A model generated the notes under the pieces. It did no database searches. It was not told the DNA's origin and saw only the letters and a list, made by a program, of their open reading frames with translations. 64,000 nucleotides of DNA. Origin: Methanoculleus sp. (GTDB lineage: Archaea; Halobacteriota; Methanomicrobia; Methanomicrobiales; Methanoculleaceae). The number at the start of each line of letters is the position of its first letter. Position 1 is the stretch's first letter. The translations under genes were made by a program, and so were the position numbers. The stretch is from positions 1 to 64,000 of the forward strand of contig NZ_JAJGBK010000013.1 of assembly GCF_020696975.1 (NCBI RefSeq), in the 5' to 3' direction. Shown here piece by piece: positions 1 to 64,000 of the stretch.

Positions 1-1121
1 CCCTCGCCGAACGCGAAGAGGAGGATCTTCATCCCCGGAAAGTCGAACCGGTCGAGGAGCCCCTGGACGGCCGGTGTGTTCGCCCCGAGATCCTCGGCGA
101 CGATGGCAAAGCAGGGGAACCGCCGGGCAAGCACCTCAAAAAAGTCGGCTCCCGGCCCGTCGACCCAGGTGCCGTTCTCCGCCGTCGCATCCCCCGCCGG
201 GACCTCGTAGTAGTCGGCGAACGCCCGGAAGTGGTCGATCCGGAAGAGGTCGTAGAGTTCACCGGACCGGGCGACCCTGCTCACCCACCAGTCGTACCCT
301 CGCTCCCGGAGCGCGGGCCAGTCGTAGACCGGGTTCCCCCAGAGTTGCCCCGTCGCACTGAACATATCGGGAGGCACCCCCGCCACCACGGTGGGGCGGA
401 GGTCTTCGTCCAGCTGAACGATCCCGGGGTTCGCCCAGACGTCGACGCTGTCGTAGGCGACGTAGATCGGTATATCGCCGATGATCTGGATGCCCCGGCC
501 GGTGCAGTGCCGGTGCAGCGCCGACCACTGCCAGGCAGCGAGGTACTGGATGAACTTCTCCTTCCGGATTCGGTCGGCGAGACGCTCGCGCATCTCGTGG
601 ATGGCCTCCGCCTCCCGGTTCCGGATCTCCGCCGGCCAGCGGCTCCACTCCAGCCCGTGGAAGTGGTCTTTGAGCGCGACAAAGAGCGCGTGATCGTCGA
701 GCCACCACCCTGTACCGGCGGAGAACGCCTCATACCCGCTCTCCGGCGCCGATTCAGAGAAGCGCCGGTAGGCGCACGAGAGCAGCCGTTCCTTGTACCA
801 GGTGACCGCCTCGTAGACCACCCGCCCTTCGGGAAAGCCGGGCACCGGCTCCAGGTCGGCCGCCTCAAGGAACCCATCCCGGACGAGCAGGTCCGGGCTG
901 ATGAGGAGACTGTTCATGGCGAACCCCGACGGGCTGCAGTAGGGCGAGTTGGCGTACACGCACCGGGTCGGGTTGAGCGGCAGGATCTGCCAGTAGTGCT
1001 GCCGGGCTCGCGCCAGCGCCTCGACGAACCGGTATGCCGACGGTCCGAAGTCCCCGATCCCGTACGTCGACGGAAGAGACGTGATATGCAGGAGTATGCC
1101 GCTTCCCCGTGTCTGGATCAC
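1..1121 (-). CDS. malQ: 4-alpha-glucanotransferase (amylomaltase, GH77), 3' end outside the window
   Basis: Disproportionating enzyme that moves 1,4-glucan segments between maltodextrins or to glucose, used in glycogen/maltodextrin metabolism in the cytoplasm. The reading frame is open from a GTG at 1121 to the left edge (373 codons). It shows the family N-terminus SGILLHITSLPSTYGIGDFG at about residues 7-26, the nucleophile motif RIDHFRAF near residue 295 and the general-acid motif VAEDLG near residue 340. GH77 proteins are about 500 residues, so roughly a quarter is missing. A GGGGG stretch 8 nt upstream supports the GTG start. A long overlapping plus-strand ORF here is only a shadow. Confidence 0.93.
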   Translation of the reverse strand, partial: MIQTRGSGILLHITSLPSTYGIGDFGPSAYRFVEALARARQHYWQILPLNPTRCVYANSPYCSPSGFAMNSLLISPDLLVRDGFLEAADLEPVPGFPEGRVVYEAVTWYKERLLSCAYRRFSESAPESGYEAFSAGTGWWLDDHALFVALKDHFHGLEWSRWPAEIRNREAEAIHEMRERLADRIRKEKFIQYLAAWQWSALHRHCTGRGIQIIGDIPIYVAYDSVDVWANPGIVQLDEDLRPTVVAGVPPDMFSATGQLWGNPVYDWPALRERGYDWWVSRVARSGELYDLFRIDHFRAFADYYEVPAGDATAENGTWVDGPGADFFEVLARRFPCFAIVAEDLGANTPAVQGLLDRFDFPGMKILLFAFGE

Positions 1122-1286
1122 CTGTCGTTCCCCCGGAGTTGATGCGGGCCTTTGGGATTCGATCGACTTATAGTCTTGTACCGGCCGATCCCGTCGATGA
1201 GGGAGAGGCCGGGCGGATCTCGCACCCGACCCGGTGCCGTGGGGTACGGTCAAATAGGTTCCCCGCATAGGGGCCCCGAAGAGGAG

Positions 1287-1505
1287 GTGATCAAGACGGC
1301 TTTACCGACCGGCGTGACCGCGACCCGTGTTCACGAGTACCTGAGCGACGTCGCCTACCCGGCAACCAGAGAGGATCTGATCGAGTATGCCCGGAGTGCC
1401 GGTGCACCGGACGAGATCGTCGAGACGCTCGAACGGCTGCCCCGAAGGCGCTACGCAAGCCCGGACGTCGTGACCGAGACGATAGGAATGGTGATGAAGA
1501 GTTAG
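1287..1505 (+). CDS. DUF2795 small protein
   Basis: A 72-residue protein resembling the DUF2795 family, a small helical domain of unknown role. Typical features are LPTGVTATRVHEYLSDVAYP followed by REDL, an E/L-rich helix and RRYASPDVV. A longer frame begins at an ATG at 1152, but that extension has no family similarity and runs through the divergent promoter region, so I chose the GTG at 1287. The perfect Shine-Dalgarno-like GGAGGTGATC overlaps this codon, leaving the exact start uncertain. The stop overlaps the opposite-strand stop of the next gene by 4 bp, so the two genes converge. Confidence 0.7.
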   Translation: MIKTALPTGVTATRVHEYLSDVAYPATREDLIEYARSAGAPDEIVETLERLPRRRYASPDVVTETIGMVMKS

Positions 1506-2317
1506 GGCGCCGGCGCCCTCCCCTCCGCCGCCAGCTTCGCGAGATACTTCTCGCGTCGGGCGACGTAGACATCCGCCTGCTCCCCGAAGGGCACGTACTC
1601 GGCGACGGCCCGCCCCTCCCCCGCGAGCCGGAGTTTCGTCTCGTCGGATAGCCCCATCAGGAACGCGAACTCGACCGTCTCATGAGCGTCCTGCGCGAGC
1701 CACGCGACGAGGTCCGGGTCGTGGGTGCCGGCCGAGAGCGGTATGCGGCGGTCGAGCACCCCCGCGGCAAGTCTGCGGAAGCGCTCCCGAACCTCATCGG
1801 GGTCATCCGTATCACCGGGATAGACGCCCTTCACCAGGCGGGGCCGGATGCCGTGGCGGAGGATTCGCTCGAGGTCGCCCGGGGTGCGGTCGAGGTTGGC
1901 CTGGAGGGCGAGGGTCACCGGCACCCCCTCCCGGGCGCAGGTGACGGCGGCGTCCACCGTCATCGCCACAAATCCCCGCCCCTCCATATCCACCTCAAAC
2001 CCGACGCCGCGTGAACGCGCCCCGCGAGCGAGCCGGAGCAGCGAGTCGCGGGCGGTGTCCCGGTCGATGAGCGCACCGAGCGCGGTCATCTTCACTGTGA
2101 GGGAAGCGTCCAGACCCTGCTCGTCGATAGCAGCTACGATAGCGGAAGAGTGCTCCAGGTTCTCCCGGACCTGCCGCTCGCTTCGGGCATACTCGCCGAG
2201 AGCGGCGAGGATGCACCGGATACCCCGGGCGTTCTGCGCCCGGCACCGCCGAACCGCCGCATCGAGGTCGGGCAGCGTCCACCGGTCAGCCCTGCCGCCG
2301 ATCATGGGCACAGCCAC
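1502..2317 (-). CDS. Proline dehydrogenase-family protein
   Basis: A 271-residue protein of the PutA/proline dehydrogenase TIM-barrel family, an FAD enzyme oxidising proline to pyrroline-5-carboxylate. Family features are VKMTALG near residue 77, GVGFEVDMEG near 106, PRLVKGVYPGDT near 163, VEFAFLMGL near 218 and the C-terminal YVPFGEQADVYVARR. The length suits the stand-alone monofunctional form. It starts at GTG 2317 (ATG at 2305 is an alternative), only 3 bp after the upstream methyltransferase, so the two are probably cotranscribed. Whether proline is the real substrate is not shown by the sequence. No P5C dehydrogenase gene is adjacent. Confidence 0.75.
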   Translation of the reverse strand: MAVPMIGGRADRWTLPDLDAAVRRCRAQNARGIRCILAALGEYARSERQVRENLEHSSAIVAAIDEQGLDASLTVKMTALGALIDRDTARDSLLRLARGARSRGVGFEVDMEGRGFVAMTVDAAVTCAREGVPVTLALQANLDRTPGDLERILRHGIRPRLVKGVYPGDTDDPDEVRERFRRLAAGVLDRRIPLSAGTHDPDLVAWLAQDAHETVEFAFLMGLSDETKLRLAGEGRAVAEYVPFGEQADVYVARREKYLAKLAAEGRAPAP

Positions 2318-2320
2318 ACC

Positions 2321-3124
2321 CTACTGCTTCCTCGCGAGCAGCCACCCGCGGCCGACGAGTCCCAGGCCTGCGGCCTTCTCCCAGAGGCCGAGCCCCTGCA
2401 GGGCATCCTCGTACGCCTCCTCCCCGAATATCCCGGCGATCGTCTCCCGGCCACGTTCGAGCCTCCCCCGGATCTCGCGGACCATCCGCACGGGGTTGCC
2501 CGTGAGTTCACCCCCGTCGGTGACAACAAACCCGTTCCGCTCAAGGAGATCCGCGTAACTCTCGACGGTCGCAAAGTAGGGGAAGATCCTGAACGTATCC
2601 TGTGTATGCCACTCCTCGTCGTTCATCGGCCCGGTCTGCACCCAGTCGGCGAACGCGAGGGTGCCCCCCGGCTTTAAGACCCGGAAGACCTCGCTGACCA
2701 TCCGGTCCTTGTCCGTCACGTAGCACCAGGCGTCCTCACCCCAGGCTGCGTCGAAGATCCCATCGTTAAACGACATCTTAAGAGGGTTCCCCTGCTGGAA
2801 ATCAACCCGATCGGCCAGCCCGGCCTCCTCAATCCCCCGGACCGCCAGATCAACCATCTGCGGCAGCGCGACAAGCCCGATCACGGTCGCGCCGTACTCC
2901 CGCGCGATATGCCGGGCCGGGCCTCCCGGGCCCGGGAGGAGGGCGAGGATCCGGGTCCCCCCGGCGAGTCCCGCCCGCTCCGCGAGAGGATCGAGGGCGC
3001 GATCGGCATCCTCCCCTGCGAGCATCTCCCAGATGAGCCCGACCGGCCCCCCGTAGACCTCCTCAACCTCGCCGGCGTGGGCGTCCATCATCGTCATCCA
3101 TTTCCGGCGGACAATATCCCCCAT
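2321..3124 (-). CDS. Class I SAM-dependent methyltransferase with degenerate motif I
   Basis: A 267-residue protein with a UbiE/sarcosine-methyltransferase-like fold: motif I region ILALLPGPGGPARHIA, post-I GATVIGL, motif II-like DAAWGEDAWCYVTDK and motif III VLKPGGTLAFADW. In this family motif I is normally D-x-G-x-G-x-G. Here LALLPGPGG lacks the first acidic residue, so cofactor binding may be altered. The substrate is unknown. I chose ATG 3124 because a GAGGGG sequence lies 8 nt upstream; a GTG at 3133 is also in frame. It lies 3 bp before the proline-dehydrogenase-like gene and 12 bp after the TIGR04255 gene, suggesting one transcript. Confidence 0.75.
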   Translation of the reverse strand: MGDIVRRKWMTMMDAHAGEVEEVYGGPVGLIWEMLAGEDADRALDPLAERAGLAGGTRILALLPGPGGPARHIAREYGATVIGLVALPQMVDLAVRGIEEAGLADRVDFQQGNPLKMSFNDGIFDAAWGEDAWCYVTDKDRMVSEVFRVLKPGGTLAFADWVQTGPMNDEEWHTQDTFRIFPYFATVESYADLLERNGFVVTDGGELTGNPVRMVREIRGRLERGRETIAGIFGEEAYEDALQGLGLWEKAAGLGLVGRGWLLARKQ

Positions 3125-3136
3125 GCGAGACACCCC

Positions 3137-3904
3137 TCACCGTGCCGCCGTCGCTACCTTCTCACGGATGGTGAAGAGGTCGCGGAGAGTGTCCTTGATG
3201 CAGGCCTCGAAGATGTCCCGCACATGGGTGTGGGCGATCTCGAGCCAATCCGCCACTCCTTCCGGCGGAATGCTCTCCCCCTCCGTCAGGTAGTAGTCGA
3301 TGTTCAGGAGGAACGCGTTGTTCTCCGTCGATTCAGGCACGGCGTCGGTCAGTTCCACCCGGCAGTTGTCGCGGTTGTCGTGGAACGCGAACTCGCACCC
3401 GGTGATGAACCCCGCCGGCACCCGCGGGAGTTCCGGCGGAAGGGCGGGGTAGAAGGCGAAGTAATCCGAGAGTGTCACTTCCCCCCGGGGGATCTCGATG
3501 AGGTTGACGTACCGGAGGTTCATCGTCCCGATGGCTTCGATACCGATGACGTCCCGGACCTGGTCGAAGACACCGTGGATCCGTTCCGAGAAGGCCTCCC
3601 AGTGGACGTAGGGCTTCTGGCAACTCACTGAGAGGAGACGGGGCCCGACCTGGACCGCACAGCCCTCGTCCTCGGCAAGGAAGATCGACCGTTCGCTGAC
3701 CACGATCTCCTCGCGGAGTCCCTCGGGCCCGAGGAGCATGACCACTTCGCGCACGTAGCGCTGGTCCCGCTTCGGGTAGTCGTCCTTTAAGCGGCTATAC
3801 AGCATGCCGGGGTAGGTCAGGTCCCAGGGTGTGCCCTCGGGAAACCGGAACTCGCATATCACTTCGGCGGCGGGCGGGTTAACATACTTTCGTACCTCTG
3901 CCAT
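3137..3904 (-). CDS. TIGR04255 family protein
   Basis: A 255-residue soluble protein with the conserved opening AEVRKYVNPPAAEVICEFRFP and an internal MNLRYVNLIEIP segment typical of the TIGR04255 family, whose biochemical role is unknown but which often occurs near phage-defence or DNA-processing genes. ATG 3904 is chosen because GAGGGAG lies directly upstream; a GTG at 3919 would add five residues. It is first in the run of minus-strand genes 3904-1502, with a short intergenic region to the divergent kinase-like gene. No catalytic motif is recognised. Confidence 0.7.
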   Translation of the reverse strand: MAEVRKYVNPPAAEVICEFRFPEGTPWDLTYPGMLYSRLKDDYPKRDQRYVREVVMLLGPEGLREEIVVSERSIFLAEDEGCAVQVGPRLLSVSCQKPYVHWEAFSERIHGVFDQVRDVIGIEAIGTMNLRYVNLIEIPRGEVTLSDYFAFYPALPPELPRVPAGFITGCEFAFHDNRDNCRVELTDAVPESTENNAFLLNIDYYLTEGESIPPEGVADWLEIAHTHVRDIFEACIKDTLRDLFTIREKVATAAR

Positions 3905-4021
3905 CTTCTTCTCCCTCACAGTGGTGTAGGATAGAAGAAGATCCCATTAAAGTGACTGTTCCCGGCGAGCGACCGGCCGCTCGCGCGATGCTTTATCTCC
4001 CGGGGCTGCCATGCCAGTGCG

Positions 4022-4573
4022 ATGAACGAGCTGCTCCGCCAGACAGTCCACCTGCTGATGGGGGTCATCGGCGCCGGGCTCCTCCTCCTCCTCGACGATC
4101 GTTGGGCGTTCATCCTCGCAAGCGCTGCACTCGTCGCCCAGTTTCTCGTCTGCGACGCCATCACCCGCGGCTACGACGTCCCGGTCGTCTCGCGGGCGCT
4201 GGACGAGACCGAACGGCAGGAGCGGGTGCCGCTCAAGGGAGGGATCGCCTACGCCGCCGGGGCGCTCCTCTGCCTCGCGGTCTTCGGCCGTGAGTATACC
4301 GCGGTCGGCCTCGTCACGGTCGGGGTGCTCGATAGCGTCTCAACCCTCTCCGGGCTGCGCTTCGGGCGGCATTTCCTCCGGGGTGAGAAGTCACTTGAGG
4401 GGACGGCTGCCGGGGTCGCCGTGGCCGCTCTCGCGCTCGCCTTCCTGATCCCCTGGTGGGCGGCCGTGGTCGCAGCGGGGATCGCCGGGGTCGTCGAGGT
4501 CTGCTCCCCGGTCGACGACAACCTGGTGGTCCAGGTTGGGGTCTGTATGGTCCTGGCGGGGATGGGGTTGTGA
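4022..4573 (+). CDS. Polyprenol/dolichol kinase-like integral membrane protein
   Basis: A 183-residue membrane protein with about six hydrophobic segments. The motif GLRFGRHFLRGEKSLEGTAAG (split around residues 118-137) matches the CTP-dependent dolichol/phytol/diacylglycerol kinase family, where K-S-x-E-G-T contacts the nucleotide. It may phosphorylate an isoprenoid alcohol at the membrane; the exact substrate is inferred. A TTTATC element about 27 nt upstream of the ATG suggests a leaderless or near-leaderless mRNA. The gene stands alone and is divergent from the TIGR04255 gene. Confidence 0.75.
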   Translation: MNELLRQTVHLLMGVIGAGLLLLLDDRWAFILASAALVAQFLVCDAITRGYDVPVVSRALDETERQERVPLKGGIAYAAGALLCLAVFGREYTAVGLVTVGVLDSVSTLSGLRFGRHFLRGEKSLEGTAAGVAVAALALAFLIPWWAAVVAAGIAGVVEVCSPVDDNLVVQVGVCMVLAGMGL

Positions 4574-4722
4574 TTGAAGAATCTCGAGTGCCGGACTTGA
4601 GGAGTGCAGAACAGATTGAGGCGATGAAAAAGCCCTGTACGCGGGCAGGTACGACAAAAAAAGCATGAGCCCTCGGAACGATCTTACCAGATCGTGCCGA
4701 GCCCTCTGGTGCCCCCCTCTTC

Positions 4723-5091
4723 TCAGTGCCTGACGCCCCGCTTCTTGAGTTCCTCCGACTTCCTCTTCGAGCACGCCTCGCACCGGAACTCGGGCGCAGG
4801 GTCGTTTGTTTTGTCGTAGTTCTCTGCCCGGACCAGGCGGTAACCCCGGGCGATCGTGCCGCAGTCCACGCACCGGACCTCCTCTCTGACCTCCCACTGG
4901 GCGGCGAGCGTCTCGGAGGTGAAGATGAACCGGTCGACCCAGAAGAAGATGAGGCCGCCGATGAGGTTTGCTATGATGGTGGCGGTGAGCGCCCCAAGCC
5001 CCCCGAGCAGCGCGAGGACCCCGGCGAGGATCGGCGTCGAGAGCTGCCACCGGACGAGATACAGGCCGTATCGTTTAAAATTTACTTCCAC
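4723..5091 (-). CDS. Two-helix membrane protein with C-terminal zinc-binding Cys pairs
   Basis: About 122 residues, not assigned to a named family. The N-terminal half has two hydrophobic segments (LSTPILAGVLALLGGLGAL and IANLIGGLIFFWVDRFIF, GtrA-like in feel). The C-terminal half carries C-x2-C (VRCVDCGTIARGYRL) and C-x2-C (FRCEACSKRK), a likely zinc ribbon facing the cytoplasm. The frame extends upstream to a TTG at 5145 that overlaps the stop of trmG10. I prefer GTG 5091, which begins VEVNFKRYGLYLVRWQ, but the start is uncertain. It lies downstream of trmG10 in the same direction. Function unknown. Confidence 0.65.
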   Translation of the reverse strand: MEVNFKRYGLYLVRWQLSTPILAGVLALLGGLGALTATIIANLIGGLIFFWVDRFIFTSETLAAQWEVREEVRCVDCGTIARGYRLVRAENYDKTNDPAPEFRCEACSKRKSEELKKRGVRH

Positions 5092-5137
5092 CCATAAAAT
5101 TCGACGGGCGACCTCATAAAAATCAGGGTCGGCACCG

Positions 5138-6091
5138 TCACGCAAGCACCAGGATCCGGCGGGTCAGGCTCTTATGCACCCGCTGCTCGTGCTCCTGCAG
5201 GACGGTGAAGTGACGGGCGGCGATATCCGTGATATCGCGATGCGTGACGACGACCGCGCGCCTCCCGGGCTGGAGAATGCGCCGGACCTCCGCGAGCGAG
5301 CCGTCGTAGAGCCGGTCCATGCTCTCGGCGCGGATCCTGACCGACTGGCCGTAAGGCAGATCGGTCACGACCGCATCAAGGGCGCCGTCGCAGATCGGGA
5401 CCGCCGTGGCGTCGGCGATCATCACATCCGAGCCCGGGAGGTTCTGCCGGTAGCCGGCGACCATTGCGGGGTCGAAGTCGCTCCCGAGGATGCAGGCACC
5501 GATCTCCCGGGCCTCAAGGAGGATCCCGCCGGTCCCGCAGAAGGGGTCAAAGACCACCTCGCCGGGCGCGACGAGGGAGATGTTCACGAGCGCCCGGGCC
5601 ATTCGGGGCATCATCACGCCGGGGTGGAAGAATGGCCGGCGCATGGGGTTCCGGGCATCGAACGCCCCCCGGTCGATCTTCTGGATGACGCGGCCGAAGT
5701 AGCAGCGGTCCTCCGAGACGACGGCGCGATACTCTTCGACAGGATCGGCGAGCGATACCGGGCCGGCGATGAGGCCCCCGATCAGCCGTTCGAGGTCGAG
5801 GCGCGGCACATCCATCCGGCTCCCCTGGATCAACTTCACCCGGCCGGCAAACGGCTTCTCGGTCCGGATGGCAAGATTGCGGAGGAGATCCGCAAACGCC
5901 TCCCGGTTTGCCTCGCACTCCCCGAGGTACTCCATCACCACGTGCGTCAGGGCGAGCCGCCCGGCGGCCAGGGGGTCCGGGCACTCGGCGACCGCAACCT
6001 GGGCCCGCCGGTCAAGGACGGTCCCCACGCACTCCAGTTCCATGGCCGGGAGGTCGGGGTGCTCACCGGAGAGTTCGAAGAGCAGTTTCAT
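5138..6091 (-). CDS. tRNA (guanine(10)-N2)-dimethyltransferase
   Basis: Methylates G10 of tRNA (TIGR01177/archaeal Trm-G10 type). Its 317 residues comprise an N-terminal THUMP-like region starting MKLLFELSGEHPDLPAMELE, then a Rossmann methyltransferase with VVFDPFCGTGGILLEA and the catalytic D-x-P-Y motif TDLPYGQS. ATG 6091 is chosen because family members begin at exactly this MKLLFELSG. An in-frame GTG at 6157 lies directly after the upstream stop but adds 22 unrelated residues that cover a TATA-like TTTTATC. It follows the thioesterase gene on the same strand. Confidence 0.9.
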   Translation of the reverse strand: MKLLFELSGEHPDLPAMELECVGTVLDRRAQVAVAECPDPLAAGRLALTHVVMEYLGECEANREAFADLLRNLAIRTEKPFAGRVKLIQGSRMDVPRLDLERLIGGLIAGPVSLADPVEEYRAVVSEDRCYFGRVIQKIDRGAFDARNPMRRPFFHPGVMMPRMARALVNISLVAPGEVVFDPFCGTGGILLEAREIGACILGSDFDPAMVAGYRQNLPGSDVMIADATAVPICDGALDAVVTDLPYGQSVRIRAESMDRLYDGSLAEVRRILQPGRRAVVVTHRDITDIAARHFTVLQEHEQRVHKSLTRRILVLA

Positions 6092-6157
6092 CCAGAGAGT
6101 ATTGGCTCCGCGGAGCGATAAAACGGGCGGACGGGGAGAGCCGGAGGATACGGTCAC

Positions 6158-6583
6158 TCATCCCCGCTTCGCCGCAACCCCCGTCTTGAACCCGACACCC
6201 TCAAGCGAGGCGACAAGGCGATCGCCGGAGTAGACGTCCACCGCATACACCGATACCCTCTCCGTCTCCGAGACCCTGCGGGCGACCGCCTCGAGCGTCT
6301 CTCCTGCCGGCGGCGAGAAGTACCGGATATGGCCGGAGAGCCCGGTCTGGTCCACCCCGTCCATATTCCCGGCGATGCCGAAGGCATGGTCCGCGAGGGC
6401 AAAGATCGCACCACCGTGGGTCGTGCCGTGGGCGTTCTCCATGCCCGCGGTCGGCATCGCCACCCGGACAGATCCCCCGGCGATCTCCGTGACCACCATA
6501 CCGAGACGGCGGGCAAACTCGCAGGTGTCGGACCGGTGCACCACCCCGGCGTAGGACTCCGGTATGGATCGTTTCGCCTTCAC
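6158..6583 (-). CDS. PaaI-type hotdog-fold thioesterase
   Basis: A 141-residue acyl-CoA thioesterase-like protein. The hotdog motif GTTHGGAIFALADHAFG sits at about residues 54-70, and YFSPPAGETLEAVARRV matches the PaaI/YdiI group, which hydrolyses aromatic or fatty acyl-CoA thioesters. The start is GTG 6583, two bases after the stop of the glycosyltransferase; the frame runs further upstream inside that gene but without family similarity. It is cotranscribed with the glycan genes upstream by position. The substrate is unknown and a metabolic link to the glycosyltransferases is not obvious. Confidence 0.82.
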   Translation of the reverse strand: MKAKRSIPESYAGVVHRSDTCEFARRLGMVVTEIAGGSVRVAMPTAGMENAHGTTHGGAIFALADHAFGIAGNMDGVDQTGLSGHIRYFSPPAGETLEAVARRVSETERVSVYAVDVYSGDRLVASLEGVGFKTGVAAKRG

Positions 6584-6585
6584 GC

Positions 6586-7284
6586 CTACTTGTACTCCCG
6601 TTGCGAGTAGGTGACGCCGCCGGCATCGCCGCCGCGAAGAACGATATACAACCATTCCCAGAGCGACTTGAGCGTCCCGAACTGCTGGTAGCGCCGCATC
6701 GAGAACCCGATCTTCAGGCCCGGATCGAGGTAGACCTTCCCGAGTTTGCGCATCCGCTGCGCAATCTCAAGGTCGTCCCCGGCGTCGATACACCGGTACA
6801 TCCCTGCCTGGATAAACGCCTCCCGGTCAAAGGCCGTGTTGCACCCGAGCGTAAAGTAGATCGTCCGGGTGTGGTAGCCGAGGCGCGAGAAGGTGTTTGC
6901 GCCAAGGAGGGAGAGCCGGTTCCGGAAAGTATCCTCGATCGGGTAGACCGTGCCGTAGAGCTGCACGATCTTGCGCTCCGTAAAGTTCCTCTCGATCCGC
7001 TCCACCCAGTCCCGCGGGAGGATGCAGTCGGCATCCGTCGTGGCGATGATATCGCCTTTCGCGGCCATCGCCCCGTCGTTTCGTGCTCCACCCACCCGTT
7101 TGCTCGTCTGGATGAAGACCCTGTCCGCCAGGGGTTCGGCCAGTTCCCGGGTCCTGTCTTTCGAGTTCCCGTCGACGACGATGATCTCGTAGGTCTCCCT
7201 CGGCACCGTCTGGTCGGCGAGCGACGCAAGACAGCGCTCGATGTTCTGCTCTTCGTTGTAAGTCGGAACGACGACGGAGATCAT
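6586..7284 (-). CDS. Family 2 glycosyltransferase
   Basis: A 232-residue GT-A enzyme without membrane segments. ISVVVPTYNEEQNIERCL at the N-terminus binds the nucleotide sugar, IIVVDGNSKDRT follows, and TTDADCILP near residue 87 is the metal-binding DxD-like site. Transfers a sugar from an activated donor, probably onto a cell-surface glycan or lipid. The start ATG overlaps the stop of the upstream GT4 gene by 4 bp (ATGA), indicating translational coupling in the operon that starts with the FAD mutase-like gene. Confidence 0.88.
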   Translation of the reverse strand: MISVVVPTYNEEQNIERCLASLADQTVPRETYEIIVVDGNSKDRTRELAEPLADRVFIQTSKRVGGARNDGAMAAKGDIIATTDADCILPRDWVERIERNFTERKIVQLYGTVYPIEDTFRNRLSLLGANTFSRLGYHTRTIYFTLGCNTAFDREAFIQAGMYRCIDAGDDLEIAQRMRKLGKVYLDPGLKIGFSMRRYQQFGTLKSLWEWLYIVLRGGDAGGVTYSQREYK

Positions 7285-8258
7285 CCCTCGATCAACTCCC
7301 GGTATAGTTGTTGATGCCGTTTTGCTATAAGCGTGATGTCGTATCGCTCCGTCGAGGCGCGGGCCGACGCTGCGCAGTGCCGCAGGGTTGCGTCGTCGGC
7401 GAGGAGGTCCCGCGCCTCGTCGGTCCCGGAGAAGAAGAGGACCGAGTCCCCGAAGATCTCCCGGAACTCAAAGATATCCCGGGCGATGACCGGGAGACCC
7501 GCGGAGAGGGCCTCGACGATCACGAGACCAAACGTCTCGGCGTGGGAGGGCATGAAGAAGATGTCCGCCCCGCTGTAGGCCCGGGAGATGTCGTCGATGA
7601 CGCCGGTGAAGATGACGTTCTCGTGACAGTGAGTCTTGAGCATCTGGATCTTGGCGTAGTCCTTCGAGAGCGTCCCGTACGGGAACCCCCCCACCCAGAT
7701 CCAGGTCATATCGGGGTGCTGGTCGGCAAGTTTGAGGAAGTCGTAGATGCCCTTCCGGGGGGTCTGCTGGCCGACGGAGAGGACCACCCGCCGGTCGGGG
7801 TCGATATCGTACTCGTCGCGAAACGATTCGCGTTTCTTTTTGTCCCGCTTGAAGTACTCCCGGTCGATGCCGTTCGGGATGAGGGTCTTTGGGACTTCGG
7901 GGACGAGTTGCTCGGCCTCCCGCTGGCAGGGCTCCGATATCGTGATGATATGATCGAACTGCCGGTAGATCTTCGGGTATACCGTGTTGATCCTCTTTGA
8001 GAAGGCGACATTTCCCTCGTTCAGGCGCGGGGTCGAGTGGGCGGTCAGGACCTTTGCACCCTCGGTGAACTTCAGGTGGTACATCGCCCAGGGCCCGAAG
8101 GTGTGGTAGTGGGTCAGGTCGAAGTCGCCGCGGTAGGAGTTGCGGGAGACCTCCATGCCGGGGAGCCTGGCGAGGTGGTTATGGAGCGTCCTTGCGGCCG
8201 TCGCGCACCCGATGTATCGGAGGAAGCGGAAGTCTTCGACGAATATATTGACCTTCAT
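7281..8258 (-). CDS. Family 4 glycosyltransferase
   Basis: A 325-residue GT-B enzyme. The C-terminal nucleotide-sugar domain shows RVVLSVGQQTPRKGIYDFL and the E-x7-E motif ETFGLVIVEALSAGLPVIA; the N-terminal acceptor domain contains THYHTFGPWAMYHLKF. Probably adds a hexose to a growing surface glycan on the cytoplasmic face. It overlaps both neighbours by 4 bp (ATGA at each end), so the FAD enzyme, GT4 and GT2 form a tightly coupled set. The specific donor and acceptor cannot be read from sequence. Confidence 0.88.
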   Translation of the reverse strand: MKVNIFVEDFRFLRYIGCATAARTLHNHLARLPGMEVSRNSYRGDFDLTHYHTFGPWAMYHLKFTEGAKVLTAHSTPRLNEGNVAFSKRINTVYPKIYRQFDHIITISEPCQREAEQLVPEVPKTLIPNGIDREYFKRDKKKRESFRDEYDIDPDRRVVLSVGQQTPRKGIYDFLKLADQHPDMTWIWVGGFPYGTLSKDYAKIQMLKTHCHENVIFTGVIDDISRAYSGADIFFMPSHAETFGLVIVEALSAGLPVIARDIFEFREIFGDSVLFFSGTDEARDLLADDATLRHCAASARASTERYDITLIAKRHQQLYRELIEG

Positions 8259-9574
8259 CGATTCGCCCTCACGAAGTCGATCGCGCTCCTGATGCAGCCA
8301 TCCATGTTAAGGTACTCGAACTCTGCGAACCGGCCGACGAGGTCAATCCCCCGCTCCCGGCAGAACTCCCTGACGATCGCGATATTTTCGAGGTAACCGG
8401 TGTCGTAGACGACGTAGGCGAACTTCTGCCGCTCAAGACCGGTGTAGACGACCGCGTCCCGCGAGGGGATGATCCCGGCGGCGACGAGCGATTCGACCGT
8501 ATGCTCGATCACCGCGTCGTCCGTCATCCGGGAGACCGCATCCCCGTCATTATAGGTGATCTCGGCGAGGATCGAGGAGTGACCCGGGGGAGCCACCTTG
8601 CTGCTGTAGTTTGAGGGGAACGATATCCGGTTGAAGAGGCCGGCCTTCTCGTCGGGGACGTAGAGCCAGGAAATGTCGGGGACAGAGCCGGACAGCCCGA
8701 TGAAGACCGAGCAGAGCGAGTTGTAGCGGAGGGCGTCGCAGGCCGCCTGCACCTCGGCCGGGACGTCGGCGAGGCAGGGGAGCAGGTTCTGGAGCGGGAT
8801 CGTCGATATCAGGCGGTCCGCGTGAACGGTCTCTCTGCCGTCGCTCACCGTGAACCCTCCATCCTCCTCGCGGATGGAGGCGACGGGGAAGCCGGTCCGG
8901 ACGGCGGGGAGGACCGGATCTGCGATCGCCCTGACGAGCGCCTCGATCCCGCCCTCGATGGGATAGGAGAAGACCGCCTGGTGGGTGTAGCCCTCGGTCT
9001 CGATGCCGATGGCCGATTTGATGATATCCTCGACCGGCGGCCGGGGGATCCGCCCTTCGACCCAGTGATGCGACATCCGGTCGGCCGGGTAGTTCCAGAT
9101 CTTCTGGTTGTAAGGGAGCATGTAGCACTCGGCGATGCCCCGGCCGAAGGTATGGGTGATCCACCCGGCAAAGTTCGTCGGCGGCGGGACCTCGCCCTTC
9201 TCGACGGCGATAAGGTTTTTGACGAACTCGTTGATGCAGAAGAAGCGATCTTCGTCGGGCAGTTGATAAAGACCGTTCTCGAAGGGATACTTGACGTAGC
9301 GTCCTTTATACAGGATCTTCGTGTTGCGCTCCCGCCGGTCGGCGTTCTCACCGAGGACCGAGAGCATGAAGGAGAGGACTTCAGTGTCGCGGGAGAAGAT
9401 GATGTGCGAGCCCCCGGTATCGAACGTGAAACCCAACTCTCTCTTCGAGCGGCAGAGCCCCCCGATCGTCTCATCCTGTTCAAGAACGGTTACGTCGTCG
9501 CCCAGTTCGTGGAGCAGGCGGGCCAGCGTTATCCCGGTGAGACCGCCACCCAGTACCGCCGATTTCACGCTCAT
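8255..9574 (-). CDS. FAD-dependent UDP-galactopyranose-mutase-like / amine-oxidase-fold protein
   Basis: A 439-residue flavoprotein. The dinucleotide motif AVLGGGLTGITLARLL sits at residues 6-21, the second FAD contact is ETIGGLCRSKRELGFTFDTG, followed by LPYNQKIWNYPADRMSHHWV, a pattern shared with UDP-galactopyranose mutases and NAD(P)/FAD protoporphyrinogen-oxidase-like proteins of polysaccharide clusters. ATG 9574 begins MSVKSAVLGGG; the frame continues upstream but as noise. A CCATATATGG TATA-like box lies about 20 nt upstream, so the leader is very short. It is the first gene of the glycan operon. The substrate is inferred to be a nucleotide sugar or a lipid-linked sugar. Confidence 0.78.
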   Translation of the reverse strand: MSVKSAVLGGGLTGITLARLLHELGDDVTVLEQDETIGGLCRSKRELGFTFDTGGSHIIFSRDTEVLSFMLSVLGENADRRERNTKILYKGRYVKYPFENGLYQLPDEDRFFCINEFVKNLIAVEKGEVPPPTNFAGWITHTFGRGIAECYMLPYNQKIWNYPADRMSHHWVEGRIPRPPVEDIIKSAIGIETEGYTHQAVFSYPIEGGIEALVRAIADPVLPAVRTGFPVASIREEDGGFTVSDGRETVHADRLISTIPLQNLLPCLADVPAEVQAACDALRYNSLCSVFIGLSGSVPDISWLYVPDEKAGLFNRISFPSNYSSKVAPPGHSSILAEITYNDGDAVSRMTDDAVIEHTVESLVAAGIIPSRDAVVYTGLERQKFAYVVYDTGYLENIAIVREFCRERGIDLVGRFAEFEYLNMDGCIRSAIDFVRANR

Positions 9575-9714
9575 ACTGTTTACTGCCGATGCCATATATG
9601 GTTGACCATCCGTTTCCCGGCGGTTGTCGTGTATTGGGTCAAAAAACGGCAAAATCTGACAGGGAACGCGGGTTGCAACTTCTTTTGCGCCTTCCAGCCT
9701 GCACAAAGAAACGC

Positions 9715-10838
9715 CTACGAACTCGCGAGCCCCTCGACGAACTCCCGCACGTCCTCTGCGTAGAGCTCGGGCTCCTCCCAGGCCGCGAAGTGACCGCCGC
9801 GGGGGAGTTCGGTGAAGCGCTTGAGGTTCACCCTGCGTTCGGCCCACTCGCGGGGCAACGGGGCGTCCCGGGGAGGATGGGCGACGGCTGCCGGAATCGG
9901 GGTGCGCTGCCAGGAGCCGGAGGCCGCGTGGGCGTCGAGGTAGTACCTGCGGGCGGACGAGCCGATCGTCTGCGTGACCCGGTAGATCATGATGTTCGTG
10001 AGCAGTTCGTCGCGGCTGAAGCGCTCCTCGATCTCCTCGCCGGTCGTGCCGGAGACGATGAAACTCATGATCCGGGCCGCGAGGCCTGCGGGCGAATCGG
10101 CCAGCCCGCAGGCAAGGCTCTGCGGTTTGGTCGACTGGATGATGTTGAAAGCGCCCTCGTTCATCCACCACTGCCGGATGAAGTCTGCAAATGCAATCTC
10201 GGGCTCGGTGAGGGTCGAGAGATCCGTCGTCTGGTCCGGGTAACCGACGTCGATCAGGTGGATGCCAATCAGGGCGTCGGCGTGGTGTTCGGCAAGGGAT
10301 TGGACGATCAGTGTCCCGACGTCGCCGCCGGCCGCAACGAACTTCCGGTATCCCAATCCTTCCGTCATCAGCCGGACGAAGAGAACCGCAGCATCGTCGG
10401 CGGTCACGGCCTTCCGGTCGGAGAACCCCTGCCCGGGGATGGACGGGACGACAACGTCGAACGAGAGACCGGAATCGCCGAACCAGGCCGGATCGGTCAG
10501 CATCGGGATGACCCTGTGGTAGCGGTAGAAGGAGTCGGGCCAGCCGTGGAGCAGGAGGATCGGCGTAGGGTCCGGTCCCATGGAGCGTTCATGGATGAAG
10601 TGAATCCCTACTCCGTCAACGCCCTGAACTGGGCAAACCTGTTGAGCGCGACCTCGTGCCTGCGCCAGTCGTAGGAGTGCTCCCAGTATTCCACCAGCCC
10701 CTGCATATAGGGAAGGCTGGTGCCGTATTCCCAGCCGGCATCATCAGGCTCGTCGGGCCAGCGGGTGCTGGCAAGCCGCCGGGCGAGGTCATCAAGGGTG
10801 GCCGCCGGAACGGCGATGGTGAAGGGTTCGATCTGCAT
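9715..10838 (-). pseudogene. Epoxide hydrolase-family alpha/beta hydrolase broken by a frameshift
   Basis: Two abutting frames encode one protein. 10838-10608 gives the epoxide-hydrolase N-terminal domain (MQIEPFTIAVPAATLDDLAR, ending LNRFAQFRALTE-stop). A different frame resumes inside the same sequence at VDGVGIHFIHERS and continues through the oxyanion-hole HGWPDSF, the nucleophile region AAGGDVGT and the catalytic His in RGGHFAAWE to the stop at 9715. The second frame is -1 relative to the first, so one base is missing around 10615-10625. All catalytic residues survive, so decay is recent, or this is a sequencing error. Intact relatives are about 380 residues. Confidence 0.8.
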
Positions 10839-10974
10839 GCGGTCGGTCCTCCTCGTCGGGGTGCTGCCCTCCCGGCGGTGGACCGCCGGGATGCCGCCCC
10901 TGGAGAGTATCGCTCGCATATAAGTATTCGGGCCGGGGCTCGTCCCGGCCCGTCCGCCCCGCGCCGTCGGCAAA

Positions 10975-12372
10975 CTACTGTTTTGCCCTTCGCTTCGCGA
11001 GAACCGTGCTCTTCTCTATCGAGTCCTGCAGGGGCTGGACCATGTAGTGGGGCATATTCTTCACCACATCCCGCCTGACGGCGGGGATGCTCATCGCAAG
11101 AGAGGTCACCCGGGTGCTGATCCGCTGTGCATAATTCCAGGTGGGGAAGTCATAGAGCCCGTTCTGCCGGTAATACCGGTCGTCCGCCTTGAAGATTGCC
11201 CGCATTCCTCCCCAGATCTCGTCCCGGAAGATCTTGTGACCGGCGACGGCCGGGAAGGTGGGCGGCGCGATATACCCCCGGTCCGCGAGCCTCATCGAGC
11301 GTTCGGCCAGGGCGTGCAGGGCGGCATCGATCCCGGCAGGGTCTGGCTCGTTGGTCACGATCCCTGCAAGGTTGGCTTTCTCCGTCATCACAAGGCTCGT
11401 GAGAACCTCCCGGAGGGTCGCGAGATGGCCGAGCGGCCCTTCCACCAGGTACCCGACCTGTTTTCCCGCAAATGTCGGCACATGGCCGTTGAAGAAACTC
11501 CGGTCGAAGAACTGCTTCCAGGCAGCCGAGAAGAAGCGGTCCCGGACGGTCCCGGCAATGACCAGGATGTCCGCCGGGACGACATGCTCCTCCCAGAACG
11601 CCCGGAACCCGTCGTCGTAGACGCAGGCGTTCTCGAAGGCGCACCGGCAGCATCCCAGGCAGGCGCCTTTCATCATGGCGTCGCGGATGTGGGCGACCTG
11701 GACCGGACCTGCATAACACGCCGCAAGATGCCGGACCATCGCCTCCAGGTCGGAACCGGGTTCTGCATCGTGGAGGATGACCACCCGTCTTCCGCGGGTA
11801 TCCACCGCGGCCGGCGGGCTCTTCGGGGCGTAGGCCGCAAAGAGAGCGGGCAGCGGCGGAAATTCCCCCTGGACCGGCCGTTGTTCGCTAATCGCTTCCA
11901 GGAAGTCGGAAAAAAAGAGGATAAGCCGCTCCTGAAACGCTTCATTCTGGAGGTCCTGTATATGGGCCGAGCAGAAACCAGTGTAACGCATCCCAAAGTC
12001 GTCGCAGACCGCGTGCAGGTAGGCATGGGCGGTGTGATCGAAGAAATGGATGGAGGTGGTGAGGGCGGCGGCGTACTTCCCGGAGAGCACCTCCGCCGCG
12101 TTTCGTCCACCTACCAGTTCGATGAACCGCTTCAACTGGGCCGGGACCAGCATGCAATAAACCGGGGTTGCCCAGAGGACGCCGTCGCACTCCTGTACTG
12201 TGGCGAGCAGCCTGTCCCAGGCTTCCTCCTGCCGCTCGATCGTCCTGATATCCTGGCCCACATGCACAACGGAGAAGGTATGCTCTGGAAACGCCTGCTC
12301 AAGGAACCGGACATACTGCAGGGTGACGCTCATCTCACCCTTGGGGCTCCCGGATATGACACAGATCTGCAT
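10975..12372 (-). CDS. Tandem flavodoxin-fold (NADPH-dependent FMN reductase-like) protein
   Basis: A 465-residue protein made of two flavodoxin-like halves. Domain 1 starts MQICVISGSPKGEMSVTLQY (phosphate-binding loop) with WATPVYCMLVPAQLKRFIEL near residue 93. Domain 2 begins around residue 200 (RRVVILHDAEPGSD) and has the Cys cluster ACLGCCRCAFENACVY and IVIAGTVRDRFFSAAWKQFF-like repeats of the same fold. The cysteines resemble iron-sulfur flavoproteins. Probably an electron-transfer or quinone/FMN reductase. Upstream lie GGTATATC (about 12410) and GGACGGG before the ATG. The double arrangement is unusual for this family. Confidence 0.75.
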   Translation of the reverse strand: MQICVISGSPKGEMSVTLQYVRFLEQAFPEHTFSVVHVGQDIRTIERQEEAWDRLLATVQECDGVLWATPVYCMLVPAQLKRFIELVGGRNAAEVLSGKYAAALTTSIHFFDHTAHAYLHAVCDDFGMRYTGFCSAHIQDLQNEAFQERLILFFSDFLEAISEQRPVQGEFPPLPALFAAYAPKSPPAAVDTRGRRVVILHDAEPGSDLEAMVRHLAACYAGPVQVAHIRDAMMKGACLGCCRCAFENACVYDDGFRAFWEEHVVPADILVIAGTVRDRFFSAAWKQFFDRSFFNGHVPTFAGKQVGYLVEGPLGHLATLREVLTSLVMTEKANLAGIVTNEPDPAGIDAALHALAERSMRLADRGYIAPPTFPAVAGHKIFRDEIWGGMRAIFKADDRYYRQNGLYDFPTWNYAQRISTRVTSLAMSIPAVRRDVVKNMPHYMVQPLQDSIEKSTVLAKRRAKQ

Positions 12373-12530
12373 GGTCCCGTCCTATATCCATCTGAATCAG
12401 GGGGAGAGATATACCTTACGAAAGAATGGTGCGATCTCTGGCGCCTTACCGGACCCGGAGTGCCGGATAATCGCCCAATCGGTTAACAGGATGTCGGTGA
12501 GGCCCCGTTATTGCGGCAGGGGTTTTACGC

Positions 12531-13286
12531 TCATCTTCCCCTCCACGCGTACCGGACGGCCCCCTCCGGGCAGGCGTCGAGACATTCGCCACAGAGGATG
12601 CACTCCGCATGCTCCATCCGCCCCTCGCGGACCATGCTGCGGACATCCAGGCTCATCGGGCAGATTTCGGAGCATTTCCCGCAGTCCACGCAGCGCCCCG
12701 CATCGGCCGCGAGGCGGAGTGCCGGCCACCCGGCGAGGTTCCTGATCTTCCTGCCGATGATCAGCATCACCGCGATGGGGCAGAAGGTGTGGCAGAACCC
12801 CCGCCGTCCGGCGAGGAGGGCGAAGACGGTGATGAAGGCGATCTGGGCGTAGAGAAGGGTGTATGCGCCCGGCCGGTCGATCGAGATCCCGTTGCTGGTC
12901 TGGTAGAACGGGTCGAAGACCCAGAGGCCCCCGGCGGAGTGGACGGCGAGGGCGATGGACCCGAAGATCCCGAGAAAGACGGGGTACTTGAGGTAGTTCA
13001 GCCACCCGACCGTCACCGGTCTTCCGTTTATCCGGGCGTAGATCTCCTGCAGGCCGCCCGCGGGGCAGAGGTAGCCGCACCAGAGCCTCCCGAAGAAGAG
13101 CGAACCGATGAAGAGGAACGTGAATACGAATAGGCCGCCGGTGGCGATCCCCTGCGACGCACCCTCGGTGATGAGCGGGCAGGAGACGTAGACGAAGGTC
13201 ACCGGCATCAGCACAAACGAGAAGATGAGGAGTGCTATCCGGACTCTCTGGCGCAACGCCTGCCGCATCACCGATCTCTCTGTCAT
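12531..13286 (-). CDS. NapH-like membrane 4Fe-4S ferredoxin protein
   Basis: A 251-residue membrane electron carrier. There are about four to five hydrophobic segments; between them lie the NapH/CcoG-type motifs WCGYLCPAGGLQEIY (near residue 69) and FCHTFCPIA (near 165). Two C-terminal ferredoxin clusters follow: CVDCGKCSEICPM and CILCGECLDACPEGAV. It would pass electrons across or along the membrane. It begins 10 bp after the EFR1-type flavodoxin/ferredoxin gene, so the two form an operon. No terminal reductase is adjacent, so the partner is unknown. Confidence 0.85.
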   Translation of the reverse strand: MTERSVMRQALRQRVRIALLIFSFVLMPVTFVYVSCPLITEGASQGIATGGLFVFTFLFIGSLFFGRLWCGYLCPAGGLQEIYARINGRPVTVGWLNYLKYPVFLGIFGSIALAVHSAGGLWVFDPFYQTSNGISIDRPGAYTLLYAQIAFITVFALLAGRRGFCHTFCPIAVMLIIGRKIRNLAGWPALRLAADAGRCVDCGKCSEICPMSLDVRSMVREGRMEHAECILCGECLDACPEGAVRYAWRGR

Positions 13287-13296
13287 GGCTCAAACC

Positions 13297-14106
13297 TCAC
13301 TCGCGGAGCTCATCTTCCCCGCTGCGCCTCCAATCCACGATCGTGAGGTCAGGGTGCCGGTAGCGCTGCCTTCCTTCTGTACGCTTTCCAGCCTGGATCG
13401 CCTCCGCCGGGCAGAGGTGGATGCACCCGCAGCAGAGTTCGCAGCGGTGATTCCAGACCGGCCGGCCGTCGATTATCTCGATGTTCCCTGCCGGGCAGAT
13501 GCTCGCACAGGTGCCGCAGGACGTGCACGCTTCGCTGACCGTAAACTTGCGGTCGTCCCCGTGAACCCGGGAGCGGAACCGGGGATACATGATGGCCTTG
13601 ACGAGCCGTGCGACCGGCGAGTTCGGGAGTTTCACCCTCTCGCCCTGGCGGATCCGGCCCGCGATAGCCTCGAGCTCCGCGCCCGCCGCGGCAAGCAGCC
13701 GGTCCCGCTTCTCCCCCGCGGGCGACCCGTACATCAGGATGTAGTTGCCCGGCATCCTGACCGCAAACCCGGCGTCGAGCCCCCTTCCGCCCCGCTCCCC
13801 AAGGACTCCATCGAGCTGCCGGAGAGCCGCAGAGCCTCCGCCTCCCCCGTGCGTGACGACCGAGAAGACGTAGTCTGCCAGAGCCAGGTCGAGACGCTCC
13901 GCAAACGATTCTACCATTGCCGGGAGGCCGGAGAAGTAGACCGGGCAGACGATACCGATCCGTTCGGCGTCCGGGCGGATCTCGCCTGTGGCATTCCGGA
14001 ACGCCGCTATCGGGACGAGCTCGGTGTCCCCGAGGGATCCGGCAACCTTCTTTGCAGCGGCAAGGGAATTGCCGGTGCCGGTGAAATAGTAGATGACGGT
14101 CTTCAT
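13297..14106 (-). CDS. EFR1-type flavodoxin/ferredoxin fusion
   Basis: A 269-residue protein with an N-terminal flavodoxin-like domain (MKTVIYYFTGTGNSLAAAKK; GIVCPVYFSGLPAMVESF) and a C-terminal pair of 4Fe-4S clusters (CTSCGTCASICPAGNIEI and CELCCGCIHLCPAEAI). This matches EFR1-family ferredoxins. ATG 14106 is chosen since the FMN-binding strand must be N-terminal; the frame extends 13 codons upstream to 14145 without similarity. Predicted to shuttle electrons between ferredoxin and flavin partners. Operon with the NapH-like gene. Confidence 0.85.
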   Translation of the reverse strand: MKTVIYYFTGTGNSLAAAKKVAGSLGDTELVPIAAFRNATGEIRPDAERIGIVCPVYFSGLPAMVESFAERLDLALADYVFSVVTHGGGGGSAALRQLDGVLGERGGRGLDAGFAVRMPGNYILMYGSPAGEKRDRLLAAAGAELEAIAGRIRQGERVKLPNSPVARLVKAIMYPRFRSRVHGDDRKFTVSEACTSCGTCASICPAGNIEIIDGRPVWNHRCELCCGCIHLCPAEAIQAGKRTEGRQRYRHPDLTIVDWRRSGEDELRE

Positions 14107-14279
14107 GACAACCTCAAACGATCCGATCTCTGCCGGGGCCTGCACACCGGCTGTCCACCGGTTGGGTCAGCAACCAACGTGTCTGCTCATATGGAATATG
14201 GACTTTGCGAAGACGGGCGGGCGAACCGTGATCGCTCTCAACGTGGCGCATACGCCATACGGTCCCATGCAGGAGTGCG

Positions 14280-14285
14280 AAAAAA
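14280..14285 (-). terminator. Oligo-T terminator after the symporter gene
   Basis: On the minus strand six T residues follow about 20 nt after the symporter stop codon, within CTCCTTTTTTCGC. Archaeal RNA polymerase commonly terminates at such tracts without a strong hairpin. Confidence 0.5.
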
Positions 14286-14305
14286 GGAGATGGGAGCGCT
14301 CCCCG

Positions 14306-15889
14306 TCACTCCCGGCGGGGCGTGTCCTTATCGACGAACCAGGTCTCTCCCGGGCTGCCCGCCTGCGAGGGGAGGGCGCGGGACTGGATGAACCAGCCGG
14401 TCCGGGTGCTGTCAAGCGTGGTCTCGCTGTTCCGGGCGGTCATGAGGCTGACGACGACCAGGGCGAGGATCGAGAGCACGAGTGCGTAGAGGCTGAAGTG
14501 CATCGGGAGTTTTGCCACGAACTGGTGCCAGTAGCCGAAGGCCGCGGCCGAGACGAGCCCCACCGCCATGCTCGCGATCGCTCCCTGTCCCGTCGCGCCG
14601 CGCCAGTAGAGCCCGGCAAGCAGCGGGACCGCGAACGTCGCGAGCATCACCCCGATACCCATCCAGATCAGCCAGGCGAGCATCGGCGGCGGATTGATGG
14701 CAAGGAGGAGCGTGCCGCCGGCACCGAGGACGATCGTGACCTTCGAGACGAGGAGGACCTCTCTGTCGGTCGCCGAGGGGCGGAGGATGTTCTTGTAGAC
14801 ATCCCACGCGAACGAGGTGCCGACGGTGAGCATCAGCCGGTCGGTCGTCGACATCACCGCCGCAAGGACGATGACCGCAAAGAGCGCCCAGAGCGCCACG
14901 TTCGGCATCGCGTACTCGACGCCGGCGATGAAGGCGAAGTCCTGGGCGTTCACGGCCTGCGGGAGCACCAGCGTCCCCTCCTCAACGAGCGATCGCACGG
15001 CAAACCCGGTGAACTTCACGAGGAACATCACGACCGCGTAGATCAGGAACGCGACGAGCGGCGCCCACTTGAAGTAACGTTTCTCCTTCACCGCCAGGAC
15101 GTTGCTGACGACGTGCGGTGCGCAGGCGAGGCCGACCATAAGGAGGATCCCGAACGAGAAGAGGAACTCCGGCGTCGTGTAGGCGTACGAGGCATAGGCA
15201 GTCGGGAACCAGGGCTCGACGAAGTTCGGGTCGACCCCGGCAAGCACGGTATTGATGTGGGCGATCCCGCCGGCGCTCGCGATGACCGGCGGGGCCATCA
15301 GGAGGACGCCGAGGATCAGGATCCCGCCCTGGAAGAGGCCCGTCCACGATACGGCGTAGAGCCCCCCGACGACCGTGTAGGCGGTGATGATGACCCCGGA
15401 GATGAGGAGCGCCTGCCAGTGCGGGATACCGAAGAGCCAGACGAGCACGATACTGATCGCGGCGTACTGCCCGACGAGGTAGATCAGGGAGACGACGATG
15501 CCTGAGACCGCGGCGAGCGCCCGGACCGCCCGCGGGCTCTCGAACCGGTCCGCGAGGTAATCCTGAATGGTCAGGTAGCCCCGCTCCTGGCCGAGGGTGT
15601 GGAGTTTCACCCCGAAGAAGATGATGCAGAACGAGGCCGCGAGCGGGACGAAGACCTGCTCCCATATCCCGGGCCAGCCTGAGGTGTAGCCGAACCCGCT
15701 GACACCGAGGAGGCTCATGCCGCTGCAGATGGAGCAGACGATCAGGATTGTGAAGACCCAGAACCCGAGCGATCTCCCCGCGAGGATATAGTCCTCGGTG
15801 TTCTTGATCTTCTTAGAGGCCCAGCTCCCGATGCCGATGAGGACGACAAAGTAGAGCACGATCACGGCGAGCGTTGCGAGGTCCGCCAT
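14306..15889 (-). CDS. Sodium:solute symporter (SSS family)
   Basis: A 527-residue transporter with about 13 hydrophobic segments. Family features: GLGFWV-type start helices with EDYILAGRSLGFWVF near residue 32, GYTSGWPGIWEQ near 68, LTIQDYLADRF near 106 and AVMSTTDRLMLTVGTSFAWD near 357 (Na+-site helix). The substrate cannot be deduced; SSS members carry sugars, amino acids, pantothenate or acetate. The start codon directly follows the TGA of a 35-residue membrane protein, so both are translated from one mRNA. Confidence 0.9.
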   Translation of the reverse strand: MADLATLAVIVLYFVVLIGIGSWASKKIKNTEDYILAGRSLGFWVFTILIVCSICSGMSLLGVSGFGYTSGWPGIWEQVFVPLAASFCIIFFGVKLHTLGQERGYLTIQDYLADRFESPRAVRALAAVSGIVVSLIYLVGQYAAISIVLVWLFGIPHWQALLISGVIITAYTVVGGLYAVSWTGLFQGGILILGVLLMAPPVIASAGGIAHINTVLAGVDPNFVEPWFPTAYASYAYTTPEFLFSFGILLMVGLACAPHVVSNVLAVKEKRYFKWAPLVAFLIYAVVMFLVKFTGFAVRSLVEEGTLVLPQAVNAQDFAFIAGVEYAMPNVALWALFAVIVLAAVMSTTDRLMLTVGTSFAWDVYKNILRPSATDREVLLVSKVTIVLGAGGTLLLAINPPPMLAWLIWMGIGVMLATFAVPLLAGLYWRGATGQGAIASMAVGLVSAAAFGYWHQFVAKLPMHFSLYALVLSILALVVVSLMTARNSETTLDSTRTGWFIQSRALPSQAGSPGETWFVDKDTPRRE

Positions 15890-15997
15890 TCAAGCGGCCT
15901 CCCTGAAATGGAGCCCCCAGAGGGTGAGCAATACGATGACAACGAGGATCGCACCGCCCACGATCATTCCCGTATGGAAAGGTAACCCGAATAACAT
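15890..15997 (-). CDS. Symporter small accessory protein (35 aa)
   Basis: A single-helix membrane peptide starting MLFGLPFHTGMIVGGAILVV and ending WGLHFREAA, too short for routine ORF calling. Its TGA is immediately followed by the ATG of the SSS symporter. Small one-helix partners are known in front of SSS transporters in archaea, so this is likely a stabilising subunit. A TATA-like TTATATG at 16023-16029 lies about 26-32 nt upstream of the ATG, which fits a leaderless transcript starting at or next to the ATG; no Shine-Dalgarno is seen. Confidence 0.8.
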   Translation of the reverse strand: MLFGLPFHTGMIVGGAILVVIVLLTLWGLHFREAA

Positions 15998-16001
15998 GCT
16001 G

Positions 16002-16024
16002 TGTTAGTATGTGGCATGCTAACA
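16002..16024. promoter_or_regulatory. Operator-like palindrome overlapping the symporter promoter
   Basis: TGTTAGTATG and CATGCTAACA form 10-bp arms (9 of 10 paired) around TGG. The palindrome abuts the minus-strand TATA box (16023-16029) and covers the interval between TATA and the inferred transcription start, the position where archaeal repressors usually block polymerase. No regulator gene is adjacent. Confidence 0.55.
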
Positions 16025-16084
16025 TATAACACGATCGTTCGGGACGGGGAGATCATCCCGATGGATGGTCGAACCGGCCACACC

Positions 16085-16090
16085 AAAAAA
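16085..16090 (-). terminator. Oligo-T terminator after ilvN
   Basis: Six Ts on the minus strand begin 3 nt after the ilvN stop codon, consistent with the end of the leuA-ilvB-ilvN transcript. Confidence 0.5.
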
Positions 16091-16092
16091 TG

Positions 16093-16596
16093 TTATTTGG
16101 AACTCTTCACGGTCTTTGCCCCGCGGAGGAGGGCAATCTTACCCGTGCGGACGAGTTCCTTGATGCCGTACTGGCGCAGGAGTTTCTCGAGCGCGTCGAT
16201 CTTTGACGTATCTCCGGTCACCTGGAGGACCAGCGTCTTTGACCCGACATCCACGACCTGCGCCCGGAAGATATCAGCGATCTGGAGGATCTCAGCGCGG
16301 GAGGTGCCGGATTCGGCAGCCACCTTGATGAGGGCGAGTTCCCGCTCCACGCTCTCGCGCTCCGTCAGGTCCGATACCTTGATGACGTCGATGAGTTTGT
16401 TGGTCTGCTTCATCACCTGCTCGACGATGCCGTCGTCGCCGTTCACGACGATCGTGATCCGGCTCATGTTCGGCTCCTCGCAGGTCCCGACGGCGAGGCT
16501 CTCGATGTTGAACCCCCGGCGCGAGAACATGCCGGCGACCCGGCTCAAGACACCCGCCCGGTTCTCGACCAGGACGCTCAGCGTATGCGGCTTCAT
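16093..16596 (-). CDS. ilvN: Acetolactate synthase small (regulatory) subunit
   Basis: A 167-residue regulatory subunit binding the catalytic IlvB and mediating valine feedback. The N-terminal ACT domain shows [17 protein letters not shown] and [12 protein letters not shown] (residues about 7-37), with the C-terminal half typical of IlvH/IlvN ([16 protein letters not shown]). ATG 16596 overlaps the ilvB stop by 4 bp, so translation is coupled and equimolar production is likely. Full length for the family. Confidence 0.95.
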
Positions 16597-18269
16597 CCCT
16601 GACGCACCCCGATCATCTCGTTGATCGCAGCACCGGCAGGGACCATCGGAAAGACGTTCTCCTCCCGCTCGACCCTGAAGTCGAGGACGAACGGCCCGTC
16701 GGTGGCGAGCGCGGTCTCGATCGCCTCCCGGACGCCGTCTTTCTCCTCGACCCGGATCCCTTCGACCCCGTAGGCGTTCGCAATCTTGACGAAGTCCACC
16801 GGCGGGAGCTCCGTGTAGGAGTAGCGGCGGTCGTAGAAGAGTTCCTGCCACTGCCGCACCATGCCGAGGTACATGTTGTTTAAGATCACGACCTTCACGG
16901 GGATATGGTACTGCGCCACCGTCCCGAGCTCCTGAATGTTCATCTGGAAGCTTCCGTCACCGGCGACGTCGACGACCGGGAGGTCCGGCCGGGCGAAATG
17001 GGCGCCGATGGCCGCCGGGAACCCGTAACCCATCGTCCCGAGACCGCCGGAGGTGATCCAGGTCCGCGGCTTCTTGAAGCAGTAGTAGAGCGCGGTCCAC
17101 ATCTGGTTCTGGCCCACCTCGCTCACGATGATCCCCTCCCCTTTCAGGACGTCGGAGAGCTCCTGGATGACGTACTGCGGGCGGAGGCAGCCGTCGTCGC
17201 GGTAGCGGAGCGGATACTGCGCCTTCCAGGCGTTCGTTCGGGCAATCCAGTTCGCCGTCTGGCCATGCTTCTGCATCCGCCGTAGAAGCGCCTGGAGAAC
17301 CGCTTTGACGTCGCCCACGATCGGGACGTCGACCTTCTTGTTCTTCCCGATCTCGGCCGGGTCGATATCGATGTGGACGACCGCGGCGTTCGGAGCGAAG
17401 GTCTCGATCTTCCCGGTGACTCTGTCATCGAACCGGACGCCGACGGCGAGAAGGAGGTCGCACTCCGTGACGGCGTAGTTCGCGGACTGGGTGCCGTGCA
17501 TCCCGAGCATCCCGAGGTTGAGCGGGTGGTCGCCGGGGACGGCGCCGAGGCCCATCAGGGTCGTCGTCACGGGGATGGCGGCGGTCTCTGCAAACTCAAG
17601 GAGTTCGGCCGAGGCCCCCGAGAGGACCACACCCCCGCCGGCGTAGATGAGCGGGCGCTCTGCTCTCGCGATCAGGTCGAGCGCCTTATCGATCTGGCGG
17701 ACATGCCCCTGGTAGGTGGGCTGGTAGCCCCGGAGGGAGACGGTCTCCGCGAGAGGCTTTGTGCTCCTCACCTCACTCGTGCTGACGTCTTTGGGGAGAT
17801 CGATCAGCACCGGGCCGGGCCGGCCGGTCCGGGCGATGTAGAACGCCTCCTGGACAGCACGGTCGAGATCGTTGGCATCTTTGACCAGGTAGTTGTGTTT
17901 CGTCACCGGCATCGTGATCCCGGTGATGTCCGACTCCTGGAACGCGTCGTTCCCGAGGAGGCCGGTCGGCACCTGGCCGGTGAGCGCCACGACGGGGATA
18001 GAGTCCATGTAGGCCGTCGCGATCCCCGTGACCAGGTTACACGCGCCGGGGCCGGAGGTGGCAAGGCATACCCCTACGCGGCCGCTCGCACGCGCGTAGC
18101 CGTCGGCCGCGTGCGCCGCTGCCTGCTCATGCCTTACCAGAATATGCCGGATCGATGAATCGTAGAGTTCATCGTAGATCGGCAACACCACGCCGCCGGG
18201 GTAGCCGAAGATGGTATCCACCCCTTCTCGCTGCAGCGCTTCAATCAGAGTCCTGGCTCCGGTCTTCAT
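16593..18269 (-). CDS. ilvB: Acetolactate synthase large (catalytic) subunit
   Basis: A 558-residue ThDP/FAD enzyme condensing two pyruvates, or pyruvate and 2-oxobutyrate, in valine/isoleucine synthesis. Motifs: IFGYPGG with the catalytic Glu in [15 protein letters not shown] (N-terminal), FQESDITG, and the ThDP/Mg motif [20 protein letters not shown] (about residue 430-450). The start is ATG 18269 (MKTGARTL); a GTG three codons upstream is possible. The gene begins inside the 3' end of the isopropylmalate/citramalate synthase gene (29-bp overlap). Confidence 0.95.
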
Positions 18270-19752
18270 GCTCTTCACTGAGTAGTCTGTTCATCCCTGC
18301 GATAACTGCTTCGACGCTTGCCATGATGATGTCGGTCCGGGCGCCCCGCGAGGTTACGGTCTTCCCGTCCCTGCTGAGTTTGACCGAGACGTCAACGACG
18401 GCGTCCGTGCCGCCGGTTATGGCATCCACGCGGTATTCATCGAGCCTTACGCTCCCGACGTCCGCGACCGATCGCTGGAGCGCGCGGATCGCCGCGTCCA
18501 CCGGCCCGGTCCCGACTGCGGCACCGGTGATCTCGTCGCCACGGACGAGCATCGTCACCGAGGCGGTCGGCATCGCGTTGCTCCCCGAGACGATGGTGAA
18601 CTGGCGCAGTTCGATGCACGGGGTGAACTCGATCTCCATCACCGTATCGGCGATCGCCATGATGTCGGCGTCGGTGACCCGCACCCCGGCATCCCCGACC
18701 TGCTTGATCCGAGCGACGATCTCGGCAAGTTGCGCCGCGTCCGGGGCATACCCCATGTCGTGGAGAGCGGCTTCGACCGCCGCCGACCCGGAGTGTTTGC
18801 CGAGGACGATCCGGCGCTTCCGTCCCACCCGTTCCGGCTGGAGCGGTTCGTAGGTGCTCGCATCTCGCATCACCCCGTGGGCGTGGATGCCGCTTTCGTG
18901 GGTGAAGGCCATCTCGCCGACGATCGGCTTGTTGGTCGCAAGCGGCACCCCGGTCAGCCGGGCGACGTGGGTCGAGAGGGGGTAGAGTTCCTCGGTCCGG
19001 ATCCCGGTCTTCTTCCCGTAGAGGACCTCGAGCGCCATCACGAGTTCCTCAAGCCCCGTGTTTCCCGCCCGCTCCCCGAGACCGTTGACGGTGACGTGGG
19101 CACAGGATGCCCCCGCCCGGAGGGCGGCGACGGTGTTTGCGAGCGCGAACCCCAGGTCGTCGTGGCAGTGGATGGAGAACGGGGCGAAGAGGAGCGGCGG
19201 TATGATCTCTGCCGCCCGCTCGGGCGTGAGGAGCCCGACGGTGTCGCAGAAGCAGAGCCGGTCGGCTCCCCGCTCGACTCCTTCCCGGAAGACCTCCGCG
19301 AGGAACGCCTGGTCGGCGCGGGACGCGTCCTCCCCGGATAATTCCACAATCAGCCCGCGGCTCTTCGCGTACTCAACGGCACTCCAGGCCATCTCAGAGA
19401 CCTCGTCGCGAGTCTTACGGAGCTTCTTGCTGATGTGGAGGTCGCTCACCGGGACGACGAGGTGGACGGAGTCGGCACCGGCATCGGCGGCGAGGTCGAT
19501 ATCCCCGGGAAGGGCACGGACGTAGGTGCAGGTCTCGGCAGCAAGCCCGGCGTCAGCGATGGCGCGGATGGACTCGCGCTCTCCTGCGGAGGCGGCGGCG
19601 GAGCCGGCTTCGATGACGTGGACGCCGACGTCGGAAAGATGCGTTGCAATCTCAAGTTTTGCGTCCGGCGCGAGAGAGACACCCGGTGTCTGTTCGCCGT
19701 CCCGTAAGGTAGTGTCAAAAAAGCGTGGCAATTCACCAAATAAAACGATCAC
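18241..19752 (-). CDS. 2-isopropylmalate synthase / (R)-citramalate synthase family
   Basis: A 503-residue DRE-TIM metallolyase. The N-terminal barrel has [15 protein letters not shown] (residues about 11-25), metal ligands in [15 protein letters not shown] and [18 protein letters not shown], then [10 protein letters not shown]. The C-terminal LeuA dimer domain (from about residue 375) binds the feedback inhibitor. The archaeal type covers both LeuA and CimA; which acceptor is used (ketoisovalerate or pyruvate) is not decided here, and its link to ilvBN fits either leucine or isoleucine synthesis. Starts at GTG 19752; an upstream CTTTAAGTA around 19792-19800 is a likely TATA box. Confidence 0.88.
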
Positions 19753-19819
19753 TCATAGTGGGTTACACCGAGAGATAGTTGGCGGCGGCGTTACTTAAAG
19801 GTTGGGCAACCGGGGCGGC

Positions 19820-19825
19820 AAAAAA
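19820..19825 (-). terminator. Oligo-T terminator after the first DUF4013 gene
   Basis: TTTTTT on the minus strand 12 nt after the stop codon at 19838, consistent with separate termination of this gene. Confidence 0.45.
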
Positions 19826-19837
19826 GGGAGAGGGAGG

Positions 19838-20515
19838 TTATGCCGGCGCCGGGGCGCTCTCATAGACGAGGGCGATGTAGCGGGAGGCGAAGATGATGAA
19901 CGCCGGCGAGAGGAGGAAGACGAGGAGCCAGCCGATGAGCGGGATGAACATCAGGACGACCTGCACGACCGTGATCACGATACCCATGATGAGGAGGGCG
20001 ACGAAGACGTCAAGCCACCCGACCCTTCCAATGTGCGCAAGGAGGGTCCTGAGCCTGAAGGCCTCACCCATCTTCCCCGTCCGGGCGAACCGGACCATCG
20101 CAAACGTCGAGAGGATGCCGACAACGATGGCGGCGAGGATGAAGATGATGAAGAAGGCGAGCGCTACGAAGATGGCCAGCTCCGGGCTGAGGAGCCCGCT
20201 GGAGCTCGTTCCCGCCGGGGTCACCGTCGATGAGACGGGAATGAAGTACAGCGCAAAGGGAAGGAGCGTGAGGACCATGAGCGGGATCGAGTAGACGATC
20301 GTGATAACGATCAGTTTAATACCGTCGATAAAGAGCCCGATCCAGCCCTCGGGTTCGGGAGCGGGTTTTGCACCGCTCATGACCCGTACACTGTAGCCGT
20401 AGATGAGCGGGAAGACGATCGAGGCGATGATCAGGAGGAGCCAGCGGACCCACCTGCCCCAGAGGGCCTCTTTCGTGTAGTCGAAGGACTCATTGAGGTA
20501 TTGGATGTAATCCAT
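19838..20515 (-). CDS. DUF4013 membrane protein (paralogue 4 in transcription order)
   Basis: A 225-residue integral membrane protein of the DUF4013 family. It opens MDYIQYLNESFDYTKEALWG, has about five to six long hydrophobic segments, a conserved FARTGKMGEAF amphipathic stretch and the tail RYIALVYESAPAPA shared by the whole cluster. Family function is unknown. ATG 20515 is preceded by GGTGATA; the frame extends upstream but not with homologous sequence. A TATA-like GTTTATC lies about 45 nt upstream, so the gene probably has its own promoter. The charged tyrosine-containing N-terminus should be cytoplasmic. Confidence 0.82.
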   Translation of the reverse strand: MDYIQYLNESFDYTKEALWGRWVRWLLLIIASIVFPLIYGYSVRVMSGAKPAPEPEGWIGLFIDGIKLIVITIVYSIPLMVLTLLPFALYFIPVSSTVTPAGTSSSGLLSPELAIFVALAFFIIFILAAIVVGILSTFAMVRFARTGKMGEAFRLRTLLAHIGRVGWLDVFVALLIMGIVITVVQVVLMFIPLIGWLLVFLLSPAFIIFASRYIALVYESAPAPA

Positions 20516-20687
20516 GAGTATCACCGTATGTTGTGGTAGAAATCTCCGGTTTGAGGTGATAAACACGCTGCTTTGTTCATGCGATCCACCGGGCCCGGAT
20601 CCAGAAGTTGTGCTGATAACCGGCGAGTTCCCGAGAGTTCACGCCCCCTGGGGAGCGAACGGGTAAGATTGCCGCAAAGAGTCCTGC

Positions 20688-20693
20688 AAAAAA
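20688..20693 (-). terminator. Oligo-T terminator after the second DUF4013 gene
   Basis: Six Ts on the minus strand about 18 nt after the stop at 20711, supporting monocistronic transcription of the DUF4013 paralogues. Confidence 0.4.
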
Positions 20694-20710
20694 GAAAGGG
20701 GTATTTCGAT

Positions 20711-21406
20711 TTACGCGGGAGCGGGTGCTTCCTCGTAGACCTGGGCGAAGTAGCGGGCGTAGAAGATGGCAAACGCCGCATTGAGGAAGAGCACGATGAT
20801 CCAGCCGAGGATCGGTATCGAGCTGATGATGCCGACCACGAACCCATAGACGAGCGCGATGATGAGGAGGACGATGACCGCGATGATCCAGGTTCCCCAG
20901 CCGAGCCTGCCGATGTGTTCGAAGATCGCGCTGAAATGGAACGCCTCACCGAGGCTGCCCGTGCGGGCAAAGCGCAGCAGGGCAAACAGGGCGATGAACG
21001 CGAGGACGATCGCGACGATCCCTGCAAGCAGGAAGCCCCCGATGAGGCTCAGCACTGCAGCGCCCATCGCCGCGGGGTCGCCGCCGGCTGCTTCGCTTGC
21101 GAGCATGCCGATTGCGCCGAGTCCGCCGAAGATCAGGAAGACCAGGATCGCCGGGATCATGTAGACCAGCGTGATGATGTTCATCTTCCACCCGTCAACG
21201 AAGAGCCCGACCCAGTCGTCGATCTCGGGGGCCGGCGTCTTTCCCGCGAGCACCCGCACGATGTAGCCGTTGAGGAGCGGGATCAGCGAGAGCGTGAGCC
21301 CCTGCACGAGTGACAGGACGGCCAGGATGACCCACTGCATCCATTTTCCTACCAGGGCATCCTTGGTATACTCGAATGACCTGGAGATTACAGTACCGTA
21401 GTCCAT
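20711..21406 (-). CDS. DUF4013 membrane protein (paralogue 3)
   Basis: A 231-residue paralogue: MDYGTVISRSFEYTKDALVG, GLFVDGWKMNIITLVYMIPA, FARTGSLGEAFHFSAIFEHI and the tail YEEAPAPA. About six hydrophobic segments. The leader just before ATG 21406 reads AGGTGATACACCT, in which the ribosome-binding AGGTG can pair with CACCT. A TATA-like CATTTATATCC lies about 40 nt upstream. The region 21407-21662 separates it from the next paralogue. It is most like paralogue 1 (22488-23180) in the N-terminal third. Confidence 0.83.
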   Translation of the reverse strand: MDYGTVISRSFEYTKDALVGKWMQWVILAVLSLVQGLTLSLIPLLNGYIVRVLAGKTPAPEIDDWVGLFVDGWKMNIITLVYMIPAILVFLIFGGLGAIGMLASEAAGGDPAAMGAAVLSLIGGFLLAGIVAIVLAFIALFALLRFARTGSLGEAFHFSAIFEHIGRLGWGTWIIAVIVLLIIALVYGFVVGIISSIPILGWIIVLFLNAAFAIFYARYFAQVYEEAPAPA

Positions 21407-21662
21407 AGGTGTATCACCTACGAGTAAATGTGAGAAAACCGGATATAAATGTATTGATACAATTAGCTCAATCGGGTTAAACATCTCTTGAAAATGAGCG
21501 AAATAATTCGTATAAACCGGCAGATCTTCGTGAAAATTCCTTGGCGATGATCCGGAGCGCCGCAGCGTATATATACTCTGGTCCGGCAACGGTGCCGGCC
21601 CGGCACGGGCCGGCATTCGGTCCTTGCCGGGGCGATCCCGGCCGCAAAAGGAAAATGGGGTT

Positions 21663-22310
21663 TTAAGCCGGCGCCGGAGCGCTCTCGTAGATCTGCGTCA
21701 TGTACCGTGCCGCGAAGATGATCCAGACGGGGTAGAGGAAGAGCATGATCAGCCAGCCGATGATCGGGATCGCGCTCAGGATGGTCGTGATGACACCAAA
21801 GACAAGCCCGACAATCCAGAGGATGATGAGGGCGACGATGTAACTCCCCCAGCCAATCTTCCCGATGTGCTCGAGGATGGCGCCGAAGGCGAACGCCTGA
21901 CCCATGCTGTCCTTCTGTGCGAACCGGATCATACCGATCGCCGAGATGAGCGAGAGGATGATCGCAACGATGAACGTGATGATGAGTCCAAGGCCGATCG
22001 ACCCGAGGGCGAGCATGGGGTCCCCTTCTCCCACCATAGCCGCCGGTATGACGAAGATGGCCATAATGATGAAGACCGGGATGGCGTAGATGAAACCGAT
22101 GATGAGGAGTTTCAGGCCGTCAATGAACATCCCGACCCAGTTATCCGTCTCGGGAGCGGGCTTTACGCCGCTGTAAATGCGGACCATGTATCCCATGATG
22201 AGCGGGAATATGATCGTGCTGATGACGAGCAGGATCCATCGGCCCCACTTGCCCCAGACAGCGTCTTTTGCATAGCTGAACGAATCGCCCAGCATGTTTC
22301 CATAATCCAT
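21663..22310 (-). CDS. DUF4013 membrane protein (paralogue 2)
   Basis: A 215-residue paralogue, the shortest of the four: MDYGNMLGDSFSYAKDAVWG, WVGMFIDGLKLLIIGFIYA, FAQKDSMGQAFAFGAILEHI and tail YESAPAPA. Hydrophobic segments as in the others. The leader AGGTGATATACCT ends directly at the ATG, nearly the same as in paralogue 3. A TTTTTATACT TATA-like element lies about 35 nt upstream. Function unknown. Confidence 0.83.
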   Translation of the reverse strand: MDYGNMLGDSFSYAKDAVWGKWGRWILLVISTIIFPLIMGYMVRIYSGVKPAPETDNWVGMFIDGLKLLIIGFIYAIPVFIIMAIFVIPAAMVGEGDPMLALGSIGLGLIITFIVAIILSLISAIGMIRFAQKDSMGQAFAFGAILEHIGKIGWGSYIVALIILWIVGLVFGVITTILSAIPIIGWLIMLFLYPVWIIFAARYMTQIYESAPAPA

Positions 22311-22487
22311 AGGTATATCACCTACGATTTACTTTGACGCAGTTTAGTATAAAAATGTTGCTTTGAGTTCTCTGCTCGGGTCTCACTTTTGCTGAAACAG
22401 AGCGATCGTTGTTGGATAACCCGTCTATCCGGGTTCAACACATTCGATTGAACCCAGAGCATTGCACATGAATGCAGGATCCCCGCA

Positions 22488-23180
22488 TCACCCCGGCGCC
22501 GGGGCGCTCTCGTAGGCCTCGACAAGGTAGCGGGCGTGGAAGATGCCGTAGGCCACCCCGAGGAAGAGGTTGATGATCCAGCCGAGGATGGGTATCGAGG
22601 CGATGAGCCCGTTCAAGACCGCATACACGAGGCCAATGAGCACGAGGATGATGAGCGCGAGAATCCAGGCCCCCCACCCGATCCGCCCGATGTGCCTTGC
22701 GATCGCCCCGAAGCTGAACGCCTGGAGGAAACTCCCCGTGTGGGCGAACCGCACGATGGCAAACATGGATATGAACGATATGATGATCCAGATGATGCTC
22801 GCGATCACGATCCCGGTGACAGCGGTAGCGACGGCCGATGCCCACACGTCGGGGTTGTCCAGCCCCCTTGCCGCAATAGCGGAGATGGCCGCAATCCCCC
22901 CGAAGACGGCCAGGACCAGGATGACCGGGATCAGGTAAATCAGGGTGATGATGTTCAACTTCCACCCGTCAAGAAAGAGCCTGCCCCACTGGTTCACGTC
23001 CGGGGCGGGCCGCCGGCCGGAGAGCACCCTGACGATGTAGCCGTTATAGAGCGGGACCAGAAAGAGCGTGAAGACCTGGACGAGCGAGAGGATGACCAGG
23101 AGCACCCACCGCCACCATTCGCCCCAGAGGGCGTCTTTTGTGTAACCAAGCGACCGGGAGATGAGACTGCCGTAGTCCAT
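22488..23180 (-). CDS. DUF4013 membrane protein (paralogue 1)
   Basis: A 230-residue paralogue: MDYGSLISRSLGYTKDALWG, GRLFLDGWKLNIITLIYLIP, FAHTGSFLQAFSFGAIARHI and tail YESAPAPG. The leader AAGGTGGTATCAT precedes ATG 23180, with ATTTATACG as TATA about 45 nt upstream. The frame extends to 23279 without homologous sequence. It is the most upstream of the four, and all share orientation, size and intergenic gaps of about 180-260 bp, which points to serial tandem duplication. Confidence 0.83.
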   Translation of the reverse strand: MDYGSLISRSLGYTKDALWGEWWRWVLLVILSLVQVFTLFLVPLYNGYIVRVLSGRRPAPDVNQWGRLFLDGWKLNIITLIYLIPVILVLAVFGGIAAISAIAARGLDNPDVWASAVATAVTGIVIASIIWIIISFISMFAIVRFAHTGSFLQAFSFGAIARHIGRIGWGAWILALIILVLIGLVYAVLNGLIASIPILGWIINLFLGVAYGIFHARYLVEAYESAPAPG

Positions 23181-23310
23181 ATGATACCACCTTCGGCCGT
23201 GGAGTGACGGTGAGGCGTATAAATGTATTTGAACCGCCGCATCTTGAGCCGGCTCACCGTTCAGACTGTTTACCGGCACCCGAACAGGGGTTTGACAGAA
23301 TCCCGGAGGG

Positions 23311-23754
23311 TCAAAACTCCTTTCTCAGGTAGACCATATCGACGAGATGTTCGCCGCAGTCGAAGATCGGGTGGTCATAATGGTCGATAAAGAAGTTCTC
23401 GACGCGGTGAGAGATCCGAAACCCGCAACGCTCGTAGAACCGGAGGATCCGGGGACAGTCTCCCGTGCCGACGATCATGGCGCGGCACCTGCCCCTGTAG
23501 TGCTCGAAGAGGTACTCGATAAGCCGCCTGCCGTAGCCCTGTCCCCGAAACTCCTCGTATGTGGCGATGTTCTTCAGTTCATAAACGCCGTTGCCTTCGT
23601 CCGTCACCACGCAGACACTCACCGGATCCCGGTCATAGAGAACAAACATATCCCCGCGAAAGAGGTAGGTCTCGATCATGGATTCCTGCTCGTCCCCTTC
23701 GAGGAGCAGGTCGAGAAACCGTCTCTTATTCTCCCGGATCTCTTCGATCTTCAT
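23311..23754 (-). CDS. GNAT family N-acetyltransferase
   Basis: A 147-residue acetyl-CoA-dependent acyltransferase. The acetyl-CoA loop reads FRGQGYGRRLIEYLFEHY (R/Q-x-x-G-x-G/A motif, near residue 67), followed by ILRFYERCGFRISHRVENFF. Substrate unknown. ATG 23754 begins MKIEEIRENKRRF; the open frame upstream to 24174 passes through a repeat-rich non-coding stretch and is rejected as N-terminus. Confidence 0.85.
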   Translation of the reverse strand: MKIEEIRENKRRFLDLLLEGDEQESMIETYLFRGDMFVLYDRDPVSVCVVTDEGNGVYELKNIATYEEFRGQGYGRRLIEYLFEHYRGRCRAMIVGTGDCPRILRFYERCGFRISHRVENFFIDHYDHPIFDCGEHLVDMVYLRKEF

Positions 23755-23899
23755 GGCAGAGACCCTGCTGGAATGCGGTTTTACGAGAAAAAGGCTCTGT
23801 TGAACCCCAATTCTGGTCTTCCTCCCTATCTTGATAAGGCTGGTGCCGGACCCGGCTTGTCCCCGGGACGACTTTTTTTTCTCGGGCATCTCTGCATGC

Positions 23900-24075
23900 C
23901 ATGGACCGTGGTGGCTATCACCATTGGGGGTGGGGCTTGACGGGGAGGGGGTCTCCCCCTCCCCTGTCGCGCGAAGATCCGCATATCTCAGGCCCCACCC
24001 CGCCCGCGCTTCGCGCTCCTCAGTCGCACCTGCGGTGCTCCAACTCCTGCTGCTCCAGCAGTCGTTCCCCGCCCC
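23900..24075. repeat. Dispersed intergenic repeat, copy A (hairpin plus GCACC/GGTGC unit)
   Basis: The gap between the GNAT gene and purH contains a perfect hairpin at 23942-23964 (10-bp arms GGGGAGGGGG/CCCCCTCCCC, loop TCT) preceded by TGGACCGTGG and TATCACCA. About 60 bp further on is TCGCACCTGCGGTGCTC plus AACTCCTGCTGCTCC. Both halves recur: the hairpin at 31924-31947 and the second half at 57043-57096. No coding potential is credible here. Confidence 0.65.
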
Positions 24076-24194
24076 GGGGGCGGGGGCAGTCATGGCGATA
24101 CCCGATGGAAAGCCGTACCCCGGAGCGCGGTCATCTGGAACAAACGGGTGGGGGTTCAACAAAGCCGAAAACAAAGAGATCTCCGGCCGGCCTC

Positions 24195-25679
24195 TCAGTG
24201 CCGGAAGTGCCGCACCCCGGTGAAGACCATCGCGACGTTGAGCCGGTTTGCCGCCTCGATGACCTCCTGATCCCGTATGGAGCCGCCGGGCTGAACAAGG
24301 GCCGTCGCGCCCGCCGCCGCCGCAACCTCCAGGGTGTCGGGGAAGGGGAGGAAGGCGTCCGAGGCGACCGCCGAGCCGGCGAGGGGACTGCGGGCCTTCC
24401 TGACCGCGATCTCCGCGGACTCAACCCGGTTCATCTGCCCGGCGCCGATCCCGATGACCGCCTTCTCGTTCGCGAAGATGATGGCGTTGCTCTTCGTGTG
24501 CTTGCAGACCTTCAGGGCGAGGTGCATCGCCTGCAACTCGTGGGCGGTGGGCTCCCGCTCGGTCACGACCCGCCAGTCCTCGCGGTAGGCCCCCGTCCGC
24601 TGGACAAGGACGCCACCGTCAATGCTCCGGACCTCGTCCTGCACCACCAGCTCGGGCAGCCGGAGGACCCGCATGTTCTCCTTGGCCTTCATGATCTCAA
24701 GCGCTTCGGGCGTGTAGGACGGGGCGACGACGACCTCGACGAAGGTCCCCGTGAGTTCGCGGGCGACGTCTGCCCCGACCTCACGGTTCATGGCAACAAT
24801 CGACCCGTAGGCCGAGACCGGGTCGACATCGCGGGCGGCGATGTAGGTCTCAAGAAGCCCCTCCCCGGTCGCGACCCCGCAGGGGTTGTTGTGCTTGACG
24901 ATGACGACGGCACACTCCTCGAACTCACGAAGGAGGCCGACCGCGGCATGGACGTCGAGGTAGTTGTTGTAGGACATCTGCTTGCCCTGAAGCGGCTGCT
25001 CGCCGGCGATACCCGCGTCACCGTAGACCGCCGCCGCCTGGTGGGGGTTCTCGCCGTAGCGAAGCGTCCTCCCCCCCCGGAACTGGAGGGTGAGGACGTC
25101 GGGGAACGGCCGGTCGATCCCGGTGAGGTAGTTCGTGATCGCGCCGTCGTAGGCCGCCGTCCGGGCAAAAGCCTTTGCGGCGAGGTTCAGCCGCTCTTCG
25201 GCCGAGAACCCGCCCCGCCGGACGGCATCCGCAACCGTCCCGTAATCGGCCGGGTCCACCACGACCGCGACGAACTTATGGTTCTTCGCCGCCGCCCGCA
25301 CCATTGCCGGACCGCCGATATCGATATACTCGATGATCTCATCGACGCCGAGCCCCGCGTCCTTCATCGCCTCGAAGGGATAGAGGTTCACCACGACGAG
25401 ATCGATCGGCTCGATCCCGTGCTCCTGCATCACGGCGTCGTCGATGCCGCGGCGCCCGAGGATACCCCCATGGATCTTCGGGTGGAGGGTCTTGACCCGC
25501 CCGTGCATCATCTCGGGCGAGCCCGTGTAGGTGGAGACATCCGTGAACGGGACCCCGGCCTCCGCGAGCGCCGCCCCGGTGCCTCCGGAACTCAGGAGTT
25601 GATAATCGTGCTCAACGAGCACCTTTGCAAGATCGACGATGCCTGCTTTATCCCAGACAGACAGCAGTGCCCACTTCAT
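24195..25679 (-). CDS. purH: Bifunctional AICAR formyltransferase / IMP cyclohydrolase
   Basis: Catalyses the last two steps of IMP synthesis. Its 494 residues comprise an N-terminal MGS-like IMP cyclohydrolase domain (ALLSVWDKAGIVDLAK; TGSPEMMHGRVKTLHP; IDIGGPAMVRAAAKNH) and a C-terminal AICAR transformylase with the catalytic Lys-His in VIVKHNNPCGVA and GIGAGQMNRVES. The protein is slightly shorter than typical bacterial PurH. Many archaea use unrelated PurP and PurO instead, so the bacterial-type enzyme is a notable lineage trait. A TATA-like AAATATATATTT at about 25705-25716 gives a short leader. Confidence 0.95.
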   Translation of the reverse strand: MKWALLSVWDKAGIVDLAKVLVEHDYQLLSSGGTGAALAEAGVPFTDVSTYTGSPEMMHGRVKTLHPKIHGGILGRRGIDDAVMQEHGIEPIDLVVVNLYPFEAMKDAGLGVDEIIEYIDIGGPAMVRAAAKNHKFVAVVVDPADYGTVADAVRRGGFSAEERLNLAAKAFARTAAYDGAITNYLTGIDRPFPDVLTLQFRGGRTLRYGENPHQAAAVYGDAGIAGEQPLQGKQMSYNNYLDVHAAVGLLREFEECAVVIVKHNNPCGVATGEGLLETYIAARDVDPVSAYGSIVAMNREVGADVARELTGTFVEVVVAPSYTPEALEIMKAKENMRVLRLPELVVQDEVRSIDGGVLVQRTGAYREDWRVVTEREPTAHELQAMHLALKVCKHTKSNAIIFANEKAVIGIGAGQMNRVESAEIAVRKARSPLAGSAVASDAFLPFPDTLEVAAAAGATALVQPGGSIRDQEVIEAANRLNVAMVFTGVRHFRH

Positions 25680-25899
25680 GGGTACACGTGAGCGGGATAG
25701 GGAAATATATATTTGGCGCCGCCCGCAAAACCGGCCGTGTTTCTCCCGGCTGTGCTCTGTGAGAAGGAGACGGGACGCAATACGGCCGGAGGAAAGGCTA
25801 CCACCCTCCCGGGGAGCAGCATATCGGCGGGAGAATACTGGCGAAAGAGCGGCCGATCGACAAACCGACCAGTTATAGAATCCGGATGCCTGCCTCATC

Positions 25900-25974
25900 C
25901 GCTAACAATATATAGAACCACATTACAATATATTCAAACCAATACATTACATCATTCTGAAGCAGGTTAGGCGT
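25900..25974 (+). promoter_or_regulatory. grpE-dnaK-dnaJ promoter with duplicated TATA-like repeat
   Basis: The 295-bp gap between purH and grpE holds two similar direct repeats: ACAATATATAGAACCACATT followed by ACAATATATTCAAACCAATACATT. Either AATATAT could be the TATA box; the second lies about 45 nt before the grpE ATG. The rest of the gap shows only the divergent purH promoter. Confidence 0.45.
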
Positions 25975-26484
25975 ATGAAGGAGAATACATCCGAACTAAA
26001 CGAGAAGCAACAGAATCTCGCTGAACCAGCGGATGCAGCATCTCCGGCGCTTGAAGAGTTGCAGAAGGCGTATGACGACTTGAACAGCCGCCATCTCCGC
26101 CTTGCAGCCGATTTCGACAACTACCGGAAGCGGATGGCCCGGGAACTCGACGCCCGTACAACATTCGCCATCGAGGAATTTGCGGTGGAGTTGCTCGACG
26201 TCGTGGACAACTTTGAGCGGGCGGAGAAGGCCGACAGTGCAGGCCTCAAGGAGGGAATGAAGCAGATCAGGAAACTCTTCGCGACCATCCTTGAGCGGCA
26301 CGGCATCATCCCCATCGAGTGCCGGAACCTTCCTTTCGACCCCGAACGGCACGAGGCTGTCGCCTACGTTCCTTCGGAGGCGGAGGAAGGGACCGTGATC
26401 GATGAGGTCATTCGCGGGTATTGTATGCAGGATAAGGTCATCAGATGCTCGAAAGTCGTAGTATCTAGAGGATTGGAGGAATAA
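25975..26484 (+). CDS. grpE: Nucleotide exchange factor GrpE
   Basis: A 169-residue co-chaperone that releases ADP from DnaK. It has an N-terminal acidic/coiled-coil region (ELNEKQQNLAEPADAASPAL), then LRLAADFDNYRKRMARE and ELLDVVDNFERAEK, and the C-terminal beta domain with FDPERHEAVAYVPSE and VSRGLEE. It is first in the heat-shock operon, 3 bp before dnaK. Bacterial-type Hsp70 machinery in archaea is regarded as acquired from bacteria long ago. Confidence 0.95.
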   Translation: MKENTSELNEKQQNLAEPADAASPALEELQKAYDDLNSRHLRLAADFDNYRKRMARELDARTTFAIEEFAVELLDVVDNFERAEKADSAGLKEGMKQIRKLFATILERHGIIPIECRNLPFDPERHEAVAYVPSEAEEGTVIDEVIRGYCMQDKVIRCSKVVVSRGLEE

Positions 26485-26487
26485 ACA

Positions 26488-28314
26488 ATGGTTTCAGAGA
26501 AAGTCCTTGGCATCGATCTCGGAACAACCAACTCGTGCATGGCAATCATGGAAGGCGGGCGGGCGACCGTCATCGCCAACGCCGAAGGCGGCAGGACCAC
26601 CCCGTCCGTCGTGGCCTTCACCAAGGAAGGCGAGCGGCTGGTCGGCACCGTCGCAAAGCGGCAGGCGATCACGAACCCGAGCCGCACCATCCAGTCGATC
26701 AAGAGGAAGATGGGCACGAGCGAGAAGGTCACCATCGGGGAGAAGAGTTACACGCCGCAGGAGATCTCCGCCATGATCCTCCAGAAACTGAAACTGGACG
26801 CGGAGGAGTACCTGGGCGAGAAGATCACGAAGGCCGTCATCACGGTGCCCGCCTACTTCAACGACGCTCAACGGCAGGCGACGAAGGACGCGGGGACGAT
26901 CGCCGGTCTTGAAGTGCTCCGGATCATCAACGAACCGACCGCAAGCGCGCTCGCCTACGGCATCGAGAAGGAAGGCGAGTCCACGGTGCTCGTCTACGAC
27001 CTCGGCGGCGGGACGTTCGATGTCTCGATCCTCCAGCTCGGCGACGGCGTCTTCGAGGTCAAGTCGACCGCCGGGAACAACCGTCTCGGCGGCGACGACT
27101 TCGACAAACTGGTCGTCGACTACCTGGCCGAGGAGTTCCGGAAGAAGGAGGGCGCCGACCTGAAGAAAGACCCGGTCGCCATGCAGCGGCTGCGCGATGC
27201 GGCCGAGAACGCAAAGATCGAACTCTCCACCGTCCAGAAGACCAACATCAACCTCCCCTACATCACCACGACGGAGAGCGGACCGAAGTTCCTGGACATC
27301 GACCTTACCCGCGCGAAGTTCGAGCAGCTCATCGCCGATCTCGTCGACTCGACCCTCGGGCCGGTGAAGCAGGCGCTCGCCGACGCCAAACTGAGCGCCG
27401 ACGATATCGACCACGTCCTCCTTGTGGGCGGGTCGACCCGGGTGCCGCTCGTGCAGGAGACCGTGAAGAAGATCCTCAAGAAGGAGCCCGACAAAGGCAT
27501 CAACCCCGATGAGTGCGTCGCCCTCGGCGCAGCCATCCAGGCCGGCGTCCTGACGGGCGAGACGAAGGACGTCCTGCTGCTTGACGTGACCCCGCTCTCG
27601 CTCGGGATCGAGACGCTCGGCGGCATCGCGACGAAGCTGATTGAGCGGAACACCACCATCCCCACAAGGAAGAGCCAGGTCTTCTCGACCGCGGCCGACG
27701 GCCAGACCTCCGTCGAGATCCACGTGATGCAGGGCGAGCGGGCGCTCGCGAAGGACAACTTCACGCTCGGGCGGTTCCAGCTCACCGGCATCCCGCCGGC
27801 ACCCCGGGGCATCCCGCAGATCGAGGTCACGTTCGATATCGATGCAAACGGCATCGTCCACGTCTCGGCAAAGGACCTCGGCACCGGAAACGAGCAGTCG
27901 ATCACCATCAAGCCGCAGGACTCCCGGCCATCGGAAGCAGAGATCCAGCGGATGATGGACGACGCAAAGAAGTTCGAGGCGGAGGACCAGAAGAAGCGCG
28001 AGGAGATCGATCTCAGAAACGCCGCCGATACTGCTGTCTTCACTGCCGAGCGTGCCTTAAAGGAAGCGAAGGAGACGATCGACGCCGCGGACAAAGAGAA
28101 GATCGAGAGCGCGATCGCCGACCTGAAGAAGGCTCTTGAAGGTGACGACCTTGATGCCATCAAGCAGAAGATGGACGTCCTGACCGAAGCGGTATATGCC
28201 GTCACGACCAAGATGTACCAGCAGGCGCAGGCCGCCGCCCAGGAGCAGAAGGCGGAAGGTGCCACAAAGAAGGATGATACCGTCGTTGATGCCGATTACG
28301 AAGTCAAAGAGTGA
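26488..28314 (+). CDS. dnaK: Molecular chaperone DnaK (Hsp70)
   Basis: A 608-residue ATP-dependent chaperone. The nucleotide-binding domain shows [13 protein letters not shown] (residues 6-18), [14 protein letters not shown] and [12 protein letters not shown]; the interdomain linker reads [18 protein letters not shown]; the substrate-binding domain follows, and the helical lid ends in an acidic ADYEVKE tail. Full length. Coupled to dnaJ downstream, whose ATG lies 5 bp after the dnaK stop. A 455-aa antisense ORF across this gene is a codon-bias shadow. Confidence 0.98.
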
Positions 28315-28319
28315 GGTCA

Positions 28320-29459
28320 ATGGGTCCGGACAGCTACTACGATACCCTCGGCGTCTCGCGTGACGCCGACGAGAAGGAGATCAGGAAAGCGTACCGGGAC
28401 CTGGCACGAAAATACCACCCCGACGTCTGCAAGGAGCCGGGGGCCGAGGAGCGGTTCAAGAAGATCAACGAGGCCTACAGCGTCCTCTCCGACGCCCAGA
28501 AACGCGCCCAGTACGACCAGATGGGGCACGACGCCTACAGCAACGCGTCCCGCGGTTCGTACGCCGGCGGCGGATACTCCGGGGGATTCAGCGCCGACTT
28601 CTCGGGGTTCGGGGATATCTTCGATACGTTCTTCGGCGGCGGGGGAAGGCAGAGCGCCGGCCCCCGCCCCGGCGCCGACCTCCTGATGCGGATGCGTATC
28701 ACGCTTGAGGAGGCGGCGTTCGGGACGGAGAAGGAGATCGCTGTCGACCATGTCGAGCCCTGCCCCGCGTGCGACGGGTCGGGGAGCGAGACGAAGAAGT
28801 TCACCACCTGCCCGACCTGCGGCGGCAGCGGGCAGATGCGGCAGATGAGCCAGTCCATCTTCGGGAGTTTCGTCCGGATGACCCCCTGCACCGCCTGCGG
28901 CGGGCGGGGGAAGATGCCCGAGTCCCGGTGCAAGGCCTGTGGCGGAAGCGGGCACCGGCGTGCCCGGCAGACCGTGAAGGTCCGGGTCCCGCCGGGGGTG
29001 GATACGGGGATGCGCCTCCGGATGGAGGGCTACGGCGACGCCGGGGAGTACGGTGCGCCGAGCGGGGACCTCTACATCGAGATCAGTGTTGCGCCGCACA
29101 GGTCGTTCACCCGCCGGGGCGACGACCTGGAGACGACCGTCGATATCACCCCGGCCCAGGCGGCACTGGGCTCCGAGGTCGAGGTGCAGACGATCGACGG
29201 GCGGACCGTCGTCCTGGATATCCCGGCCGGGGTGCAGTACAACACCGGGTTAAAGATCCCGGGCGAAGGCGTGCGCTGGCAGACGAAGCCCGGCGATATG
29301 CTTGTCCGGGTGCGGATCGTCGTCCCCACGCGCCTGACGGAGGAGGAGCGGGAGATCTACGGACGCCTGCTCGAGATGGAGGGAAAGAAACCCTCCGCGA
29401 AGAAGAGCAAAGGCTTCTTTCAGGACGTCGTCGACAAGATGAAAGAGTCGGTGAAGTGA
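28320..29459 (+). CDS. dnaJ: Chaperone DnaJ (Hsp40)
   Basis: A 379-residue class I J-protein. The J domain YYDTLGVSRDADEKEIRKAY carries HPD at about residue 33-35, then comes a Gly/Phe-rich stretch and four zinc-binding repeats CPACDGSG, CPTCGGSG, CTACGGRG and CKACGGSG, followed by the C-terminal substrate domains. ATG 28320 (GTGAGGTCA upstream) is preferred over the GTG at 28311 that overlaps the dnaK stop. Stimulates DnaK ATPase. Confidence 0.97.
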   Translation: MGPDSYYDTLGVSRDADEKEIRKAYRDLARKYHPDVCKEPGAEERFKKINEAYSVLSDAQKRAQYDQMGHDAYSNASRGSYAGGGYSGGFSADFSGFGDIFDTFFGGGGRQSAGPRPGADLLMRMRITLEEAAFGTEKEIAVDHVEPCPACDGSGSETKKFTTCPTCGGSGQMRQMSQSIFGSFVRMTPCTACGGRGKMPESRCKACGGSGHRRARQTVKVRVPPGVDTGMRLRMEGYGDAGEYGAPSGDLYIEISVAPHRSFTRRGDDLETTVDITPAQAALGSEVEVQTIDGRTVVLDIPAGVQYNTGLKIPGEGVRWQTKPGDMLVRVRIVVPTRLTEEEREIYGRLLEMEGKKPSAKKSKGFFQDVVDKMKESVK

Positions 29460-29488
29460 GGGGAACCCCCCTTTACCAGCAGTCTCTC

Positions 29489-29494
29489 TTTTTT
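29489..29494 (+). terminator. Oligo-T terminator of the grpE-dnaK-dnaJ operon
   Basis: TTTTTT about 30 nt after the dnaJ stop, in the short gap between the convergent dnaJ and msrA genes. Confidence 0.5.
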
Positions 29495-29498
29495 GCTG

Positions 29499-29990
29499 CT
29501 ATACAACCCGGCAGTGCCCACCGCCCTGTTTCGCGAAGTACTGCTGGTGGTACTCCTCGGCCCGCCAGAACGTCCCGGCAGGCTCGACCGCGGTGACGAT
29601 GGGGGCCCGGAACCTGCCCGAGCGCCCTATCTCCTCCTTTGAGGCCCGTGCCTCCTTCTCCTGCTCCGGGGTGTGGTAGAAGATCACCGACCGGTACTGC
29701 GCCCCGATATCGGGGCCCTGGCGGTTGCGCGTCGTCGGGTCGTGGACGTTCCAGAAGACTGTGAGGAGGTCGCGGTAGGAGACCTCGTCGGGGTCGTAGG
29801 TTACCTGGACGACCTCCGCGTGCCCGGTCCTCCCGGTACAGACATCGCGGTAGGTCGGGTTTGTGAGGGTGCCGCCCATGAATCCCACCGCCGTATCCAC
29901 GACGCCGGGCACGTGCCGGAACGTCTCCTCGACGCCCCAGAAACACCCCGCGCCGAACGTAGCCTTCTCGGTATGCTTCTCCGGTGCCAT
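29499..29990 (-). CDS. msrA: Peptide-methionine (S)-S-oxide reductase MsrA
   Basis: A 163-residue repair enzyme reducing methionine-S-sulfoxide in proteins. The catalytic Cys is in [13 protein letters not shown] (residues about 12-24), followed by [23 protein letters not shown] and the [20 protein letters not shown] block. Full length for the stand-alone enzyme. Convergent with dnaJ; placement next to the chaperone operon fits protein stress repair but is not proof of coregulation. Confidence 0.96.
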
Positions 29991-30075
29991 GGCAACCCCG
30001 TCATTCAGCCGACTTCCGGGAAAAAGGTATCGATGCCGGGCATACCCTTATATCGAGTCGGTCCCACGTATCCGT

Positions 30076-30621
30076 ATGTTCTCTGATTCAGACGCCGTAG
30101 AGACGGTCGCCCGGCTGATGGCGCTCTCTGCGCGCACTGCCCCGAAGGCACGGGGGATCGATGTGATCCGGACGATGATCATCACCGGCGAGGAGCGAAA
30201 CGTGCTTGCGGGGGCGATGCGGGAGTTCGGGGAGCGGCACAACGCCGGGTTCTTCATCAGGGACGCAGGCAACGTCGCGGCAAGCGACGCCTGCCTCCTC
30301 ATCGGCTCGCTTTTGGACGACGCCGCAGGCCTCGACTGCGGCGCGTGCGGCTACGCCACGTGCGCAGAGATGCTCGATGCGCAACGGCAGCGGCCGGCCA
30401 CTCCGTTTTGCGGCCCGAACTGCGCTGTTCGGATGACAGACCTCGGGATCGCCATCGGTTCCGCGACAAAGACCGCAAGCATCCACAACGTCGATAACCG
30501 GGTCATGTACTCGGTCGGTGTCGGTGCGCTCGCGCTCGGGTGGCTGGAGGGCTGCGGTGTTGCCTACGGCATCCCGCTCCGGGCATCTGGAAAGAATATC
30601 TTCTTTGACCGCGCACCCTAA
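30076..30621 (+). CDS. DUF2148 ferredoxin-like protein
   Basis: A 181-residue protein of the DUF2148 family, with a cysteine group DCGACGYATCAEM and TPFCGPNC near residues 92-120 that could bind a 4Fe-4S cluster, then a small glycine-rich C-terminal domain (SVGVGALALGWLEGCGVAYG). Function unknown; found mainly in methanogens and anaerobes. TTATAT at 30048-30053 lies about 25 nt before the ATG, suggesting a leaderless mRNA. Longer in-frame starts upstream overlap msrA and are rejected. The GHMP gene follows 7 bp later. Confidence 0.8.
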   Translation: MFSDSDAVETVARLMALSARTAPKARGIDVIRTMIITGEERNVLAGAMREFGERHNAGFFIRDAGNVAASDACLLIGSLLDDAAGLDCGACGYATCAEMLDAQRQRPATPFCGPNCAVRMTDLGIAIGSATKTASIHNVDNRVMYSVGVGALALGWLEGCGVAYGIPLRASGKNIFFDRAP

Positions 30622-30628
30622 CAGCAGC

Positions 30629-31711
30629 ATGCCTATCATGAAGATCCGGGGAGGGGATCTGGACCTCGTCGAGTACGAGTTCACCTCCTTCGCTCCCGGC
30701 GAGCATATCCGGCCGTGCGGTCTCCAGAAGGACTACCCGCTCACGCCGGTCTCCGGCACCGTCGTCGTCCGCGCTCCGGCGCGGATCCACCTCACCGTGC
30801 TTGACATGAACCGGTTCTCCCCGGAACGCCCGGGAGGCGGCGGGATCGGCTTTGCGATCGGGGTCTACTGCACCGCCGAGGTCGAGTGCACGCAGTCAGG
30901 TATCGAGATCGACTATGCTCGTGAGCCGATCCTCCGGCATTTTGTGGAAGTCTTCCGGCAGGTCGTCGGCTATGAGGGCGGTTTTAAGATCCGTGCGCGG
31001 GACCACCAGTATGAGCACGTGGGGCTCGGGTCGACGAGCACCATCCTGGTCGCCGTCGCGAACGCCCTCAATATCGCCGTGGGCTCGCCGTTGAACCGCG
31101 ACCAGCTCCGGATCCTCATCGGCAGCAACTATGTCGAGGAGACGGAGATCGGGAACGTCGCGTTCGGGTTCGAGACCGGTGTCGGCCCGGCCGCGAGCAC
31201 CTACGGCGGCATGGCGGTGATGGGCGATGAACTGACGCTCATCTACCGGCATGCGTTTGCCGAGGACAAAAAAGTCTATATCGCCATCCCGACCTCCGAT
31301 ATTTCGTCAGCGGGGGAGATAGAGTTCGATCTCCTGATGAACAAGGCACGGACCCTCGACTACCGCGACCGCGCCCTGAAGTCCTATCTCATCCTGATGG
31401 ACCTCATCCCGGCGCTGGAACGAAACGATCTGGCAACGATCGGTGATGTCATCTGGGAGATCGAGTTCCGCGGCTCAAAGCGCGCCGAGGTGGAGCACCA
31501 CGGGTTTGAGATCTACCGCTACATGGCGGCGCTCCGGGATGCCGGCCTCGAGTTCGTCGGGATGAGTTCGGTCGGCCCCTCGATCGCGGTCATCAGCGGC
31601 CGGCCGGAGGAGGAAGTGACGGAGATCCTCGCAAAGGCGGGGCTCCGGGTTGCGATAGCGACAGAGGTCGACAACGAGGGGCTGAAGGTCCGCCTGGAAG
31701 AGAGGGCGTGA
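30629..31711 (+). CDS. GHMP-superfamily protein, beta-RFAP synthase-like
   Basis: A 360-residue GHMP-fold protein. VVVRAPARIHLTVLDMNRFS near residue 47, GGGIGFAIG, and the phosphate-loop-like HVGLGSTSTILVAVANAL near 130 resemble beta-ribofuranosylaminobenzene 5'-phosphate synthases, the first committed step of methanopterin synthesis, though the family also contains uncharacterised kinases. The first 40 residues are an extra N-terminal extension. Start taken at ATG 30629; ATG 30638 is possible. Probably cotranscribed with the DUF2148 gene. The exact reaction is not settled. Confidence 0.7.
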   Translation: MPIMKIRGGDLDLVEYEFTSFAPGEHIRPCGLQKDYPLTPVSGTVVVRAPARIHLTVLDMNRFSPERPGGGGIGFAIGVYCTAEVECTQSGIEIDYAREPILRHFVEVFRQVVGYEGGFKIRARDHQYEHVGLGSTSTILVAVANALNIAVGSPLNRDQLRILIGSNYVEETEIGNVAFGFETGVGPAASTYGGMAVMGDELTLIYRHAFAEDKKVYIAIPTSDISSAGEIEFDLLMNKARTLDYRDRALKSYLILMDLIPALERNDLATIGDVIWEIEFRGSKRAEVEHHGFEIYRYMAALRDAGLEFVGMSSVGPSIAVISGRPEEEVTEILAKAGLRVAIATEVDNEGLKVRLEERA

Positions 31712-31879
31712 GGGTCCGATCTCTAAAACCTCATTTTAGCATTTCCAAGCTAACCGGAACCCTTGGGATCATAGAGAAAACGCGCCCTCTACGGTGCGCT
31801 CTTGATGTGTTAACTGCTCTGCTTTGTTCCCTCAATGATCGAACGTTGGCATCCAGTCCGGCTCGATCTACGAACCCTG

Positions 31880-31990
31880 ATACAGTGGACCGTGGGGATA
31901 TCGCCACAGGGGGAGGGGCTGACGGGGAGGGGGTATGCCCCCTCCCCTGTCTCTATAATTCACACCTATGGTGCTCGAATCCCACATTCA
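31880..31990. repeat. Dispersed intergenic repeat, copy B
   Basis: The 327-bp gap 31712-32038 has no credible gene. It contains TGGACCGTGGGGATATCGCCA and a perfect hairpin 31924-31947 (arms GGGGAGGGGG/CCCCCTCCCC, loop TATG) flanked by CTGAC and TGTC exactly as in copy A at 23942. It is followed by CACCTATGGTGCTCGAAT, a shortened form of the GCACC/GGTGC unit. Confidence 0.65.
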
Positions 31991-32038
31991 TGGGACGGTT
32001 ATGTCACAGGCAGTTGGTTGTCTGGTGCTCTCCTTCAA

Positions 32039-33010
32039 TCACATACAACTATATTCCATTTTTAAGTTGAACTCAATTGCAGAGATGCTACTACCTTTTG
32101 GCATGTTACTTTGGATCGCACATAATGCAGACCTAGTTCGCCGATCCATTTCCTTGCATACGAGGATTCCTGTCACTTTATCGGTATTGAATTCCTTCAT
32201 TATCTGATTCATATAGTCTAATAGTTGGATTAACGCACTGGAGGGCGATTTGTCTCTTTTTAATTCAATGACAGTGTATTTGTCGTCCTGCTTATGCTTA
32301 CAGAAGATGTCAATATAGGTGCCATCTCTTGTACGATAATGCTGGTTCTTATCGACGATCTCTAAGTCTGGGAACAGTTGATGGAAATTCCGCCGAATTA
32401 CATCCTCTAAATGGAGTTCTAACATATTTTCTATGACTAACGTTTTGACTCCTTCAGAATTGACATCAAGATCTGCCTTAATAGGGTCACTTGTTAAGAA
32501 AAACTCTTCAAGCGCATCAAATTCTGCAATGATCTGGGATAACTCTTCAACTGGCAAGTCCATAGGGGCGATAGTACCAACGATTGTATTTCCCAAGGCC
32601 GGATTACAAACTCTTTCTACGATACTATCCGCCTTTCCACACCTTCTAGCAACATTTGTTATGAACTCCCTGTATGTAGTGAAATCCTCCTCTGAAAGAT
32701 CCCCATCTTCATCTCCACTTCCGCTCAAAATGAACTTCTTTATACTTGCTCTGCTTTCATATGGTAACGTGACAAACTCCCCATAACAGGCAAGAAAGAC
32801 ATCGGGATGTTGTGTACGCCGATATTTATCAGTTAAGAGAATCTTCCCAAGATAGTACCATTTGTTATCATGTTTGAGAAAGTTAAATCCCCTTTCTGTC
32901 ACTCTTAGTTTGCGTTTCTTAACGGATATTAATTTATAAGACTTTAAGGCTGTCAATCTCTCAAAGGTGGCTTCATACAACTTAGTTTTATTCATGTGTG
33001 TCATGAACAT
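32039..33010 (-). CDS. NucS/DUF91-like PD-(D/E)XK nuclease-domain protein
   Basis: A 323-residue protein with a winged-helix-like N-terminus (YEATFERLTALKSYKLISVK, KLRVTERGFNFL) and a C-terminal nuclease domain. D234 in GTYIDIFCK, E249-x-K251 in YTVIELKRDK and QLLDYMNQI match the NucS pattern of archaeal mismatch endonucleases. The middle region is not recognised. ATG 33010 overlaps the TGA of the small upstream gene (TGATG), so the two are coupled. Codon use is strikingly AT-rich against the flanks, a sign of transfer. A defence or repair role is inferred. Confidence 0.7.
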   Translation of the reverse strand: MFMTHMNKTKLYEATFERLTALKSYKLISVKKRKLRVTERGFNFLKHDNKWYYLGKILLTDKYRRTQHPDVFLACYGEFVTLPYESRASIKKFILSGSGDEDGDLSEEDFTTYREFITNVARRCGKADSIVERVCNPALGNTIVGTIAPMDLPVEELSQIIAEFDALEEFFLTSDPIKADLDVNSEGVKTLVIENMLELHLEDVIRRNFHQLFPDLEIVDKNQHYRTRDGTYIDIFCKHKQDDKYTVIELKRDKSPSSALIQLLDYMNQIMKEFNTDKVTGILVCKEMDRRTRSALCAIQSNMPKGSSISAIEFNLKMEYSCM

Positions 33011-33195
33011 CAGATCCAAGCATCTATCTCTTCAACCAGTGTCTCTTCCAGATCCTCATCGATAACTTTGAGAATAAAACCGGCAATTTCTCTTCTTTCG
33101 TCTACAGTAGTTGATACATCAAAACTACCAATATCTTCAAGTTCTGAAATAAACCGGAAAATAATCTCTTCGTTTTCTTCGTGGTCGATCACCAT
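33010..33195 (-). CDS. Small acidic protein upstream of the NucS-like nuclease
   Basis: A 61-residue acidic protein (many Glu/Asp, net strongly negative) with no recognised family; predicted mostly helical. ATG 33195 is preceded by a good ribosome-binding site (TTGAGGGGCG). Its stop overlaps the nuclease start, implying stoichiometric expression. It could be an inhibitor, a DNA mimic or a missing N-terminal segment of the nuclease separated from it; none is proven. AT-rich like its partner. Confidence 0.55.
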   Translation of the reverse strand: MVIDHEENEEIIFRFISELEDIGSFDVSTTVDERREIAGFILKVIDEDLEETLVEEIDAWI

Positions 33196-33406
33196 GCGAA
33201 TCGCCCCTCAAATATGCTCTTTAGTCATATCTGCAATGGAGAAATATAACTTCCCCTTTAGCACCGGGAATGTTTTATCTCATCCTTAGAAGATGTAGGG
33301 GTAGTATTACAGTCCGAAGCACAGGTTGATTTTTCTTATAACCGTCCCTGATGTTTTTGCACTAGATCCATTTTTACCACCAGTTTAGGGTATTTACTTC
33401 CACACT

Positions 33407-33632
33407 TCACGCGACGGCATAAATTTCCCTCACGGTCTCCTCCACCGCCTGGCGAAAGATCGGGTTCCTTACCGTGGAGAGTTCAACGAGATCGATCTTG
33501 CGACCGAAGGCCCGGACCGGGTCTTCGGCGAGCCCGAAGTAAGCCCGTGCGTGCTCCACCGCGGTCATCGGCTCGGACTCGACGATAGAATCGATGTCGC
33601 TCGATGCCGGTTCGAACCGGCCCCCTGTCGCC
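33407..33632 (-). pseudogene. Truncated MntA-type nucleotidyltransferase fragment
   Basis: From GGCGACAGGGG at about 33632 the sequence is nearly the same as the intact gene at 38476-38787, encoding SSDID, MTAVEHARAYFGLAED, VRNPIFRQAVEET and IYAVA. The first third, including the catalytic GS of GSATG, is missing. In its place is the 3' end of the PH-domain gene (RKNSI-stop). The frame can be extended to a TTG at 33658, but those codons belong to the neighbouring gene. The HepT partner is also absent. A remnant of a toxin-antitoxin locus. Confidence 0.75.
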
Positions 33633-33636
33633 TCAC

Positions 33637-35121
33637 TCAGATACTGTTCTTCCGCCAATCGTACTCCCCGCTCGCGATCCGCTCCAGCACAGTCTCCCCG
33701 ATGACACCGAGCCGGCTCCCGGAGAAATACCCTGAGGAGATGCTCGTGCCTCCTGTGGAGGAGAGAAGGTATACCCTCCCCCGGGCGACGCCGAAGAGCC
33801 GGGCGACCGGACCTCTCGTGATCCGGACCATCTGCACCCTGTCGTAGTTCATGACGACGGTCTCGCGGTCGACGGCGCCGTTCACGAAGGTGAAGAGGTC
33901 GCTACCGGCATCAAACCCGGTGATCCTGTAGGAGACAGAGGTTGCATAGAATATCACGAGGACGGCGAGCGCTGTCGCGAGGGGCAGCGCGAGCGGGAGG
34001 AGGGAGCCGGCGAGCCCGCCCATGGTTGCCGTCTCGCGGTAAACCCAGAGCGATGGGTAGGCCATCACCGCAGTGAGCGCCAGAGAGGCCACGGCGGCCC
34101 GGAGCAAAAGCACACTCTTTGCCCCCGGCGGCTGCCTCTCCGGGTCCGCCTCGTACACAAACTCCGGCACCAGTTCCCGCAGAAGTCTCTGCTGCGTCGC
34201 ATCGTCCTTTAAGAGGCAGAGGACAGGGCGGAGGCTCTCCCCGCTCCCGGCCGCGAGCCCCACCACCTCCACCTCGATGCACGACCGGTGCATGAGCCGG
34301 GCCGCAAGAGTTCGTTTTACCCGGATGGCGTTGATCCTGGAGACATCAAACGACGTCCTGTAGGTCCGGATCAGCCCATGCTGCAGGTATATCGTATCGC
34401 CCCGGCGGTACACCCGATAGTTGTAGTAGTGGAATATCAGCGAGACCGACGGTGCCAGCAGGACGACAAAGAACATCAGCAGAGAGATGAGCGCCTTACC
34501 GTCCGCTGCCAACCCCGCTCCCGCGGAAGGGAGTAACTGATAGACGGAATAAGCCAGGAACGCAAAACCGGAGACCGTCTGGTAGGTTGAGACGCTGAAG
34601 AGACCGTGTATGATCACATCCATCGGGGAGAATGTGGCCGGAGATCCAATCGCCTCAGCCTCGCCCGGGGCGGGACCTTGATCATACAGCCGCTGCCCCA
34701 TCCCGGACCGTATCCTCTCCGCCATGTCCTGCCGGAATGTCAGGACGGCTTCCGGGACCGTGGCACTGCTGCCCGAGTTGATGTTTATGAGCAGTCGCGA
34801 TGTCCTAAATACCCTGTTTATGATGCCCCGGGTTATGTTGACCGACGCGATCTTCGAGTAGGGGAGGGTTTTCTTCATCTTAAACAGCGTGTCCCTCTCC
34901 ACCACCACGCCCGTCTCGTTGAACCGGATGGTCGTCTTCCTCCACTGCCAGTAATTGAAGAGCACCAGCGCGACGAAGGCGGCCGCCAGTATGGCCGCTA
35001 CGACAGCCCCTCCAAACCACGCGACGCTGAGCGCGAGGATGGCTGTGGCGGAGAGCGACTTCTCCACTATAACGCTCGGGTGGCACCGGATCCTCTCGTC
35101 GGGCACGTTCATCCCCCGCAT
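33637..35121 (-). CDS. YdbT-like membrane protein with PH (bPH2) domains
   Basis: A 494-residue membrane protein with paired hydrophobic hairpins (near residues 20-45, 175-235 and 340-385), each followed by a bPH2 domain: TTIRFNETGVVVERDTLF, YRRGDTIYLQHGLIRTYRTS and FVNGAVDRETVVMNYDRVQM. YdbS/YdbT proteins occur in pairs of unknown function. ATG 35121 overlaps the TGA of the smaller PH gene (TGATG), so the two are coupled. Its final codons abut the truncated nucleotidyltransferase, suggesting that recombination occurred just past its stop. Confidence 0.82.
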   Translation of the reverse strand: MRGMNVPDERIRCHPSVIVEKSLSATAILALSVAWFGGAVVAAILAAAFVALVLFNYWQWRKTTIRFNETGVVVERDTLFKMKKTLPYSKIASVNITRGIINRVFRTSRLLININSGSSATVPEAVLTFRQDMAERIRSGMGQRLYDQGPAPGEAEAIGSPATFSPMDVIIHGLFSVSTYQTVSGFAFLAYSVYQLLPSAGAGLAADGKALISLLMFFVVLLAPSVSLIFHYYNYRVYRRGDTIYLQHGLIRTYRTSFDVSRINAIRVKRTLAARLMHRSCIEVEVVGLAAGSGESLRPVLCLLKDDATQQRLLRELVPEFVYEADPERQPPGAKSVLLLRAAVASLALTAVMAYPSLWVYRETATMGGLAGSLLPLALPLATALAVLVIFYATSVSYRITGFDAGSDLFTFVNGAVDRETVVMNYDRVQMVRITRGPVARLFGVARGRVYLLSSTGGTSISSGYFSGSRLGVIGETVLERIASGEYDWRKNSI

Positions 35122-35636
35122 CAGTCTCCCGGAGACCCGATCTGCGCCGGGATCGCCGGTATCCTCTCCTTGAGCATCCTTCCGACCAGACTGTTCAGCA
35201 GTTCGGCCACCCGCTCCGCTTCTTCGACTTCGAGATAATTGAGCGTCGCCACCCCTCCGGCGGTGGTTATCGTGACCTCCGCGAGGCCGAGGATGCTGTT
35301 GATCGGGCCTCGTGAGATCTCGACCTGGTGCACCCTCTCGATCGGCACCAGGATATGGCGCAGCACGAGGACACCGGAGCGCACGTCGATCCGATCGGCG
35401 GTGATCCGGTAGCGGTACCGGGCGTAGAAGACCGGCGGGGCCACCACCACGTAGACCAGGACGATGGCGAGGACCCCCATAAAGACATACAGAGCGGGCT
35501 CGGTGTATGGGTCGAGGATTTCCTGCGCGTAGATCCTCGCGAGGGCAAAGACGGCGATGAGGATGAGATATGATAGGGCATGCCCGATGTACATCGAGAG
35601 GATGCACTTCCGGTTCAGCCGGCGGTAGCCATCCAT
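35121..35636 (-). CDS. YdbS-like PH-domain membrane protein
   Basis: A 171-residue protein: two N-terminal hydrophobic helices (YIGHALSYLILIAVFALA and FMGVLAIVLVYVVVAPPVFY) followed by one bPH2 domain (YRYRITADRIDVRSGVLVLR; VEISRGPINSILGLAEVTI). ATG 35636 is preceded by GAGAG and begins MDGYRRLNRKC. An ATG at 35687 lies so close to an AT-rich TATA-like stretch (about 35690-35700) that it is probably upstream of the transcript start. First gene of the PH pair. Confidence 0.82.
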   Translation of the reverse strand: MDGYRRLNRKCILSMYIGHALSYLILIAVFALARIYAQEILDPYTEPALYVFMGVLAIVLVYVVVAPPVFYARYRYRITADRIDVRSGVLVLRHILVPIERVHQVEISRGPINSILGLAEVTITTAGGVATLNYLEVEEAERVAELLNSLVGRMLKERIPAIPAQIGSPGD

Positions 35637-35724
35637 TTCTCTCTCGTTCCCCGTGGATCGCCCGTCAAACGGGCCGGGAAAAGGCATAATATTATTTTAT
35701 ATTGTATTGCCTTAAAATTACGTT

Positions 35725-35925
35725 TCAGGCTTTTTGCACTTTTCTTGAGAGATTCTCTGAACCATCGGCGATGTTTATCGATACTCGCCGCAGCTCTTCA
35801 TCGGAGCAGGGCCCATCGGGCTGTCCGGACCGGATGCGCCGGAGGAGTCGTCTCGCCCGCAGAAGGCAATCCAACCGCTTCAGACATTTATTCTCTGTCG
35901 AACCCAGGTGCAGGTCATTCTCCAC
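35725..35925 (-). CDS. Possible small basic protein (66 aa), unrecognised
   Basis: A 66-residue frame from GTG 35925 (GACGGGGC upstream) with a helical, Leu/Arg-rich centre (CLKRLDCLLRARRLLRRI) and an acidic DEEL segment. No family is recognised. The 760-bp gap 35637-36397 around it otherwise contains AT-rich promoter-like sequence near 35960-36035 and no other credible gene. It could be a short regulator or noise. Confidence 0.3.
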   Translation of the reverse strand: MENDLHLGSTENKCLKRLDCLLRARRLLRRIRSGQPDGPCSDEELRRVSINIADGSENLSRKVQKA

Positions 35926-36397
35926 GCCCCGTCAGCAGGTCGAGAGCGGGCCCGGGGATTCGCATGATATCGAGTATAATATTTTTCCAATCGAATATCC
36001 CAACAAATATATGATATTAAATATATTCCTTATTCCAGTCTCCAGATCAGACGGAAAGGTCGAGGAGGGATCGAGTGCGTATTTAGCAAGAAACTCTTGC
36101 TTTTCAGCAGACGTCAGCCGCGACGGGCGGCTCCGGCAATCCTTCTCGACCTCGCCACGATATGGTGCCGGGTGGTGTACTGCAGCCGTATCGCTGCTCT
36201 CCCGGACTCCGTTTGCTCAGGGGACGTGAAATGCAGACGAAGATGGCTGCCCGGAGAGCGGGCCGGTGGGCGGGACCGATCTTTCGGTGATGGAATCGAG
36301 GCAAACGGTGCCCCGCCGCTCTTCCGCGAGAGACCGGGTGCAAGAACCCCTACCGTCGCACCGCTCCACCGGGCGGCCTGATCGAATTAAACGAGGC

Positions 36398-37957
36398 ATG
36401 AACATGGATGTGCATCTGAACTGGATTGCAAGAGTGCTTGCACTGCTCCTGCTGATGGGGATCAGCGTGGCACCGGTCTCGGCCAGTGAATGGCAGATCG
36501 AGACCGTCGATGCTCCGGGGAGTGTCGGGGAGTGCACCTCTCTCGCCCTGGACCCGACCACCGGCGATCCCCGGATCAGCTACTACGACTTTCAGAACAG
36601 CGACCTGAAGTTCGCGGCCTGGAATGGGTCGGCCTGGCAGAACGAGACCGTCGATACTCTCGGGGATGTCGGATACTACACATCCCTCGCCCTGGACCCG
36701 ACGACAGGCGACCCCCGGATCAGCTATTACGACGGGACAAACGGGGATCTGAAGTATGCCAGCTGGAACGGGTCAGCCCTGCAGATCGAGACCGTGGATG
36801 CTGCCGGGAATGTCGGGGCATACACCTCGCTCGCCCTGGACCCGACGACGGGTGAGCCCCGGATCGCCTATCAGGACAGAACAAACGGCTCGACCGACGT
36901 TGACCTGAAGTATGCCGCCTGGAACGGGTCGGCCTGGCAGATCGAGACCGTGGATACGGAAGGGAACGTTGGATGGTGGCCTTCGCTCGCCCTGGACCCG
37001 GTGACGGGCGAGCCCCGGATCAGCTACCTGGACCTGACCAACAACGACCTCCGGTATGCGGCCTTGAACGGATCGGCCTGGCAGATCGAGACCGTCGATG
37101 CTGCAGGGGTTGTCGGGTGGTGGACCTCGCTCGCCCTGGACCCGACCACCGGCGACCCCCGGATCAGTTACACGGACCGGAACAATGACGACCTGAGGTA
37201 TGCAGCCTGGAACGGGTCGGTCTGGCAGGTCGAGATCGTCGATGCCGTGGGCGGTGTCGGGTTCGAGTCCTCGCTGGCACTGGATCCGGCCACGGGCTAC
37301 CCCAGGATCAGTTACCGGGGTCTGGCGACTACAGGGGATAACACCCTGAAGTATGCCGCCTGGAACGGGTCGGTCTGGCAGATCGAGACGGTGGACGCGG
37401 GAGGAACCCTCGGGCAGTACACGTCCCTCGCCCTGGACCCGACGACCGGCGATCCACGGATCAGTTACTACGACGGGTTTCCGAACGAGGACCTGAAGTA
37501 CGCCGCCCTTGCGCCCGGCGAGGTCCCTCCCTCAAGCACCCCTACCATGATCCCCAAAGCCCCCCTCGTCGTGAACCCCACCGACCAGGAGCCGGATGAT
37601 GAGGCCCCGACCGCGGAAGAGGACGTCGACGACGTCACCGAGACCCCGGCCGCGACAGAGAGCGATGAGGCGCCGGAAGAGGCCGACACCACCGCCCCCA
37701 CGCAGACTCCCGCCGAAGCGGCAGCGGACCTGGTCACCCTGGTGGACGACCTCGAACTGCCGGGCGGTACCGAGAACGCCCTCACGACCAAGCTGGACAA
37801 CGCCATTGAGAAGATGGACAGCGGAAACACAAATGCGGCCGGCAACAACCTCAACGCCTTCATCAACCAGGTGGAGGCACAGAAGGGAAAGAAGTTGACC
37901 GCTGAAGAGGCCGATGCCCAGATCGCCATGGCGCAGACGATCCTCGAGGGCCTTTAG
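36398..37957 (+). CDS. Secreted seven-repeat beta-propeller protein with C-terminal FIMAH domain
   Basis: A 519-residue exported protein. The signal peptide is IARVLALLLLMGISVAPVSA; seven repeats of about 48-52 residues follow (pattern WNGSxWQIETVD-G-VG-TSLALDPTTGDPRISY-D-N-DLKYAA), the right number for a seven-bladed propeller. A Thr/Glu/Pro-rich acidic linker (about residues 380-435) leads to a FIMAH domain (ADLVTLVDDLELPGG; AGNNLNAFINQVEAQKGKKL). Many N-x-S/T sites suggest glycosylation. ATG 36398 has a good ribosome-binding site (ACGAGGC). Probably displayed on the cell surface for binding or adhesion. The ligand is unknown. Confidence 0.85.
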   Translation: MNMDVHLNWIARVLALLLLMGISVAPVSASEWQIETVDAPGSVGECTSLALDPTTGDPRISYYDFQNSDLKFAAWNGSAWQNETVDTLGDVGYYTSLALDPTTGDPRISYYDGTNGDLKYASWNGSALQIETVDAAGNVGAYTSLALDPTTGEPRIAYQDRTNGSTDVDLKYAAWNGSAWQIETVDTEGNVGWWPSLALDPVTGEPRISYLDLTNNDLRYAALNGSAWQIETVDAAGVVGWWTSLALDPTTGDPRISYTDRNNDDLRYAAWNGSVWQVEIVDAVGGVGFESSLALDPATGYPRISYRGLATTGDNTLKYAAWNGSVWQIETVDAGGTLGQYTSLALDPTTGDPRISYYDGFPNEDLKYAALAPGEVPPSSTPTMIPKAPLVVNPTDQEPDDEAPTAEEDVDDVTETPAATESDEAPEEADTTAPTQTPAEAAADLVTLVDDLELPGGTENALTTKLDNAIEKMDSGNTNAAGNNLNAFINQVEAQKGKKLTAEEADAQIAMAQTILEGL

Positions 37958-38141
37958 GCTACGGGCTCGTCTGTCCAAAACCTTTAACCCCTTCCCTTTT
38001 TTCGCGCCGAAAAACTCCGGAAACACAGCCGGCCAGATGACAGTAAAATCCATCGGGACAAACCACGCCTGTTGCCGGAGGTCTACGCCGGGCCCGGGTC
38101 ACCAGCTCTAAGACCTCATCTTTGAGACACAACGGCACGCT

Positions 38142-38489
38142 CTACTTGTCCTCTGCTAGAAGAGCCTGCACTTCGCGGGAGAGAACCGGGAGATACCCCT
38201 CGACAACACCCCAGACAACCTCATCGGAAACGGTTGCGTACCCGTGAATCAGGCGGTTCCGGAATGCGATGATCAGGGATGCATCGGATATCTTCTTCCG
38301 AAGATCCGGCTCCCGCCGGAGGAGCTGGTTCAGGGCTTCGCCGATGATCTCAAACTGCCGCTCCACTGCGGACCGGAGCATGGGGTCGGCATGATACTCC
38401 TCATACGTCCTGCCGGCAGTAAACTGCGCAATATACTCCGCTGCCGTGGCGATGTCGTAGAGGTATTTCTGCGCCTCACGCGACAGCAT
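38142..38489 (-). CDS. hepT: HepT-like RNase toxin (DUF86)
   Basis: A 115-residue HEPN-family toxin. The RX4-6H active site is in IAFRNRLIHGYATVSDE (near residues 74-90), with QFEIIGEALNQL typical of HepT. HepT RNases are neutralised by AMP addition at the tyrosine of this motif by the MntA nucleotidyltransferase. Its start overlaps the upstream mntA by 14 bp, as expected for the pair. Full length and apparently intact. Confidence 0.9.
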   Translation of the reverse strand: MLSREAQKYLYDIATAAEYIAQFTAGRTYEEYHADPMLRSAVERQFEIIGEALNQLLRREPDLRKKISDASLIIAFRNRLIHGYATVSDEVVWGVVEGYLPVLSREVQALLAEDK

Positions 38490-38787
38490 AGACTTCCCTG
38501 CAGGTCTCCTCCACTACCCGGCGGAAGATCGGGTTTCGCACCGCGGACAGCTCAATAAGATCGACCTCGCGGCCGAAGGCCCGGGCCAGGTCTTCGGCGA
38601 GGCCGAAATAGGCCCGTGCATGCTCCACCGGGGTCATCGGTTCGAACTCAACGACGAAGTCGATGTCGCTCGATGCCGGGTCGAACCGGTCCCCTGTCGC
38701 CGAACCGAAGATGCCGAGCCTTCTCGCGCGGTGGCGTGCCGCGATGCCGGCGAGATCAGGGATCTTCTCGCGGATGATGGGATGCAC
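38476..38787 (-). CDS. mntA: MntA-like minimal nucleotidyltransferase antitoxin
   Basis: A 103-residue minimal nucleotidyltransferase. The catalytic G-S-x10-D-x-D is LGIFGSATGDRFDPASSDIDFVV split at residues about 25-45. Modifies and silences HepT. Starts with GTG 38787. Its C-terminal three quarters are almost the same as the remnant at 33407-33632, so the genome once held at least two copies about 5 kb apart. Confidence 0.9.
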   Translation of the reverse strand: MHPIIREKIPDLAGIAARHRARRLGIFGSATGDRFDPASSDIDFVVEFEPMTPVEHARAYFGLAEDLARAFGREVDLIELSAVRNPIFRRVVEETCREVYAVA

Positions 38788-38933
38788 CGGACTCCTCTAT
38801 GAGAGTAATACTACAGAGGGAGCATTATCCCTTTCGGGTGAACCGTCCCAGCCTGGTCCCCGGCGTCGGCATAGGCCCGGTAGCGGGCACCGCACCTACC
38901 TGTGGCCAGTCGTCAGGGTTGATCGCTCGTTTA

Positions 38934-39158
38934 TCATCCCCCGCGCCTCGCACTGACGAAGACGATACCAGCCCCGACAACGAAAGCGACCGCCCCGGCC
39001 GCCGCCCAGAACGGTGATCCGCTCACGATCGGCTCACAGTCCGCGACACAGAGTATCGGGGGGATCTGGATGATTGCCGTGCCCTGCAAAAACCAGAGCA
39101 GACCGAGAGCTGCGATAAAGGCGCCGACGAGCACGCCCACAACCTGTATGAGTCTCAT
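38934..39158 (-). CDS. Small two-helix membrane protein
   Basis: A 74-residue protein with two hydrophobic helices (VVGVLVGAFIAALGLLWFLQ and FWAAAGAVAFVVGAGIVFV) separated by a loop PPILCVADCEPI with two cysteines that may form a disulfide outside the cell. Similar small proteins with LGxLWxLQG are found in bacteria and archaea without known function. ATG 39158 (MRLIQVVG) is chosen; the frame continues to 39173. Stands alone. Confidence 0.65.
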   Translation of the reverse strand: MRLIQVVGVLVGAFIAALGLLWFLQGTAIIQIPPILCVADCEPIVSGSPFWAAAGAVAFVVGAGIVFVSARRGG

Positions 39159-39299
39159 TCCCGGTCCGACCACTACGGTTCATGGCTATTAACATGAGTG
39201 TCGTGGGGGGACCGCGACGCCGGGATCCACCGCATCGTTGCGACACCCTGCGAAGCCGGCTTCCGAATAGTGGCCGTGGGAAAAAAGATATCGACCGAC

Positions 39300-40481
39300 T
39301 TAGAAGTCGGTCATAATCCTGAACTGGTCGATCTCTTCGGTGCTCAGTTCCTCAAGGAACTCTTCGGCCGCGTGCTGGATGTTCTTGCTCGCGGTGATCG
39401 CCCGGCCGACGACAAGGATATCCGCGCCCGCCTTGAGCGCGTCCTTCACGACATGCTGCCTGACGCCGCCCGCCGTCGCGACCAGGAGCCGCTCGCCGCC
39501 GGCCTTCTTGATCGCCGGGATGTCTCCCCAGGCGTAGGCGGTCTCCTCGACGTCGATGCCCCGGTGGAGTTCCACGACGTCCGGCTTCACCTTCAGCTGC
39601 TCGACGACAGCGCGGGGGTCCTTGACGTTGAGCATGTCGACGACCGTGTAGATCCCGGTCTTGCGGGTATCCTCGATCGCCTTCTCGATCGTCGAGATGG
39701 GCGCAAGACCGGAGATCACGACGGCGTCGGCACCGGCATCGGCGGTCATCCGGGCCTCGAGGTTGCCCGTGTCGAGGGTCTTTAAGTCCGCAACAATGAA
39801 CGCATTCGGCCGGATCTCGCGGATCTCGGATATGATCGAGAGCCCGAACTTCTTGATCAGGGGTGTCCCCGCCTCGATGATCAGGTGGTCGTTCTGGGGC
39901 AGTTCCTCAAGGACCCTCCGCATGTGGTTCTTGTCGACGAGGTCCATGGCGACCTGGAGGTACGGCGGGTCCCAGAGGCGCTGGACCTTGAATCCCATGA
40001 CCGCGTGGGCCGCCCGGTCCTTCTCGTGCAGGAGCGTATCGACGTCCGGGAACCGGTCGAGAGCGCGACGGAGCGCGAGTTTCATTGCACCGTAGTTGAA
40101 CCGGTAGATCTTGTTGTAGTCCTGTGCGGTGGGGTGCACAAAGACGCTCGCCATAATGACGGTGTCCTCGATATCGATCCCCTCAAAGACGCCCTCCTCG
40201 ACCGAGTCGGCAACGGCCTTCGCCACCGCCGCCTGGACTGGCCCGAACATCTGGTTCACCTGGTACTCCTTCTTTAAGGTGACCTTCGGGATGATGAGCG
40301 TCGAGGGCTTCGTCGGCAGGTTCGGCCTGACAACCGCAAGGAGCGGCGTGTGGCCTCTCGAGAGCTGCGAGAGGGAGTTCGCAAACGCCTGCCCTACCGC
40401 TCCCTCTTTGTTCCCTATTAACAGATCGATGTGCGCAAGTTCTGCGCCGTCTCCAACCAATGCTTCACCGATGAGATACAT
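39300..40481 (-). CDS. Bifunctional formaldehyde-activating enzyme / 3-hexulose-6-phosphate synthase
   Basis: A 393-residue Fae-Hps fusion. The N-terminal Fae (residues about 1-160: YLIGEALVGDGAELAHIDLL, FANSLSQLSRGHTPLLAV) joins formaldehyde to tetrahydromethanopterin. The C-terminal Hps TIM barrel (from about 165: LQVAMDLVDKNHMRRVLEEL, FIVADLKTLDTGN, VELHRGIDVEE) interconverts formaldehyde + ribulose-5-phosphate and hexulose-6-phosphate; in archaea it mainly runs toward ribulose phosphate for pentose supply. ATG 40481 is preceded by GAGGG at 7 nt; ATG 40487 is an alternative. Full length for the archaeal fusion. Confidence 0.96.
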   Translation of the reverse strand: MYLIGEALVGDGAELAHIDLLIGNKEGAVGQAFANSLSQLSRGHTPLLAVVRPNLPTKPSTLIIPKVTLKKEYQVNQMFGPVQAAVAKAVADSVEEGVFEGIDIEDTVIMASVFVHPTAQDYNKIYRFNYGAMKLALRRALDRFPDVDTLLHEKDRAAHAVMGFKVQRLWDPPYLQVAMDLVDKNHMRRVLEELPQNDHLIIEAGTPLIKKFGLSIISEIREIRPNAFIVADLKTLDTGNLEARMTADAGADAVVISGLAPISTIEKAIEDTRKTGIYTVVDMLNVKDPRAVVEQLKVKPDVVELHRGIDVEETAYAWGDIPAIKKAGGERLLVATAGGVRQHVVKDALKAGADILVVGRAITASKNIQHAAEEFLEELSTEEIDQFRIMTDF

Positions 40482-40682
40482 ATGCATGCCCTCAGATAGT
40501 GCAGAAATATTGGTGAGACAGGTATTAAAGACCTCCCGGTTCCCCTCCGGATTCCGCCCGGCGAGCATGTATTTTTGCCGGGGAAGCACAAACGAGGGGC
40601 GTTCCTTCCGGGGGATGGAGTGGGCGGCCGTGCGAGGTCGCACGCGGGTGACCAGAGTATAACCAATCCCGGTGCTCTCTCG

Positions 40683-40851
40683 GTGCTCATCTCCATCGGC
40701 CAGTACAAGAGCAGGCGGTTTCGCAGTATCGTCTCCCCGGAAGCCCTGAAGGTGATCGAGGACGGGAAGGTCATCGAGAAGAGCCTTCGGCGGGAACTGA
40801 TGACGCATGACGATCTCATTGAACAGCTCGCGCGGAGGATACTGCAATCCC
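40683..40851 (+). pseudogene. Remnant of a DUF421 (YetF-like) membrane protein
   Basis: An internal fragment of about 56 residues: SIGQYKSRRFRSIVSPEALK, VIEDGKVIEKSLRRELMTHD, DLIEQLARR. This matches the cytoplasmic domain after the transmembrane helices of DUF421 proteins (the pattern SYxxRRxxxxxPxxLIEdGkixeenLrkxxlTxdDLxeqLR). Both the membrane helices and the C-terminal half are missing, and the surrounding frame 40575-40928 is otherwise noise. It lies between fae-hps and tRNA-Trp. Confidence 0.45.
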
Positions 40852-40942
40852 GTGGCATACGCCCCGATCGACGAGGCGGGAGACGCCCGGTGTTATCATT
40901 AGCGAAGATACCCCGGGGTATCGGATAAAAGTGATAAGAATG

Positions 40943-41095
40943 TGGGGTCGGTGAGATTTGAACTCACGATCGACGGGTCTCTCCGACATGCATCAGTGCT
41001 CCAACGGGTCATCATCTCTCCATCAGGAGACCCATTGTTCATCACGTGCAAAGACCGCTGGAGCCCGTCGCCATTCCGGACTAGGCCACGACCCC
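40943..41095 (-). tRNA. tRNA-Trp (CCA) with a 79-nt intron
   Basis: Exon 1 is 41095-41058 (acceptor GGGGTCG, D arm GCCTAGTCCGGAATGGC, anticodon stem ACGGG, loop CTCCAG with anticodon CCA). Exon 2 is 40978-40943 (A, CCCGT, CGATC, T arm GTGAGTTCAAATCTCAC, CGACCCC and discriminator A). The intron 41057-40979 sits after position 37, the usual site in archaeal tRNA-Trp. No CCA is encoded. The mature length is 74 nt. Confidence 0.95.
40979..41057 (-). ncRNA. Box C/D guide RNA within the tRNA-Trp intron
   Basis: The intron carries C (GTGATGA), D' (CTGA), C' (ATGATGA) and D (CTGA) boxes in order. The guide before D' (GGGTCTC) pairs with GAGACCC across the intron/exon 2 junction, and the fifth base from D' faces position 39. 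The guide before D (CCGTTGGAGC) pairs with GCTCCAGCGG, and its fifth base faces C34. These are the two 2'-O-methylation sites known for euryarchaeal tRNA-Trp. Confidence 0.9.
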
Positions 41096-41187
41096 CTATC
41101 CTCTATACCATTGACGCCATGTGAGATAAGGGTTGTGCTGAAAGGAACCAGTAATCATATATCGGTACGGTAACCCATTTATATAGA

Positions 41188-42888
41188 ATGGTTGAGGGCA
41201 GTTACGCGTGTGGGAACTCGCAGATACCTCTGCTCGGCATCACGATCGGTGAGATGCTGAATCGAATCGCAGCGGCGCACCCGGATAACGATGCGCTCGT
41301 CTCCGTCCACCAGAATATCCACTGGACATACGCGGAGTTTCTTGAGCGCGTCGACACCCTGGCGCGCGCCCTCATGGCGCTCGACGTGGAGCGCGGGGAC
41401 CGGGTCGCCATATGGGCGCTGAACTACGCGGAATGGGTGCTCACCCAGTTCGCCACCGCAAAGATCGGCGCCATCATGGTGAACATCAACCCGGCCTACC
41501 GGACCTACGAGTTCGAGTACGCCATGAAGCAGTCCGAGGTCCAGACGCTCCTCATCCAGGGGCGGTTCAAGACCTCCGACTACGTCGGGATGTTCTACGA
41601 GTCCTGCCCTGAGGCGTTCGAGGCGAAGCCCGGCCGGATCCACAGCGATAAGTTCCCGTTCTTAAAAAACGTCGTCTTCCTCGGCGACATCCCCTACAAC
41701 GGGATGTACACCTGGGATGAACTTCTCGAGAAGGCCGCGCTCATCAGCCCCGACGAACTCCGGGAGCGCGAAGAGTCGCTCGACTTCGACGACGCGGTCA
41801 ACATCCAGTACACCAGCGGGACGACCGGGTTCCCGAAAGGGGTCGTCCTGACCCACCACAACATCCTAAACAACGGCTTCATCATCGGCGAGGGGATGAA
41901 GTTCACCCACAAGGACCGGCTCTGCATCCCGGTGCCGTTCTACCACTGCTTCGGGATGGTCCTCTCGAACATGGCGAGCGTTACCCATGGCGCCGCGATG
42001 GTCCTGCCGTCACCGGTCTTCAACCCCGAAGCGGTCCTCAAGACCGTGCAGGACGAGAAGTGCACGGCGCTCCACGGCGTGCCGACGATGTTCATCGCCG
42101 AACTCTCGCACCCGGACTTTTCGAAGTACCGGCTCGATACGCTCCGGACCGGGATCATGGCCGGGTCACCCTGTCCGACCGAGGTGATGCGGGAGGTCAA
42201 CAAGAAGATGAACATGTCCGAGATTGTGATCGTCTACGGGCAGACGGAGACCTCGCCCGGCGTCACGATGACGACGACCACTGACCCCCTGGAGCGCCGG
42301 GTCTCCACCATCGGCAAACCGTTCCCCCACACCGAGATCAAGATCATCGACCCGTACACGAAGAAGATCGTCCCCCGCGGAGAGACCGGCGAGATCTGCG
42401 CCCGGGGCTACTGCGTGATGCGGTGCTACTACAACAACCCGAGCGCCACCCGGGCGACGATCGACGAGCACGGCTGGAACCACACTGGCGATCTCGGGAC
42501 GATGGACGAGGAGGATTACCTCAAGATCGTCGGGCGGCTGAAGGACATGGTGATCCGCGGCGGAGAGAACATCTACCCGCGCGAGATCGAGGAGTTCCTC
42601 CACAACCACCCGCTGATCGCCGACGCCTACGTGATCGGGGTGCCGGACAGGAAGTACGGCGAGGAGTTGATGGCCTGGATCAAGACCGACAACGGCGCGA
42701 CCCTCACGGAGGATGAGGTGAAGAAGTTCTGCCGCGGCCGGATCGCGCACTTCAAGATCCCGCGCTACGTCAAGTTCGTCGACGAATTCCCGATGACGGT
42801 CTCGGGCAAGATCATGAAGTTCAAGATGCGGGAGATGGCGATCGAGGAACTCGGCCTTGAGAGCGAGTCGAAGATCGAGACCGCATAA
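41188..42888 (+). CDS. AMP-dependent fatty-acid/acyl-CoA synthetase
   Basis: A 566-residue ANL-superfamily enzyme that activates a carboxylate as acyl-AMP and transfers it to CoA. Motifs: P-loop [20 protein letters not shown] near residue 207, [12 protein letters not shown] near 348, [20 protein letters not shown] near 430, and the C-terminal catalytic Lys in [11 protein letters not shown]. The chain length of the substrate is unknown; the closest pattern is medium/long-chain ligases. ATATATC about 25 nt upstream may serve a leaderless start; a second TTTATATA abuts the ATG. Confidence 0.93.
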
Positions 42889-43004
42889 CCCATATTTCAG
42901 GCTCCGGGGCGAGCCCGGCCGGTAATCCTCCCGAAAACCCCTGCAGGCAATTTCATCATCCTTTTTTTATACTATGGGTTGTATCCCCCACCCGGGGGAG
43001 AACC

Positions 43005-43988
43005 ATGGATCAGAGGTTTCTGTATCTTGCCTGTATCCTCATCCTGACTTTGCCGATTGGCGCGATCGCCGCGCCGGTCGGGGAGACCGGGGCACCGGCC
43101 CCGGTCCAGGTGACGACGAACGAGAGCGACCAGATCTCCGCGGCCATCGACGGCGAGCGGATCGTCTGGGTTGACGGGCGGCACGGCGGCGCCGACATCT
43201 ACGTCTACGAGATCGCCAGCGGCACGGAGACCCGGGTCACCAACGGGACGGCCATCGCACTCTGGCCGGACATCTCCGGGGACCGTATCGTCTGGGAGGA
43301 TAACCGGTCAGGAAGCCCGGAGATCCGGTTGTACGATACGGCGACCGGGACCGAGACGGCGATCACCAACGGGACCAGGGGCACCGTCCCGGCTATCGAC
43401 GGGGATATGGTCGTCTGGCTCGATAGGCGGGCCGGGGACGAAGGCGGCATCTACGCCATGAACCTGACGACCGGCTCCACCGTCCGGGTCTCGTCCGGCC
43501 CGGTGCAGGGGGATCCCCTGATCGTCTCGCCCGACGTCTCGGGCGGGGCGGTCGTCTGGGCAGACCAGAGCACCGGGAACTACACCGTCTTCGTGAGCGA
43601 GGGAGGCGGGGCACCCGTATCGCTTGCAAATAACAGCGTGATGCAGGGATTCCCGACAATCTCCGGCGGCCGGGCCGTCTGGTCGGAGGTCGGGAACGGG
43701 TCGTCGTCGCTGGTCATCCATAACCTCACCTCCGGAGAGGAGGAGCGGGTCGCCGGCGGGCCGCCGGGGGTGGCCACCTATCCTGATATATCCGGGGACC
43801 GGGTCGTCTGGCAGAACGCTACGGGCCAGGATACCGATGACATCTACCGGTACGACATCGCCACCGGGGAGACCCTGCAGGTCACCAGCGACGACGCTCC
43901 CCAGTTCATCCCGCGCATATCGGGCGACCGGGTCGTCTGGATGGATAACCGGTCCGGGAACTGGGATATCTACCTTTATGGGGCGTGA
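43005..43988 (+). CDS. Secreted TolB-like beta-propeller protein
   Basis: A 327-residue exported protein with signal sequence FLYLACILILTLPIGAIAAP and about six repeats of the type DISGDRIVWEDNRSGSPEIR (DISG-x-R-x-V-W-x-D-x-R), as in surface proteins of methanogens with TolB/YD-type propellers. Probably extracellular binding; ligand unknown. The ATG is preceded by GGGGGAG, and TTTTTATACT lies about 35 nt upstream. The gene ends in a short hairpin and A-rich sequence shared with the convergent dadD terminator. Confidence 0.8.
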   Translation: MDQRFLYLACILILTLPIGAIAAPVGETGAPAPVQVTTNESDQISAAIDGERIVWVDGRHGGADIYVYEIASGTETRVTNGTAIALWPDISGDRIVWEDNRSGSPEIRLYDTATGTETAITNGTRGTVPAIDGDMVVWLDRRAGDEGGIYAMNLTTGSTVRVSSGPVQGDPLIVSPDVSGGAVVWADQSTGNYTVFVSEGGGAPVSLANNSVMQGFPTISGGRAVWSEVGNGSSSLVIHNLTSGEEERVAGGPPGVATYPDISGDRVVWQNATGQDTDDIYRYDIATGETLQVTSDDAPQFIPRISGDRVVWMDNRSGNWDIYLYGA

Positions 43989-43995
43989 CGGTTTT

Positions 43996-44031
43996 GAGGG
44001 GGCTCCTCCCCCTCCCCGGATAAAAAAAAAA
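43996..44031. terminator. Bidirectional terminator between the propeller gene and dadD
   Basis: 43996-44014 forms a hairpin (GAGGGGG, loop CTCCT, CCCCCTC) on the plus strand after the propeller gene. 44022-44031 is ten As, that is ten Ts on the minus strand directly after the dadD stop. Confidence 0.55.
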
Positions 44032-44033
44032 GT

Positions 44034-45341
44034 TCAGGCGGCCTCTTCTGCCCGCCCGACGAGCGCCTGAGCCGCCGCCGCGGCTTCCCGGACGATCTCT
44101 TCTTCGCCCGGCACCTCCCGCTCGTGCATCAGGACCCTGCCGCCGCAGAGGACGGTCATGACCGCGTCGCCGTTGCAGGCATAGACGGTGTTTGAGTCGG
44201 CGTGGAAGAGCGGGGTGTTGCAGACCGCCCGGGTATCGAGGAGGACGATATCGGCCAGTGCGCCCACGGTCAGGGTGCCGGGGCCGGTGCCGAGCGCCCG
44301 GGCGCCCGCCGCGGTCGCCATCGCGATCGCCTCGCCCGCGGGAAGCAGGGTCGGCGAGTTCCAGGCGAACTTCTGGAGCAGCGCGGCGAACTTCATCTCT
44401 TCGAGCAGGTCAAGGTTGTTGTTCGAGGCGCAGCCGTCGGTCCCGAGGGAGACGTTCGCCCCGGCCTCCTTCAGCCAGCCGTAGGGCATCGCCCGGTTGA
44501 CGGCGAGTTTCATGTTGCTCGCCGGGTTGTGGGAGGCAGAGACCCCGCGTTCTCCGAGGAGCCGGCACTCGGCCTCATCGAGCCAGCAGCAGTGCGCGGC
44601 GACCGTCCGGGGGGTGAGGCACCCGCACTCGTCGAGGAGATACGCGGGGCGTTTGCCGAACTGCGCGACGCAGTCGGTGACCTCCTTCTCGGTCTCGGAG
44701 AGGTGGACGTGGATCCCGATCCCCTGCTCTTCTGCGTATTCCGCACACCAGGTGAGCCCCTCGGGGGAGACAGTGTAGATGGAGTGAGGGCCGACGGCCG
44801 CCTTGATCCGCGGGTTATTGAGCGATTTTACGTGAGCAACGAGGGCTTCGGTCGCTTTTATCTCGGCTTCGCGCTTCTCCGGGATGTTGAGGTCGATGAA
44901 CCCATAGGCGAGCGTCGCCCGCATCCCCATCTCGTCGACCGCGGCGGCCGCCCGGTCCATGAAGAAGTACATGTCGTTGAACGCAACGGTGCCGCTCTTG
45001 ATCATCTCCAGGCACGCAAGTTTCGTCCCGGCGTAGACGTCGTCGCCGGTAAGATGGGCCTCGAGCGGCCAGATCTTCTGCGAGAGCCAGTCCTGCAACA
45101 GCATGTCGTCCCCGTAACCCCGCAGCAGGGTCATCGCGGCGTGGGTATGGGTGTTCACGAGGCCCGGGACGGCAAGCCGGTCGGAGCCGTCGATGACGAT
45201 ATCGGCATCGATCGCCCGGCGGGCGTCCTCTCCTATGGCGGCGATCGTCCCGGTCTCGTCGATCGCGATATCTACAGTCGATCCGTTGATGGTGGCCCCG
45301 GCGATCAGGACCGATCCTTGGGCGGTAAAGATCTCGTTCAT
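44034..45341 (-). CDS. dadD: 5'-deoxyadenosine / S-adenosylhomocysteine / MTA deaminase
   Basis: A 435-residue amidohydrolase. Metal ligands are in VNTHTHAAMTLLRG (near residue 59), HVHLSETEKEV and SLGTDGCASNNNLD (Asp, near 290). Archaeal DadD deaminates 5'-deoxyadenosine and methylthioadenosine, by-products of radical-SAM and polyamine chemistry, to inosine derivatives. Its ATG overlaps the stop of the upstream phosphorylase by 4 bp, and the pairing with that gene supports the purine-nucleoside salvage role. Confidence 0.88.
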   Translation of the reverse strand: MNEIFTAQGSVLIAGATINGSTVDIAIDETGTIAAIGEDARRAIDADIVIDGSDRLAVPGLVNTHTHAAMTLLRGYGDDMLLQDWLSQKIWPLEAHLTGDDVYAGTKLACLEMIKSGTVAFNDMYFFMDRAAAAVDEMGMRATLAYGFIDLNIPEKREAEIKATEALVAHVKSLNNPRIKAAVGPHSIYTVSPEGLTWCAEYAEEQGIGIHVHLSETEKEVTDCVAQFGKRPAYLLDECGCLTPRTVAAHCCWLDEAECRLLGERGVSASHNPASNMKLAVNRAMPYGWLKEAGANVSLGTDGCASNNNLDLLEEMKFAALLQKFAWNSPTLLPAGEAIAMATAAGARALGTGPGTLTVGALADIVLLDTRAVCNTPLFHADSNTVYACNGDAVMTVLCGGRVLMHEREVPGEEEIVREAAAAAQALVGRAEEAA

Positions 45342-46018
45342 GCGAGTCGCTCCACAATACTCTCCAGGATCCTCTCGGTCCTCTGGGCGTTCGCCCGCGA
45401 GGTCGCGAGGATATGTTCGTAGGTCAGGGTCTCGTCTCCGAGGCCGTTCGCGTAGTTGTCCACGGTGCAGACGGCGGCAAACCGCATCTGAAGCTCGAGC
45501 GCGAGCGTCGCCTCGCTTGCGACCGTCATCCCGACGATATCGGCAACCTTTGCAAGCGCTCTGACCTCGGCGACGGTCTCGATCCGCGGCCCCCGGGTCT
45601 GGGCGTAGACCCCGCCCACCCGGGCCTCCGGGACGAGTTCGCCGAGGGTGCGGACGAGGTCCGCGTCGAGTTCGGGGCGGACATGCTCGATGCTGCACTC
45701 GTGGATGGACGGGATATCGGTGACGCTCAGGTAGTCGGTGGGAATGACGATCGAGCCCGGCGGGATCGCCGGCTGCAGGGAGCCGGTAGAGCCGATGGCG
45801 ACGATGCGGTCCACCCCGAGGATGGCGAGCGCGGCGAGGCAGGCGCGGTAGTTGATGCGGTGCGGGGGAAGGCTGTACTGGTGGCGCAGGAGGAGTGCGA
45901 AGCCTCCCGTATACACCTCCGCCTTTCCGTAGGGTGTGGCGACGGTTGTTCTCTCAAGCGGCGGCAGATCGGCGAAGAGGAGGCTCGTGCCCCCGATGAT
46001 CCCGAGCACTATGCCCAC
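45338..46018 (-). CDS. S-methyl-5'-thioinosine phosphorylase (MTA phosphorylase family)
   Basis: A 226-residue nucleoside phosphorylase. LGIIGGTSLLFADLP at the N-terminus binds phosphate; IVAIGSTGSLQPAIPPGSIV and VGMTVASEATLALELQMRFA are family blocks. Short forms of this size, partnered with DadD, cleave methylthioinosine (and deoxyinosine) to hypoxanthine and sugar phosphate. The start is GTG 46018. Coupled to dadD; divergent from the nicotinate phosphoribosyltransferase with a 158-bp shared promoter region. Confidence 0.85.
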   Translation of the reverse strand: MGIVLGIIGGTSLLFADLPPLERTTVATPYGKAEVYTGGFALLLRHQYSLPPHRINYRACLAALAILGVDRIVAIGSTGSLQPAIPPGSIVIPTDYLSVTDIPSIHECSIEHVRPELDADLVRTLGELVPEARVGGVYAQTRGPRIETVAEVRALAKVADIVGMTVASEATLALELQMRFAAVCTVDNYANGLGDETLTYEHILATSRANAQRTERILESIVERLA

Positions 46019-46176
46019 CCCACGGGCGGGGTTCTTCCGGCCGGCATAGCGGCATACGCTTCTCCGTGCGACATTCCTGTCTATCGGGTCGACGTCTTAT
46101 GGGAAAAACCCCAGCTCTTCGGTGCGGGGAGATGCGGTCCGGAAGGGTTTACATCTCCAGCGACAACCGGAACGTC

Positions 46177-47304
46177 ATGGGCAGGTTTCTGATGGTCGGC
46201 GAGGATGCCATCCGCGACGGGGAGTGCACGGACGTCTACTTCCGGCGGGTCACGGACGCCATGGAGAAGGACGGCGTCAACCCGGAGGTCACGATGGAGG
46301 TGACCGCCGGGACGCTCCCGGACCCCTGGGGGGTCTTCTGCGGCCTCTCTGATGTCGTCGAACTCCTCGAAGGGCTCCCGGTGGACGTGGACGCGATGCC
46401 GGAGGGCTCGGTCTTCTACCCGAATGAGCCGGTCCTTCGCATATCCGGGCGCTACCGTGATTTCGCGGCCTACGAGACTGCCATCCTCGGGTTCCTCTGC
46501 CACGCATCAGGTGTGGCGTCGGCGGCGGCCCATATCCGGCTCGCCGCCCGGGGCCGCCCGGTCTACTCCTTCGGGTCGCGCCGCCAGCACCCGGCGATTG
46601 CCGCGATGATCGAGCGGGCGGCCTGGATCGGCGGGGTGGACGGAGTGAGCAACACCTGCGCGCCGGAAGGGATCCCGCTCGCGGGGACGATGCCGCACAC
46701 CTTCGTGATGTGCTACCCGGGGACAGAGGAGGCGTGGTGCGCGTTTGCGCGGGGAGCGGGCCCGGAGGTGCCCCGGATCATGCTCGCCGATACGTTCGCC
46801 GACGAGAAGGTCGAGGCGGTCAGGGCGGCGGCATGCGGGGCGACGGCCGTCCGGCTGGACACCCCGCGGTCCCGGCGGGGCGACCTGCGGGCGATCGTCG
46901 AGGAGGTGCGCTGGGAACTTGATATCCACGGCTACCCGGACGTGCAGATCCTCCTCTCGGGCGGGCTCACCCGTGAGGACGTCGCCGCCTATCATGACAT
47001 TGCTGACGCCTTCGGGGTCGGCGGGGCGATCGCGAACGCGCCGGTGGTCGACTTTGCTATGGACATCGTGGAGATGGAGGGCCGGCCCCATGCGAAGCGC
47101 GGGAAGCGGAGCGGCGCAAAGCAGGTCTACGAGATGCCGGACGGCCGGCGGATCACGCTCTCCCTCGTCGTTCCTCCGCCGGAGGGCGGGATGCCGCTCC
47201 TCTCGCGCTATATCGAGCGGGGCGCCGTTGTCGCGCGCCCGAACATGGATGATGCGCGGGAGCGGGTGCTCTCCCGGCTATCCAGCCTCGCGGGCGAGGG
47301 ATAG
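46177..47304 (+). CDS. Nicotinate phosphoribosyltransferase
   Basis: A 375-residue NAD-salvage enzyme forming nicotinate mononucleotide from nicotinate and PRPP. The active-site block YSFGSRRQHPA lies near residue 126, and ILLSGGLTREDVAAYHDIAD and FGVGGAIANAP form the PRPP/ phosphate region. ATG 46177 (MGRFLMVGEDAIRDGE) is chosen; the frame runs upstream to 46066 without similarity. A TTTACA-like box lies about 28 nt upstream. The length fits the short archaeal form. Confidence 0.9.
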   Translation: MGRFLMVGEDAIRDGECTDVYFRRVTDAMEKDGVNPEVTMEVTAGTLPDPWGVFCGLSDVVELLEGLPVDVDAMPEGSVFYPNEPVLRISGRYRDFAAYETAILGFLCHASGVASAAAHIRLAARGRPVYSFGSRRQHPAIAAMIERAAWIGGVDGVSNTCAPEGIPLAGTMPHTFVMCYPGTEEAWCAFARGAGPEVPRIMLADTFADEKVEAVRAAACGATAVRLDTPRSRRGDLRAIVEEVRWELDIHGYPDVQILLSGGLTREDVAAYHDIADAFGVGGAIANAPVVDFAMDIVEMEGRPHAKRGKRSGAKQVYEMPDGRRITLSLVVPPPEGGMPLLSRYIERGAVVARPNMDDARERVLSRLSSLAGEG

Positions 47305-47362
47305 GGGGGCGAGGGGCCGGAATCCTTTTTATCTGATGACGATCAACATTGTAGGGTAACAG

Positions 47363-47434
47363 GGGCCGATAGATCAGGGGGAGATCGCTACCTTGGCATG
47401 GTAGAGGCCGCGGGTTCAATTCCCGCTCGGTCCA
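47363..47434 (+). tRNA. tRNA-Ala (GGC)
   Basis: A 72-nt cloverleaf: acceptor GGGCCGA/TCGGTCC plus A, D arm GATC-AGGGGGA-GATC, anticodon arm CTACC-TTGGCAT-GGTAG with anticodon GGC, T arm GCGGG-TTCAATT-CCCGC. No intron and no encoded CCA. A TTTTTATC box lies about 35 nt upstream. The AT-rich defence island begins immediately downstream. Confidence 0.95.
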
Positions 47435-47945
47435 TGTTGTTTTTCTGAATGTTTTGTTGTGAGTTGAGTCTCGGGAATTGCGATTTTTGCAGATGCATCA
47501 AGCGATTTGTTGGCGTTGGGGATCTCTGCTCCTAAGGTAATGTGAAATCCTCCTCTTTTTTAGATGCCCGATCTTGAGAAAGTCATCCGTAAAACCCGTC
47601 TGGAGAAAAGAGATAATCACGATATTACCGGTTTTCTTGGAGTTTTCGCAGAATCCTTTTCCGTCGGCCATTTGATACTTCCATACCCCTCTATTTGCAA
47701 CCCCCAGCCCGGAGCAGCGGCACGGGGAAAGCGGCACTTTTCCCTCTTTGCCACGGAGTCACGATACGCTGCAGAAATAATACACGGGTTTATCTCACTT
47801 GTAACTGTTTTGTGAAGTGCTGAAGCCCCACTTCTCAAGATAAGTTAAAATCTGTATTAGGATTTAATAACCTCAGTTGATAGATAACTTTCGCTATGAA
47901 AAGGTATATAAAAGCAACAATTAATCCACTGTATGGTTATGGCTG
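47435..47945. other. Gap between tRNA-Ala and the SIR2 gene; left edge of the AT-rich island
   Basis: No credible gene (an 83-codon frame at 47564-47815 has no family features). Base composition drops here from the GC-rich backbone. A strong TATA-like GGTATATAAAAG at 47899-47910 precedes the SIR2 gene. I searched by eye for a second copy of the tRNA 3' end further right, and for an integrase, and found neither. Confidence 0.5.
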
Positions 47946-49220
47946 ATGAGGACAAGTATTGATTGGGATAAACCAAATATCCTCTACATAAATCGAGAAT
48001 GCATCCCTCTCGATGATGCTCTTCAGACGGATAAACTTCGTTCTAAGATCGAGCCTTGGCTATCAGCAATCTTCCAAAGTGAGCACTTGTCACTGTTGGT
48101 TGGCAATGGCCTAGCTATAGCAACTGCAGAGATTGCAGAGTTACCACCTCCAACATTAAACCGTATAAAGTTCGAAACCTTCGGCAGTCAAATAAGTGGA
48201 TGGTCTGACGTTCAGGCAGAAAAAATGGGCAGAGGAATAGCAAATTTTGAGGATGATCTGCGCTCTGCACTGGAATTACTAAATGGCCTCCGAATTCAGA
48301 ATGACGTTGAGAATGCCATATCTCTTGAAGAGGAAATTAACACTCAGTTAGTAACTTTCATCAATCAAATATTAGAGACCGAAAACAAGTTCATCAACAT
48401 CGATGAGGTTCGTAAACAGGAGGCTATAGGTTATCTTAAATCATTTTTAGTAAGCTTTGCGAGTAGAGCGGCTACAAGAGATCGACTACACATTTTTACG
48501 ACGAATTACGACCGTTTCATTGAGTATGGTTGCGACCTCGCAGGAATAATAATTTTTGATCGCTTTATTGGAAAAATTCACCCCGTGTTTCGAAGTACAA
48601 AGATAGAGTTTGACTGCCATTATAACCCCCCAGGTATTCGAGGCGAGCCGAGGTACGTTGAGGGGGTAGTAAGATTTACAAAATTGCACGGCTCGATTGA
48701 TTGGCTGTTTTATGATGGAATGATCATAAGAGACCTTTTGCCATTCGGTGCTGATGGGAAAGCTACCGGAATTGTAAAAAATCAAGCTGTTATTTATCCT
48801 AATTCTGCGAAAGGAATCGACACAGCATATTATCCTTATTCGGAACTGTTCAGGGATTTTTCTTCTGCCGTCTGTAGACCAAATTCAACTTTGGTCATAT
48901 ATGGATATAGCTTTGGCGATTCTCATATAAACACCATATTAGAAGATATGCTCACAATTCCCTCAACGCATATGGTAATCATCGCATATGGGGACGAGGC
49001 CAACAGAATTAAGCGGTTCGTTGAGAGAAACAATGCTGCACAATTCACCTTATTAATAGGCAATCACTTTGGAGATCTCCGCACTCTATCAGATAACTAC
49101 CTTCCAAAAGCTGCTATAGACCGTATTACGGAGAAAAAACAGAAAATACTAGAGAGAAGGGGATTTGATTATTCTAAACTCTCAAAAGAAGGAAATACGG
49201 AGTTTACTGATGGTGAATAA
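47946..49220 (+). CDS. SIR2-like NADase-type defence protein
   Basis: A 424-residue SIR2-domain protein. LSLLVGNGLAIA (residues 48-59) corresponds to the NAD-binding G-x-G loop, TTNYDR (185-190) to the TNYD motif, TKLHGSIDW (245-253) to the catalytic His, and YGYSFGD (319-325) to the G-Y-S motif. In SIR2-HerA defence systems this domain degrades NAD+ after phage sensing. The downstream HerA start overlaps its stop by 11 bp. Start ATG 47946; a tiny overlapping ATG reading frame at 47940 lies just before it. AT-rich. Confidence 0.85.
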   Translation: MRTSIDWDKPNILYINRECIPLDDALQTDKLRSKIEPWLSAIFQSEHLSLLVGNGLAIATAEIAELPPPTLNRIKFETFGSQISGWSDVQAEKMGRGIANFEDDLRSALELLNGLRIQNDVENAISLEEEINTQLVTFINQILETENKFINIDEVRKQEAIGYLKSFLVSFASRAATRDRLHIFTTNYDRFIEYGCDLAGIIIFDRFIGKIHPVFRSTKIEFDCHYNPPGIRGEPRYVEGVVRFTKLHGSIDWLFYDGMIIRDLLPFGADGKATGIVKNQAVIYPNSAKGIDTAYYPYSELFRDFSSAVCRPNSTLVIYGYSFGDSHINTILEDMLTIPSTHMVIIAYGDEANRIKRFVERNNAAQFTLLIGNHFGDLRTLSDNYLPKAAIDRITEKKQKILERRGFDYSKLSKEGNTEFTDGE

Positions 49221-51300
49221 TTGCTGTGACTTTGATTCTATTCGCAATTTTACTATAGGAACTCTGACATCTGTTTCTCCGAATGAATGGAAAGTCCTGC
49301 TGGAACACGATGCACCTAGTAGCACGGCAATAAATACTGGAACACCTACGCTATTCCCAAAAATAAATGGGTATGTATTAGTTCCCAATGAATCGGGTGC
49401 GTTAATTGGCATGATATCATGGATAGGGATTGAACAATCTCAATATCCAAAAAGGAAGGGGTTCAAGGATTTTGATCTTATAGACCTTCCTTTCCCTCAA
49501 AGGGTTATGTTAGTAACCCCGATGGGGGAATTGAGGTGCAGAGATGACGTGTTTAAAGTCGAAAGAGGAGTTTTCAACTATCCTTCTGTGGGTGATATTG
49601 TCATTCTCCCAACCAAGGAGCAGCTTGAAGCTATAGTCGAGAATAAGGATGGTAGGGCAAATTTTAGAATTGGTGTTGCACCCACTGCTGCGAATTGCCC
49701 GGTATATGTTAATCCGGACAAATTATTTGGGCGCCATTTAGCGGTTTTAGGTAACACGGGAAGCGGAAAATCCTCATCGATCGTCGGGATAATCAGGTGG
49801 TCAATTGAAAAGGCCAAGCAAGCATCAAGAACTGGTAATGTTAATGCAAGGTTCATTATTCTTGATCCTAATGGAGAGTATGCGGGCGCGTTTGACAATT
49901 TATCTCGAAATGTTAGAAAATTCCGAGTGAAAATTGATACAGATTCCCCTGATTTTAGACAACTCCGTGTACCCGCTTGGTTGTGGAATAGTTATGAATG
50001 GATTGCAATAACTGATGCAAGCGGTAAAACCCAAAAGCCTCTTTTAAGGCAAGCACTGCGAGAACTTAAATCTGGAGGTCAAGATGATAATACAGTCTAT
50101 AAATATGGAAGATTCTACGCGGGCTGCCAAATCGGGATACGAAGCGATCTAGCTGGTGGGCCTTCAAGGTTTAAAGGAAAGCCCGGTAAAAATGATTTTG
50201 GAAAGAAATTAGCTAGTATTTGCAAAGATTTAGAAACTGATATTAATGATTGCAAGCATCCGATCGGAGAGTTGTTATCTAATCTTTTAATTGCTTTGAA
50301 TAATGTGAGAAAACGAAAATATCGCTCGTTCAACAACGACCGTGGCGAGTTCGTCGAGTATTACGATGACTTTGAAAAGAGGGATGTTGAAGAAATTATA
50401 TCTGCATTTGAGGAATTTTTAAGTGAGATAGAATGGACAACCACTCCTTTGGGTCCAGATGAGGATTCACCAATTTCATACGATGTAGCATCTTTACCTG
50501 ACCATATCGAACGGCTCTCGCAAGAAAAAAGTGCACAACAATATCTTGACTTTTTTATTATGCGGATTCGGACTATGCTTACAGATAGCAGAATGTCCTC
50601 AATAATAAGTACAGCTGAATCTGAGACGTTAGAAGAATGGCTGGAAACTTACATCGGCAGTGAAAATGCAGATAACGGGGAAATCGCAGTCATTGACCTC
50701 TCACTTGTTCCCTCAGATGTAATCCACCTCATAGTGGCGGTAATCTCAAGGATAATTTTTGAATCACTGCAAAGATATCGACGCTATTATGGAAAGGAAT
50801 TGCCAACGGTAATGGTCATAGACGAAGCTCATACCTTTATTAAAAAATATTATGAAAACCAAACCGAATTCACGCCGTTAGAGATGTGCTGCAAAATATT
50901 CGAGAAGATTGCTAGAGAAGGAAGAAAATATGGGCTTGGCCTGTTAATCTCTTCGCAAAGACCCGCTGAATTATCCCCTACAGTACTATCTCAATGTAAT
51001 ACATTCTTACTTCACAGATTGGTCAATGATAAAGATCAAGAACTTGTTAAGAAATTTGTACCTGACAATCTAGGAAGTTTGTTAAAGGAATTACCTGTTC
51101 TGCCTACTAGGAAAGCGATTTTACTTGGTTGGGCCTCTCCGATTCCAATTCTTGTTGAAGTCGATGAGCTCGAAGAAAAATACAGGCCAAAATCATCCGA
51201 TCCATCTTTCTGGAGTGTTTGGACACAGCAGGAAGAGCGTGAATTGTCATGGCCTGATCTTGCAGATGAATGGCAAAAAGGAGGGCATACTGAAGTTTAA
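49210..51300 (+). CDS. HerA-type hexameric ATPase partner of SIR2 (DUF87)
   Basis: A 696-residue FtsK/HerA-class translocase. An N-terminal HAS-like barrel region is followed by Walker A GNTGSGKSSS (181-190), Walker B VMVIDEAH (534-541), LLISSQRPAELSPTVLSQCN as sensor and arginine-finger region, and a long helical insertion in between. ATG 49210 overlaps the SIR2 stop; the frame's earlier codons belong to the SIR2 gene. Known SIR2-HerA pairs form one supramolecular complex. Its TAA stop overlaps the stop of the convergent TGT-like gene. Confidence 0.88.
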   Translation: MVNNCCDFDSIRNFTIGTLTSVSPNEWKVLLEHDAPSSTAINTGTPTLFPKINGYVLVPNESGALIGMISWIGIEQSQYPKRKGFKDFDLIDLPFPQRVMLVTPMGELRCRDDVFKVERGVFNYPSVGDIVILPTKEQLEAIVENKDGRANFRIGVAPTAANCPVYVNPDKLFGRHLAVLGNTGSGKSSSIVGIIRWSIEKAKQASRTGNVNARFIILDPNGEYAGAFDNLSRNVRKFRVKIDTDSPDFRQLRVPAWLWNSYEWIAITDASGKTQKPLLRQALRELKSGGQDDNTVYKYGRFYAGCQIGIRSDLAGGPSRFKGKPGKNDFGKKLASICKDLETDINDCKHPIGELLSNLLIALNNVRKRKYRSFNNDRGEFVEYYDDFEKRDVEEIISAFEEFLSEIEWTTTPLGPDEDSPISYDVASLPDHIERLSQEKSAQQYLDFFIMRIRTMLTDSRMSSIISTAESETLEEWLETYIGSENADNGEIAVIDLSLVPSDVIHLIVAVISRIIFESLQRYRRYYGKELPTVMVIDEAHTFIKKYYENQTEFTPLEMCCKIFEKIAREGRKYGLGLLISSQRPAELSPTVLSQCNTFLLHRLVNDKDQELVKKFVPDNLGSLLKELPVLPTRKAILLGWASPIPILVEVDELEEKYRPKSSDPSFWSVWTQQEERELSWPDLADEWQKGGHTEV

Positions 51301-52739
51301 TTCTCTTTTAGGCTCGCAATGCTTACGGTATGGGTCTCCGATGCATTGGTTAAGCCAGAAATGATCGCTTTAATCTTCTTCTGCGATTGCCCCTGCTTTA
51401 GTCCTTTCGTTAGATGTTTGATGGTAATTCGATCCTTCCCTTCCAATGCCAACTCTAGGGACTTAAGGTATGATGACGGCCCAAGAAACACAATTTCTTC
51501 AGCCATTGTAAACTCTAAATATTGAGGGATTTGGCGTTTAAGTTTTTGCGCAAACTCTTGACATTCTGCTTTAGTTTTAATCGTCACGTCGTAATCTGGG
51601 TTGATAGATCTATCGGGTCTAATTAAACCATATTTAGCCGAGAGAATAAACCAGGGACTATTCGACAGCTCCGCATACTTGCGTTTCAATAAAAAGGCTC
51701 TTCCCGAATAGGCATCCTTTGCCAAACACTTTACTCCTTTGTTCTTCCGTTTTCCACAGGATATTACTGTGATCTGAATGGGTTTTGCTGGATTAACCTC
51801 TCTTTGGTCTCGTTTTACGACAACTTTAGTGTTTAAAGATGAGATATGATGTTTGATCTTCTCTGCAGTAGTGTTAATCGGGTCACATGAAGCTGTGACG
51901 CCACTGAGTGGCGATAATATATTTGTCTCAATAAAGCACCTCGTTTGATATATACGGTGCACATGGTGGCACCTTGGATCTTGATACTTCTTCTTGTATT
52001 GAAAAATCCATCCCTTATAATCAGCGGCGTCTGCCCCAATACTCTCTAAAAACTCATGCCTTTTGGGATTGTAAACGCCTAAACAGAACACTCTATCATC
52101 AGGCCATTCGCTTTTTATTGCTTTCACTATTTCAGCGATATGTTCCCTATTCGAAGATGCAAACCTGGCAGTATTTTCTCTCTTGGTTAATAGACCACCA
52201 ATTGCAATTTCTTCGAACCCCATTTTCTTTAATTTTTCATAGCACCTCAGATAATCACTTAGAGACTTACCCTGAGCAACACCGACCAGTTTGAAGTTGC
52301 ATTCAAGAGAGGAGTAAGTGTTCATTGCGACTTCAGCGCTATCCACCGTTCTTTCCCAATCTCCAAGTACATCGAGCATTATCCCCCTCTCGATGTTCAT
52401 TTGGTTGTATCTTTCAAAGAGTTCTGGATAATCTAGAATAGCGCCATTTTTTGTAAAAACTCCGCTATCAGCGATTTTTGTAATACATTCTCTCACTAAC
52501 TGACCCTTGGTACATCTTTGAAAGTCACCGTCAAAGGGACACTTCCCATCAACAACACCACAATATTCTAAGTCTCCACAGGGGAACTGCGAAGCCATTG
52601 CCCGGAAGTTTTCGGTCGTGCAAGCCTGGAGCATGAGACCTACCTTTACAGGATGCCTTTCGAAAGGCAGACCTGCAAGTATTCTTAGGCTCATCGGGCG
52701 GTCAGCCACAAAATGGGGTATTAAGGTATTGCTTATCAT
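51297..52739 (-). CDS. tRNA-guanine transglycosylase-like (DpdA-type) enzyme with C-terminal DUF6884
   Basis: 480 residues. The TGT barrel is clear: D91 in IADSGVF (bacterial TDSGGF), D123 in GIMLDVLGD, VAQG (154-157), GFEEIAIGGLLTKRE (174-188) and LGVYNPKRHEFLESIGADAADYKGW split at 220-244, where D240 matches the nucleophile Asp. Four cysteines at 54, 60, 67 and 76 may bind metal. From about 323, ITVISCGKRK, KDAYSG, FILSAKYGL and PDYD define DUF6884. DpdA enzymes swap guanine for preQ0 in DNA. ATG 52739 is 13 bp after the HerA-like stop; AT-rich, last gene of a three-gene operon. tRNA as substrate cannot be excluded. Confidence 0.82.
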   Translation of the reverse strand: MISNTLIPHFVADRPMSLRILAGLPFERHPVKVGLMLQACTTENFRAMASQFPCGDLEYCGVVDGKCPFDGDFQRCTKGQLVRECITKIADSGVFTKNGAILDYPELFERYNQMNIERGIMLDVLGDWERTVDSAEVAMNTYSSLECNFKLVGVAQGKSLSDYLRCYEKLKKMGFEEIAIGGLLTKRENTARFASSNREHIAEIVKAIKSEWPDDRVFCLGVYNPKRHEFLESIGADAADYKGWIFQYKKKYQDPRCHHVHRIYQTRCFIETNILSPLSGVTASCDPINTTAEKIKHHISSLNTKVVVKRDQREVNPAKPIQITVISCGKRKNKGVKCLAKDAYSGRAFLLKRKYAELSNSPWFILSAKYGLIRPDRSINPDYDVTIKTKAECQEFAQKLKRQIPQYLEFTMAEEIVFLGPSSYLKSLELALEGKDRITIKHLTKGLKQGQSQKKIKAIISGLTNASETHTVSIASLKEN

Positions 52740-52752
52740 TTTGCATTTCTTT

Positions 52753-54702
52753 CTATGATTGCGTTGACAAAAATGTTTTAATCCGCTCATTTGCGTCAAC
52801 CGCACGTATGGGAATAGGAATGCCGGTCATGCCTGTTGCATCATAACTTGCTATTATCCAGTCTCCTATGGTAAATTTTATCGTTTGACGTAACATTTCA
52901 TCAGATAAACCAAAAGCCTCCTGTACTCGTTCTCGATCATGACGTCTAGGAAGCTTACTGACGAAGTAGGTGTGAGGCTGAGACATAATGTTAGTGTTAA
53001 GATAGGTTGTTCTTTGGGTAGCAATACCTATACCTAGCCCAAATTTCCTTCCCCTTCGTGATAACATATGTGCAATCTCATTAGAACTAGCGTAGGAGGA
53101 GTTTTGTCCGGTACTGCTTGGAATAAACTCATCGGCTTCATCAAATATGAAACTAACAAGCGGAGCGATCAATCCATTCCTTCTCCTTGATTCGTATAAG
53201 GCGTTCCCAAGTTCTTGAGTAAAGTTACGTAATCGATGGGGATCATGGGACTGAATAATAGTTAAACTTGAGTGATTTTGGCTATTCAGCTCTTGTAATA
53301 GCATATCCATTGTTGTGGTAGATTGTACTGGTAGTTTTGTACTTGACTTTATTCGGCGATTATTATCCTCTAGATTGTCTTTAAAGCTTGTTAAATTCCC
53401 TTTAGCAGTGCTTGTCAGTTTTATCCCAAGGTTTATATCTTTTAGATAATCATTGGAATTTAATTGCGATGTTCCAGAACCGCCTTCATCAATGCCTGAT
53501 GACCATATCGTGGCTTGATGCGCCTTTGGTGGATTGTCTGGAGGGTTTAAAAGTGTCTCAACTGCCCCTATTATTGTCAGCAACAAGTCCGAAGTTAATA
53601 ATTGAGATGAGTCCTTTTTTAAATTCGAAACCAATCGACGGATGTTTTGTTCGTAACCTCCAATATTCCCTTTAAACAGTATTTCTTCATTTTGATTTAA
53701 TAACTGCCCTAGTGTTGTTTTTCTTTCACTAAAAAGTCGAATTTTATTTTTGGTAAACAGCGAATTAAGCGTGCTACTATAACTATCTTTAATTCTTTCC
53801 AAGTGTTTGGGATATAAGGACGTTTTAATGAGAGATTGAACTGCCTTATTTTGTAACTCTGCATCCTTCTCATTACTAGCCAAGTACTGAATTACACTCT
53901 CAGGAAATGTCTGCTCTCCTAGTGCAATTAGCTGTGAGTTATCAAGCGCAAAGAGTTGATCAATTAGTAAAACATTATATTCGCTCATTAGGTCAAAAAT
54001 GACGATCTTCACAGGTATTTCTTCTGATTCCGCCTTTTCGAAAATTTTTGCTATTAGAGTACTTAGTAGGTTTGATTTACCAGCTTTTGTGAAGCCAAAA
54101 ATACCAAAGTGCAATCGTAACAGTTCTTCAATATTAATTAAAATAGGAGTCTTTCCGTCTACAAGCCACTTGCCACATTCCAAAGTAAAACCATTGTTTG
54201 AGAGACCTTTATTCACTGCCAAGTGGGTTGCAGCACTTGATAATATACTCACATTAGTTCCTATCATTGGCAATGATGAATCCGCGACTAGGGATCTGCC
54301 TTTATCACTCTCAATAATCTCGTGGTCGGTTGGAGTAGCGATGCATCTAATGATTGTTGTATCCTCGGCTGATTCCTCTTCTTGGTTTGTCCAATCCATT
54401 GAGATGTTACGGGCAGCTTCCATTACAAATCCTGGATACCCATCACTTGTATTCCCAAGGGCATAGTGTATTGGCTTCATTGAAGTTAATTCAAGTATAG
54501 AATAATGCGTCTCTTTCTCAGAGGTCGAAAAATTTCTTGCAGCTAATAAAGTCCCTTCCTTTAAGCTTATCATTGCTTGCCGGGTATACTCAAACCAGAT
54601 TTCGAACTGAAACCTAGTCTGTTCACTTTCTTCAATTCGCATCAAACGACCTGAACGGTTTTTTTCGAATAAGGTAATGGCCTCCCATTCGTTTTCTGAC
54701 AT
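52753..54702 (-). CDS. Second HerA-like ATPase (DUF87), partner of NurA-like protein
   Basis: 649 residues. Walker A GFTKAGKSN (203-211) and Walker B FIFDEADE (518-525) surround a long helical region; RRGRKFGLGIGIATQRTTYL and IMSQPHTYFVSKL match the HerA core. It is only distantly similar to the SIR2-linked HerA, whose Walker A is GNTGSGKSS. It begins 3 bp after the NurA-like stop. HerA translocates DNA and feeds it to NurA in archaeal end resection; here the pair is island-borne rather than the Mre11-Rad50 set. AT-rich. Confidence 0.85.
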   Translation of the reverse strand: MSENEWEAITLFEKNRSGRLMRIEESEQTRFQFEIWFEYTRQAMISLKEGTLLAARNFSTSEKETHYSILELTSMKPIHYALGNTSDGYPGFVMEAARNISMDWTNQEEESAEDTTIIRCIATPTDHEIIESDKGRSLVADSSLPMIGTNVSILSSAATHLAVNKGLSNNGFTLECGKWLVDGKTPILINIEELLRLHFGIFGFTKAGKSNLLSTLIAKIFEKAESEEIPVKIVIFDLMSEYNVLLIDQLFALDNSQLIALGEQTFPESVIQYLASNEKDAELQNKAVQSLIKTSLYPKHLERIKDSYSSTLNSLFTKNKIRLFSERKTTLGQLLNQNEEILFKGNIGGYEQNIRRLVSNLKKDSSQLLTSDLLLTIIGAVETLLNPPDNPPKAHQATIWSSGIDEGGSGTSQLNSNDYLKDINLGIKLTSTAKGNLTSFKDNLEDNNRRIKSSTKLPVQSTTTMDMLLQELNSQNHSSLTIIQSHDPHRLRNFTQELGNALYESRRRNGLIAPLVSFIFDEADEFIPSSTGQNSSYASSNEIAHMLSRRGRKFGLGIGIATQRTTYLNTNIMSQPHTYFVSKLPRRHDRERVQEAFGLSDEMLRQTIKFTIGDWIIASYDATGMTGIPIPIRAVDANERIKTFLSTQS

Positions 54703-54705
54703 GAT

Positions 54706-56526
54706 CTATCTCCTAGCTGAATCTCTCAATGTTCTGAATTTCTGATTTAGTGGATTTATTCGAAACGTTATCTCACTTGATTGGATTAGCCGATCAACAC
54801 GTCTTTTAACGCTTTTCGCACCCCAATCAGCCTTATGTAAGGGATCTGGATATCCAATTACTTCAGGAAAGAGATTCCGTGTCAATATACCTAACAAATT
54901 CATCACTGTAGCCTGGCCATAATTCATTACAGTATTATCCCCAAAGAATGCTGGTTGTATTTCCCCTAAAACATCTGATGAAATTGTGGGAATACTGTCG
55001 CTATTCATAAATTGATTGTCAAAATAAGGATCGAGAAGGCGGTCAAGGAATACGACATGACCCATTAGTGTTTTTGAACCAGAAGATTTCTTATAAAATT
55101 GTCCAAGTGAACGAGCAAAGAGTCTTTCTTGATTGACAAGAAGACCTCGATGTCCTCGAATATATCTTCCTTTCTCATCTTCTTCTACGTGAAGAGACAT
55201 ATAGGCGGAATCAAATTCGACTGTAGCCCATGGGGCTGAGAGATCGTCCAGTTGATAAGCTAGTCCTTCAAGCAGAGAGCGATCTGTCCACGGAAGATAT
55301 TTTACTGGAACTTGTGGATAGTGACCTAACTCTCTCATCACTCCAATATAGTTACGAGAGAAGAACTTTGTTGCTGAATCTTTAACGATTCCTATCAACA
55401 AAATTCTTTTTTCCCAACATTTTTCGATAAGGGCTCTAATCCCAACGTTTATCAAGAAAGCGATGTCTTCTGGGGACATCCATCTCAATCTTTCATGACC
55501 ATTTTCCAAAACAGGATATAACAGTGCTTCAGCCTCCCTCCGATGGAATAATCGATCACAAAACTCCTCGAAGAACCTCACCGTGTCAAACCAAGATGCC
55601 GCAAAATCAAATTTTCGAGATATTTTAAATCCATCATATTCAAATAATTCACGAGCATAAGTTTCGTTCAGTGTTTTTGCCCATTTATTTTTGTCAATAT
55701 TTGTTTTTTGGATTAATTCTTCTATTTGAATCTCATTCTTAGAGTCTAGTTCCTTCACGAGGAATTTCCATCGAGCAAATTTTTTTACAGTAGGTACGCT
55801 CAACCTGTCATTGAATGGGTGGGCAGATGCGACCAGACCATCTCTAAATACTAACTGGCGTGTTCCAATTGGATGACCAAAGAGACGGACCGCACTTAGG
55901 TAGCCGTCTGTTGACATAAGAACTCCACTCAATGATCGATCCATCAAAATAATTTGAGGCGTGCTGAGCGTTGAGGCTGATGCCATCTGATAGGCTAAGT
56001 AAATCTCTGATAATTCCATTAATCGAGTGTGAATGTGAGACAAGTTGATCTTACTCGCATCATCAACAGCAAAATTTTCAAAGCTCACATCCGAAATATC
56101 TCCTGATTCAGCGTACGGAACAGGAATATATGAGACTATGCTTACATCCTGATCCATAGACCACCGTTCGTATGAAAGCTTGGGTGGGTCTGTTTCTATT
56201 CCGATCTTTCCTCTTACTCCGTAAGCTGCAGCAAAAAAAACCATGAAATCTTTAAAGGGATCGGCTGAGCAGGTCCCGTCAATTGCGACAAAATTTAGTT
56301 CTGATTTTTGAAAATACTCCATTATTTTAGAGTTTAGTAGATTCATTGTATGAGGTTTCGAAAACTTTGATTCGAAGTCTATAATTAGCGTGTTTAAAAA
56401 GTCATCATAAAAAGACAATCCATTCTTAGTCGTTTCTTCATATGACTGCTTATAGCGGCTGATAGAGCAATTTAGGGAATCCTGATAGCACCTAAATATT
56501 TTAGATAACATCGATGAATTATGCAT
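54706..56526 (-). CDS. NurA-like nuclease-domain protein
   Basis: 606 residues, longer than housekeeping NurA (about 350-450). The NurA signature is present: FVAIDGTCS (79-87, metal-binding D83), ILMDRSLSG (193-201, D196 in place of the usual LLDGSL), GHRGLLVNQERLFARSLGQ and VVFLDRLLDPYFD. An extra middle segment (about 220-330) is not recognised. NurA is a 5'-3' exonuclease and endonuclease driven by HerA. It heads the operon with HerA and the TGT-like gene. The Gly to Arg change in motif II could affect activity. ATG 56526 or 56511. Confidence 0.78.
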   Translation of the reverse strand: MHNSSMLSKIFRCYQDSLNCSISRYKQSYEETTKNGLSFYDDFLNTLIIDFESKFSKPHTMNLLNSKIMEYFQKSELNFVAIDGTCSADPFKDFMVFFAAAYGVRGKIGIETDPPKLSYERWSMDQDVSIVSYIPVPYAESGDISDVSFENFAVDDASKINLSHIHTRLMELSEIYLAYQMASASTLSTPQIILMDRSLSGVLMSTDGYLSAVRLFGHPIGTRQLVFRDGLVASAHPFNDRLSVPTVKKFARWKFLVKELDSKNEIQIEELIQKTNIDKNKWAKTLNETYARELFEYDGFKISRKFDFAASWFDTVRFFEEFCDRLFHRREAEALLYPVLENGHERLRWMSPEDIAFLINVGIRALIEKCWEKRILLIGIVKDSATKFFSRNYIGVMRELGHYPQVPVKYLPWTDRSLLEGLAYQLDDLSAPWATVEFDSAYMSLHVEEDEKGRYIRGHRGLLVNQERLFARSLGQFYKKSSGSKTLMGHVVFLDRLLDPYFDNQFMNSDSIPTISSDVLGEIQPAFFGDNTVMNYGQATVMNLLGILTRNLFPEVIGYPDPLHKADWGAKSVKRRVDRLIQSSEITFRINPLNQKFRTLRDSARR

Positions 56527-56639
56527 TTGGATACATCAGAGGCTACTATTCGAAAATATATACTCGTTTCGATATCCTTTTGTGATCCTTTTTAGTCCCC
56601 TCCCGAATTAAAAACTTTAACAGTTAGTTTCCACTCCAA

Positions 56640-56835
56640 TCTCTCTTCTCAGTCGGAATCTCCTCACCTTCCCCTATGAGACCCAAAGTATAGGCCTCAA
56701 TGGCCTCCCGTGCCATCAATATCGCCTCGTTGACAGTCTTCCGGGAGGTAGCTGGGAGGTCGCACGGCAACGATATACTTGCCTTCCCGGTCCCTTCAGG
56801 AGGATACCCATTGCTTCGTGGATTCTGCCGCTTAA
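56640..56835 (-). pseudogene. Degenerate HicB-like gene
   Basis: The minus strand encodes, across different frames, pieces matching the intact HicB at 60176-60403: TVNEAILMAREAIEAY and GEGEEIPTE in one frame and a shifted upstream part. Frameshifts and loss of the N-terminus make it non-functional. It marks the border between the AT-rich island and the GC-rich decayed element. Confidence 0.6.
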
Positions 56836-57216
56836 CTTCCTACCTCCCCCACAACCCCAAAAACCGCCCCCCTCGCCTCCTCCCCGCACGCCACCCGCCG
56901 GAACGAGACGAGCGGGACGATCCAGGCCCCCGCCCGGGTCCGGATCACCACCGCTCTGCCTGCCGCATTCCACTCCCGCACCAGCCTCGCATAACACCCT
57001 CGCACCTAGAGGTGCTCATGCTCCGGTTCTACGAACCGTCGCACCTCGCACCTAGCGGTGCTCGAACTCCGCTCCTCCGGAGCATCGTTCCTCGCAGACC
57101 TTCGCCTGCGCCTCCCGCGAGCGGTAGACCGCCTTCTTCTCCCCGCAGACCTCGCACCGGCCGATCTCCACCTTCACCCGCGCAAACGTCCGGTGGTCGA
57201 GGACCCCCGGCAGGGG
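56832..57216 (-). pseudogene. Small cysteine-rich element protein interrupted by a repeat insertion
   Basis: Starting just after the TAG at 57217-57219 the frame reads PLPGVLDHRTFARVKVEIGR, CEVCGEKKAVYRS, AQAKVCE, then is broken. It resumes after 56999 as CYARLVREWNAAGRAVVIRT, AWIVPLVSFRRVACGEEARG and ends at TAA 56832. Removing the 92-bp insert restores one protein with C-x2-C...C-x2-C, a probable zinc ribbon. No start codon is visible, so the 5' end may also be damaged or fused to the preceding frame. Confidence 0.6.
56999..57090. mobile_element. 92-bp palindromic repeat insertion with 6-bp target duplication
   Basis: Flanked by TGCGAG on both sides (57091-57096 and 56999-57004 on the minus strand) and splitting an otherwise continuous protein. 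Inside are two copies of a 19-bp unit GAGCACC(G/T)CTAGGTGCGAG, each with a GCACC/GGTGC palindrome, plus CTCCGGAG. The same unit occurs in intergenic copies near 24030 and 31970. It encodes nothing, so it resembles a MITE-like or REP-like element. Confidence 0.6.
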
Positions 57217-58388
57217 CTACACCTTCGCCGGCCGCTCTGCCTTCTTGAGGCAATCGTAACAGAGGTAGACCCCTCCGCCGCCCCGCAACACCCGCGACGC
57301 CGGCCTGCCGGTTGCAGATGCAGGCCCGGGCTCGTCCTTCTCCACCGGGAGGGCGATATAGTCCGCGGGGTCGATCGGGACAGTTGTTTTCACATTTTCA
57401 CTCGTTTTCACTTCTTTACACCCTGATTTACACCCAGAAAACCCGCCAAACGGGGCAGGATCCCGGATCCGCCGATTATTATCCCGAATACCGGGCATGT
57501 TTTCACCACCGCGAATTTCACAGACACCAGAAGCCGGGTCACCCGCTCCCGCAGGCAGGCTCTCCGTTCCCGGAAATCGGTGTAAATGAGTACTTTGATC
57601 AGTACATATCTCTGTACATATCTCTTTAATAGAGCAATCATGACCATTATGGCCGGCATCTTCGTTTTCACTTTTCCCGGATTTCTGGTGAAAACCTGGT
57701 GAAAAGGTGAAAACATCAGAACCCCCGTTCTGATCGTCGGGGTCTTCGTCCAGCCAGACCGTGGCACCGCTGCTCCAGGCCCGGTAGACCTCCGGATCAA
57801 ACGAGAAATAGTGCTCCCGCCGCCGGACGGTCTCCCCGACCCCGATCATCTCCCCGGTCACCGTTGCGTCGATGTAACTCACCGTCGGGCATTTCTCCAG
57901 CAGGCCGGCATACGCGGCCCGGTTGTTGGTGTAACCGTGGAGCAGCCGGTAGGTCTTCTGGTAGGAGAGGGCGAGGGCGCTCTGGAGCTGCCGGACGGTG
58001 AAGATCTCGACCCCCATCCCGGCGACGGTTTCGAGCGCCGCCGCCTCGTTTTTCGTCAGTTTGGTCTCCTGGCCCCCGACCGTCCCCGATAGGGCGCCCT
58101 ACAACGTTGCCGCCGCCGTGAAGTCATCCGGCCGGGACAACCTGCCGGGTCTCCTCCGTGACCTCGCGAAAGATCCGGAGGACGGTGGTGGTCTTCCCGG
58201 TCCCCGGCGGCCCGCGGAGGACGGCGGAGAGGGCGCTCCCCCCCCCGGAGCGTGGGGCTGATGAGGAAGGCGAGCTCCTTGACCTGGGCGTCGCGGTGGT
58301 GGAGGTGCTCCGGGACGAACGTGAGCTCGAAAACGTCCGGGTCCCTGAAGAGAGTCTGGTCGCTACGGAGAAGACGGGAACGTGTCAT
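57217..58388 (-). pseudogene. Orc1/Cdc6 N-terminus joined by deletion to a winged-helix/zinc C-terminus
   Basis: 58388 starts MTRSRLLRSDQTLFRDPDVF, with EHLHHRDAQVKELAFLI, then a frameshift in a G-run near 58240, then LRGPPGTGKTTTVLRIF (Walker A) and a stop near 58123. The rest of the AAA+ domain is gone. From about 58080 a different reading frame gives TKLTKNEAAALETVAG, FTVRQLQSALALSYQKTYRL (winged helix), HYFSFDPEVYRAWSSGATVW, a low-complexity region and VYLCYDCLKKAERPA (open frame 57217-58017). The second part may still be expressed as a 266-residue DNA-binding protein. This looks like the replication region of an integrated plasmid or virus after internal deletion. Confidence 0.6.
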
Positions 58389-58499
58389 ACGTCAGTCTGG
58401 AGAAGAGGGTATTGTTAAAGGCAGGCCGTGCGCGGGTTGAAAGTGAAATGGCACGAAGGCGGCAACTGCGGGTTCCCGGCGGAAAGTAGGGGCAAGAAG

Positions 58500-58835
58500 T
58501 TAGTCTGCCTGCAAGATCTCAATGATCCGATCGATGACTGATGTAACGGCCTGGTCGTTGAGACGTCCGGCTCGATAAAGAATCAGGTCGACACTGGCAG
58601 AAAAGAGCCGGTTTGGCCGGATATTGCTCGGTTTGTGGAGTGTTCCCTCTGCAAAGTCGAGTTCAGTAATACCAACGGCATAGCGATCCCGGACCTGCTG
58701 ACTCGTGATCTGGCAGAGAATTACATCGTCTCCTCCGGGCGCCGCAACGACAAGGGCCGGGCGCCTCTTCACGGTTGAGAGATCAGAGAAAGGAAATGGT
58801 ACAACGACAACATCACCCTTTACAAGTCGCTCCAC
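58500..58835 (-). CDS. MazF/PemK-type toxin
   Basis: A 111-residue endoribonuclease toxin: KGDVVVVPFPFSDLSTVKRR (residues 6-25), RPALVVAAPGGDDVILCQIT and the C-terminal RLNDQAVTSVIDRIIEILQ. All family blocks are present, so it looks intact. It overlaps the upstream antitoxin by 16 bp. Cleaves mRNA when the labile partner is lost. Confidence 0.88.
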   Translation of the reverse strand: MERLVKGDVVVVPFPFSDLSTVKRRPALVVAAPGGDDVILCQITSQQVRDRYAVGITELDFAEGTLHKPSNIRPNRLFSASVDLILYRAGRLNDQAVTSVIDRIIEILQAD

Positions 58836-59017
58836 GCCTCTTCCTCCTCGGGCCGGAACCAGTCTTTCCGGAGCACGGGTTCACTTGCGAGGGCGGTGTC
58901 CGGGGCGGCCTTCCGGCGTCGGGACTTGAGGAACCGGATAAAGTCGAGCACCTCACCGTATGTCCGGGGCGGCAGGTCATCGAGCTCGCTGATGATCTCC
59001 TCTTTTACCTGAGTCAT
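58820..59017 (-). CDS. Antitoxin partner of the MazF-type toxin (DUF2281-like)
   Basis: A 65-residue protein beginning MTQVKEEIISELDDLPPRTY and GEVLDFIRFLKSRRRK, a helical DNA-binding/neutralising pattern common in front of PemK toxins, ending in an acidic WFRPEEEEAWSDL that probably inserts into the toxin. ATG 59017 is chosen over the frame's upstream ATG 59059. Confidence 0.75.
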   Translation of the reverse strand: MTQVKEEIISELDDLPPRTYGEVLDFIRFLKSRRRKAAPDTALASEPVLRKDWFRPEEEEAWSDL

Positions 59018-59152
59018 GGCAGCCTCACCTCTGCGGTCTATAATCCTCTGGTGCTTCAATCTACATATCTCTGTCTGAAGAGGAGTTATCTACCAGATGA
59101 TCTATGTCCCGGCACTGAGAAACAAAAATTGAGTGGGGGACTTCCGTCCCCT

Positions 59153-59662
59153 TCACGCCAGGGCGGGCACGGCATCCGCCCAGGTCTCGACGGTGTTCCG
59201 GATGGCGTCGTCCTGGTAGGACGAGATCCGGACGGTCTTCCGGGTGAAGGTGACGTAATAGTCATCACCGGACGGGTTGTGGCACTTGAGTTGAGCGTAG
59301 TAGGTCTCGCCGGCATAGTTCCGCTCGGCCTCCCCGCCCATCGCGGTTGCGAGGGCCGCGTTGCCCATCACCGCCGCCGCGTTTGCGTTGAAGGCGGCAA
59401 TCGTCGGGGACTGCAGGGAGACGGTCCCGACCCGCTTGCCGGTCTCCTCGTCGATGAAGTCCACCTTCGCGGTGTAGTGCTCGCGGTTCCGGACGATGGC
59501 GGCGACAGGGACGCCGTCAGAGCCGGTATACCCGACACACCCGAAGGGGTTGTCATCGATGATGGTCTCGATGAGGTTGTCAAACGACGCTACATCGGCG
59601 ATCGGGACGGCGAGGTCCCGGACCGCCGTCTTGTTCACGGTCTTCTGCACGAAGTCTGCCAT
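59153..59662 (-). CDS. Uncharacterised protein of the integrated element
   Basis: A 169-residue soluble protein, not recognised. Notable are FDNLIETIIDDNPFGCVGYT, alternating beta-rich segments (GETYYAQLKCHNPSGDDYYV, FTRKTVRISSYQDDAI) and an Ala-rich middle (AAFNANAAAVMGNAALATAM). The absence of charged helices and the beta content could fit a virion or capsid-like component, but this is a guess from context. ATG 59662 follows GGAGCAAAACCC; the frame to 59782 adds nothing plausible. The gene appears intact. Confidence 0.6.
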   Translation of the reverse strand: MADFVQKTVNKTAVRDLAVPIADVASFDNLIETIIDDNPFGCVGYTGSDGVPVAAIVRNREHYTAKVDFIDEETGKRVGTVSLQSPTIAAFNANAAAVMGNAALATAMGGEAERNYAGETYYAQLKCHNPSGDDYYVTFTRKTVRISSYQDDAIRNTVETWADAVPALA

Positions 59663-59889
59663 GGGTTTTGCTCCTTGCCTGCCAGATGCCCCAGATCGGA
59701 GATCTGAGGCAGTTGCACTGAAAGTGCAACTCTTCCCGGGAATATGACAGACAACTATAGGGTGTGCGGAAGAGGATATCAAACTGAATCTATCTGGGAG
59801 CGCGGAAAACTCTCTGATTCACCGGTATAACCCTTACGGTCAGGCTTTTTCTCTTCGACGTCCTACTGTCTTCCGGGAGGATTACCGGG

Positions 59890-60154
59890 ATGGCCGATGC
59901 AAAGACTACCAGAGAACTTGTCTACGAGACGAACCAGGACGTGAAGTGGATCTGTAAGATGCTACAACGGATGGAGGCCCGGGACGAAGAATTTGAGGCG
60001 CGGATCCGGGCGCTGGAGGGCTGGCGGGCGGAGAAGGCAGGAGTTCGAGCATCGCCAGGTGCGAGAGCGCTGGCTCTCGACGGTCAGCGCCGGGGCCGGC
60101 GGGGTCGTCGGCGGGGTGGTGGCGGTGCTGGTGAAGATGCTCGGCGGGGGGTGA
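59890..60154 (+). pseudogene. Frameshifted small membrane protein of the element
   Basis: The first frame gives MADAKTTRELVYETNQDVKW, ICKMLQRMEARDEEFEARIR, ALEGWRAEKA (coiled coil). Near 60040 the sensible frame moves by +1 and gives EFEHRQVRERWLSTVSAGAG, GVVGGVVAVLVKMLGGG (a hydrophobic anchor) ending at 60154; the uninterrupted frame instead yields Arg/Gly-rich noise. One base insertion or deletion in a GGCAGGAG context would explain it. Typical of small holin-like or anchor proteins in proviruses. Confidence 0.6.
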
Positions 60155-60175
60155 GATGACAGGGCCTGGTTAAGC

Positions 60176-60403
60176 TCAGACTTCGACGGTGAGGGTGTAT
60201 TCCAAGAGCCCTTCCTCGGTGGGAATCTCCTCACCTTTCTCCAGGAGATGCTCAATGTAGAGCTCGATAGCCTCCCGTGCCATCGCTATCGCCTCGTCGA
60301 CGGTCTCCCTGAAGGTGACACAACTGGGGAGGGCCGGCACGGTGGCGGTATACCCGCCTTCCGGCTCCTTCCGGAGGAGGATACGGTAACTGACAGGTTT
60401 CAT
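60176..60403 (-). CDS. HicB-like antitoxin-family protein (no HicA seen)
   Basis: A 75-residue protein: YRILLRKEPEGGYTATVPAL, PSCVTFRETVDEAIAMAREA, IELYIEHLLEKGEEIP, the partial RNase-H fold of HicB. No HicA toxin gene is adjacent on either side, so it is an orphan. ATG 60403 begins MKPVSYRI. A degenerate copy is present at 56640-56835. Confidence 0.82.
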   Translation of the reverse strand: MKPVSYRILLRKEPEGGYTATVPALPSCVTFRETVDEAIAMAREAIELYIEHLLEKGEEIPTEEGLLEYTLTVEV

Positions 60404-60481
60404 CACATCACGTCCCTGCTCATGATGATACACTACCCGAGAATGTCAGAGGGTCTCCGTGCATGCACCACCTCGCCCGAC

Positions 60482-60871
60482 TCACTCACCGCGAAACAGG
60501 TTTACGACCTCAAGTGCGCAGATCCCGGAAAAATCACTCTCGTTTCGGGTGACGAGCGCACATTCGTGGGTGAGAGCTGTGGCTGCGATGACCGCATCGG
60601 GGAGCTTCATCCCGCACGTCCGGCGCAGGTGGATGGCACGGTCGGCAATCGTATCGGTCAGGGGATACACTTCGGCTGAGCGAATGAAGTCCTGAGCCAG
60701 CGCATACCCTTCCGGAGTATGCTTCTTCCAGCCGAGAAACTCGATCTTCGTGATGATCGAGACCCGAAACGAGGAGGTGAGCATAGTTTCTATCTCGCTC
60801 ACCCGCTCCGGCGGAATGGCATCTGCGAGGTAATAGATGAGAATGTTTGTATCAAGCAGGTACCGTTTCAT
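60482..60871 (-). CDS. VapC-type PIN-domain RNase toxin
   Basis: A 129-residue PIN protein with acidic residues in MKRYLLDTNILIYYL (D7), E in IITKIEFLGW, D in MKLPDAVIAATAL and D in VTRNESDFSGI, the four expected metal ligands. Its ATG overlaps the antitoxin stop (ATGA). An RNase toxin by family. The ORF begins at 60883 by an earlier start, but ATG 60871 matches family N-termini. Confidence 0.9.
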   Translation of the reverse strand: MKRYLLDTNILIYYLADAIPPERVSEIETMLTSSFRVSIITKIEFLGWKKHTPEGYALAQDFIRSAEVYPLTDTIADRAIHLRRTCGMKLPDAVIAATALTHECALVTRNESDFSGICALEVVNLFRGE

Positions 60872-61077
60872 GTCCGGTCCCACTCGTCCCGCAGATTCCG
60901 GACCTCAGCCTCCAGGTCGAGATCCTGGTCCCGGTATATGCCCCGGTATCTCGCGGGCTCGGCAACCCCAACAGGTCTGTCTGCAGGTTTTTCGGCGGTC
61001 AGGCTCTCCCAGAGGTCAATGGGCACAATAACGTCGGTCTTCCTGCCTTCTGCATCGCAGATGTAGTGCACTCCCAT
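60868..61077 (-). CDS. VapB-type antitoxin
   Basis: A 69-residue protein MGVHYICDAEGRKTDVIVPI, DLWESLTAEK with a C-terminal charged helix (RDQDLDLEAEVRNLRDEWDR), as in antitoxins placed before PIN toxins. Overlaps vapC by 4 bp. ATG 61077 is preferred over the start three codons upstream. Confidence 0.78.
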   Translation of the reverse strand: MGVHYICDAEGRKTDVIVPIDLWESLTAEKPADRPVGVAEPARYRGIYRDQDLDLEAEVRNLRDEWDRT

Positions 61078-61282
61078 GCCGCACACTCCAGAATATGCGT
61101 ATGTGGGTGCTCCGGACTGATTATAGTTATCCTGCTCCGGCGCCCCTCATTGAGGGGATCATTCTTCTGATCCTTCGTGACAGGCAGTTGTAACAGGGCA
61201 GATTCGCTATGCACCAAAGGGGCGGAGTCAGGTTCTGCCCTCGCCGGAAAGATTGATGTTCCCCTGCAGTATACTGTAGTGT

Positions 61283-61525
61283 ATGGCAGTGGAAGCAACA
61301 ATCAAGGTGACCCCAGAGGTGAAGGGGAGACTGGACAGGCTGAAGAACTACCCCCGGGAGACCTACAACGACGTGATCGACCGTCTCACCCGTGATGCCC
61401 TGGAGGAGGCCGCCGGGGAACTGACCGAGGAAGATATCCATGATATCGAAGAGGCGATTGCGGATATCAAGGCGGGGAGGGTCTACACGACGGAGGAGTT
61501 AAAGAGAGAACTCGGGATCGATTGA
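61283..61525 (+). CDS. Ribbon-helix-helix-like antitoxin
   Basis: An 80-residue protein: EATIKVTPEVKGRLDRLKNY and ETYNDVIDRLTRDALEEAAG fit the RHH DNA-binding fold, followed by an acidic helix for toxin binding (EDIHDIEEAIADIKAGRVYT). It directly precedes the RelE-type toxin without any gap. Transcribed divergently from vapBC; the shared gap 61078-61282 should hold both promoters. Confidence 0.85.
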   Translation: MAVEATIKVTPEVKGRLDRLKNYPRETYNDVIDRLTRDALEEAAGELTEEDIHDIEEAIADIKAGRVYTTEELKRELGID

Positions 61526-61783
61526 ATGGCCTACACGGTGATCTGGACCGAAAAGGCCCTCACAAAATTGAAACCCCTGCCCAAAAAGACCGCCGCAAGG
61601 ATCGTCGCAGCCGTCGAGAAGATCCGCGATAGTCCCCTTGACCACGTGCAGCAACTGCGAGGGTCCCCCTACTTCAAGCTGCGGGTAGGGGGTTACCGCG
61701 TCATCCAGGATATCAGAAAGAAGGTCCTGATCATCTACGTTGTCAAGGTCGGCAAGCGGGAGAGAGTCTATGACAATCTATGA
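61526..61783 (+). CDS. RelE/ParE-family toxin
   Basis: An 85-residue protein YTVIWTEKALTKLKPLPKKT, VQQLRGSPYFKLRVGGYRVI, KVLIIYVVKVGKRERVY, the canonical RelE fold with conserved RVGGYRV and terminal GKRERVYD. Starts on the base after the antitoxin stop. Apparently intact. Confidence 0.9.
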   Translation: MAYTVIWTEKALTKLKPLPKKTAARIVAAVEKIRDSPLDHVQQLRGSPYFKLRVGGYRVIQDIRKKVLIIYVVKVGKRERVYDNL

Positions 61784-61914
61784 ACTCAGCCGCGTCTCTG
61801 CGCCGGATTGTTGCCCTCCCAGAGGACCGTTTCGTCCGAAAGATCGGGCGGTGCTCGGTCGAGGATATGGAAGCGATAAACGTCCTTCTGAAAGACCTGC
61901 TCTCGCTGGAGTAG
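61780..61914 (+). pseudogene. Short ORF resembling the C-terminus of a MazF/PemK toxin
   Basis: A 44-codon frame whose ATG overlaps the RelE stop: RIVALPEDRFVRKIGRCSVE, DMEAINVLLKDLLSLE. The pattern (R-I-V-x-R-I/L-G then DM-x-x-I/V-x-x-LL-x-L) is that of the last helix of PemK toxins. Either a fragment left from a lost toxin gene or a small real gene; the former seems more likely. Confidence 0.4.
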
Positions 61915-61935
61915 CGGGCAGGACTGGTACAAACC

Positions 61936-62586
61936 ATGAAGATTCATAAGGAGATTCTTGCCGCCTTCCCCGATCTCTCGGTTGCGGAGGGCGAGGTCGG
62001 GCCGCTCTCAATTCAGGAGAAGAGCCCGCGCCTGGGAGCCCTGAGAGACGAGATCGTCCGCGCCGTGCGTGAGCGGTATACGCTTGAGCGGGTCAAGGAT
62101 GAACCGCTCTTCAGGGCCTACAGGGACTTCTTCTGGCGGGTGGGCGTCGACCCGACCAAAACGCGGCCCGCCTCGGAAGCCCTGGTGAGACGGATCCTGG
62201 CCAAAAAAGTGCTCCCGACGATCAACACTGCGGTGGACGCCTATAATCTGGCCTCAATTCGCACAGGCATACCCATTGCGGCTTTTGATGCCGATACTCT
62301 TGCCGGAGATCTCACCATGCGATTTGCAGAAGAGGGTGAGGCGTTCCTCGGTATCAGGATGGCAGCACCCGTCATGCTCCATAAGAACCAGGTTATTCTA
62401 ACAGATGGGAACGCAATCGTCGCCATCTATCCGTACCGGGACTCGGATGCAACAAAGATTACCCTCGCCACGAAGGTAGTGCACATTGTGGCATGCGGCG
62501 TGCCGGGGGTTGAAAGAGAGAAAGTGTATGCGGCATACGAACTGGCTGCCGCATACCTGCAGAGATATGGTTCAGGCATCCGGTGA
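61936..62586 (+). CDS. B3/B4-domain protein (PheRS beta-like editing domain)
   Basis: A 216-residue stand-alone B3/B4 domain. FRAYRDFFWRVGVDPTKTRP (near residue 52) and VLPTINTAVDAYNLASIRTG, IPIAAFDADTLAGDL are hallmarks. In PheRS this domain hydrolyses mischarged Tyr-tRNA(Phe); free versions may edit tRNAs or free amino acids, unproven. Codon use is that of the backbone, so it may mark the right end of the decayed element. Confidence 0.85.
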   Translation: MKIHKEILAAFPDLSVAEGEVGPLSIQEKSPRLGALRDEIVRAVRERYTLERVKDEPLFRAYRDFFWRVGVDPTKTRPASEALVRRILAKKVLPTINTAVDAYNLASIRTGIPIAAFDADTLAGDLTMRFAEEGEAFLGIRMAAPVMLHKNQVILTDGNAIVAIYPYRDSDATKITLATKVVHIVACGVPGVEREKVYAAYELAAAYLQRYGSGIR

Positions 62587-62845
62587 TGTAATGGATTCCT
62601 TCATCCTCCTCCATCTCAAAGCAGTGGAGGGGGACGGAGGTCGGCCATAGTAGTATCGGACCGCCTCCGGCAGTCCGGGGTCCTCACCCGCCCCGGCATC
62701 GGTGCCGCGGACTGTGTGCGCCTATTGCCATACTTCAGTATTTTAAGAACATAACTCGAAGTTACAAAAGTAATCGATAGGTATAGTATAACCGGGAAGT
62801 GTGACCACCCAGTGAGACAACTTTCAGGATCGTGGGCCGAGGAGC

Positions 62846-62865
62846 CCCCCGACTTCAGTCGGGGG
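62846..62865. mobile_element. IS200/IS605-type terminal hairpin relic
   Basis: CCCCCGAC-TTCA-GTCGGGGG is a perfect 8-bp hairpin with GAGC in front and TAGTTGACG behind, the arrangement seen at the right end of IS200/IS605 elements. No TnpA or TnpB frame remains. The rest of the gap 62587-63004 shows only AT-rich promoter-like sequence near 62735-62790. Confidence 0.5.
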
Positions 62866-63004
62866 TAGTTGACGCAGCTGGAGATTATGCCTCTCGATGG
62901 CGAAGAGATGAATCAGATAGACGCTCGACAGAAAAAGTGCAAATCCCGTGGAAGCATGGAGAGAAGGGCTAGACCAGGGTCTGTACCGGAAACCTGGGGG
63001 AATC

Positions 63005-63856
63005 ATGGACCATAAAGCAAGATTTGCAGTCGACTGCCTGCACAAGCAGTACCCGGAACCGGACCGGCTCCCAGGAGATGCATGCCTGGTGTTCGTCCGC
63101 GACGGCGGGGTCGGCGTCCGGAAGGACAGCACACCGACCATCTATCAAGAGGCGCCCCCGGACCTGCCGGAAGGGCTGAAGAAGGAGGCCCGGTATCTCG
63201 GTCACCGGGGGTCCGTCCCCTGTTACACCATCGAAGTCCCCGCCGACCTCTCCCTGCCCGAAGGACTGGCATGCTCCGGCGTGCGCGAACTCGTCGGCCT
63301 CATCCCGGACCAGGAACTTGCCGTTGCCGCACTTGCCGTCCAGATCATCGATTACGACAGGAACACCCGGTTCTGCGGGAGGTGCGGCACACCAACAGAG
63401 CCTGCACGGACCGAGCGGGCCAAAGTCTGTCCGTCCTGCCACCGGATCGTCTATCCCCGGCTCTCCCCGGCGATCATCGTCCTGGTGAGAAAGGGCGACT
63501 CTATTCTCATGGTCCACGGGATCAGGGCGCCTCCCGACAGGTACAGCCTCGTCGCCGGCTTTGTCGAGCCCGGCGAGACGATCGAGGATGCCGTCCGCCG
63601 GGAAGTCCGTGAAGAGACGGGGGTCGCGATCAAAAATATCCGGTACTGTGCAAGCGAACCGTGGCCGTTCCCCGATTCGCTCATGATCGGGTTCGTCGCC
63701 GATTACGAGAGCGGTGAGGTTGTCGCAGACGGCGTCGAGATCGAGAACGCCGCATGGTTTGACCGGGAGCATCTCCCGGTTCTTCCGCCAAGACTCAGCC
63801 TGACCCGTGCGCTCATCGACGAATGGGTGGGGTCGCAGGGACCGAAACAGAAATGA
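63005..63856 (+). CDS. nudC: NAD+ diphosphatase / NAD-capped RNA hydrolase (NudC type)
   Basis: A 283-residue Nudix enzyme cleaving NADH to NMNH and AMP. It has an N-terminal domain, then zinc ribbon CGRCGTPTE...VCPSC (near residue 122-146), and the Nudix box GFVEPGETIEDAVRREVREE split with TGV (near 185-207), followed by SEPWPFPDSLMIGF, the NudC SQPWPFPxS motif. ATG 63005 has GGGGGAATC before it; an earlier in-frame start at 62948 has no support. Its stop overlaps the start of the next gene (ATGA). Confidence 0.94.
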   Translation: MDHKARFAVDCLHKQYPEPDRLPGDACLVFVRDGGVGVRKDSTPTIYQEAPPDLPEGLKKEARYLGHRGSVPCYTIEVPADLSLPEGLACSGVRELVGLIPDQELAVAALAVQIIDYDRNTRFCGRCGTPTEPARTERAKVCPSCHRIVYPRLSPAIIVLVRKGDSILMVHGIRAPPDRYSLVAGFVEPGETIEDAVRREVREETGVAIKNIRYCASEPWPFPDSLMIGFVADYESGEVVADGVEIENAAWFDREHLPVLPPRLSLTRALIDEWVGSQGPKQK

Positions 63857-64000
63857 AGGCGGTGGAATCGATGAAGAGGCTGAAAGTCGTTGCATTCAAC
63901 GGAAGTCCCCGGCAAGACGGCAACACGTCCATCCTGATCCGGCAGATCCTCGACGGGCTTGAGAACGAAGGCATCGAGACGGAACTCGTCCAGATCGGCG
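63853..64000 (+). CDS. Flavodoxin-family NAD(P)H-dependent reductase, 5' part only
   Basis: 49 codons before the right edge: VVAFNGSPRQDGNTSILIRQ carries the FMN phosphate-binding loop GSPR-x-GNT, then ILDGLENEGIETELVQIG. This is typical of iron-sulfur flavoproteins and NADPH-dependent FMN reductases. ATG 63853 overlaps the nudC stop; ATG 63871 is an alternative with the usual short N-terminus. Confidence 0.85.
   Translation, partial: MKAVESMKRLKVVAFNGSPRQDGNTSILIRQILDGLENEGIETELVQIG

Follow-up and report, generated by a model that had tools for sequence, protein, structure and literature searches.

A three-gene archaeal operon of NurA-like nuclease, HerA-like ATPase and DpdA-like~DUF6884 fusion: a candidate minimal 7-deazaguanine restriction-modification-like defence

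Introduction

Several described systems connect a tRNA-guanine transglycosylase (TGT)-type enzyme or a HerA-type motor with the handling of DNA. In the Dpd systems of bacteria a DpdA-type transglycosylase and a DpdC/DUF6884-type domain are joined to DNA-degrading machinery, with preQ0 supplied by the host, and DpdB is used for insertion. BRIGADE comprises haloarchaeal Dpd/ARMADA hybrids with proposed 7-deazaguanine marks and is reported solely from halophilic archaea (preprint, PMC12458937). BRC (BREX-related capture) combines a HerA/FtsK translocase with a TGT and is proposed to mark self DNA (PMC12839542). Moreover, archaeal DNA-processing HerA-NurA, for example of Thermococcus kodakarensis, couples a motor to a nuclease (PMC12977600), and in SIR2-HerA and other defence pairs a HerA motor is combined with an effector enzyme.

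How does the nurA-herA-tgt~DUF6884 operon of a Methanoculleus species compare? Like Dpd, it would link a DpdA-like transglycosylase and a DpdC-like DUF6884 domain to DNA degradation and draw on host preQ0, but it is without DpdB, its island contains none of DpdD-K, its putative restriction part is HerA-NurA, its DpdA- and DpdC-like domains are fused in the order A-C, and its TGT lacks the zinc motif. BRIGADE is likewise archaeal but has YprA-like helicases and PLD or PD-(D/E)xK nucleases (PMC12458937), none of which is found among the genes of the present island. BRC has PglZ, DUF6079, a STAND NTPase, DUF4007 and often GNAT, all missing from the present unit, and no DpdC-like proteins (PMC12839542), whereas NurA and DUF6884 are part of the operon described here. 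With the archaeal DNA-processing HerA-NurA it shares folds and motifs, but it represents a distinct divergent family that is island-borne and has a dedicated, putative DNA-TGT. In comparison with pairs of the SIR2-HerA type, the effector is a NurA nuclease, and a third gene, for the putative base-modifying enzyme, forms an integral part of the unit.

The initial annotation of this DNA knew of no described minimal set of this composition, and no published description was found in the literature searched, Dpd, BRIGADE and BRC being the published relatives. Its designation as a candidate new system is fair, but 7-deazaguanine restriction as such is already known from Dpd and has been proposed in archaea for BRIGADE and together with HerA for BRC.

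The operon and its genomic island

The window, that is the whole stretch of 64,000 nucleotides that was analysed, carries the three-gene operon on the minus strand at positions 56526-51297. The open reading frames (606, 649 and 480 aa, with gaps of 3 and 13 bp) lie where the initial annotation had placed them, and the AT-richness it noticed is evident from a GC content of 0.38-0.42 in the operon and 0.60-0.67 in the backbone. The AT-rich block spans about 47.4 to 56.65 kb and constitutes an island of ~40% GC with five genes. The features of operon and island are:

47363-47434, plus strand: tRNA-Ala(GGC), left edge of the AT-rich island (ARAGORN, Rfam)
47946-49220, plus strand: SIR2-family protein of a SIR2-HerA defence pair (PADLOC SIR2, 6.3e-171)
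49165-51300, plus strand: HerA of the SIR2-HerA pair (PADLOC HerA, 1.4e-285)
51297-52739, minus strand: DpdA-like transglycosylase with fused DUF6884, 480 aa counted from the ATG (PADLOC DpdA/DpdC, PDB profile, fold)
51378-51773, minus strand: DUF6884 domain, residues 323-454 (Pfam 6.4e-22, above cut-off)
51930-52739, minus strand: TGT/DpdA-like barrel, about residues 1-270 (aligned with canonical DpdA and with the ArcTGT of this genome; AF2 pLDDT 82)
52512-52580, minus strand: four-cysteine insertion C54, C60, C68, C76 (alignments; in part of the clade)
52753-54702, minus strand: HerA-like hexameric ATPase/translocase, 649 aa (Pfam DUF87, PADLOC, PDB profile matches, alignment)
54706-56526, minus strand: NurA-like nuclease, 606 aa (Pfam NurA E=7.7e-4, fold matches, conserved columns)
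56552-56563, minus strand: GTATATATTTTC, a putative archaeal TATA box recognized by eye about 26-37 bp 5' of the nurA ATG

The TATA box probably provides a single promoter for the whole operon. The SIR2-HerA pair and the tRNA-Ala boundary had both gone unmentioned in the initial annotation; the pair is a separate unit of the same island, convergent to the operon, with a 4 bp overlap of the herA and tgt stops. A search for a direct repeat of the 3' end of tRNA-Ala as attachment site yielded none that was convincing. A virus-borne origin was rejected, as a scan of viral contigs gave no relatives and tblastn against phages and plasmids returned, for the TGT protein, matches to DUF6884 only and, for NurA, none.

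The three proteins

The NurA-like protein by itself scores 19.5 bits against the Pfam NurA profile, below the cut-off of 21, and 10 of the 13 members of its family match the profile at E<=0.05. It contains motif I VAIDGT (D83), LMDRS (D196), VKDS (K382) and the C-terminal GYPDPLHKAD, with D83 invariant and D196 near-invariant across the family alignment. The ten best fold matches of its structure model are NurA crystal structures; given the low confidence of the model (pLDDT 50), only this ranking was used, and cautiously. The protein is accordingly assigned a NurA fold with catalytic aspartates. A second NurA is encoded elsewhere in the genome.

The HerA-like protein matches Pfam DUF87 above cut-off (E=2e-12) and the PADLOC HerA profile PDLC01055 (E=1.4e-93), and its family profile matches HerA structures in the PDB. 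With Walker A (GFTKAGKS), Walker B (FIFDEADEF) and the arginine motif RRGRKFG it is a HerA ATPase complete in these elements.

The third protein matches PADLOC DpdA (2.5e-9) and DpdC (6e-8), as do 14 of 14 and 9 of 14 clade members, respectively. Taken alone it scores 17.6 against Pfam TGT, below the cut-off of 26.3, and its NCBIfam DpdA score of 30.7 bits is far under the 200-bit cut-off. In line with the DpdA-type assignment of the initial annotation, DpdA is the nearest solved relative: 7ui4, the DNA preQ0 insertase, is the sole PDB match of the TGT family profile and also the best fold match, with tRNA TGT structures ranking closely behind in the fold search. It had further been claimed that all barrel motifs are present, which is true for the Asp, Gln and Gly positions (D91, D123, Q156-G157, G181-G182, D240) but not for the TGT/DpdA zinc motif CxCx2C...H, found by alignment in the genome's own ArcTGT and absent here. 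The four-cysteine insertion may be an alternative metal site. In the DUF6884 domain the motifs CGKRK and LSAKYG are intact. Likewise, the term lone DpdA captures the DpdA-like character but overlooks the fused DUF6884 and the missing zinc site. Since DUF6884 is placed in the YaaA/DpdC superfamily (PMC11701544; PMC11888242), the protein is best interpreted as a fusion of DpdA-like and DpdC-like parts; a DpdC-like function of DUF6884 is suggested by distant similarity and published annotation.

Distribution and variants

The initial annotation had named, as grounds for giving up its proposal, that homologues of the TGT gene occur mostly without HerA-NurA. Instead, the complete nurA-herA-tgt order was found in 12 of the 17 loci of the TGT clade, with one further locus interrupted by a contig end. 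These 12 loci belong to two cyanobacteria and to archaea of Halobacteriota type; they share gene order and near-zero spacing, and the unit appears self-contained because the genes flanking it are mostly unrelated. The operon is also carried by G002, a genome of the same genus. Among 393 genomes the NurA family was present in 9, the full TGT in 7 and both in 6, invariably adjacent and in the same order; weak TGT matches in many archaeal genomes, to the DUF6884 part only or to distant TGTs, were excluded from these counts. The hypergeometric p of this co-occurrence is about 1e-10, and the linkage is therefore not due to chance. Three NurA homologues occur without tgt, and every one of these loci is broken: in G062 herA is truncated, and in G073 and G175 nurA is truncated and disrupted and herA lost.

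The fusion reading is supported by two variants, the cyanobacterial one, in which DUF6884 is encoded by a separate gene, and the Asgard-phylum locus L133, which combines DUF6884-NurA-HerA with a canonical DpdA bearing the zinc motif. In addition, cyanobacterial Dpd loci with DpdE, DpdF, DpdG or DpdJ contain DUF6884-DpdA fusions in the reverse order. In locus L053 DUF6884 is degenerate. TGT trees conflict with the NurA and HerA trees (AU p 3.5e-6, 2e-41 and 9e-33); TGT genes have been exchanged between NurA-HerA lineages. Furthermore, the three TGT relatives without NurA-HerA adjoin drmABC of DISARM, a Druantia-type helicase or SIR2-ORC/CARF6, in one locus each.

A proposed self-marking mechanism and its alternatives

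What could such an operon do? It is probably a minimal restriction-modification-like defence based on a 7-deazaguanine mark. PreQ0 would be made by the host for archaeosine in tRNA, as the initial annotation had presumed for archaea, and the preQ0-pathway genes QueC and QueD are present elsewhere in the genome, which also encodes its own ArcTGT. The DpdA-like domain would swap guanine in DNA for preQ0 and the fused DpdC/YaaA-type DUF6884 domain would turn the nitrile into an amide-type derivative, leaving a 7-deazaguanine mark on host DNA. HerA as hexameric translocase would feed DNA to a NurA dimer for degradation of both strands, whereby unmarked invader DNA would allow entry or progress and the mark would block or fail to trigger degradation. 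Archaeal HerA-NurA does degrade both strands of dsDNA, starting from ends (PMC12977600). As HerA-NurA acts on DNA ends, attack on intact circular invaders and a block of the nuclease by the mark are left unaccounted for. Counting against self-marking are also the missing TGT zinc site and the lack of a DpdB-like gene, a DndB/DpdB-like profile from cyanobacterial Dpd loci having found none in the NurA-HerA-TGT loci tested (L133 excluded), and so do the single-locus basis of the DISARM, Druantia and SIR2/CARF associations and the degenerate DUF6884 of L053.

Alternatively, the mark could be a trigger and not a shield, the TGT putting 7-deazaguanine into invading DNA, for example at replication, and so recruiting or licensing HerA-NurA. 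The gene content would be equally compatible, there is no DpdB for genome-wide marking, and proteins akin to DUF6884 have been implicated in recognition of abasic or mismatched DNA (PMC11701544). This is nevertheless unlikely, as the mark of Dpd is protective and distinguishes self from non-self (PMC11888242) and phage DNA is shielded from restriction enzymes by 7-deazaguanines (PMC6884629); the broken state of the NurA homologues without tgt would be expected if an unprotected nuclease is harmful, but equally if it is useless. Conversely, HerA-NurA could attack virus DNA that already bears 7-deazaguanine, in the manner of type IV defence, with the TGT domain as reader or base exchanger. Such DNA occurs in phages and archaeal viruses (PMC6884629) and TGT reactions are base exchanges, yet the conserved catalytic Asp, Gln and Gly together with the CxxxK and LSAxxG motifs of DUF6884 suit a synthetic enzyme, a canonical DpdA occupies the same slot in L133, and in relatives the catalysts adjoin parts of DISARM and Druantia, all of which makes this reading improbable.

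Functions outside defence fare worse. For an operon of DNA repair or recombination, in which a HerA-NurA paralogue for end processing is served by an accessory base-exchange enzyme, speak the link of HerA-NurA to DNA end processing, the DNA or damage binding of YaaA and DUF6884 proteins (PMC11701544) and the second NurA. Unlike the archaeal herA-nurA operon of double-strand break repair, the five genes of the island were not found to include Mre11 or Rad50, and the patchy distribution (9 of 393 genomes), the low-GC island with SIR2-HerA next to a tRNA gene, the swapping of genes and the TGT relatives in restriction-type loci are signatures of defence, so that we regard a repair role as highly improbable. 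Hardly credible, finally, is a divergent TGT for archaeosine or queuosine adjoining herA-nurA by chance, despite its TGT fold and the tRNA TGT structures close behind DpdA. A lone TGT acting on tRNA was rejected, given the genome's own ArcTGT, the failure to detect a zinc site or PUA/tRNA-binding domains (DUF6884 forming the C-terminus) and DpdA as nearest relative; furthermore, the PDB profile search returns only DpdA, and the gene is tightly co-inherited with a DNA motor-nuclease.

Beyond the self-marking reading of this operon, it is plausible, albeit tentatively, that the DpdA-like domain and DUF6884 form a portable self-marking cassette that replaces the DNA methyltransferase in unrelated archaeal and cyanobacterial restriction backbones (NurA-HerA, DISARM drmABC, Druantia-type helicase, SIR2-ORC/CARF6). 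NurA-HerA would then be a restriction nuclease and 7-deazaguanine marking a general, exchangeable alternative to methylation.

Implications

If self-marking is the true function, the operon, with three genes and four modules, would rank as the smallest unit of 7-deazaguanine restriction-modification encountered here. HerA-NurA would gain a role in defence, which recent biochemistry has merely suggested (PMC12977600), and the DpdA-like~DUF6884 protein would offer a compact enzyme, without DpdB or zinc site, for studies of base exchange in DNA. A non-methyl DNA mark would moreover be predicted in methanogens, Methanoperedens, Asgard-phylum archaea and cyanobacteria.

A three-gene operon in an AT-rich island

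The initial annotation had placed three minus-strand genes in the window, and open reading frames are found at exactly those positions, with gaps of 3 and 13 bp. They lie in a 40%-GC block (47.4-56.65 kb) within a backbone of 60-67% GC:

47363-47434: tRNA-Ala, left edge of the block
47946-51300, plus strand: SIR2-HerA anti-phage pair (PADLOC 6e-171 and 1e-285)
51297-52739, minus strand: tgt~DUF6884, DpdA-like transglycosylase (TGT)
52753-54702, minus strand: herA-like
54706-56526, minus strand: nurA-like

The tgt start is the ATG at 52739, as in aligned homologues; an alternative longer GTG start at 52805 would overlap herA. The SIR2-HerA pair is convergent with the operon, sharing 4 bp with the terminal tgt gene, and since both occupy the same low-GC island adjoining tRNA-Ala, the operon can be regarded as half of a two-system defence island. 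Directly right of the island lies a PemK/MazF-type toxin gene (58500-58835, minus; Pfam 1.2e-8). The high-GC backbone also holds a lone AT-rich gene (32039-33019, minus; 326 aa), whose product resembles by eye a PD-(D/E)xK/NucS-type nuclease in its C-terminal half.

The window NurA alone scores 19.5 bits against a Pfam cut-off of 21, and 10 of 13 family homologues match Pfam NurA at E<=0.05. Its motifs VDGT (D83), LxxD (D196), KDS and GYPDPLHKAD are strongly conserved in the alignment, and the ten best fold matches of a low-confidence model are all NurA structures. In HerA the aligned motor motifs are complete, the nearest PADLOC model being PDLC01055 (1.4e-93).

Conservation and exchange of parts

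The recurrent HerA-NurA linkage that the initial annotation had suggested looking for was borne out by the neighbourhoods of TGT relatives. The order nurA-herA-tgt is kept, with spacings of -47 to +94 bp, across the complete loci, namely the window, genomes G002 (same genus), G154, G164, G414 and G147, and loci L051, L044 (Methanosarcina), L046 and L047 (Methanoperedens) and L048 and L056 (cyanobacteria); the neighbouring genes are for the most part unrelated housekeeping genes. In the two cyanobacterial loci a gene of its own, placed first, encodes DUF6884, and the TGT has a different C-terminal sequence. Locus L054 holds herA-tgt at a contig end, and L102, the second TGT of genome G426, is a short copy close to a contig end. 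The NurA family occurs in 9 of 393 genomes; tgt adjoins in six, and the other three copies are all broken (herA C-terminus and tgt lost in G062; nurA disrupted and truncated, with neither herA nor tgt, in G073 and G175). Chance overlap of NurA family and TGT has a p of about 1e-10. The operon is real, conserved and modular.

Only three clade loci lack NurA-HerA. In L050 (Archaeoglobus, genome G137; 7965-16078) TGT~DUF6884 adjoins a helicase resembling Druantia DruE and spread over two reading frames of 311 and 1387 aa, either a split gene or a frameshift. In L053 (Heimdallarchaeota; 2104-9470) the DISARM core drmA-drmB-drmC is followed by a TGT with degenerate DUF6884, and no methylase was recognised among the genes scanned. 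In L049 (Thermoplasmatota; 4466-9284) TGT adjoins SIR2-ORC/CDC6 and CARF6 (PADLOC). Outside these three, at L035 (9682-14489), in an archaeon distant from that of L049, a TGT also adjoins SIR2-ORC/CDC6 and a Card1-type CARF protein (a weak Pfam match), differently oriented.

Between the window and G002, TGT identity is 68% and NurA identity only 33%; between the window and L044 the values are 60% and 32%. Conversely, G002 and L046 share 72% identity in NurA and only 34% in TGT. Forcing the gene trees to agree was rejected (AU p 3.5e-6 for NurA, 2e-41 for HerA, 9e-33 for TGT), p values that are nominal, as the tested groups were picked after the trees were seen. Judged from sequence, the identities by themselves suffice to show conflicting gene histories, NurA and HerA evidently travelling together and TGT being swapped between lineages.

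A DpdA-like enzyme with a probable DpdC-type part

Does the transglycosylase act on DNA or on tRNA? Among PDB chains, only DpdA 7ui4 was matched at E<=1 by a profile of 14 TGT relatives, and none of the plentiful tRNA TGT structures were. Moreover, 7ui4 is the best fold match of an AlphaFold2 model (pLDDT 82; 1.9e-9), followed by tRNA TGTs. In the alignment, D91, D123, Q156-G157, G181-G182 and D240 line up with both canonical DpdA and the ArcTGT of this genome. Those two enzymes also have the CxCx2C...H zinc motif, which the clade lacks; some of its members carry a four-cysteine insertion instead. The strongest evidence that the window enzyme probably acts on DNA comes from locus L133 of a genome that shares its phylum (Heimdallarchaeota) with G424; the gene order there is DUF6884 (150 aa), NurA (576 aa), HerA (618 aa) and DpdA (416 aa; PADLOC 2.5e-70, zinc motif present). 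Canonical DpdA occupies the same slot; NurA-HerA thus pairs with either of two separate DpdA lineages, and DUF6884 accompanies both.

Loci L122-L132, from Heimdallarchaeota-phylum genomes, carry canonical DpdA, mostly near a separate DUF6884/DpdC-like gene, and adjoin other helicases (GajB-like in L125, DruE/DpdF-like in L122); they appear to be Dpd-like systems in Asgard-type archaea. The GATOR-GC study (PMC11888242) reported dpdAB islands from bacterial phyla only.

DUF6884 is related to YaaA (PF03883), with motifs CxxxK and LSAxxG (PMC11701544), both intact in the window protein. DpdC is a YaaA-type (DUF328) enzyme turning dPreQ0 into dADG (PMC12839542) and scores as DUF6884 in GATOR-GC (PMC11888242); PADLOC DpdC models are matched by 9 of 14 clade members. 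The Dpd loci L096 (DpdE, DpdF, DpdG), L100 (DpdE, DpdF) and L097 (DpdJ) of cyanobacteria lend independent support: in them DUF6884 is fused ahead of canonical DpdA. By these sequence criteria, DUF6884 is probably the DpdC-type part of the window protein. Cyanobacterial Dpd loci also have, next to DpdC-DpdA, an additional ORF of about 290 aa that resembles TGT (L097:11303-12184, L098:6470-7387, L099:10328-11176, L100:7348-8217); that of L097, the only one scanned, has no PADLOC match.

Proposed action and relation to known systems

The genome encodes QueC and QueD, adjacent on C9, and ArcTGT on C4. The host pathway would supply preQ0, which the DpdA-like domain would insert into host DNA and DUF6884 would amidate, leaving unmarked DNA to be degraded by HerA-NurA. 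Thermococcus HerA-NurA degrades both dsDNA strands from ends, and its authors themselves propose destruction of foreign DNA (PMC12977600). HerA could provide the energy that DpdB gives in Dpd.

The operon has a DpdA-like and a DpdC-like part but, as DpdB and DpdD-K are missing, would work like Dpd without being filed as Dpd. BRC (PMC12839542) likewise combines HerA and TGT but adds PglZ, DUF6079, STAND and DUF4007, and BRIGADE (preprint PMC12458937) is a haloarchaeal Dpd/ARMADA hybrid whose helicases are YprA. This gene set was not found described in the literature searched for HerA or NurA together with TGT, DpdA or 7-deazaguanine, which consisted of open-access papers and few preprints, and it may be described elsewhere. 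The operon is probably a restriction-modification-like defence; 7-deazaguanine- or TGT-based systems being already known (Dpd) or proposed (BRC, BRIGADE), it is a further variant.
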